From positions 11,941-43,184 of IMG/VR virus record IMGVR_UViG_3300030110_002929: a stretch of 31,244 nucleotides of DNA; one strand, given 5' to 3'. Shown piece after piece: positions 1 through 31,244 of the stretch (positions are counted from its first letter, which is position 1; the number at the start of each line of letters is the position of its first letter). This DNA is from a virus. The notes below the pieces were generated by a model that ran no database searches, was not told where the DNA came from, and worked only from the letters and a program-made list of their open reading frames with translations. The translations under genes and the position numbers were made by a program.

Positions 1-316
1 TTCCTGTTCCTCTAATAATTGTAAACAAAAACTCACCTGGCTTTAATACACCTATAACATCATTATCACTAGATGCACCCTCATAAACTTCAAGAGTACT
101 AGTATCATCCATATTTCTAACGTATAAAATTCTACCATGTCCAGGTGCTGCCATTATTGTAGCATCAGAACCAGTAGCACAATCAATTCTACCTGATGCA
201 ATTTGATCTACACCCGTAATATTAATTGTTGTGCTACCACTCATACTTTGTGAAAAACCAGTAGCAGAATTTGCTGTCATAGTTAGACTACCGTTAAATG
301 TATAATTTTGTGCCAT
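1..316 (-). CDS. Probable virion structural protein, 3' end cut by window
   Basis: The reading frame starts at ATG 316-314 (MAQNYTFNGS...) and runs without a stop for 105 codons off the left edge, so the C-terminus is missing. The visible part is Gly/Ser/Thr-rich and beta-strand-like (TMTANSATGF, GRILYVRN, GEFLFTIIRG), with no signal peptide or membrane helix. This composition is common in small surface or decoration proteins of marine phages, but I do not recognise a named family. It is the only gene here preceded by a gap of some size (41 nt), and that gap carries a Bacteroidota-type promoter element, so it may start a new transcript. The ATG is preceded by an A-rich leader and no Shine-Dalgarno sequence. 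The structural role is inferred from composition and position. Confidence 0.6.
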   Translation of the reverse strand, partial: MAQNYTFNGSLTMTANSATGFSQSMSGSTTINITGVDQIASGRIDCATGSDATIMAAPGHGRILYVRNMDDTSTLEVYEGASSDNDVIGVLKPGEFLFTIIRGTG

Positions 317-339
317 TTTATTTTAAATTTTCTATTTTA

Positions 340-347
340 CAAAAGTA
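340..347 (-). promoter_or_regulatory. Candidate Bacteroidota-type -7 promoter element (TAnnTTTG)
   Basis: On the minus strand the gap between the genes at 358-609 and 1-316 reads TACTTTTG, a full match to the TAnnTTTG -7 element of Bacteroidota primary sigma promoters. It ends 24 nt before the ATG at 316, leaving room for a short A-rich leader. I see no clear TTTG -33 element at the right distance upstream, so the site is only half supported. Confidence 0.35.
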
Positions 348-357
348 ATAAATATAT

Positions 358-609
358 TTAATATCCACTACCACTAGGTGATGAAAGTGGTATAATATTT
401 GAATCTTGTCCAGGACTTACAGGTACTTCTTCAACAAAACCTGCTGAAGCTGTAGCAGCCTGTCCGTGTGTTTGCCCACCCATATAGCCAATTTGTCCAT
501 TATGCGTGTGTGTATGATAGCCTGTTAATTCATTATCTGAAGCATAATTTAAAGCTTCTTGTACTGTAGTGTATAAAGGTACACCATCAATTGTTGTTAA
601 TACTGGCAT
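358..609 (-). CDS. Small conserved marine-phage protein with HTHTHNGQ motif
   Basis: This 83-aa protein begins MPVLTTIDGVPLYTTVQEAL, then has a His-rich segment (YHTHTHNGQIGYMGGQTHGQ, residues about 31-50) and a Ser/Pro/Gly-rich tail. There is no signal peptide or membrane segment. Proteins of this layout (a 'TTIDGVPLYT' opening followed by 'HTHxHNGQ-GYM-G') recur in marine phages near structural genes, and their function is unknown to me. The clustered histidines could bind a metal or take part in fibre assembly, but that is inference. The start at 609 shares one base with the upstream stop (TAATG), which supports the start choice and suggests translational coupling. Confidence 0.75.
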   Translation of the reverse strand: MPVLTTIDGVPLYTTVQEALNYASDNELTGYHTHTHNGQIGYMGGQTHGQAATASAGFVEEVPVSPGQDSNIIPLSSPSGSGY

Positions 610-860
610 TATAATAATTTTTTAAGTTCTGCACATTTTTCATATTCTTCTGTTTCTATAAAATAATCAATCATATTATTAATTATATCATCCCAATAAT
701 CATTACTTTGTAATTTATCAGGATCAAAAGAAATGTATAACTTTTGACGAGAAGAATTAGACAATAAGTCATCTAGAGTTATGTCACCCATAAGGATGTG
801 ATAACCATTGTTCATTGCCAAATCAAGCTCTTTCATATTTAAATCAGTTATGTTGCTCAT
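609..860 (-). CDS. Small acidic protein with UVR-like C-terminal helix
   Basis: This is an 83-aa acidic soluble protein. The C-terminal helix (IDYFIETEEYEKCAELKKLL, about residues 64-83) resembles the short UVR-type helical motif with the pattern E-[YF]-E-K-[CA]-A-E-L-[KR]. No catalytic residues are obvious. The gene overlaps the upstream gene by 17 nt if ATG 860 is used. An alternative ATG at 836 (MKELDLAMNN...) would leave a 7-nt gap and has a more A-rich leader, so the start is uncertain. Such short acidic proteins occur in marine phage and bacterial genomes without assigned function. It could act as a regulatory or adaptor protein, but nothing in the sequence decides this. Confidence 0.7.
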   Translation of the reverse strand: MSNITDLNMKELDLAMNNGYHILMGDITLDDLLSNSSRQKLYISFDPDKLQSNDYWDDIINNMIDYFIETEEYEKCAELKKLL

Positions 861-1173
861 TCAATCTCGACATTCTAGCTCCACAACAACACATATTTTT
901 GTCAGCCATTGCACCACGATATCTCATACCGTGTTCTGCTTTTTTCTTTTTATATCTACTTACCCTACCTTTTTCTTTTTTTTCTTTTGCTGCTCTAGCC
1001 CTTTCAGATTTAGAAAGCTCAGACCAAGTAGATGGCGTATCTTTAGTTATACGCTTTGTAGGACGAAAAGTATTTTCGCCACCACTATAATCTTTTTTAC
1101 CACGAGGTGTACGCCAGTCTTCTTTAAACCAACGCTTTAATCTTAATCCAGCTTTTGTTTTTCTTACAGCCAT
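844..1173 (-). CDS. Lys/Arg-rich small protein of a family common in marine phages
   Basis: This 109-aa, very basic protein begins MAVRKTKAGLRLKRWFKEDW at ATG 1173. The frame is open 11 codons further upstream, but ATG 1173 lies one base after the preceding stop and gives a methionine directly before the conserved block. The N-terminal half (KRWFKEDWRTP, then DYSGGENTFRPTKR) is a pattern that recurs in small marine-phage proteins. The middle is a helical Lys/Glu/Arg stretch. The end has KKKAEHGMRYRGAM and a CCC cluster, closing with EQHN. No export signal is present. The function is unknown. High charge suggests nucleic-acid or capsid-interior binding, which is inference. It shares C-terminal motifs with neighbouring small genes. 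Confidence 0.8.
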   Translation of the reverse strand: MAVRKTKAGLRLKRWFKEDWRTPRGKKDYSGGENTFRPTKRITKDTPSTWSELSKSERARAAKEKKEKGRVSRYKKKKAEHGMRYRGAMADKNMCCCGARMSRLNEQHN

Positions 1174-1174
1174 A

Positions 1175-1369
1175 TTAATCGTGTTGTGCGTATCTGCCAC
1201 CAGCACTATATTCTACTTTCATACCGTGTGCGGCTTTCTTTTTCTTTGATTTATTTCCCCAATTAGCAGCTCCTACTTTACGACACTTAGCCATTGCACC
1301 ACTTCTGTAAGCAGATGTCTTAGGTCCGTAACGAGATACAACTTTATGATAACAAGCATCTTTAGGCAT
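1175..1369 (-). CDS. Lys-rich 64-aa protein, 'KDACYHKV...RKVGAANWGNKSK' type
   Basis: This small basic protein begins MPKDACYHKVVSRYGPKTSA and continues with a conserved core around CRKVGAANWGNKSKKKK, then AAHGMKVEYSAGGRYAQHD. The arrangement 'KDxCYxKVxxRY...SAYxSGAxxKCRKVGAxNWGN' recurs in tiny marine-phage proteins, either alone or fused to other small domains. Its function is not known to me. Two conserved cysteines (C6 and C29) could pair or bind metal. The gene starts two bases after the stop of the 55-aa gene and ends one base before the next ATG. The end shares KKKAxHGM and a terminal QHx with the downstream protein. Confidence 0.8.
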   Translation of the reverse strand: MPKDACYHKVVSRYGPKTSAYRSGAMAKCRKVGAANWGNKSKKKKAAHGMKVEYSAGGRYAQHD

Positions 1370-1371
1370 TA

Positions 1372-1539
1372 TTATTTCTTTTTAGATTTATGTACTTTTT
1401 GTATATCAAAACTAGCAGACAATGATGCGCCTCTATGTGGTTTATAACCACCAGAAGGATTCTTCATTAACTTATAGTTATTGTTTCCCTTTTTCATCCA
1501 GTGAAAACCAGCAGGAGCTTTTACAGATTTCTTTGCCAT
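1372..1539 (-). CDS. Very small Lys-rich protein (55 aa)
   Basis: The frame starts at ATG 1539 (MAKKSVKAPAGFHWMKKGNN...) and ends at TAA 1374-1372. It fills exactly the space between two other small genes (3-nt and 2-nt gaps), which supports it as a real gene despite its size. The product is strongly basic, ends in KSKKK, and contains KNPSGGYKPHRGAS. That closely matches the KNPSGGLNRKGVAS segment of the upstream protein at both protein and DNA level. There is no signal peptide or membrane helix. The function is unknown. It looks like a member of the same family of short, modular, positively charged phage proteins as its neighbours. Confidence 0.75.
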   Translation of the reverse strand: MAKKSVKAPAGFHWMKKGNNNYKLMKNPSGGYKPHRGASLSASFDIQKVHKSKKK

Positions 1540-1821
1540 ATCTTAACTATGTTGTGTAAGTGGAAAACGACAACCATGATCGCAATTCCATTTACGTAAT
1601 GATTTATTAATTCTTGAATTAGGATCTCTTCTAGTCTTAGCAGATGTAAGTTTAGCTTTCATCCCTTTCATTCTAGCACAAAATGACTTTCTACGTTTAG
1701 CAGCTTTAGAGCCTTTCTTTAATTTAGAAGGCTTTGTGGTTACAGCAGTTTTTAATTTAGATCCAGGATTAGCTCTACGATAAGATGCTACACCTTTTCT
1801 ATTTAAACCACCTGAAGGATT
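1446..1821 (-). repeat. Diverged pair of 16-bp direct repeats encoding NPSGG
   Basis: The plus-strand 16-mers at 1446-1461 and 1806-1821 (aaccacc[a/t]gaaggatt) differ at one position. Both sit on the minus strand at the NPSGG codons of two adjacent Lys-rich genes. This may reflect duplication or recombination of a small module, or simply conserved codons. Confidence 0.5.
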
Positions 1822-1860
1822 TTTACCTTCTTTACGTTGCCATGCTGGAGTCTTAGCCAT
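1543..1860 (-). CDS. Lys/Arg-rich small protein, 'TPAWQRKEGKNPSGGLNRKG' type (DUF6321-like)
   Basis: This 105-aa protein begins MAKTPAWQRKEGKNPSGGLN at ATG 1860. A longer in-frame reading back to 1941 would run through the preceding holin-like gene and add a spurious hydrophobic leader. ATG 1860 gives the usual start of this family and an 8-nt overlap like the neighbouring junctions. The opening 'K[TS]PAWQRxEGKNPxGGLNxKGxxSY' is widespread in marine phage and virus proteins, and I believe it matches DUF6321. The body is a Lys/Arg/Ser/Ala-rich helical segment with an FCARMKGM motif. The end is Cys/His-bearing (WNCDHGCRFPLTQHS), possibly a metal site. Its function is unknown. Confidence 0.8.
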   Translation of the reverse strand: MAKTPAWQRKEGKNPSGGLNRKGVASYRRANPGSKLKTAVTTKPSKLKKGSKAAKRRKSFCARMKGMKAKLTSAKTRRDPNSRINKSLRKWNCDHGCRFPLTQHS

Positions 1861-2275
1861 TATTATCTGCGTTATTTTTTTTGCTGCTCCCCCCAAAGAA
1901 AAAGTCAATAATAGTATTAACTTTAGCTGACATAGCACCAAAGATAGTAGAAATAAAACTTATTTCAAACTCACCCATGTTAATTCCACCACCTACAAAA
2001 TGCTGAAACATAACAAAACTAATACCAAAATATGCGACTGTAAATAATGTTGCTAATACTTTTTGTATAATAGCATCATCTTTATACATGTCTCGCGCAG
2101 ACTTACGATCTTCTACTTCTTTAGCAAAAGCTTCGCGTTCTGCTTCTAACATTATCTTTTGTAATTCTATCTTAGCCTGATCTCTTTCTTTATCAGTTGT
2201 AATTACCTTGTCTAATATACCCTCTGCGTTGTCTAATACTTTACCAAACAAACCGCCTGCTAATTTACTAATCAT
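1853..2275 (-). CDS. Holin-like membrane protein
   Basis: This 140-aa protein has an amphipathic, charged N-terminal helix (residues about 10-65, TTDKERDQAKIELQK...). Two hydrophobic segments follow (about 69-94, VLATLFTVAYFGISFVMF, and about 103-127, ISFISTIFGAMSAKVNTIIDFFFGGS), then a short polar tail. This layout, with a long helical N-terminus, hydrophobic helices and a terminal 'FFGGSS', matches phage holins of the gene-transfer-agent/3TM type. Holins open the inner membrane so that endolysin reaches the cell wall. No free endolysin is in the window; the only lysozyme domain is in a probable virion protein at 22000-24279. It overlaps the genes on either side by 8 nt. Confidence 0.65.
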   Translation of the reverse strand: MISKLAGGLFGKVLDNAEGILDKVITTDKERDQAKIELQKIMLEAEREAFAKEVEDRKSARDMYKDDAIIQKVLATLFTVAYFGISFVMFQHFVGGGINMGEFEISFISTIFGAMSAKVNTIIDFFFGGSSKKNNADNNG

Positions 2276-2468
2276 CTGTTTTATTTATACAGCAATCCTC
2301 GTATGTACAATTTTCTGCACCAGTATCGTCTTGTGTATTACAGCATGATCCATCTTTTAATTCACAACTTTTATCGTTGTTACAACAAGGTTTACCACAA
2401 GGAGAATTTTCTATTTGTTCTTCACTCATATTTCTAGTATAGTCATAATAATATTCAGACTTAGTCAT
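2268..2468 (-). CDS. Cysteine-rich 66-aa protein
   Basis: This acidic protein has nine cysteines in its last 43 residues (positions 24, 28, 29, 35, 42, 43, 54, 59 and 60), including three CC pairs. The first 20 residues are Tyr/acidic and there is no signal peptide, so the cysteines would stay in the reducing cytoplasm unless the protein is carried in the virion. The pattern could support metal binding of a metallothionein-like kind, but I recognise no family. It ends with TAG, the only TAG stop among the genes here. It overlaps both neighbours by 8 nt and lies between the T9SS cargo gene and the holin-like gene, which suggests co-translation but does not reveal its role. Confidence 0.7.
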   Translation of the reverse strand: MTKSEYYYDYTRNMSEEQIENSPCGKPCCNNDKSCELKDGSCCNTQDDTGAENCTYEDCCINKTDD

Positions 2469-4293
2469 TTACTATTATGGTTTTTCTATAGTTTAAATTA
2501 TCATACATAATAATAATATGATAAACTCCCTGTAATAAATCTATAGAGTTAATATTATTTTTTTCTATTATAAGTTTACCTATTGAATTGTAAACTTGCA
2601 CATTTACAAATTTACTAAAATATACTGTATTATTTGTAGGATTTGGATAAACTGATAATCCAATACGATTATAATCTAATAAATTAGTAGGTCCACTCCA
2701 ACCATCCTCACAATAGTTATATAAATCTACACAAGTATTGTCCCATAAATTATCACAACAATATGGATCAATACTAATTACCCATTCAAAACAAGAGTTA
2801 GGTATATAGTGCGGAACGTCTGCATAACAGTTAGACTCATAATAACAACTACTGTCGGGTATATTTGCATTAATATTATAGTTAACAGCTGTAATGTCTG
2901 TGCAGCCCTCTAACGGCAATATACAAGAACCATTATCTACATTGGCTAGTGGATTATAATTAAGGGCTAAAGAGTCTGTACAACCATTTACAACGTCTAT
3001 ACAGCTACCATTATCAGTATTACAACTATCGCAATAGTTTAAAGCAGTAGGATCTATACATCCAAAAATAAGTGGTATACAACTACCGTCATCTACATTA
3101 GCATTAGGATTATAATTAAACGCACCATCATCCATACATCCTTCTACAACTTCAATACAAGATCCTTCAAGCTCTACATTAGCTTCAGGATTATAATTCA
3201 AGGCTGTAGAATCCATACAACCAAGAACGATTAATGTTGAACATGATCCATCGTCAAAGTCTGCTAATTCGTTATACTCAATGTAACTCGGATTCATACA
3301 TCCAGCTACGTAGTAACAGCTGCCGTCATCAGTATTAACACTATCATTGTAATTTAAAGCTGTTTGATCTATACAGCCATATGTCTTTTCTATGCAATTA
3401 TCACCACAACCAGGTTCGCCATACAATATAACAAATGGTGGTATTGGATTTACAAAACCACCTTCTATTTCTATTGCTACATTTTCTTCTGAATATAAAC
3501 TATATCCACATTGAACTGCAGTAAAATCTGATTGTTGCGTAATATTAAATTTAACACCTACGGGTTCTGATATACTTAATTCAAGATTAAAAGTAGTATC
3601 AAAACCATCTTCTAAAGTAAATGTGCCTAAAAAATTATCACCTTGAAATACTTGTAAAAAAGAACCAGCCCAGCCGTTTCCAGCTAAGTCGGTTAATTCT
3701 AGTGTATGTGTACAGCTATCTGTTAGTATATCTGTATTAGCTATGCTATCATAGTTAAAAGCCTCTACATCTGTACATCCAAATATTTTTTCTGTAAAAC
3801 ACATTCCTGTGTCTATGGTTGCTTCAGGTAAAAACTCTACAAAATTTTCATTCATACATCCATACACAGGTGGCGGTGGCGCACAATCCTCTAATGTAAA
3901 TCCATGAAAAGCAGCATACCCAAAATTAGCAGAGTCTGGCTGTACTATAGTGTCACCACAATGTACTACATAATATGATCCGTCTTGTCCACCCCATAAG
4001 CTACCTTGTACACCATCACCATATTGATCAGCTATGTTAAATATATACTCACCATTAGGTATGCATAATTGTGTTACTTGAGGTGAATAGTCTACTATAT
4101 CTACATAAGGTCCACCTGAGATAATAGTATCTTCTAATTCTGTAATAATAGCCCAAGAAGTTTCTTCTGGATACTGATCAGGATTTATAATTATATTAAC
4201 ATATGTTCCATTAGGACATTGTCCAAATGCTGTAGCTATACTAAATACTACAACTATTATAAAAGCATATAAGAATTTTGTAAACTTATTCAT
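2461..4293 (-). CDS. Secreted T9SS cargo protein with nine Cys-rich GC...GSC repeats
   Basis: This 610-aa exported protein is counted here from ATG 4293 (MNKFTKFLYAFIIVVVFSIA). An upstream ATG at 4311 adds six residues, but 4293 gives a standard signal peptide and the 8-nt overlap seen next door. The signal peptide probably ends at AFG|Q. Next comes a beta-rich domain (about 25-143). Two Cys repeats and another beta-rich domain (about 195-300) follow. Seven tandem modules come next, with pattern GC-x-D-x-x-A-x-N-Y-N-x-x-A-N-x-D-[DN]-G-S-C and a spacing of about 26 residues. Then there is a Cys-rich segment (DPYCCDNLWDNTC). The last 66 residues (SVYPNPTNNTVYF..., ending RKTIIVND) match the type A T9SS sorting domain, which directs cargo across the outer membrane in Bacteroidota. 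This is typical of flavobacterial surface proteins and unusual in a phage. A host origin is likely; the function is unknown. Confidence 0.85.
   Translation of the reverse strand: MNKFTKFLYAFIIVVVFSIATAFGQCPNGTYVNIIINPDQYPEETSWAIITELEDTIISGGPYVDIVDYSPQVTQLCIPNGEYIFNIADQYGDGVQGSLWGGQDGSYYVVHCGDTIVQPDSANFGYAAFHGFTLEDCAPPPPVYGCMNENFVEFLPEATIDTGMCFTEKIFGCTDVEAFNYDSIANTDILTDSCTHTLELTDLAGNGWAGSFLQVFQGDNFLGTFTLEDGFDTTFNLELSISEPVGVKFNITQQSDFTAVQCGYSLYSEENVAIEIEGGFVNPIPPFVILYGEPGCGDNCIEKTYGCIDQTALNYNDSVNTDDGSCYYVAGCMNPSYIEYNELADFDDGSCSTLIVLGCMDSTALNYNPEANVELEGSCIEVVEGCMDDGAFNYNPNANVDDGSCIPLIFGCIDPTALNYCDSCNTDNGSCIDVVNGCTDSLALNYNPLANVDNGSCILPLEGCTDITAVNYNINANIPDSSCYYESNCYADVPHYIPNSCFEWVISIDPYCCDNLWDNTCVDLYNYCEDGWSGPTNLLDYNRIGLSVYPNPTNNTVYFSKFVNVQVYNSIGKLIIEKNNINSIDLLQGVYHIIIMYDNLNYRKTIIVND
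2464..2661 (-). other. T9SS type A C-terminal sorting domain (within the secreted protein)
   Basis: These codons give the last 66 residues of the secreted protein. They contain the hallmark VYPNP near the start, then alternating strands (VQVYNSIGKLI, LLQGVYHIIIMYD) and a closing Lys-rich strand (YRKTIIVND). The order YPNP, V-Y-[DN]-x-x-G-K, L-x-x-G-x-Y and final [RK]K-x-x-V is that of the Por_Secre_tail family, which the T9SS translocon recognises and usually cleaves on export. Confidence 0.85.
2845..3381 (-). repeat. Seven tandem ~78-bp coding repeats (GC...DDGSC modules)
   Basis: Seven consecutive modules of about 26 residues each, with first cysteines spaced 25, 27, 27, 26, 26 and 26 residues apart, lie within the secreted protein. 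Two related single modules occur earlier in the gene (about 3799-3861 and 3712-3780). The copies have diverged in sequence but keep both cysteines and the Asn-Tyr or Glu-Tyr core. One copy has an extra Cys pair (NYCDSC). This is a protein-level repeat, not a CRISPR or a simple DNA satellite. Confidence 0.9.
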
Positions 4294-4504
4294 ACCACCA
4301 ATTTGTTTCACAATACTTTATATTTTCATATGTATTATATTCATTTGATTCATATAACTGTCCGCCTTCAAGATTAACATTATCGTATAAAATAGCAACT
4401 ACATCATTATTAGAATCTACAATAACAACATCTTTTTCTCTTAATAATCTTTTGCCATCAAATGCATCTTTGCAATTTGGGCATCTATTTTGTATAAACT
4501 CCAT
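4286..4504 (-). CDS. Small CPNC-containing protein of unknown function
   Basis: This 72-aa protein has a CPNC motif at residues 8-11 (MEFIQNRCPNCKDAF), a beta-like middle (DVVIVDSNNDVVAILYDNV) and a single cysteine near the Trp-rich end (KYCETNWWYE). One CxxC plus one more Cys could form half of a zinc ribbon or a redox site, but no full family signature is visible. It has no signal peptide. Its start shares one base with the stop of the MAM-like gene (TAATG) and its end overlaps the T9SS cargo gene by 8 nt, so it is probably translated together with them. Confidence 0.7.
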   Translation of the reverse strand: MEFIQNRCPNCKDAFDGKRLLREKDVVIVDSNNDVVAILYDNVNLEGGQLYESNEYNTYENIKYCETNWWYE

Positions 4505-5391
4505 TATTTAAAACCTCTAATTTGAAAACTATCTACAGCAGCATCTTGTCTAAAATGTGGAGTTGATGAACTATTAGATCCAGCACCTATTACACTAAAA
4601 TATGCTAACCATATATACACACTTGATTGACCAGCAGCAGCTGATAAATCTGCAGTAACATATCTATACTTCTCGTTTCCTGCACTTTGTATTTGTCCTT
4701 GAGAACCTATTCTCACTTGATTAGTATGTGTTGAATCTTCAGCTGTTAGTGAGTTATCTTGCATAACTTTAAAAGTTGCACCACCAGCTGTTCTACTTGT
4801 AAATCCTAAACCTGAACCTGCCTCTGCTGCACTACTTGAACTATCAGCATCAGTGGTTACTGCTACACCTATACCTGTTGCAGAAGCGCCAAATGTACTT
4901 CCAAATAAATGCACAAACATTGTAAGCTCCACAGAATCAAATTCGCTTAAATCAAGTTCTGGTGATCTTAAAGCTCTAATAGCTCCTGCGCCACCTTGAC
5001 CTAAAGAAAGTGAATATGTAGCTGATGCACCACTAAGTGCACTAGATTCATAGACTAGATGCGAAACACTAGATTGAGTAGTAGTTGTATCAATGTCTCC
5101 CAATGTATTAAATCCTCCGCCATGCGATCCATTAGGACCAGTGTTTGAAGATGCCGTGCCACCTCTATCATGAACCCATGCACCTGAATTTGCATTTGCA
5201 CCCAAACCCATATAATTTGTAGAACCAAAAGCTGTTTGTGAATTTGAAGCTTTAGTAAAAACTCCAAAACTTTCATCAAGAGGTTGAAACTTAGGCGAAA
5301 CATTTGCGTTCATAGCAGTCTCAAATATAGTAGCTAAAGATAAAGATCTAGTGCTAGGTACTACTAATGAATTTGATAAAAACAACTGCAT
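4504..5391 (-). CDS. MAM-like beta-sandwich protein, probable tail/adsorption protein
   Basis: This 295-aa protein is rich in Ser, Gly and Ala and lacks a signal peptide. Residues about 70-295 follow the order of strands and motifs in MAM-type jelly-roll domains: W-x-x-x-x-G-x-T-x-S-x-x-TGPxGSHGGG, then a segment ending LRSPELDLSEFDSVELTMFV, and a late AAVDSFQIRGF strand. Extracellular MAM domains mediate adhesion, and phages use similar beta-sandwich folds in tail fibres and receptor-binding parts. The absence of an export signal fits a virion component better than a secreted one. The frame starts at ATG 5391, one base after the previous stop. The fold assignment rests on visual motif matching. 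Confidence 0.6.
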   Translation of the reverse strand: MQLFLSNSLVVPSTRSLSLATIFETAMNANVSPKFQPLDESFGVFTKASNSQTAFGSTNYMGLGANANSGAWVHDRGGTASSNTGPNGSHGGGFNTLGDIDTTTTQSSVSHLVYESSALSGASATYSLSLGQGGAGAIRALRSPELDLSEFDSVELTMFVHLFGSTFGASATGIGVAVTTDADSSSSAAEAGSGLGFTSRTAGGATFKVMQDNSLTAEDSTHTNQVRIGSQGQIQSAGNEKYRYVTADLSAAAGQSSVYIWLAYFSVIGAGSNSSSTPHFRQDAAVDSFQIRGFK

Positions 5392-5392
5392 A

Positions 5393-5749
5393 TCAAAATT
5401 TACTAATTATAATTTCTTCAATATACTCTTGAACTTCTTCTTTAGTTGCGACCATTTTGAAACTAAGATCTGCTTGAAATCTTTTAATTTCTTCTCCATC
5501 ATCTAATATAATTATTGTAGGAACAACAGCAATACTATACTTAGTTTGATTATTGTTCTCTTCGATTAATAATTGTTTTTTGTTGCAATCTTTTAGTTTT
5601 GTAAACCAAGATACATCATTATTTGCATTAAAACCTGCATTAAAATGTATCGCTGTTATCTGTGAAAAAGCAACGGTAGAGACACACAATAAAAATAATA
5701 CAAACAAATATATCAACAGCATTTTCCATACAACTGCCAGTTTTTCCAT
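5393..5749 (-). CDS. Exported thioredoxin-like protein lacking the CxxC active site
   Basis: This 118-aa protein has an N-terminal hydrophobic segment (residues 7-28, ending VAFSQ) that reads as a cleavable signal peptide or membrane anchor. The rest follows the thioredoxin pattern. HFNAGFNANN (35-44) aligns with the strand and active-site loop where thioredoxins have a W-CGPC sequence. IAVVPTIIILDDGEEIKRF (73-91) matches the conserved cis-proline strand and the following beta hairpin. The catalytic cysteines are replaced by Asn-Ala-Asn-Asn, so disulfide exchange is not expected; a binding or chaperone role in the periplasm is more plausible. The gene is joined to the coiled-coil membrane protein by a TAATG overlap. 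Confidence 0.7.
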   Translation of the reverse strand: MEKLAVVWKMLLIYLFVLFLLCVSTVAFSQITAIHFNAGFNANNDVSWFTKLKDCNKKQLLIEENNNQTKYSIAVVPTIIILDDGEEIKRFQADLSFKMVATKEEVQEYIEEIIISKF

Positions 5750-6027
5750 TACTTATAAAGTTTATCTTCTATTTTTTCTAACGTGGCTTTTATTTCAGTA
5801 ACATCTTCTTGCGTATTCATAATTGTATTACGTATCATTTGATCTTTCATATCAAATTCCATACGTGTAACTTCAGGATCTGGAGCTATAGGTAATTCTT
5901 TAGCTTCAGCTATTTCACCCTTTAATGTGAACCACATTCCTGTCATACTTACCAATACAACACCCAATGATATTATTGTTTCTAAACTTAATTTTATTTT
6001 GGTGTCTTTACCAATCTCAGTTGCCAT
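5749..6027 (-). CDS. Single-TM coiled-coil protein, possible lysis or envelope accessory
   Basis: This 92-aa protein begins MATEIGKDTKIKLSLETIIS. It has one hydrophobic helix (about 15-36, ETIISLGVVLVSMTGMWFTL), then a Pro-rich spacer and a charged helical tail with heptad character (RNTIMNTQEDVTEIKATLEKIEDKLYK). The short N-terminus, one TM and C-terminal coiled coil resemble XhlA-type haemolysin/lysis accessory proteins and small spanin-like proteins, though no lipobox is present. The same type of gene is found beside lipoprotein/OMP-like and thioredoxin-like genes in marine flavobacterial phages, as far as I recall. The gene follows the barrel-like gene by one base and overlaps the thioredoxin-like gene by one base. 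Confidence 0.65.
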   Translation of the reverse strand: MATEIGKDTKIKLSLETIISLGVVLVSMTGMWFTLKGEIAEAKELPIAPDPEVTRMEFDMKDQMIRNTIMNTQEDVTEIKATLEKIEDKLYK

Positions 6028-6028
6028 G

Positions 6029-7069
6029 TCAAAATATTATATAATTTATTCCAAATTTAAAATCGTACCACTCTCTATTCCAGTACTTATTATATTTGCC
6101 CTCTACAAAGGTACCTAAATGTTTATTAATTTTCAAACCAAAAATTAAACCACCAGAATAGTCATACCATTGTTCTCCATCATTGAAATTGTGATATGAA
6201 TATTGTCCGCCATCATCATAATGATATGGCATAAAATTACCCCAAGAATGTAACCAAAAGTTTTTTTTATAATGATAAAAATCAAATCCAATAACTAATG
6301 AGTGTTGCCATTGATTAGCTAACTCCTGTCTTTTCTTTGATACATAGTTTTCTAATACTTGTGGAATTACTACTTGATTCCAGACATCAGAGCTAGTTGC
6401 AACAATATCTCCATTTGGATTTTTATATTCAGATTCATATACATCTACTTCATATCCTTCATTAATTGCAAGTTGTGTATAGTGTATATCTCCTGTTGAC
6501 AACATCCATTGTTCTAAAGGATCAAAGCCATATGGCTCAGCTAATCTTTGTACTGCACCAATATTAAAAGATATTTTTTTATTACCGTTTAATCTTAATC
6601 TTTGTGTACTTTCAAAATATTCTATGTCTGCAAAACCATCTACAATATACTCTACTTTTGACAACCATTTAGATTTAACATATCTTATAAAATGATGTTG
6701 ATCTAAATACTCTACGCCTTCTTGTCTTTTATATTGTAACTGAAATAAATATTCAAAAGGATTTCTACCTACGCTAGCAGCATCGCTAAATGATGATTCA
6801 GTACCATCTTTGAAAGTAGTTCTATCTTCATATCCAAATCGTTGTATTTTTCTTATACCCATAGACAAAGAATAGTCATATGGAGTTATAATGGTATCAT
6901 AGTCTAGTTTACTTCCATCTATAGAATAAATATCCCTATCAGATAATGATGTGCCACCATTAGCTGCAACATAAAATGTAGAAAATTTAAATATTTGTGA
7001 ACAACACTTTTTTGGTGTAGCACAGGACATTAACAAAATTAAAAATAATACTGTTAATGATCTAGCCAT
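6029..7069 (-). CDS. Outer-membrane beta-barrel-like protein with lipoprotein-type signal
   Basis: This 346-aa protein has an N-terminal export signal with a good lipobox (VLFLILLMSC, cysteine 16), followed by KKCCSQ. The body is made of alternating aromatic/polar strands (FVEGKYNKYWNREWYDFKFG) and ends in an aromatic residue (GINYIIF), as outer-membrane barrels do to be recognised by the BAM machinery. Whether it is lipidated at C16 or cleaved later at CCSQ|I cannot be settled by eye. Comparable unnamed proteins occur in marine flavobacterial phages. Insertion into the host outer membrane late in infection, to aid lysis, block receptors or change permeability, is inference. The start overlaps the previous stop as TAATG. 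Confidence 0.7.
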   Translation of the reverse strand: MARSLTVLFLILLMSCATPKKCCSQIFKFSTFYVAANGGTSLSDRDIYSIDGSKLDYDTIITPYDYSLSMGIRKIQRFGYEDRTTFKDGTESSFSDAASVGRNPFEYLFQLQYKRQEGVEYLDQHHFIRYVKSKWLSKVEYIVDGFADIEYFESTQRLRLNGNKKISFNIGAVQRLAEPYGFDPLEQWMLSTGDIHYTQLAINEGYEVDVYESEYKNPNGDIVATSSDVWNQVVIPQVLENYVSKKRQELANQWQHSLVIGFDFYHYKKNFWLHSWGNFMPYHYDDGGQYSYHNFNDGEQWYDYSGGLIFGLKINKHLGTFVEGKYNKYWNREWYDFKFGINYIIF

Positions 7070-7437
7070 TACGAAAGATTAAATGGTTGCGGAGCAAAAT
7101 AACAAACACATGTACCACTATTTAATTCAACAAAATCCCACTTACCAAATATTGTTACACCTTTTGGAAAAGTATGTGAAGTAGTTATATCTGTAGCGTT
7201 TGCTGCCGCTCCAAATCTAGCATCGTGATCGTTTTCTGCAGTTACTGTGCTAATAGATCCTATTTGTCCTTTGTAGTTTTGTAAGTTTTGAAATGTAGTG
7301 TCTGCTAGCATTGTTATTGCTATAACATACATAGTAGCACTACTACCATTTAAATCCACAGTACCACCATCACCTGTAATAAACGATGAGCCATACTGTC
7401 CCAACGTAGCGTTATATAAATCTGTATTGTTTGCCAT
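7069..7437 (-). CDS. Small virion-associated protein, paralogue A
   Basis: This 122-aa protein opens MANNTDLYNATLGQYGSSFI and carries in its second half HTFPKGVTIFGKWDFVELNSGTCVCYF. It matches the neighbouring 119-aa protein in order of motifs: N-terminal [LF]-x-x-x-[LF]GQ-x-GS, a middle 'ADTTF/ADTTL' strand, and 'TFPxG[VL]TI[FY]G[KR]W' near the end. The two are tandem paralogues. This type of short beta-rich protein is common near tail genes of marine phages, probably as a small virion component, although no function has been assigned that I know of. It has no signal peptide. It ends in a TAATG overlap with the barrel-like gene. Confidence 0.75.
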   Translation of the reverse strand: MANNTDLYNATLGQYGSSFITGDGGTVDLNGSSATMYVIAITMLADTTFQNLQNYKGQIGSISTVTAENDHDARFGAAANATDITTSHTFPKGVTIFGKWDFVELNSGTCVCYFAPQPFNLS

Positions 7438-7439
7438 AA

Positions 7440-7799
7440 TTAATTACCTATGTATGCGATTAATGCTCCTGGTGTTGCTATGTTTATAGATGTCCATCTA
7501 CCGTATATAGTCAATCCTGCAGGAAATGTATTACTTGCATCTATTGCATCACCACCAGTACCTGCTACTGCAGACTGTGTTGATCCATCATGTATAGAAG
7601 CGTTAGTTCCAGGAAAACCTAAACCATCATTGCCAGTATCTGATACTAAACCTGTACTTGCATCTAATGTTGTATCAGCTACAAACTGTATAGCCACAAA
7701 AACTTTATTGTTAGGAGGTTTTATTTCTCCGTCTGCATCAGTAAATATTGAACCTTGTTGTCCAAACTGACTTCTAAATAATTGATCCACGTTTGCCAT
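7440..7799 (-). CDS. Small virion-associated protein, paralogue B
   Basis: This 119-aa protein begins MANVDQLFRSQFGQQGSIFT, has a central FVAIQFVADTTL strand, and ends NTFPAGLTIYGRWTSINIATPGALIAYIGN. It shares its motif order with the 122-aa protein just downstream, so the two likely arose by tandem duplication. The GLTIYGRWTSI-x-I block is one I recall from many small marine-phage proteins of unknown role near tail genes. There is no export signal. It is preceded by a 17-nt gap, one of the two longest gaps here, which contains a TAnnTTTG element, so it may have its own near-leaderless transcript. Confidence 0.75.
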   Translation of the reverse strand: MANVDQLFRSQFGQQGSIFTDADGEIKPPNNKVFVAIQFVADTTLDASTGLVSDTGNDGLGFPGTNASIHDGSTQSAVAGTGGDAIDASNTFPAGLTIYGRWTSINIATPGALIAYIGN

Positions 7800-7803
7800 T
7801 ATG

Positions 7804-7811
7804 CAAATATA
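7804..7811 (-). promoter_or_regulatory. Candidate Bacteroidota-type -7 promoter element (TAnnTTTG)
   Basis: On the minus strand the 17-nt gap before the gene at 7799 contains TATATTTG, a full match to TAnnTTTG. It ends only 4 nt before the ATG, so a transcript from it would be nearly leaderless. No clear TTTG -33 element is visible upstream. The call is tentative, since AT-rich DNA can match by chance. Confidence 0.25.
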
Positions 7812-7816
7812 TAAAA

Positions 7817-8020
7817 TTAAATTGTTAAATCTTCTACTTTAGACTTTTCATCATTAGTTAAATCGTTGATATGTCTATCTTTAATTCGTACTATATAGTC
7901 ATTATTGTATTCTTCTTCTATGCCAAAACTATATGTATGATCATTAGGAAATCCATATAAACTATTTAATCTATTTATTAAATCTTGACATTCTTGTTTT
8001 GTTCCTCTAAAATATTTCAT
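7817..8020 (-). CDS. Small conserved phage protein (MKYFRGTKQE type)
   Basis: This 67-aa soluble protein begins MKYFRGTKQECQDLINRLNS, continues with YGFPNDHTYSFGI, and ends in an acidic stretch. Short proteins with the 'MKYFRGTK-x-E' opening recur next to tail-protein genes in marine phages; no function is known to me. Its start shares one base with the stop of the LamG-like gene (TAATG), so it may be co-produced with that protein as a small partner or chaperone. That role is inferred only from position. Confidence 0.7.
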   Translation of the reverse strand: MKYFRGTKQECQDLINRLNSLYGFPNDHTYSFGIEEEYNNDYIVRIKDRHINDLTNDEKSKVEDLTI

Positions 8021-8871
8021 TACGATATACTGTGTCTATCTATTAAATAAGCTTCTACTAAATCTCTATTGTCAGATGATAACTTGCTACTGCAATTTAT
8101 TAATTCGTATAGATCGCCTTTAATTCCATTAGTATTATAACCTAATACACCTGTAGTTATTACACCAGCAGTGACAGTTGTGGAATTAGTTAATGGTTTA
8201 TTAACTCCATTAACTCTTAAAGTTATTGCACCATTTGTTCCTCCTGCATATTCTACTGTAACTAAAAACTTTTGATCCAAAGGAAATTCATCACCAGCGT
8301 TTGTACCTGAATTAAAAGATGTTGCACCAGCATTTATACCTGCAACATTAACAAAATCACCTTTTGTATATATAATTACAAAACCACTTATATCAGTTCT
8401 TGCAGTAAATCCAGAACCAGGCGTACCATCATCTACAAAATGATTTTCACCTAATAAAATATGTGCTGTTTGTCCTAAAGAACTATCTACTTCCATTACA
8501 GCAAAAGTAGTTAAACCTCCTGTACCACCTGAGTTCATAACATCAAATACATCATGCGAAAAATCAAAATCAAAAGTATCATCAGTAGTGTTCCAACTAT
8601 ATTCTTTTTGATACAATCTATCACCACCATCAAAAGTTAATTTTGTATTTACTCCTGTACCAGAAACAGATGGCTGTCTCGTTGCTGCATTAGAAACCCA
8701 ATCAGCAGAGCCTACATTATCTCTCCATCTAGCTACTACACCAGATCCTACAGAGGTTTCTGTTATGCCTGTGTCTGCTTTTAACCAAGTTATAACCTCA
8801 GATAAACTATCTACAGTAAAAGCTGATCCTTGTTTCTTATTCTTTACTAATCCTACACCTAATCCTAACAT
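8020..8871 (-). CDS. LamG/concanavalin-like tail protein
   Basis: This 283-aa protein has the architecture of phage LamG-like beta-sandwich proteins. After a short N-terminal lead come ITWLKADTGIT (28-38), a W-x-D segment (ARWRDNVGSADWV), QPSVSG and LTFDGGDRLYQ. Middle strands follow (TTFAVMEVDSS; KFLVTVEYAG), then a C-terminal GDLYELI...SSKLSSDNRDLVEAYLIDR motif. The order 'WLKADTG - W-x-D - LxFDGGDxL - GDLYE - LVEAYL' is typical of such tail or fibre-associated lectin-like domains, which bind glycans or receptors on the cell surface. No signal peptide is present, consistent with a virion role. Its start overlaps the stop of the giant gene by one base (TAATG). Confidence 0.75.
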   Translation of the reverse strand: MLGLGVGLVKNKKQGSAFTVDSLSEVITWLKADTGITETSVGSGVVARWRDNVGSADWVSNAATRQPSVSGTGVNTKLTFDGGDRLYQKEYSWNTTDDTFDFDFSHDVFDVMNSGGTGGLTTFAVMEVDSSLGQTAHILLGENHFVDDGTPGSGFTARTDISGFVIIYTKGDFVNVAGINAGATSFNSGTNAGDEFPLDQKFLVTVEYAGGTNGAITLRVNGVNKPLTNSTTVTAGVITTGVLGYNTNGIKGDLYELINCSSKLSSDNRDLVEAYLIDRHSIS

Positions 8872-11800
8872 TATTTTTCTAATAATTTTTCTGTTACATC
8901 TTGAAATGGTAATATTTTTCTAAGCGTACCTCTTGCTTTCAAGTCACCTGAATCACCATATTTACTATCTCTTTTGAATCTTTCAAAGGTAGATAATTCT
9001 CTCATAAACTGCATAGCATTACGCCCTGTACTTATAGAAGCTGGTGGCAATGTATAATTTACAAAACGATTTGTATCTGTAAATATTAAAGCGTCATTGC
9101 TTAGTTTTTGTATATTTTTACTATATAAATCTTCATCATCAGACATAGCTCCAACTAATAATAACATTGCAGTCATACCTAATCCATTAAGTAAAGATAT
9201 AATAGCTCTTTGTTTAAACTCTGGTAACGCTCTAAACTCTTCCTGTAGCTCAGACAGTTTAGCTTCACCAGTAAACATTCTGTTTACAAACTCATATCCT
9301 GCTCTGTAAGAACCTATTGACTCTCTACCAAACCTATCTATGTCTTCAGGTTTAAATCTATTGTAAACCAATGTAATAAACCAACGTTTAAATTGTTGTG
9401 CAGCTATACCTAATGAATACATACTAAGTAGTCTTTGATCTAGCTGTGTATAACCTTCACCATGCATAGTAGCTATAGTAGCGTTTATTTTCATTACAGT
9501 TTCTTCATCTATCATATAGTCTTTGTCATTCAAAGCTTTTTGATATTCTTCTTCAGACAACTCTCCAAGAAATGCTGCGCCTTGTATCCATCTTTCAGAT
9601 AATTCCATAGGCAAAAATGCTAATGATTCTATTTTACTAAACTCATCTTTTTGTCCTACTACATCACTAAATGACATTTCTACAACTCTATGTCTTTTTA
9701 ATATGTCCATAGCAGCCCAATCGTTTCTACCTTTTAAACTTGTCCAAAAACGTTTTTCACCTTTAATAAAGTTTTTACCACCTTTAGCTCTAAGCTCTTG
9801 ATATTTACCTGCTAGTATATTACCTACACCTACAGCAGCACTAAACCCTAAATGTATAAGTGCTGTCCATCTAACCATAAATCTTGTAGCTTTATCAAAT
9901 GTAGGACCAAACGGACTAACTTGTGATTGATTACGCAAAAACTTTTGACGCCATACTTTAGTTAAATACTCTGCTGAGTTTACATTACCCATGTTTCTAT
10001 TAACAGCTATAACACCATCAACAAGAGTAGACATATTTTCCATACCTTCAAAAGCTTGTTCACCATTTACTTTAGGCGTGCCTTTTATAAATGTAATAGA
10101 TCTAACGTATTGTCTTAAGTTTTCTGCTAAGTTAAAACTAGTAAGCTCTTTAGCTCTTGTAGTTCTACCAGCATTAAATCTAGAGAATAAACCATTACCC
10201 ATAAGTGTATCCATTTCTAAGTCACTAGCAGTAATAGTTTTGCCATCTGAACCTACACCTTCTTTTAATCTTTGTTCTGCTTGTTTCTTAAGTTTGCGTA
10301 ACTCGTATATTCTTCTTCCTGACTTCATAGTTAACTCACCACCTTCAGTAAGATAAAGTTCTTTGAACTCACCAAATGTCATATTTGTAGCTTTACCATC
10401 AGCACCTGTGCCTTTTACCATAACACTATCTATGTTAGTAGTAGATCCTAAATAGTTTGCATACAATCCAAGCAACCCTCTAGCAGATAAAGCTTCTACA
10501 TTACCCATTTGTACGTGTGGTATATAAAACTCACCCATACCATCTTTACCAAGTAAATCACGATACTTACCAGTAATCTCTAAATACTTATTATAAAAGT
10601 CACGTTCCTGTTGTGATGGATTAGTTGCATTAAACTCTGATTGTGTTTTTAAACTAATACCTGACTGTCTACCTCTTTCATCTTGATTTATGTTAAACAT
10701 ATTACCATATATCTCAAGCTGTCTATTTCTTCTATTAAATACACCCTTTAATGATTTACTTCTTATCAAAGCTCTATCAACAACATCAATTTCATTAACT
10801 ATTTTTTTAACTTCCCTTACATACTTTCTGTACTCTTTTTCCATTTCATTGAGCATTAGCTGTATCTCAGGTCTTTTAGATGTCATATCATTTGCACCAA
10901 ACCATTTACGTATTACCGTAATATCTTCATCTGTTTCTCTAAATCCTGGTTTGGTTTGTCTAAGTTTATCGGCTTGTTTTTTCATAGCCTTTTTACCAAT
11001 AGTCAAATGTAGCTTATATAACAATCTAGGCGATGCTAATTCATCTTCTTTATCTTGTAGTTCTCTAGCTTCTTTAGTTAATCTTTCAATAGAATATCTT
11101 TCTAAATCACCTAATTGATTTTCTTTTTGTTCTACATTAGCTACAGAGTCTTGATAACGAGCATACTTTGATCTTAAATAATTAAGTGTAGGCTTATCAG
11201 CATTATCTAACTTCAATGGATCAAACCCTGTAAATCTTAAATACTCTTCAAAGGTTAATGTTTGTGTAAGCTCTTGTAAATGATCTTGGTAAAACTCTCT
11301 TTTATCTAATTTAAGTTTAGCTGAGCTTGCAGGTTCTACAGTTTTTTGTGCATTTATTTTATTAGTAAGCTTTTGTGCTAGATCTGCATTCTTTTGTTTT
11401 TTAAATATATTAGAGTGTTTACGTATAAGCTCATTAGACATATCTACTATCTCTCTAGCTTCAATGCTTATTTGTTTATCTAGTTCTGTTTCTAATAACT
11501 GATCTAATAAACCAAATGTATTTCTAACGTAGTCTTTAGCAAACAATGGTGTTAGTGATTTGCCTTTAAATCCTAAACCATTTTTTATATAATCATACTG
11601 TAGTAGCGCATCTTTGATTTCTTGTGGTAATAAAGTAAACTCGTTACGTGCCTGCTGTATAGTTTCTTCTACAGAAAATTTATTAATCTCATTAGGACTA
11701 ATCTGTATATTGTTTTGGAAGTATTCACTTTGTCCTTCTACATTACTAAACAACAAATACTTTTTTACAAAGTTAGATCCAGGTTGTTGACTATACGTTT

Positions 11801-14800
11801 CCAGCACATTATAAACTTCTTTTAATGTTCTATTATTGTAGTTTACTGCAGGTACAGCTTGTGCTACTTTCATTAAATAATAATCGTCTATAAGCTTTCT
11901 ATGTTCGTATCTTGTAAAATCAAGCGTAATCTTTTTAGTATCTTGTATATATTCTATAATTTGTCTTGCTTCTGGCGTATACATAAACGATGTAGACTTT
12001 TGTCTATCTACTTGTTTTTGCAATAAGTCAATAGCGTGTTTAACTAATGGATCTGATCTAAAGTTATCTATTGTATTAGGATTAATAAAGCTATTAGCAT
12101 TATCCTCCGTAATAGTATTTATTAACTGTTGTGCATCGTGTCCGTGCTGAGGTATTGATTTGTGTACAGATAATGCTTTACCAATACTAAATATTTCATC
12201 AGTTAGTTTTTCTGTTTTATACAATAAATCAAACAAAGCTTCTTCTGTTTGTCTGTTCTTACCTTTAAGCTTTGATATATCTAAATTAACATCACCAGAT
12301 CTACTAAATTTTTTAACTGCACTTAATGCGCCTGCTTCGCCTACCAAATTAAAATACTCTTTGTAAGCGTTCTTTATTGCTTGATTGGTATCTGTAGTAG
12401 TCATAATAGATTGATCGCCTCTATGCTTATCGTATAGCTTAACAATAGGATGATTCATTATGGTTGCAACATCTTTTATGCTTATACCATTTCTAGCTAA
12501 GAATGTATATATATTTACTGTATTAGGAGTTAATCCTAGCTTATTAGCATATTGATACTTAGCGTTATCTAATACTATATTAAGTAGTTGTGCTACAGTA
12601 AATGCATCGCCTTCTGGTTTACCCTCATCAAATCTATCTATTAATGAATCTATTTCTTGGTAACCTTTAATATTTATACCAAACTTAAATCCTACTTTGT
12701 GCCCAGCCATCACATTTAATACACGTTGTAATGATGCTATTGTACCAATCATATTCTGTGCAGGCACATTGTCATTAAAGAACTGTGCATCACCTGTTGG
12801 TAAAAGCTGATTGTCCATTTCTAGTTTTTTACCATAGAAACTTTCAACTGCTTTAATAGCATCTTCTGCTACTTCTTTTATATCTATAGGAGTTGTAATC
12901 TCTTTATACCTACGACTATCTACTTCTATATCTCCTAGTAGTTTTATGTTTAAGTCTAACAACTCATTAGCTGCTACTTGATAGTCTTCTAGTAAATTAG
13001 TCTGCACTCTAGCCTCTTGTCCTAATGGGCTAATCTTTGTTGTGCCTGGTACATTACCAATATGTGCATAGTTTAAGTATATAGCATCACCATCTAAATC
13101 AGCACCCATAACATGTGATACTCTTGATGGTATAGCTATTGTAGATCTTGCGCCATCTACACCTTCAGCTGCAAAACCTTTTACAACAAACACTACAGAT
13201 GATTGTTTACCGTGTGCAGGTATACGTGTTCCTAATACTAGGTCACCCACCTTGATACCATCTTTTTTTGCAGATGCAGGTATTATAGCTTCTGATACCA
13301 CAAAGTCTTTGCCTTGTTCTATCAATGTATTAAGATTATTTTTATATTGCTGTCCTGATACCTCATCAACTAAGTCAGATACTTTTATATATGATTTCAA
13401 ATCTCTACCTATCGGGGATGTCTGATAAGCTATTGTACCACCAAACATAGCCTTAGTTCCAAACTTAACAATTCTTGATGATGCTAACTGTTGCAGCATC
13501 TTGTGCAATTGTGGATGTAGTCCTGGAGCATATTTTGATAATGATGTATTTAGATTACCAAAAAACTCTTCACCTATTAGTTTGCTTAAAAACTCTGTAT
13601 CTTTTTGTCTTTGTTCAGTTGTAGACTTGTCACTATATATAACATTACCACTTCTTTTTTGTTCAAAGCCTACCATAGCTCTAGCTGCTAGTTCATGCAT
13701 ACGAGATACCATAGTTTCTTCTTCAGCTTCTAGATTAGTGTGATGATGTCCAAATAGCTGTGATGGCATATGGAATGAATGTCTTTCTTTATCAAGTTCT
13801 ACTTGTAAACCAAATCCTTCGCCATTCACGCCTGCCCAAGTTCCATCTACATATATATCATCTTGTCTTTCTACAACCTCATCTTCTGTAGTATTTTCTA
13901 AATCATATGTATATTGTTCACCACCTGCATATAATTTTAAAGCAGATTCAAAAGTTGCAATTGGTATAAAATCGTGTAACTGTCCTGTTACTTCTGGTCC
14001 AGGTATAAGTCTAGACTCGCCTATACGTTCTTTTCTAGCTCTTAATATATTAGCTATCTTTTTAAGATACGGACTATTTTGTTCCATTTCAGGAGTTATC
14101 TCATCTATCTTAAACTTAGCAAAAGTTCTTTTACCTATAAGCTTACTATTGTTAGTTTCAACATAATCATAAACATGTTTGAATTGATTGCCAACCTTAC
14201 GCATAGATCCAAACTTCTTACGAATTATTTCACCGTCACCAGGCAATACATATGCTTGTGCATCTGTTGCATTAAACCCGTCAAAGTCTGTTACATCTTG
14301 AAATGCTACAAACTCTATAGGCGTATTACGATCGTGTGGCGTATGTCTTTTGATAGCTCCCTCTGCTCTTTTTATATAATCTATCTCACTTTCACTTTCT
14401 TTATGTTTACCTATAAAAAATTCTTGTGCAAAAAACTTATTAATAGAATAGTTTAAAAGATAGTTGTCTATGTCGCCTTGTTTTAATTTTTGTCCCTTTT
14501 CACCTATAAGCGTATTAAGTTTAATTTGATCTGGATCTTTTAGTAATTCTTTTTTAAACTTTTTAGCATATTGTTTTAATCCTACTAAAGCTAAACCATC
14601 TTTCTTTTTAACTATCTTAAACGGATTAACTCTTTTACCATCTTTATATTTTACATCATTATATCCAGCATCTAATGCCATTTGCAACAACCTTTGTCTT
14701 TGTTTAAGGGTTTGTGCAATAGGTGTACTAACATAGTATCTTCTTTTGGCTGCACCAAATACTGCTATAGGTTGATCATAGTATACCGTTTCACCTTTAT

Positions 14801-17800
14801 TAAATCTAGATAAAGCATAAACAAAATCATTAAAGTCTGTAAGCATAAGCTCTTGACTATCCATCTTAACATACTTTCTATTTCTACGCGCATCTTGTTT
14901 TGCATTTTCAGGTGTGCTAAATACACCAGACAACATACTTATATTATGTTCTTTACCTGTCCTATCAGACAACATTAATGCATATATATTACTATATCTA
15001 CCTACATCTTCGTTGATAAATCCTAAACCTTTCATCAATGAAATATATGCGTCTATATTTTGTTGTGCTAAAGTTGCATAGTTTTCATTTTTATTATGCA
15101 ATGAGTTTTCTTTATTAATAGTTAAAGTAGGATTTTCTGCTACATCATTAACTTGTGTTATATAATTCTTAGCTCTTGATTGAACTATCAAGTCACCTAA
15201 TAGTTTATTAAACCCACCTTTTATTTGTAACACACCACCTTGTACGAAATCACTTTGTCTTGATTGGAATAGTTGTTTTAATGAAGAATATCTTTTGTTA
15301 TCAAATGTATATTGATTACCTGTTTCTGTAAGTTTTCTTTTATCAATAAATGCCCAATAAGACGAATCACCATATAGAGATGTAAGCGCTTCTGCTATAC
15401 CATTACCAGATTCAATAGCAGCTATCATAGCTTTTACTGTATTTCTATCTTCTTGTATTGTAGGTCTAAAGTATTTATTAGCTTGTTTGGTTAGTGTAGA
15501 TTGCCATCTAGCTTCGTCTTTACTAAATGATATGCCTGGAACCCAAGTGGTTTGTTTATTATCACCTCTCATAAACCCTACCTCTTTCATTGTTTCAATC
15601 TTTTTATTAGCAAAGTCAATAGACATTTCTAATAATAAAGCATCTACAAATGCATCTTTTTTAAGTTTAGATTTAAGGAATGCTACAAATCTAGCTACAG
15701 ATGCATTATCACTATTAGTAACAGAATTTACAAATGTAAATACATCACGCTTTTTACTTTGCTGTCCTAATGAATGTAGCTCAGATAATAAATCCTTCAC
15801 ATCTACAGGGTTTTTATCATTCTTTTTACTTTCTTCTATAGAATAAGCCTGAATAAGCTTTGATGTAGTATCGCCAAATAATGTTTCTTCTTGATCGTAT
15901 ATGTTGCCTTTATCGTTTTCTTCTGCTACCTGCTCATTTTCTTGATTAAAACTAAATACTAATGAGTCATCAGACCTTTCGCCCTGATTAAGTCTTGCAT
16001 CTACAGATTGTATAAGTCCATCTACAACTCTTTGATATTCTGCAAAAGATAATCTTTCTACCTGTGCTCTAATCTTTCTAAGTAGATAGTCATGTTCTAC
16101 AGATGTTACTTCAAATGGTGGAGTTTGTTTATCTGTATTATATGTTTTATTGTTTTGTTTATATATTTCTTTTGCTATTTCTTGTACAGCATCTTCACCC
16201 TTGACACCTTTAGCTACTACCTTTTGTTCTATAATTCTAAACAATCCAACCGTTGATATAGCATCAAATCTAGATTGCTTTAACATTGTGTTTTTACTAT
16301 AAGAGTTTTGTTTAAACTTATTGTCTTTATTTAAAATGTTAAAGTTTCTTTGAACATAAGTCATTGCCTCATCATAGTTCATTAATCTAACTTCAGGTAA
16401 AACTTTATCTAATACAGACTTTCCACCATCTTTATCAGCTAGATTAAATATACGTTTATACATACGCTTTAATAGACTATCATAGTTATTAGCGTCTGTT
16501 TTATTATCTATAACATTTCTAATGCCTCCACGTTTATTAAACTCTTCATTAGAATATGCAAATGCTTCTTCTAATAAACCAAACTGTGATTTATCTTGCA
16601 ATCTTTTAATTACACCATCTTCTGATAGTTTTGAAAATAAAGATTGTGTTGCATTTTTATAAGCTATAGTATTACCTGATTCGGATGACTTCTGTATAGT
16701 ATCTAACAAATTAGATATATCATCTTCTAAAGTTTCTTTGTCTTGCTTAAATAATGAATTTAATATATCTCCACCAGTGACAAATTTTTTACCAAGTTTG
16801 TATCTTGTTAGTAATGGATAATTATATTGAATATTATCTAACAACCTTACAACAGCTCCTCCTGGTGTTATAATTCTTCTTTTAATAAGTAAAGTATTAA
16901 GACGTTTTTGTATTGGTGTACCTGCTATTGATTGATAATATGGATGTGATAGCTCATGTATCAAATCAGTTTGCATAGCTTTTCTTGGATTTACTATAGC
17001 TGTACTAGCTAAAAATACAGCAGATGCAGGTGCACCAAATCCTTCTATAACTTGTCTATTTGTAAATGTTATATTTTTACCAGGAAACTTTTTTTCAAAA
17101 GCACGAGTTAAATATCTTCTAATGAAAAACTCTTCCATATCTACTCTTTCAAGATATGATCTAGCAGGTTCTTTATCGTTAGTATCTTTTCTTTTTGGAG
17201 TTTCTCTATTAAAGTCACTACTTTGATCATAGAGGCTTTGATTGTCTGTGTTGTCTTCTGCTGTTGTCTCTTCTTTTACAGATTCTTCTACTGCTTGTTT
17301 TGTTGGTCTTTTACTTTTTTCTTTTAATAAGTTTTCTATCTGTTCAGATTTTGCTTGACGTACGGACTCTTCTTTTTTAGTTAATTTTTTCCCTGTTTTA
17401 ATTTTTTGTGCAATGTCATTAATAACACCCTGTGAAACCTGTCCTGTGTCTACAAATTTGTTGTATGCCTCATCACTAAGTGCTTCAGTTTCTACTTTTT
17501 TTTTTATTTTTTCTCTTTTAGCTTCTACTTTTTCTGTAAGTTCATCAACTTTTTCTGTAGCTTTATCTACAACTTTTTTACCAACTTCTTTAGTTTTATC
17601 AACTACGGCTCCAGCAACATCTGCTATTGTTTCAGTAATAGTTTTATCTTTTAATTTACTTTCTACAAATGTTGTAATTTTATCTAACACCGCACCAGAT
17701 GCACCGACTAAATTTGCTTTTTTTATTTTTTGAACTATTTCTTTAGCTTTAGTTTTTACTTCTTCTGCTGATGGCACACGGTCACCAAATATTTCTCTTG

Positions 17801-20036
17801 CTGCACTTATTTCTTTTTCTAATGCTTCAGATGTTTTTGGTGCATTTTGCTTTAAATACTTTTTAGCAAAGTTTTTACCTTGATCAAATTGTTCTTGTAA
17901 GAATGTACGTAAATTTTGTGCTGGCTCACTTTGAATAACTTCTTGTGCTTTTTCTTGCGCAAGGCCTAACGCATCTCCAGTAGCTTTTACTACACCTTTT
18001 TCTCTAACAGCTTGTACTCCTTTTTGTACGCCTTCTTTAACAGCTTGTGCTCCTTTTTTTACAGTATCAACAACCTTTTCTACTGTTGTAGGTTTTTGTT
18101 GTAAACCTTCTGTAGTAAACTCTTGAAACTGTCCTGGCGTTAACCCTTTAGATGATCTTTTTACTTTGCCATCTTTTCTTAGTTTACCTGCTCTCAATGA
18201 AGCTATATTAGTAATTAATTCTTCATTAGATTGTATTTGTTCTTCTTGCAATTGTACAGCAACATCATGTTCTCTGTTTGTTAATTCAATTTGTTCTGCT
18301 AATACTTCAGGTTTATTCTTAATAGTTTCATTATGAAAATCTATTTGTTCTTGTCTTTGTTCATTAATTGCACCTATAGTTCGTTTAGCTTCTTCTATTT
18401 GTACACGAGCTAAAAATATTTGTTCTCTACCTGCTTGACTTAAAGAGTTATCTTTAAATGTAGTTCTGTATATATCTTCTGCTTGTTCTATTGCGGCTAT
18501 AGTGTCTTCACCTAAATCTGTTTGCATTTGTCCTTCAGCAACCATTCTTTCAACTCTTGACTTAGCTAAAGCTGCATTACCATTACTATCTATAACAGTA
18601 TAAGCTATATACTTTAATCTATTTTTTTGTGCTGAATCAAATTTGTTATCATCTATAAACTCTCCAAGTCTTGTTTCAGCTTCTTGTAATTGATACGATC
18701 TTTCAGCTATAGCATCAACATAACCCCCTCTAGAACCCATAGCTAAACCTAAAGCAAATGCACTTACTCGTGTTTGTAGCATTTCATCACTTTTGAAAAA
18801 TTCACTAAAAGTAACAAAGTCTTCGCCCTTTTGATCTGCTATAGCTCTACCTTTTATCCATTCTTGATAAACCTCCTGATATTGTTCGACCACACCTTCA
18901 GTTACACCTGTTGCACCTGCCTGTACAAATGGTAATATTTTTTGACCAAAGCTAGCTTGTTTTGGTATATTTCTTAAACCTGCTGTCAATCTACCTAATC
19001 CACCAAACACTAAACCAAACTGTGCTATATCTGCTGCAATCCAATTAGTATTATCTCTCCATACTTGCGATGCTGCAGCTTGCGCTTCTTGTGGTGTTAA
19101 ACCATCAGCTAATCCTTGCTGTAATGTTTCTCCTGCTACAAACGCTCCTTCTGCAAAGTTACCACCGACACCACCACCTATTGCTGATGCAATAATGTTT
19201 GGAGTTTTCTTTAATGTTTCTACTGCAACTTGTTCACCTTTTAATACACCTTTTTGTTTGGCTAATTTTTTACCAGCTTTTACAAGCTTTGGTTGATATA
19301 ATCTATCTGCTATACCAAACGTAGATGCCGCTTTATATACTTTATTAGAGTTAAGCATTATTCTTGTTGCAGTAGCTGCTGCACCTGCAGGTAAAAAGAA
19401 TGACATAGAATATGGTAAAAGCTTTGCTACATCAGTAGCCCAAAATCTTGGATCGGCTAATTGATTCCAACCTACAGATTTCATTTCTTCAGGAATAAAT
19501 GTAGTATTAGCATTCATTATATCTGAGCCTTTTCTTTGTAAAAAATCACCTATAGTAGTTTGCTGATCTACATCATCATCCCATGGTGTTACAACAGCCT
19601 TAAGATATTCAAAAGTATCTCCTGTACCTTGTATAAGTTGCCCTGTACCTGCAGCTAAACTTCTTGATAACATTGATTCAGAACCTGTAGCATCAGCTAA
19701 TGCAGCTCCACCAGCTATACCTGCGGCTAAACCTAATGGACCACCTAGTGCACCACCTATAACACCACCACCTACAGTAAAAGCGTCTTGAGCAGAAACT
19801 ATAGGAGCTAATGAAGCATTAGGATCAACACCCACGCCAGTAGGTTTGTAACCTAATTGTTCTTGTTGTAATTGATTTTGTTGCTGAACATACTGTTGTC
19901 CTGCATATGCACTTAAAGCATCATCTGCTTGTGTTTGTTCATTAAATATACTATCTAAAAAAGCACGAGTTCCCTGAGAACTCATACCTTCATCATACTG
20001 TTGTATATCTTCTTGTGGTGTATTGTTTTCTGCCAT
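8871..20036 (-). CDS. Giant virion protein: zincin motif plus RNA-polymerase-like core (putative virion RNAP)
   Basis: This 3721-aa protein (about 420 kDa) fills 36% of the window. Visible parts: a Gly/Ala-rich hydrophobic region (about 82-125); a Lys/Ala-rich amphipathic helical linker (about 650-945); a zinc-metallopeptidase motif HELSH (H1027, E1028, H1031); and a polymerase-like region. The latter has TDAQAY (1924-1929), RIPAHGKQSS (about 2270) and GADLDGD with D2313, D2315 and D2317. The first, second and last match features I recall from giant phage double-psi-barrel RNA polymerases, and DxDGD is the Mg-binding motif of cellular beta'. Hydrophobic helices lie near 3385-3412 and 3595-3615. 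In crAss-like phages such polymerases are packaged and injected for early transcription, and I infer the same here. TAATG overlaps occur at both ends. Confidence 0.75.
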   Translation of the reverse strand: MAENNTPQEDIQQYDEGMSSQGTRAFLDSIFNEQTQADDALSAYAGQQYVQQQNQLQQEQLGYKPTGVGVDPNASLAPIVSAQDAFTVGGGVIGGALGGPLGLAAGIAGGAALADATGSESMLSRSLAAGTGQLIQGTGDTFEYLKAVVTPWDDDVDQQTTIGDFLQRKGSDIMNANTTFIPEEMKSVGWNQLADPRFWATDVAKLLPYSMSFFLPAGAAATATRIMLNSNKVYKAASTFGIADRLYQPKLVKAGKKLAKQKGVLKGEQVAVETLKKTPNIIASAIGGGVGGNFAEGAFVAGETLQQGLADGLTPQEAQAAASQVWRDNTNWIAADIAQFGLVFGGLGRLTAGLRNIPKQASFGQKILPFVQAGATGVTEGVVEQYQEVYQEWIKGRAIADQKGEDFVTFSEFFKSDEMLQTRVSAFALGLAMGSRGGYVDAIAERSYQLQEAETRLGEFIDDNKFDSAQKNRLKYIAYTVIDSNGNAALAKSRVERMVAEGQMQTDLGEDTIAAIEQAEDIYRTTFKDNSLSQAGREQIFLARVQIEEAKRTIGAINEQRQEQIDFHNETIKNKPEVLAEQIELTNREHDVAVQLQEEQIQSNEELITNIASLRAGKLRKDGKVKRSSKGLTPGQFQEFTTEGLQQKPTTVEKVVDTVKKGAQAVKEGVQKGVQAVREKGVVKATGDALGLAQEKAQEVIQSEPAQNLRTFLQEQFDQGKNFAKKYLKQNAPKTSEALEKEISAAREIFGDRVPSAEEVKTKAKEIVQKIKKANLVGASGAVLDKITTFVESKLKDKTITETIADVAGAVVDKTKEVGKKVVDKATEKVDELTEKVEAKREKIKKKVETEALSDEAYNKFVDTGQVSQGVINDIAQKIKTGKKLTKKEESVRQAKSEQIENLLKEKSKRPTKQAVEESVKEETTAEDNTDNQSLYDQSSDFNRETPKRKDTNDKEPARSYLERVDMEEFFIRRYLTRAFEKKFPGKNITFTNRQVIEGFGAPASAVFLASTAIVNPRKAMQTDLIHELSHPYYQSIAGTPIQKRLNTLLIKRRIITPGGAVVRLLDNIQYNYPLLTRYKLGKKFVTGGDILNSLFKQDKETLEDDISNLLDTIQKSSESGNTIAYKNATQSLFSKLSEDGVIKRLQDKSQFGLLEEAFAYSNEEFNKRGGIRNVIDNKTDANNYDSLLKRMYKRIFNLADKDGGKSVLDKVLPEVRLMNYDEAMTYVQRNFNILNKDNKFKQNSYSKNTMLKQSRFDAISTVGLFRIIEQKVVAKGVKGEDAVQEIAKEIYKQNNKTYNTDKQTPPFEVTSVEHDYLLRKIRAQVERLSFAEYQRVVDGLIQSVDARLNQGERSDDSLVFSFNQENEQVAEENDKGNIYDQEETLFGDTTSKLIQAYSIEESKKNDKNPVDVKDLLSELHSLGQQSKKRDVFTFVNSVTNSDNASVARFVAFLKSKLKKDAFVDALLLEMSIDFANKKIETMKEVGFMRGDNKQTTWVPGISFSKDEARWQSTLTKQANKYFRPTIQEDRNTVKAMIAAIESGNGIAEALTSLYGDSSYWAFIDKRKLTETGNQYTFDNKRYSSLKQLFQSRQSDFVQGGVLQIKGGFNKLLGDLIVQSRAKNYITQVNDVAENPTLTINKENSLHNKNENYATLAQQNIDAYISLMKGLGFINEDVGRYSNIYALMLSDRTGKEHNISMLSGVFSTPENAKQDARRNRKYVKMDSQELMLTDFNDFVYALSRFNKGETVYYDQPIAVFGAAKRRYYVSTPIAQTLKQRQRLLQMALDAGYNDVKYKDGKRVNPFKIVKKKDGLALVGLKQYAKKFKKELLKDPDQIKLNTLIGEKGQKLKQGDIDNYLLNYSINKFFAQEFFIGKHKESESEIDYIKRAEGAIKRHTPHDRNTPIEFVAFQDVTDFDGFNATDAQAYVLPGDGEIIRKKFGSMRKVGNQFKHVYDYVETNNSKLIGKRTFAKFKIDEITPEMEQNSPYLKKIANILRARKERIGESRLIPGPEVTGQLHDFIPIATFESALKLYAGGEQYTYDLENTTEDEVVERQDDIYVDGTWAGVNGEGFGLQVELDKERHSFHMPSQLFGHHHTNLEAEEETMVSRMHELAARAMVGFEQKRSGNVIYSDKSTTEQRQKDTEFLSKLIGEEFFGNLNTSLSKYAPGLHPQLHKMLQQLASSRIVKFGTKAMFGGTIAYQTSPIGRDLKSYIKVSDLVDEVSGQQYKNNLNTLIEQGKDFVVSEAIIPASAKKDGIKVGDLVLGTRIPAHGKQSSVVFVVKGFAAEGVDGARSTIAIPSRVSHVMGADLDGDAIYLNYAHIGNVPGTTKISPLGQEARVQTNLLEDYQVAANELLDLNIKLLGDIEVDSRRYKEITTPIDIKEVAEDAIKAVESFYGKKLEMDNQLLPTGDAQFFNDNVPAQNMIGTIASLQRVLNVMAGHKVGFKFGINIKGYQEIDSLIDRFDEGKPEGDAFTVAQLLNIVLDNAKYQYANKLGLTPNTVNIYTFLARNGISIKDVATIMNHPIVKLYDKHRGDQSIMTTTDTNQAIKNAYKEYFNLVGEAGALSAVKKFSRSGDVNLDISKLKGKNRQTEEALFDLLYKTEKLTDEIFSIGKALSVHKSIPQHGHDAQQLINTITEDNANSFINPNTIDNFRSDPLVKHAIDLLQKQVDRQKSTSFMYTPEARQIIEYIQDTKKITLDFTRYEHRKLIDDYYLMKVAQAVPAVNYNNRTLKEVYNVLETYSQQPGSNFVKKYLLFSNVEGQSEYFQNNIQISPNEINKFSVEETIQQARNEFTLLPQEIKDALLQYDYIKNGLGFKGKSLTPLFAKDYVRNTFGLLDQLLETELDKQISIEAREIVDMSNELIRKHSNIFKKQKNADLAQKLTNKINAQKTVEPASSAKLKLDKREFYQDHLQELTQTLTFEEYLRFTGFDPLKLDNADKPTLNYLRSKYARYQDSVANVEQKENQLGDLERYSIERLTKEARELQDKEDELASPRLLYKLHLTIGKKAMKKQADKLRQTKPGFRETDEDITVIRKWFGANDMTSKRPEIQLMLNEMEKEYRKYVREVKKIVNEIDVVDRALIRSKSLKGVFNRRNRQLEIYGNMFNINQDERGRQSGISLKTQSEFNATNPSQQERDFYNKYLEITGKYRDLLGKDGMGEFYIPHVQMGNVEALSARGLLGLYANYLGSTTNIDSVMVKGTGADGKATNMTFGEFKELYLTEGGELTMKSGRRIYELRKLKKQAEQRLKEGVGSDGKTITASDLEMDTLMGNGLFSRFNAGRTTRAKELTSFNLAENLRQYVRSITFIKGTPKVNGEQAFEGMENMSTLVDGVIAVNRNMGNVNSAEYLTKVWRQKFLRNQSQVSPFGPTFDKATRFMVRWTALIHLGFSAAVGVGNILAGKYQELRAKGGKNFIKGEKRFWTSLKGRNDWAAMDILKRHRVVEMSFSDVVGQKDEFSKIESLAFLPMELSERWIQGAAFLGELSEEEYQKALNDKDYMIDEETVMKINATIATMHGEGYTQLDQRLLSMYSLGIAAQQFKRWFITLVYNRFKPEDIDRFGRESIGSYRAGYEFVNRMFTGEAKLSELQEEFRALPEFKQRAIISLLNGLGMTAMLLLVGAMSDDEDLYSKNIQKLSNDALIFTDTNRFVNYTLPPASISTGRNAMQFMRELSTFERFKRDSKYGDSGDLKARGTLRKILPFQDVTEKLLEK

Positions 20037-22000
20037 TATCTAAAGTATTTGCCCCAAATTTTAAATACACTTTCTTTTCTTTTAGCTTTATTTTTTTCGT
20101 TCTCTTTATAATATTCTAATAAAGAAGAAGGATCACCAGACTGATAAGCTTGATACAAAGATGGATTTTTTTCTGCAATTTTGCTAAAGTTATTCAATAT
20201 AATATTTACATTGTTAGAAAAACTAGCTTCTTGATTTGTTGCGTTTTGTCTTTGTAATTCTTCTTGTGCCATATCAAATACATCAGCCATAAAATATGGT
20301 AACATTCTTGGAGCAATATTATTTATTGCCATAGCCCCTAGTGTTTGTGGTGCATGTGTTTGATATAATGTTTCAATACCTACGCCATCACCTGTAGCAT
20401 AAATAGTATTAAGATTATCTATTACTTGTTTTTTTAGTTTTGATTTTCTTTCATTATCTGCTTTTTCAGCTACCACACCAGCTCTTGCATTTTTATTAAA
20501 TGATAATTGTTTGTCATAATTTTCATCTCGTAATGCACTTACAAAATAATCTTTACCTAAGTTTAATTCGTGATAGTATATATCATCTATGAACTCTGGT
20601 TCATTTAGTTGCATTATATATGCTGGTTCAAATTTTACAGATTCAACATCAGCCACACCTTCTAATACCTTATTTATATATGTAGCTCTATCTGTAGGAT
20701 CTAAATCTCTAACTCCTTTAACAAGTAATTTACTTTTGGTTTCTCCTGTTGCTTGATCAGTATAAACAGCTTTCATTCCTAAGAATACACCATTTATTTC
20801 CAAATCATCAGCAGTTCTATCCATATACCCTAAATCACCTTTCAATGATGCGCCTTTATAGTTATATGATTCCTCCATAAATGCTTCATCATTTTTTATC
20901 TTAAGAGTGCCGTTTCTTTTTGAATATAATCTATCACCTAAATAAGCATCTAATACTCTAAACTTCATATTAGAATCATTAGCAAACAATTCCGAAACAG
21001 CATCTAACTGTATACTTTCTTTAGAATCTAAATTATCTAAATTACTAGAAGCTCCAAATGCAGTTTCAAAATGTATATCTAAACCTTTTTGTTTGTAATA
21101 ATTAGCTGCACCTCCAAACTCTTGTATTTGCGCAGCTCTGATTCCATTACCCATAACTATTTCTTGAGACTTCATAAGTTCTTCTGGTAATGATGTAACT
21201 ATCTCAGCAGTACCAAATGTTGTAGGTAAATCTGCATCAGCCCCACCTGGACCTAATAATCTCATTCTAACATAATCATCACTTATTAAAGCGGGATTGT
21301 TTCTAAAATGTTCTGCTAATTGTCTTTCTTGATTCTTATCATAACCACCTTTACTAGATATATAATATGCATAATCAGAGCTAAATGTTTCTAAATTTGC
21401 TAATACATAATCTTGTTCATTTACTCTTTCATTGACTTTATATTCATCTATAAAATCAGTTTTTATTTCACCATCTAAGTGTCCTCTATAATTTATTATA
21501 TCTGTTTTGCCTGATAAGTAATTATTAATAGACTCTTGATCGCTAATAGGAAATAGATTTGCTTTACTAGGATCTGCTGCAGCTTCAAAATATTTAGCAT
21601 AGTTTGATGCATTTAATTTCATTTGATATACTTTATCATTATTATTAAGCTTATATGCATAAGCTTTTAAATCCTGATCAATACCTAGTCTTTTAGCTTT
21701 TTGATAACTACCAGCTTGTCTTATTTTTTCATTTATAGGCTCTAACAAGCTTTGTGATAATTCTTTAAAGTCTAATATATCTTTAGGTCTAGCATGTTCG
21801 CCTGTAATAGATTTTAACGCTAATTGATAAGATTCATCAATAATTTTTTGTGATGCTTCTGCATCTCTTTGGTCTAGTATTTGTTGTCTTTCTTGCGATT
21901 TTAAAATACTATCTAAATATCTTAATTGCTCTTGTTTATTTGATTTTCGATTACTCGATCCTAAAAAACCACTTAATGCGTTATATCCGTATGCGTCCAT
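20036..22000 (-). CDS. Putative internal virion (ejected cargo) protein
   Basis: This 654-aa protein begins MDAYGYNALSGFLGSSNRKS and is largely helical, with many Gln, Asn, Lys and Tyr. It opens with a coiled-coil-like segment (QLRYLDSILKSQERQQILDQ). No signal peptide, strong membrane helix or catalytic motif is visible. Its place between the lysozyme-bearing protein and the giant polymerase, with TAATG overlaps to both, is where podoviruses and crAss-like phages keep the internal proteins that leave the head with the DNA. I therefore call it cargo by context. A scaffold or tail-core role cannot be excluded. Confidence 0.6.
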   Translation of the reverse strand: MDAYGYNALSGFLGSSNRKSNKQEQLRYLDSILKSQERQQILDQRDAEASQKIIDESYQLALKSITGEHARPKDILDFKELSQSLLEPINEKIRQAGSYQKAKRLGIDQDLKAYAYKLNNNDKVYQMKLNASNYAKYFEAAADPSKANLFPISDQESINNYLSGKTDIINYRGHLDGEIKTDFIDEYKVNERVNEQDYVLANLETFSSDYAYYISSKGGYDKNQERQLAEHFRNNPALISDDYVRMRLLGPGGADADLPTTFGTAEIVTSLPEELMKSQEIVMGNGIRAAQIQEFGGAANYYKQKGLDIHFETAFGASSNLDNLDSKESIQLDAVSELFANDSNMKFRVLDAYLGDRLYSKRNGTLKIKNDEAFMEESYNYKGASLKGDLGYMDRTADDLEINGVFLGMKAVYTDQATGETKSKLLVKGVRDLDPTDRATYINKVLEGVADVESVKFEPAYIMQLNEPEFIDDIYYHELNLGKDYFVSALRDENYDKQLSFNKNARAGVVAEKADNERKSKLKKQVIDNLNTIYATGDGVGIETLYQTHAPQTLGAMAINNIAPRMLPYFMADVFDMAQEELQRQNATNQEASFSNNVNIILNNFSKIAEKNPSLYQAYQSGDPSSLLEYYKENEKNKAKRKESVFKIWGKYFR

Positions 22001-24279
22001 TATGCCCCCTGATTAGTGTTTTGATTATTCTGCGTATTTTGATTATAGATATTATTGCTCGTTCCAAAATAACTAAATGGATTTTGCAATAACGGTGTAT
22101 TTGTAGACATATTATTATTAATCATTTGTTTATATTTTCTAATAATAGGATTAAGTTGTGCATCAGCTTGTTTTTGCTGTAAAGTTTCAAATACTTTAGC
22201 TGCAAAATTTGATGCTCCTTGCTGTCTACTAACTTCTAATTTTAAATCATCAGCTCTTTCTGCTTTTGATTTATTTAAATTATACTCTTCTGCAAAAGAT
22301 AAAGCTTTTGTATATGAGTCTTGATTTCTTCTATTTAGCTCTGCATCTTTTGCCGCAAAGTCTAATAATGCAGATTGTCTTTGACTATCTAACACGCCAG
22401 ACATAGCTAAAAATTTAGCTCTATCACCAGCAGTACCTCTAACTGCATTTTCTATACCCTTGCCATATGCTCCATCTATTTCAGCTCTAGCTTTTTGTGC
22501 TTCTTCTACACTAAAACCCATTTTAGAAAGCTGCCCTAATTGGTTAAGATGTTCTTTATACATATTAGATATAGGAGGTATATCATCAGGCTTAATAGTT
22601 TTTAACGATTCCATATATGCACGCTTACCTAAAGCTGCTAATTCTAAATCATCATTATTGCCAATTAAATTTTTAACTTCTTCTACTATGCCTAAACCTC
22701 TTTCAAGAGTAGCTCCTAAATTACCTAAACCATCTAAATAGTTTTCGGTTTTTACATTAGGATCTTTTTCAATAATTTCTTCCTCTTCTTTGTCTTTATC
22801 TATTTCTTCATCACGATTATCTGTTATAAATACTTCAGGTATATTTGTTGTAACACTTATAGAGCTTATAGGGCCTGGCTCATTATTTTTTTGTTCAGTG
22901 CTATCATATACTTTTCCATCTAATCCATATGAATTTACATCTAAATTAACATCTTTTATATCGTCCAAACTATATCCAAAAGGTCCAGTAGATCTAGGAT
23001 TACCTTGTTCAATAGAAATTTCTATAGCAACTTTATCTATTTTTTTCTGTATTTCATCAATATCTGAATCACTAAAAGCTGTAGGATTTTCTTGTATTTT
23101 TGTAAGTTGTTCTCTAAGTCTTTTTTCTTTTTCTACTAAAGTTCCAAGAACACCTGTACCTGTATTTAAAGTGTTTACAAGATCATCGTGCTGTTGTTTG
23201 ATTCTTTCATACTCTGCTTTATCTTCAGGTTTTCTTGTTGCTTTATACGTTTTTGCAGCATCATTTAATCTTTTTGTAGATTCTGCTAATAATTGATTAT
23301 TTTGTTCATTGTTTGAATCTAATGGATTAAAATTACTATTTTGTTCTTGATTGTACTTTGAATATGCATCAAACATTTCATCTAACTCAGAAACAGAAAA
23401 AGTAAGTTGTATAGGTTTTTCTCCTACAAAAGCAAAACGACTTTGAAACCCTGATTGTTCATTTCCTTCAGAGCTAGCATAAGGTATATAAACTGTAGTT
23501 TTTCCATCAGATGCTTTTTCTTCCTTAAATGTAGATGCAGCCCCACCTGGCGTAACACCTATTGGACTTACAAACATATTTCCTATATTATCTATTTCGT
23601 CTTGCGCATAGTCATCGCCTTCAGCAATATGTTTCCAATTTTTTCCATCCCAACTTGAAGTAAATGTAGTATATTTTCCAAGATTAGCATCATATACTTG
23701 ATAAGTAGCTCCTTTTTGTTCTTCAATCTCTTGCCCATCATCAGTGATTCCTCTAAATAAATTTGCTGTACTTTTATTTCTACCTGTTATACCTTTATAT
23801 AAAGCGTCACCACTCTCTAAAACTTTACCTCCTGCTTTTTGTAAAATTTTATTATTACCTCCTTTCTCAATAAGATCTGCCGCTTTTTTTAATTTATTTT
23901 GATTTACTAATTCTATAATACCACTTTTAGCCATATTACCAGATCCATTTCTGTAATACAAATCAACTAAGGCATTATATTCAAACTCTGTAAGATTTTC
24001 ATTTGTAACAGCATCATTTACTTGATCAATATAAACTTGTGTAATTTTTTCAGCAATATCCTCTGCTTCTTCACGAGTCATTATTTTACCAGTAGGAGTA
24101 CCATCGTCATTCCAATATAACTTATAGCTAGGTATGCCATTCTTTCCGCTTAATGAAAACTTAGTAAATCCAAATCCAATAGTTAAGAATCCTGCACCAT
24201 CATCATATACATTTTCTCTAAAACCTTCATTTTTGAAAATTTTAGCTTCTAAATTTTTATTATACTTAGCTATTGGCAT
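22000..24279 (-). CDS. Virion-associated lysozyme (GH24, T4 type) fused to internal-protein domain
   Basis: This is a 759-aa protein. The N-terminal ~150 residues are a T4-type muramidase: KNEGFRENVYDDGAGFLTIG gives the triad E18, D27 and T33 with T4 lysozyme spacing (E11, D20, T26). Further on, FEYNALVDLYYRNGSGNM matches the later helices. The enzyme would cleave the glycan backbone of peptidoglycan. The middle is Gln/Asn/Glu-rich with coiled-coil stretches. The C-terminal part (about 575-690) has VRGTAGDRAKFLAMSGVLDS and LLDFAAKDAELN, a block I recall from internal proteins of Bacteroidota phages. A lysozyme fused to a structural domain without a signal peptide, within the cargo gene set, points to wall penetration at DNA entry rather than final lysis. 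TAATG overlaps occur on both sides. Confidence 0.8.
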   Translation of the reverse strand: MPIAKYNKNLEAKIFKNEGFRENVYDDGAGFLTIGFGFTKFSLSGKNGIPSYKLYWNDDGTPTGKIMTREEAEDIAEKITQVYIDQVNDAVTNENLTEFEYNALVDLYYRNGSGNMAKSGIIELVNQNKLKKAADLIEKGGNNKILQKAGGKVLESGDALYKGITGRNKSTANLFRGITDDGQEIEEQKGATYQVYDANLGKYTTFTSSWDGKNWKHIAEGDDYAQDEIDNIGNMFVSPIGVTPGGAASTFKEEKASDGKTTVYIPYASSEGNEQSGFQSRFAFVGEKPIQLTFSVSELDEMFDAYSKYNQEQNSNFNPLDSNNEQNNQLLAESTKRLNDAAKTYKATRKPEDKAEYERIKQQHDDLVNTLNTGTGVLGTLVEKEKRLREQLTKIQENPTAFSDSDIDEIQKKIDKVAIEISIEQGNPRSTGPFGYSLDDIKDVNLDVNSYGLDGKVYDSTEQKNNEPGPISSISVTTNIPEVFITDNRDEEIDKDKEEEEIIEKDPNVKTENYLDGLGNLGATLERGLGIVEEVKNLIGNNDDLELAALGKRAYMESLKTIKPDDIPPISNMYKEHLNQLGQLSKMGFSVEEAQKARAEIDGAYGKGIENAVRGTAGDRAKFLAMSGVLDSQRQSALLDFAAKDAELNRRNQDSYTKALSFAEEYNLNKSKAERADDLKLEVSRQQGASNFAAKVFETLQQKQADAQLNPIIRKYKQMINNNMSTNTPLLQNPFSYFGTSNNIYNQNTQNNQNTNQGA

Positions 24280-25298
24280 TAATCCATGTTATTTTTTTTC
24301 CATTTATCATGGTTTCTTTTAACCATGTCTAGTATGGATTTATTACTCATTCTACTATCATACTGATCTTCTATGTGATCGTATATACCTGAGCCTGCCT
24401 CAGCTTTCATCCCTGTGCTCTTGCCCATCTTATCCATTATAGTTCCATCTTCTGCAACAGGTAATGGATTTGTTTTATGACTAGCTTCACCTGGAGTTAT
24501 ATTTTTATCTTTTACTTGTGATCTAAATATCTCTGCAGCTTTATCATCTTGACCTTTAGCCATAGCTTCTCGCATCTCATCTTCTTTATTATTTACAAGT
24601 TCTCCGCCTGTAAACTCTGCTATAACATCACCTTTTCCGCCTTTTTCTCCTTTTGGTTGAGTAGTTTTTCCTTTTGGTTGTGTAGTTTTTCCTGGTTCTG
24701 ACATATCAGGATAAATTTCATCCAACATATTATCTACAAAATTTTGTGCTTGATTAGTATTTGATAAATCATTTTCATTAACAGGACCACTAAACATTAC
24801 ATTTTTAAAAAACTCATTAGACATTTCCATATCGTCACGTCTATAGTTTTTTACAGCCCCCATATAATCGTTATTTAATACTGCATCAAAAAAATCTTCA
24901 TTCTTATGACCAGTTAAATGATAGTTTGATAATATAAATTGATTTTTAATAGGTAACTCATCAAAGTTTTTTCCTTTGCCTTCGACATATTTTCTAGCAG
25001 AAGTTTCTGCTTTTACTTGATCATTTCTAAATTTTTGTTTAACACCATCAACTGTTAGAGCAGGTAAATCTTTTTTCTTTGCTTTTGCATCATCTAAAGT
25101 TTTGTACTTTCCTATAATCGAATAGCCTTGCTTTAATATGAAACCACCATTATCTGATCTTTCAATAAATGGCTCAAATCTACCCTCTGAATTTAATCCA
25201 TTTTTTTGTGGATTTATCATACCCATAACAGATTGCAGATATCCTGGCTGAAGCTGTTGTTTTAAAAAACTATTTATTATTTTTTCTGGATCTGTCAT
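24279..25298 (-). CDS. Putative virion protein with possible degenerate lysozyme-like domain
   Basis: This is a 339-aa soluble protein. Residues about 75-165 (SARKYVEGKGKNFDELPIKN, then QFILSNYHLTG and FFDAVLNNDYMGAVKNYRR) have the feel of the C-terminal lobe of lysozyme-like domains, where 'L(S/P)xxxQxALxxxxxN(V/L)G...F...L..GDY..A' is usual. No catalytic Glu motif precedes it, so it would be inactive. Two short repeats (TQPKGKTTQPKGEKGGKGDV) form a flexible linker near 202-223. An EFTGGELVNNKEDEM segment follows, of a kind seen in structural proteins of large phages. The gene lies between two other cargo candidates with TAATG overlaps. The function is inferred from context only. Confidence 0.6.
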   Translation of the reverse strand: MTDPEKIINSFLKQQLQPGYLQSVMGMINPQKNGLNSEGRFEPFIERSDNGGFILKQGYSIIGKYKTLDDAKAKKKDLPALTVDGVKQKFRNDQVKAETSARKYVEGKGKNFDELPIKNQFILSNYHLTGHKNEDFFDAVLNNDYMGAVKNYRRDDMEMSNEFFKNVMFSGPVNENDLSNTNQAQNFVDNMLDEIYPDMSEPGKTTQPKGKTTQPKGEKGGKGDVIAEFTGGELVNNKEDEMREAMAKGQDDKAAEIFRSQVKDKNITPGEASHKTNPLPVAEDGTIMDKMGKSTGMKAEAGSGIYDHIEDQYDSRMSNKSILDMVKRNHDKWKKNNMD

Positions 25299-27073
25299 TA
25301 TACCGATTCTTGTGTTTCTGAATATATATTTTCTTTTTCAATATCTTCTGGTCTAACAAATCCTGCAGATCCTGATCCCATGCTAAAATCAAAAGCTTTT
25401 TTTGTAGGCTGTCCTGTATATGGATCTATTGTGACTATGTTAGGATCTTGGACAGTTTCTACAGTTTCTATATTAGGCAATGGTGGTAAATTAAAGTCTG
25501 GAATATCATCATTACCACCTAATAATCCCTCAACGCCTTCAGCTACACCCTCCATTATTGGAAATACAAATTTATCACCAACTGTCTCCATTACCGATCC
25601 TGCCATACCCCCAGCAAAATCGATAGTATCCATTGCTAAATCTATACCTGTTTCTATACCCATTTGTATAACTTCTCCACCAGCCTCAACAAATTGAAAC
25701 CCTGTATCTAATGCAGGTTGCAAAACATTTTCTGCTACAGGTTCAATAACATTTTCACCTACAACTTCCATAGTATCAAATATTGGTCGACCAGCTGTTT
25801 GTGCAACGTCTGTTGTAGCTTCTAATGCTGTTTGTCCTACATCTGATACTGTTTCTATAGTAGATTGAGTCACATCAGCAGCAGCATCAAATCCTGATTG
25901 TACTCCTCCCATAATTGGATCTAATACATTTTCTGTTACAGCGCTTACGGCATTTCTAAAATGTCTTCTATTATGTTTTCTGCCTTTTCTTGTAAATGGA
26001 TTTCTTATATGAAACTCTTTTAATCCTGTTTTAGGATTTATTGTACCAGCACCACCCAACATTTTTAACAAATATTCTTCTGTTTTTGTTATGTGTGCTA
26101 ATTCAGTATCACCATTTCTACCCATTTTAGCAATCTTAGTTTTTTCTTTTGGAGTTAATCCACCTTTATCATAGTTACCCATACCATATGGATTCATAAA
26201 CTTTGATGCTTCTTTCATGTAATTTGCAGCTCGTGCTTCACCTTCTCTATCTTGTCTTGATTCTGTGATAGACTCTTGATACATGTCTCTTATTTCAGTT
26301 TCTCTTTCTTTTAAAGCTTTTTCATAAGCCCTTTGTAGTTTTCTAGCTTTTCTTCTTTTTCTTGCTCCACCAAATAAAGATATACCTATTCCTAATAATA
26401 TTCCAGCAGGACCTAATGCCGCTAATTTAGGTGATAATCCCATTATTGCACTTGCTGCACCTGCACCTGATACTGCAGCACCTGCCATTTCACCAAACTT
26501 AAATGTAGTTGGATCATCATCATCAAATGCGCTTCTAATCACTCTACCAGCAATGTATGTAGGTACACCTGCAGATACACTACCAGCTTTTAAATTGCTA
26601 AAATAATTACTAGCCATTTGACTTCCAGTTAAAGAACTTGCAGTCCCTTCCATATATGGTCCTATAGGTGATGGATCTAAAGTAACACCAGTAAATCCTG
26701 AAGATGCTTGTTGTGTAAATGGATTAGTAATAGTTGCTCCAGGTCCACTTAAGTTAGTACCTAATCTTTCACCTAATGTTTGCTTGCCCAGCTTCATTTT
26801 TAATAATTGTGGTGCAGTTTGTGCTACTTGTAAACCTGTAGATAAATTTGATAATAATCCTGGTGATTGATAATCTAAAAATGGATCAATCGGTTCTGGA
26901 TTCATAGATTGTAAATCCATATATGATGTTCCAGGTGCAGGAGCCATAGAGTACGGTGTAAATGCAGGTACTACATTATTTGTTCTTCTATTTAATGCTT
27001 CTATTCCTTGTAGTGTAGTCCCTCCTCGCTGTAGGTAGGGCATGTATCTCATTATACTAAATCTATCTTCCAT
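25298..27073 (-). CDS. Putative internal virion protein with amphipathic helix array
   Basis: This is a 591-aa protein. A Gly/Ala hydrophobic stretch at about 195-236 (AGAAVSGAGAASAIMGLSP, then LGPAGILLGIGISLFGG) may insert in a membrane; a strongly basic helix follows (ARKRRKARKLQRAYEKAL). Residues 324-354 carry ELAHITKTEEYLLKMLGGAG and INPKTGLKEF. That 'LAH(I/V)...LK.MGG.GT.NP.TGL.EF' motif is one I associate with internal or tail-core proteins of crAss-like and related phages. Residues about 376-520 form a long, regular amphipathic array rich in Val, Thr, Glu and Ala. The start (ATG 27073) directly abuts the upstream stop. Taken together it fits an ejected protein that helps form a trans-envelope channel, but this is inference. 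Confidence 0.6.
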   Translation of the reverse strand: MEDRFSIMRYMPYLQRGGTTLQGIEALNRRTNNVVPAFTPYSMAPAPGTSYMDLQSMNPEPIDPFLDYQSPGLLSNLSTGLQVAQTAPQLLKMKLGKQTLGERLGTNLSGPGATITNPFTQQASSGFTGVTLDPSPIGPYMEGTASSLTGSQMASNYFSNLKAGSVSAGVPTYIAGRVIRSAFDDDDPTTFKFGEMAGAAVSGAGAASAIMGLSPKLAALGPAGILLGIGISLFGGARKRRKARKLQRAYEKALKERETEIRDMYQESITESRQDREGEARAANYMKEASKFMNPYGMGNYDKGGLTPKEKTKIAKMGRNGDTELAHITKTEEYLLKMLGGAGTINPKTGLKEFHIRNPFTRKGRKHNRRHFRNAVSAVTENVLDPIMGGVQSGFDAAADVTQSTIETVSDVGQTALEATTDVAQTAGRPIFDTMEVVGENVIEPVAENVLQPALDTGFQFVEAGGEVIQMGIETGIDLAMDTIDFAGGMAGSVMETVGDKFVFPIMEGVAEGVEGLLGGNDDIPDFNLPPLPNIETVETVQDPNIVTIDPYTGQPTKKAFDFSMGSGSAGFVRPEDIEKENIYSETQESV

Positions 27074-30000
27074 TTAATTGTAGGATTTACGGTATTTAGC
27101 CATTATTGCAAATATATTAAATTTTTCGGTTGTTCTTGCAGATAAATTAGCACTTAAATATGTACCAACCACCCTTTGTGTTGATTCTTGATTTCGTAAT
27201 GGTATTCTTAAAACACCTTCTCTATATTTATGTAAAGTGTTTTCAAATAAAGTTGCAGACGGATATCCTGGCATATTAGTTGTTCTAATGTCAATTCTTG
27301 TTCTAGGGAACGAATCTGATTCAAAATGTAAATCTTCAAAATACATACCTGCATCTGTATTTTCTATTCCTCTTCTTATAACAGTTGAATTATTAGCATC
27401 ATCTAATGAATAAGCCAATATATTGTTAGAGTTGTTATCAATGTGTTTGACAGTTGCCACAATGTTTAAGTTATCAAACTTTTTGTTTTCTCCTGGTGCA
27501 TCAGTAATAATTTTTTCTATATATGATTTGTCAATTATTCTTAACGCTAAATCGTTTTGTAAATCAGTATCGTATTCAAGATTTCCATCTGAATCTACAC
27601 CAGTCATATAAAAAGGATATGAATCTTCTGCATGAAATGCTGTAAAGTCACCACTAGCTGATAATGCATTATGTAAAAATATATCATCAAAAAATCTAGT
27701 TTTTTCTTCACTGCCTTCCCACTGCCATAACTGTAATGCTCCTGAAGATAATTCATGTGTATAGAAATTATAGCCCTGCATATTAACTCTATCAGAAAAT
27801 CCATATACACCTAATAAACGTCTACCAAAATTATTATCATCAGAGTGTCTAAATCCTCCAATTAAGTCAGGCTCTCCTTCAAAGTTTTCATAAGAAATCC
27901 AAGGTAGTCTTGACTTAGGAGTATATAAAGATCCATTGTGTTCTATCCATTGTTGAGGATAAACGCTATATTTTGACACTACTGCATTTATATCTTCATT
28001 AAATCTTATAGTTGAGCTAGTAATTATCTGATCAGGATTACCTAAAACATTTTGTCCTAAATAAGGATCAAATGTTTCTGTTGGATTTTGTACTGTATCA
28101 CGGTGATCAAATCTTGCTCTATCACTAAATGTCATATATAAGCTATTGCTTGAATAGTCAAATGCACCATGTATGCCAACGTGATATAGTGGCATATCAC
28201 ACATATGAACTCTTTTTGCATCATAAAATCTTTCTTCTGATTTTAATCTACCATATGCTACAGCTTTTTCAAATAAATCTCTTGTTCCTAAATCGTCAGA
28301 TACACTTACAAGTTTTTTATCTGATCCATATTTTAATAGTTTAGCATATCGTATATCAAAGAAAAATAAATTACGTTCACTTGCTACTACACTATGCATG
28401 TGCTTAGTTCCATACTTAATAGATATATATTGATGTGATTCAATTGTATCACCAGATCCTGTAAATATAGAATCAACACCAGATGTATCTTGTAAAAATG
28501 TTCTAGGATTTACTAATAACTGTCCAAAGGCATTTTCTTGGAAAAAATGTATTTCATTTTGAAAATTAATGATTCTATTAATTTGTCCATATATAGCCTC
28601 AACATCATAAAAGTTAAATATTGGAAATGTTCTAAATGCATCTGTTTGTTCACCCGATAGTTTTGTTTTAGAGTAAGCTATTTCTACTGGTAAATCAGTA
28701 TATTGTTGATCATCATCTTGTAATGATAAATAACTTTTTAAATTATTTTCTTGGGAATATACATCATTGTAAAACCAATCATTACTAAATGGTGGATTAT
28801 TCTGATCAAAACCTTCTACATGGTCATTAGCAGCTAGGTGTAAACCACTTCTCATTTCAGTATTAACAAATGATTCACAAGGGAACACAATCCATTTAGA
28901 AAAACTTTTTTCAGGATATGGAGATGTAGTCATTTGATGTGAATATAAACCAACAAATGTATCACCACCCAAGACTGTAGTATGATGCTCTTGTACATCT
29001 ATATTAATAGGATGAAAATTACCTGCATTTACCCATCTTGTTTTTTGTATTGCCTCTAATGAATCTCCACCATATTGAGAGTCGTTAAATCTATATATAT
29101 TAGCATAATAATAATACGGTTGCGCTACAGCTGAATGAGCACACACTAAACCATCCGATTCTATAAAAGGCTTAGCTGCTTTATTCCACAAATAACTTTG
29201 CCCCCTAATTATTTGCATAACATCAGGCATATGCATCATTTGTTTACTAGTATTAATAAGTATTGCTCGCGTACCCATTTGCAAAGTTGATACAGTTTCA
29301 TAAGCTAAATCTACACCTTCTGTATTCGTTATTTTTCCATACAACCAAGTATGACCATATGTATTTGGTGCATATAAATATCTAGCTCCCAATGAAAAAT
29401 TAGAAAATCCTCTTTTTTCAATGTACCATTCTTTACCACCATTATCTTCATTTACGTATTGTGTAAAAAAATCTTTTGGAACAAATTCACCTTGACCTAT
29501 TTCTTTTGCATTATTTATGGCAGAATTATAAGCAAAATCATCACGACTTACAGGTGATTTTATACCAGTTAAATTAAAATTATTAAATGAAGCGTCTGGA
29601 TTAGTAGAACCATTAAATGCAGTAGAACTATCTGTAAAAAGAGTTGGATCGGTAACATCGTGAAAAAAAGCATTTTCATAATTATTCACACCACTTATAG
29701 AAACATATAACTGTGTTGTATATCCATCACCATTATAAGTAGGATAATTTCTAACGTATGGCTCATAATATGTATCTAATACAGCACATTTAGCTACCAT
29801 AACACCAGACTCATTGTCTTTTGTTATTTTTTTTGTAGAAAATATTAAACCTTGATCTCTTTGATTATCAGCGTTTCCTAAAGCTTGATACTGTAAAGAA
29901 CTTTGTGAACCTTCCAACATAGTAGTAAAATTGCCAGAAGCACTAGAGTTTGCAGATATAATACCAGACCAACTATTAAATCCATGAGCACTACTAGGAG

Positions 30001-31244
30001 CTATAAATGTACCATATTCTTGAAGATCGTTGTTATTCATCCTTTCTTCATTATATAGCTTCAATATACTTACCCATTGTAATTTATCTTCTCCTGAAAA
30101 AGCATATGGTCTAATACCAAATGTACTATCTGGACTGTACATTAAACATGCTCTTGCTTGGGTGTGTACATCTGCATACGCTTCAGTAGGAGTAGTTGAG
30201 CCTGGATGATACATTTTGCCATATGATCCAAACTCTCCGCTACCAGCACCATATACATTTTTTAATGTTTGTGGGTTGCTTTCAGATTCATTTAAAAATC
30301 TTGGTTTACCATCACCATCTTTTACAACCACACTATTAGATCCAGCATTGACACCAGCATATCCATTTAAAACTCTATCGTAAATTTCATCTGTATTTTC
30401 AGCTACAATAGCTGCAGTATCACCAGCTTGTACTTTTTCCGCTCCAATACCGCCATCAAAACTATTGCCTTTTCCTTTTACATATCCATGAGACAATTCT
30501 GATCTTCCATAATTACAAACTTGATTTACTAATCCTGACTGAACAATAGTTCTATCTGATTCAGTTCTTTCAGCTCTACAAACTCTAAATCCTGATATTT
30601 TTTCTCTTACGTGTGGTGGTATTTTAAAGGTAAAATCAATAGCTAAATCAAATGTATAATGATAGCCCGATTCTCCTGGACCTGCACAAAAACCATACAT
30701 CTGAGGTGATACATTTGTAGTATAGTTTGTAGATCCATGATACACAACATCTGCTAAATGTTCGATATTGTACCCAAAGTCAAAACTACTTGTATCATAT
30801 TGAACACCATGACCAGGTACAGGCATATCTGTATGTGCACTTATTCTATAATCTTGTGCATATGGATTTTCTCTCCATATAGTTCTACTGGCAGTAGCAT
30901 CTCTACCTAATTCAGTATTTTCTAAATCTAGCTCCCAAGCCTTGTCATAATGATTTGGCATTTTAATATCACCAATCCATAATACATTACCAGGATCTCC
31001 ATTTAAATCATAAACCAAAACACCAAATCTATATGTTTCACCTCTTTGATAACCTCTTTTATTACCAGAGGCATGGGCATCTTTATTAGATCCAATTGTA
31101 AAACTAGCTGTGTATTCTGTATCGACATTGTTGGTAGCTCCATCAGCACCTGCTAAATTATCTGTTTGTATTGATGGGTTAGCTACATTAGTAGATATAA
31201 ATTCTGTTTGTGAATTATTAACTCCACCTCTATTATTTCTTGTA
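27074..31244 (-). CDS. Large tail protein of crAss-like stabilisation/muzzle type, 5' end cut by window
   Basis: The frame is open to the right edge: 1389 codons are visible and the true start lies outside. A TTG at 31018 is not the start, because in-frame codons upstream encode a coherent sequence (KRGYQRGETYRFGVLVYDLN...). That RGETYRFG...DLxG...WIGDI-x-MP block and a later run (QINRIINFQNEIHFFQENAF; YISIKYGTKHMHSVV; NLFFFDIRYAKLLKYG) match, as I recall them, the large 'stabilisation' tail proteins of crAss-like phages, named muzzle in the phi-crAss001 virion. Such proteins close the distal end of the short tail. The gene is followed with no gap by the first cargo-type gene. The family call is from memory of motifs. 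Confidence 0.65.
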   Translation of the reverse strand, partial: TRNNRGGVNNSQTEFISTNVANPSIQTDNLAGADGATNNVDTEYTASFTIGSNKDAHASGNKRGYQRGETYRFGVLVYDLNGDPGNVLWIGDIKMPNHYDKAWELDLENTELGRDATASRTIWRENPYAQDYRISAHTDMPVPGHGVQYDTSSFDFGYNIEHLADVVYHGSTNYTTNVSPQMYGFCAGPGESGYHYTFDLAIDFTFKIPPHVREKISGFRVCRAERTESDRTIVQSGLVNQVCNYGRSELSHGYVKGKGNSFDGGIGAEKVQAGDTAAIVAENTDEIYDRVLNGYAGVNAGSNSVVVKDGDGKPRFLNESESNPQTLKNVYGAGSGEFGSYGKMYHPGSTTPTEAYADVHTQARACLMYSPDSTFGIRPYAFSGEDKLQWVSILKLYNEERMNNNDLQEYGTFIAPSSAHGFNSWSGIISANSSASGNFTTMLEGSQSSLQYQALGNADNQRDQGLIFSTKKITKDNESGVMVAKCAVLDTYYEPYVRNYPTYNGDGYTTQLYVSISGVNNYENAFFHDVTDPTLFTDSSTAFNGSTNPDASFNNFNLTGIKSPVSRDDFAYNSAINNAKEIGQGEFVPKDFFTQYVNEDNGGKEWYIEKRGFSNFSLGARYLYAPNTYGHTWLYGKITNTEGVDLAYETVSTLQMGTRAILINTSKQMMHMPDVMQIIRGQSYLWNKAAKPFIESDGLVCAHSAVAQPYYYYANIYRFNDSQYGGDSLEAIQKTRWVNAGNFHPINIDVQEHHTTVLGGDTFVGLYSHQMTTSPYPEKSFSKWIVFPCESFVNTEMRSGLHLAANDHVEGFDQNNPPFSNDWFYNDVYSQENNLKSYLSLQDDDQQYTDLPVEIAYSKTKLSGEQTDAFRTFPIFNFYDVEAIYGQINRIINFQNEIHFFQENAFGQLLVNPRTFLQDTSGVDSIFTGSGDTIESHQYISIKYGTKHMHSVVASERNLFFFDIRYAKLLKYGSDKKLVSVSDDLGTRDLFEKAVAYGRLKSEERFYDAKRVHMCDMPLYHVGIHGAFDYSSNSLYMTFSDRARFDHRDTVQNPTETFDPYLGQNVLGNPDQIITSSTIRFNEDINAVVSKYSVYPQQWIEHNGSLYTPKSRLPWISYENFEGEPDLIGGFRHSDDNNFGRRLLGVYGFSDRVNMQGYNFYTHELSSGALQLWQWEGSEEKTRFFDDIFLHNALSASGDFTAFHAEDSYPFYMTGVDSDGNLEYDTDLQNDLALRIIDKSYIEKIITDAPGENKKFDNLNIVATVKHIDNNSNNILAYSLDDANNSTVIRRGIENTDAGMYFEDLHFESDSFPRTRIDIRTTNMPGYPSATLFENTLHKYREGVLRIPLRNQESTQRVVGTYLSANLSARTTEKFNIFAIMAKYRKSYN

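Follow-up and report, generated by a model that had tools for sequence, protein, structure and literature searches.

The open reading frame (ORF) at 8871–20036 of the window, the 31,244-nucleotide stretch of viral DNA analysed here (bases 11941–43184 of a fragmentary 43,184-base viral record), is very probably best explained, as a whole, as a single-chain fusion of the complete virion-packaged RNA polymerase (RNAP) block of a crAss-like phage. Its core was homologous to the virion RNAP (vRNAP) of phage phi14:2, and its two ends matched the separate N and C subunits found in relatives on either side of the polymerase (R). The fused chain contained no cysteine, whereas in relatives with a split block a single cysteine was found on either side of nearly every cut.

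Organization of the locus and of the fused chain

The frame began with ATG and ran for 3,721 codons without an internal stop. A sequence-only reading had described a 3721-aa ORF with four motifs, and both the length and the motif positions were correct; the strand, which it did not give, was minus (Table 1). The hydrophobic ends that it mentioned were visible as a Gly/Ala-rich stretch at residues ~88–115 and as LLNGLGMTAMLLLVGAM near residue 3617. Nothing usable was obtained when the whole chain was compared with Pfam, PHROGs, and PDB sequences, and a DNA-level search of phage records gave no match.

The phage of the window is crAss-like, as indicated by the muzzle protein encoded nearby. Gene-order comparison placed the genes for cargo and transcription behind that for the muzzle, as in phi14:2, the arrangement expected of Crassvirales. 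Four neighbouring cargo ORFs upstream were free of cysteine, like the polymerase chain, and the 654-aa product held the place of phi14:2 gp79. The phage lysozyme domain of the 759-aa product was N-terminal (residues 17–139), and this protein is possibly a peptidoglycan hydrolase ejected together with the polymerase. Elsewhere in the window, a 616-aa protein (2461–4311, minus strand), also found in L023–L025, had a signal-like N-terminus, many GCxDxxAxNYxxxANxDDGSC repeats, and 33 cysteines. Its C-terminal tail weakly matched that of Por secretion (type IX; E 2e-4), and the host may export this protein. A DnaB-type helicase was located outside the window on the same contig (record G000, bases 3557–4951, L011; E 2e-84).

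Table 1. Coordinates of the polymerase chain, its modules and motifs, and the neighbouring genes in the window
Feature	Residues	Position	Strand	Evidence or remark
Single-chain virion RNA polymerase (N module, HExxH domain, RNAP core, C module)	3,721 aa	8871..20036	minus	0 Cys
Stretch matching N subunit (phi14:2 gp78 and relatives)	188–248	19293..19475	minus	hhalign
Putative zincin region (limits approximate)	~1000–1180	16497..17039	minus	sequence
HELSH motif	1027–1031	16944..16958	minus	alignment
RNA polymerase core	1760–2660	12057..14759	minus	hhalign, profile, AlphaFold2 and fold searches
TDAQAY	1924–1929	14250..14267	minus	alignment; nearly invariant in crAss-like polymerases
RIPAHGKQSS	2271–2280	13197..13226	minus	alignment
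GADLDGD	2311–2317	13086..13106	minus	predicted catalytic DxDxD of beta-prime-like barrel
Stretch matching C subunit (phi14:2 gp76, crAss001 gp49)	3508–3636	9129..9515	minus	hhalign
Probable cargo protein, directly upstream of polymerase ORF	654 aa	20036..22000	minus	position, 0 Cys
Probable cargo protein	759 aa	22000..24279	minus	phage lysozyme PF00959, E 3e-16; 0 Cys
Probable cargo protein	339 aa	24279..25298	minus	position, 0 Cys
Probable cargo protein	591 aa	25298..27073	minus	position, 0 Cys
Crassvirus muzzle protein (5' end beyond window)		27074..31243	minus	PF25731, E 2e-76; 8 Cys

The chain was composed of four parts, an N module (residues ~1–930), an HExxH region (~1000–1180), the RNAP (~1760–2660), and a C module extending to residue 3721. 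The C-terminal stretch aligned with the gp76 family at P 95% and E 4e-8, and the C2 profile matched C subunits at E 4e-7 and weaker. At the N-terminus, the alignment to the gp78 family was weak for the window protein itself (P 40%, E 3e-4); the N1 profile matched the N subunits of several relatives at residues ~124–241 (E 0.001–0.03), and the N-subunit profile matched the group members L005, L024, and L025 at ~190–1000 (E 3e-7 to 1e-5). Since the subunits matched by the two ends are those encoded on either side of the polymerase in phi14:2 and crAss001, the chain corresponds to a fused N-(zincin)-RNAP-C block, and, as judged from these comparisons, reading the ORF as a fusion is right. Both the fusion of the polymerase with other giant proteins and the presence of HELSH and polymerase in one chain, as proposed in the sequence-only reading, were thus borne out, along with a third module.

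Other full-length single ORFs of 3,645–3,772 aa were found in six relatives (L002, L005, L006, L008, L024, and L025; 53–94% identity), and in most relatives the polymerase block was encoded as two or three proteins. Among 80 loci drawn with phi14:2 gp77, the arrangements N+R+C, NR+C, N+RC, and fully fused N-R-C were observed; a search with Carjivirus gp44 returned one viral contig only. Full N-R-C fusion was also observed in a further lineage, a second, distant fully fused set of 5,220–5,639 aa (L077, L080, L084, L099, and L104). A FastTree tree required a minimum of nine changes for N|R and five for R|C; exact placement on it was uncertain owing to several long branches. Both partial fusions and subunits carrying a zincin had been annotated before: crAss-like entries in GenBank include "RNAP associated protein fused to zincin protease" and "RNAP catalytic subunit fused to unknown RNAP subunit", and a review mentions RNAPs of up to about 6,000 aa (PMC10136315). 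The earlier statement that these proteins are separate chains in crAss-like phages therefore holds for phi14:2 and crAss001 but not as a general rule.

The HELSH motif was kept in every relative covering the region (L002, L005–L008, L010, and L023–L025), with divergence from the window of up to 47%. Because HELSH and the polymerase motifs were kept in diverged relatives, the four motifs are not chance occurrences. The context of HELSH, NP-x(9)-DLIHELSHPYYQ-x(9)-KRLN, aligned weakly (E 0.004–0.008) with NP-x(9)-AIHEFAHIFID-x(8)-KRLQ of L040, L041, and L047, and a conserved LLEEAFAYSN downstream of it in the group is a possible third-ligand site. The N subunits of Carjivirus and ctbg_1, which are annotated as zincin-protease fusions, had HExxH near their C-terminal ends. 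A direct alignment of the window zincin with the Intestiviridae zincin gave no score, and the structure model of the region was poor (pLDDT 53), with no fold match. The HExxH domain may act as a protease or have a purely structural role, and any self-processing of the chain, as suggested in the sequence-only reading, would depend on this. Its place relative to the joints varied, being near R|C in L040, L041, and L047, at the end of N in Carjivirus gp45, and between N and R in the window.

The RNA polymerase core

By profile and model, residues ~1760–2660 are a two-barrel polymerase homologous to the phi14:2 vRNAP. Across 23 aligned sequences, some of only 17% identity, Asp1925 of TDAQ, Arg2271 and Pro2273 of RIP, and Asp2313, Asp2315, and Asp2317 of DLDGD were invariant. 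Against phage records, tblastn matched residues 2157–2320 and 2382–2533 with weak scores and to crAss-like records only, mostly annotated as RNAP catalytic subunits. Alignment by hhalign with the polymerases of phi14:2 (gp77), crAss001, and cr111_1 covered residues 2009–2533 (P 97%, E 1e-10), with the RIP and DxDxD motifs in register. An earlier match to 6VR4 was set aside as circular, the alignment having included phi14:2; when repeated without phi14:2, a profile of the window group and five other crAss-like lineages found 6VR4 at E 1.4e-64. The profile of the close group alone did not reach 6VR4, and the intermediate lineages were needed.

The AlphaFold2 model of residues 1760–2660, for which the input alignment included phi14:2, had a pLDDT of 64 and a pTM of 0.56. 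Its sole significant match in Foldseek was 6VR4 (E 3e-11), and it was superposed on the vRNAP structure over 690 residues with a Z score of 15.9. The next structural matches were RDR2 (Z 11.2), P74 gp62, and QDE-1 (Z 9.7). Both barrels of the 6VR4 fold were present in one chain in this model of pLDDT 64, and the core matched two-barrel polymerases rather than the T7-like single-subunit fold. The RNA-polymerase-like core claimed in the sequence-only reading was accordingly recovered, and the model agreed with its expectation of double-psi barrels around residues 2250–2350.

Cysteine residues at the joints

The window chain had no cysteine, against about 49 expected at the rate of the genome, and the 12 full-length fused chains, including that of the window, had none in 53,371 residues. 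In split blocks, cysteines were placed at the ends that face a cut. They were counted within 10 residues of an end in 65 non-redundant loci clustered at 80% identity, and were present in the last ten residues at 93 of 99 joint C-terminal ends and in the first ten at 92 of 99 joint N-terminal ends. Free ends had none (0/57 and 0/49), the subunit interiors of the 65 loci had 126 in 338,776 residues, and the other ORFs of the same loci had terminal cysteines at 5/88 and 2/88 ends. Two cysteines were never found at one end, and histidines near the ends were rare (2/106 and 10/105). The extra middle piece of L096 (754 aa) had cysteines at positions 3 and -3. Extra splits of the block were observed in L064, L096, and L115, and the 871-aa piece of L064 had a cysteine at both ends. 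The presence of a cysteine at each split end and the lack of it at free ends suggest disulfide links between the pieces.

About 6% of the joint ends lacked cysteine, mostly through misread starts, introns, and frameshifts, with some cases unaccounted for. Most exceptions coincided with start calls placed too early (L065 and L082), with ORFs that were broken or interrupted (L059, L064, and L075), or with an unrelated inserted ORF (L034). With the depositors' own gene starts, the rule was followed at every split joint in ten annotated genomes, drawn from Suoliviridae, Crevaviridae, Steigviridae, and Intestiviridae together with Flavobacterium phage Fpv1. Among these, DAC15, frurule, and cr116_1 had N on the opposite strand, and its product still ended in cysteine. 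The annotated start of crAss002 gp33 (L018:11158), which precedes by 32 codons an MSC start that fits the rule, is probably that much too early. For R ORFs, joint state and cysteine presence were concordant in 66/71 and 71/75, and the discordant ORFs were traceable mainly to start calls or fragments. Cysteine never changed against the rule in independent pairs supported by the tree; on tree-corrected pairs alone (5 and 4 supported), the sign tests did not reach 0.05.

Zinc binding by the joint cysteines was set aside, with one cysteine per end and hardly any histidine. A cause at the DNA level was also set aside: TGT and TGC were both used, the offsets varied, the gaps between genes ranged from overlaps to >500 bases, and N was sometimes on the other strand. 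The flanking of each cut by one thiol on either side is apparently new; it was not found in print, and a literature search of incomplete coverage gave no report of terminal cysteines or disulfides in crAss-like polymerases.

Transport of the polymerase block

The vRNAP of phi14:2 (gp66 in RefSeq, gp077 in KC821624; PDB code 6VR4) has the same polymerase fold and motifs as the window chain, and both blocks lie behind the muzzle in the same N-R-C order (gp78-gp77-gp76 in phi14:2). The block of phi14:2 is, however, divided into three proteins of 1,797, 2,180, and 1,421 aa, with only four cysteines, all at joints (gp78, -1; gp77, 3 and -2; gp76, 3), whereas the window has one chain and none. In crAss001, the homologous cargo proteins gp47, gp50, and gp49 are virion proteins by mass spectrometry (PMC10172136). 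Unlike the window, crAss001 has three genes with N on the opposite strand, and the cysteines lie at -3, at 5 and -9, and at 5, respectively, plus one interior. Carjivirus communis (p-crAssphage) shares with the window a zincin domain in an RNAP-associated subunit and the fusion of R to C (KP06_gp45 and gp44); it differs in its separate N, in cysteines at -2 of gp45 and 3 of gp44, and in its total of 6,027 aa. The long fused chains L077, L080, L084, L099, and L104 resemble that of the window in being single ORFs with an RNAP core and no cysteine, and a C-subunit match was found in the first four; they are longer, mostly without HExxH, and distant on the tree.

In N4-like phages, the ejected giant polymerase has been reported to be cysteine-free, which was attributed to passage through the tail and periplasm (PMC3715699, PMC3915230). 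The vRNAP of N4 (Schitoviridae) is an ejected single chain of ~3,500 aa with HExxH (PMC12633501); the window chain is cysteine-free too and would likewise be ejected, and its two-barrel core differs from the T7-like single-subunit fold of N4. The vRNAP of P23-45 is homologous to cellular RNAPs and fused into a giant virion protein (PMC10770324), as in the window, but the fusion is to the tape measure and the phage is a siphovirus of Thermus.

The polymerase of the window is probably carried in the phage particle, and its ejection and role in early transcription are suggested by analogy with phi14:2 and crAss001. The fused chain would share the particle with the other cargo proteins that lack cysteine, would pass through the muzzle and tail before the DNA in a partly unfolded state, and would refold in the host, where it would transcribe early genes. 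It would stand at one end of a spectrum: relatives have one, two, or more cuts in the block, with one cysteine on each side of a cut, and on the simplest reading disulfides would join the pieces head to tail, with one thiol on N, two on R, and one on C. Since N and C are monofunctional and R is bifunctional, such linkage would give a linear chain with capped ends. The split block would then leave the particle as one covalent thread, and its disulfides would be reduced in the cytosol. Gene fusion would substitute a peptide bond for the disulfides, so the joint cysteines would be needless in the fused chain and hence absent from it. On balance, and with limited confidence, we favour the view that one disulfide per joint holds the split polymerase together until it separates on cytosolic reduction, and that fusion removes the need for cysteine.

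Three points were counted against disulfides. Virions are assembled in a reducing cytosol, many of these phages live in anaerobic guts, and in L078, L079, L082, L091, and L094, where avoidance of cysteine seems to be relaxed, the polymerase subunits had 12–40 cysteines, 10–40 of them interior, unlike all other lineages, while retaining those at the joints. The terminal cysteines might instead be tags for non-covalent docking or packaging, or a redox switch, which we regard as rather doubtful. In favour of such a role are the reducing cytosol in which virions form and the crAss001 map (PMC10172136), which does not resolve the regions of the cargo; a tag would, however, be expected also at free ends and on other cargo, where the counts were 0/57 and 0/49, and 5/88 and 2/88. 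It would also fit poorly with the strict number of thiols, one per joint end and two on middle pieces, including that of L096, and disulfides between subunits are present in the crAss001 tail. Taken with the cysteine pattern, these other disulfides of crAss001 virions make a disulfide-chained polymerase the likeliest arrangement.

The fused chain could also be a polyprotein cut into N, R, and C by its own zincin, and the conservation of HExxH in the group and the zincin domains annotated in RNAP-associated subunits of crAss-like phages are in line with this. We judge it unlikely, because HExxH was also found in relatives with already separate subunits and was absent from 4 of the 5 long fused chains counted (L077, L080, L084, and L099), the N4 vRNAP has HExxH yet stays a single chain (PMC12633501), and neither a third ligand nor the zincin fold was confirmed for the window. 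It is very improbable that the chain is a fused early polymerase of a housekeeping-like kind, produced in the infected cell without being ejected: the gene lies within the virion cargo cluster behind the muzzle, its orthologues are virion proteins, and its product has no cysteine, as in the adjoining cargo ORFs. The record is a single metagenomic contig, from which an artefact of assembly or reading that joined separate genes might be suspected; the six full-length relatives, also single ORFs, refute this, and its probability is negligible.

For phages that inject a polymerase, protein of several hundred kilodaltons has to go through a tube too narrow for the folded enzyme, and several subunits must also arrive in order and together. 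Chaining of the subunits, if true, would be a simple and testable answer. The cysteine rule covers the most abundant phages of the human gut and predicts which cysteines matter. If the proposed chaining is true, the rule would explain why the fused form in the window has none, and it would provide a way to tell from sequence alone which virion proteins are transported as a single unit. The wider value of the fusion in the window lies in the cysteine rule that it exposed.
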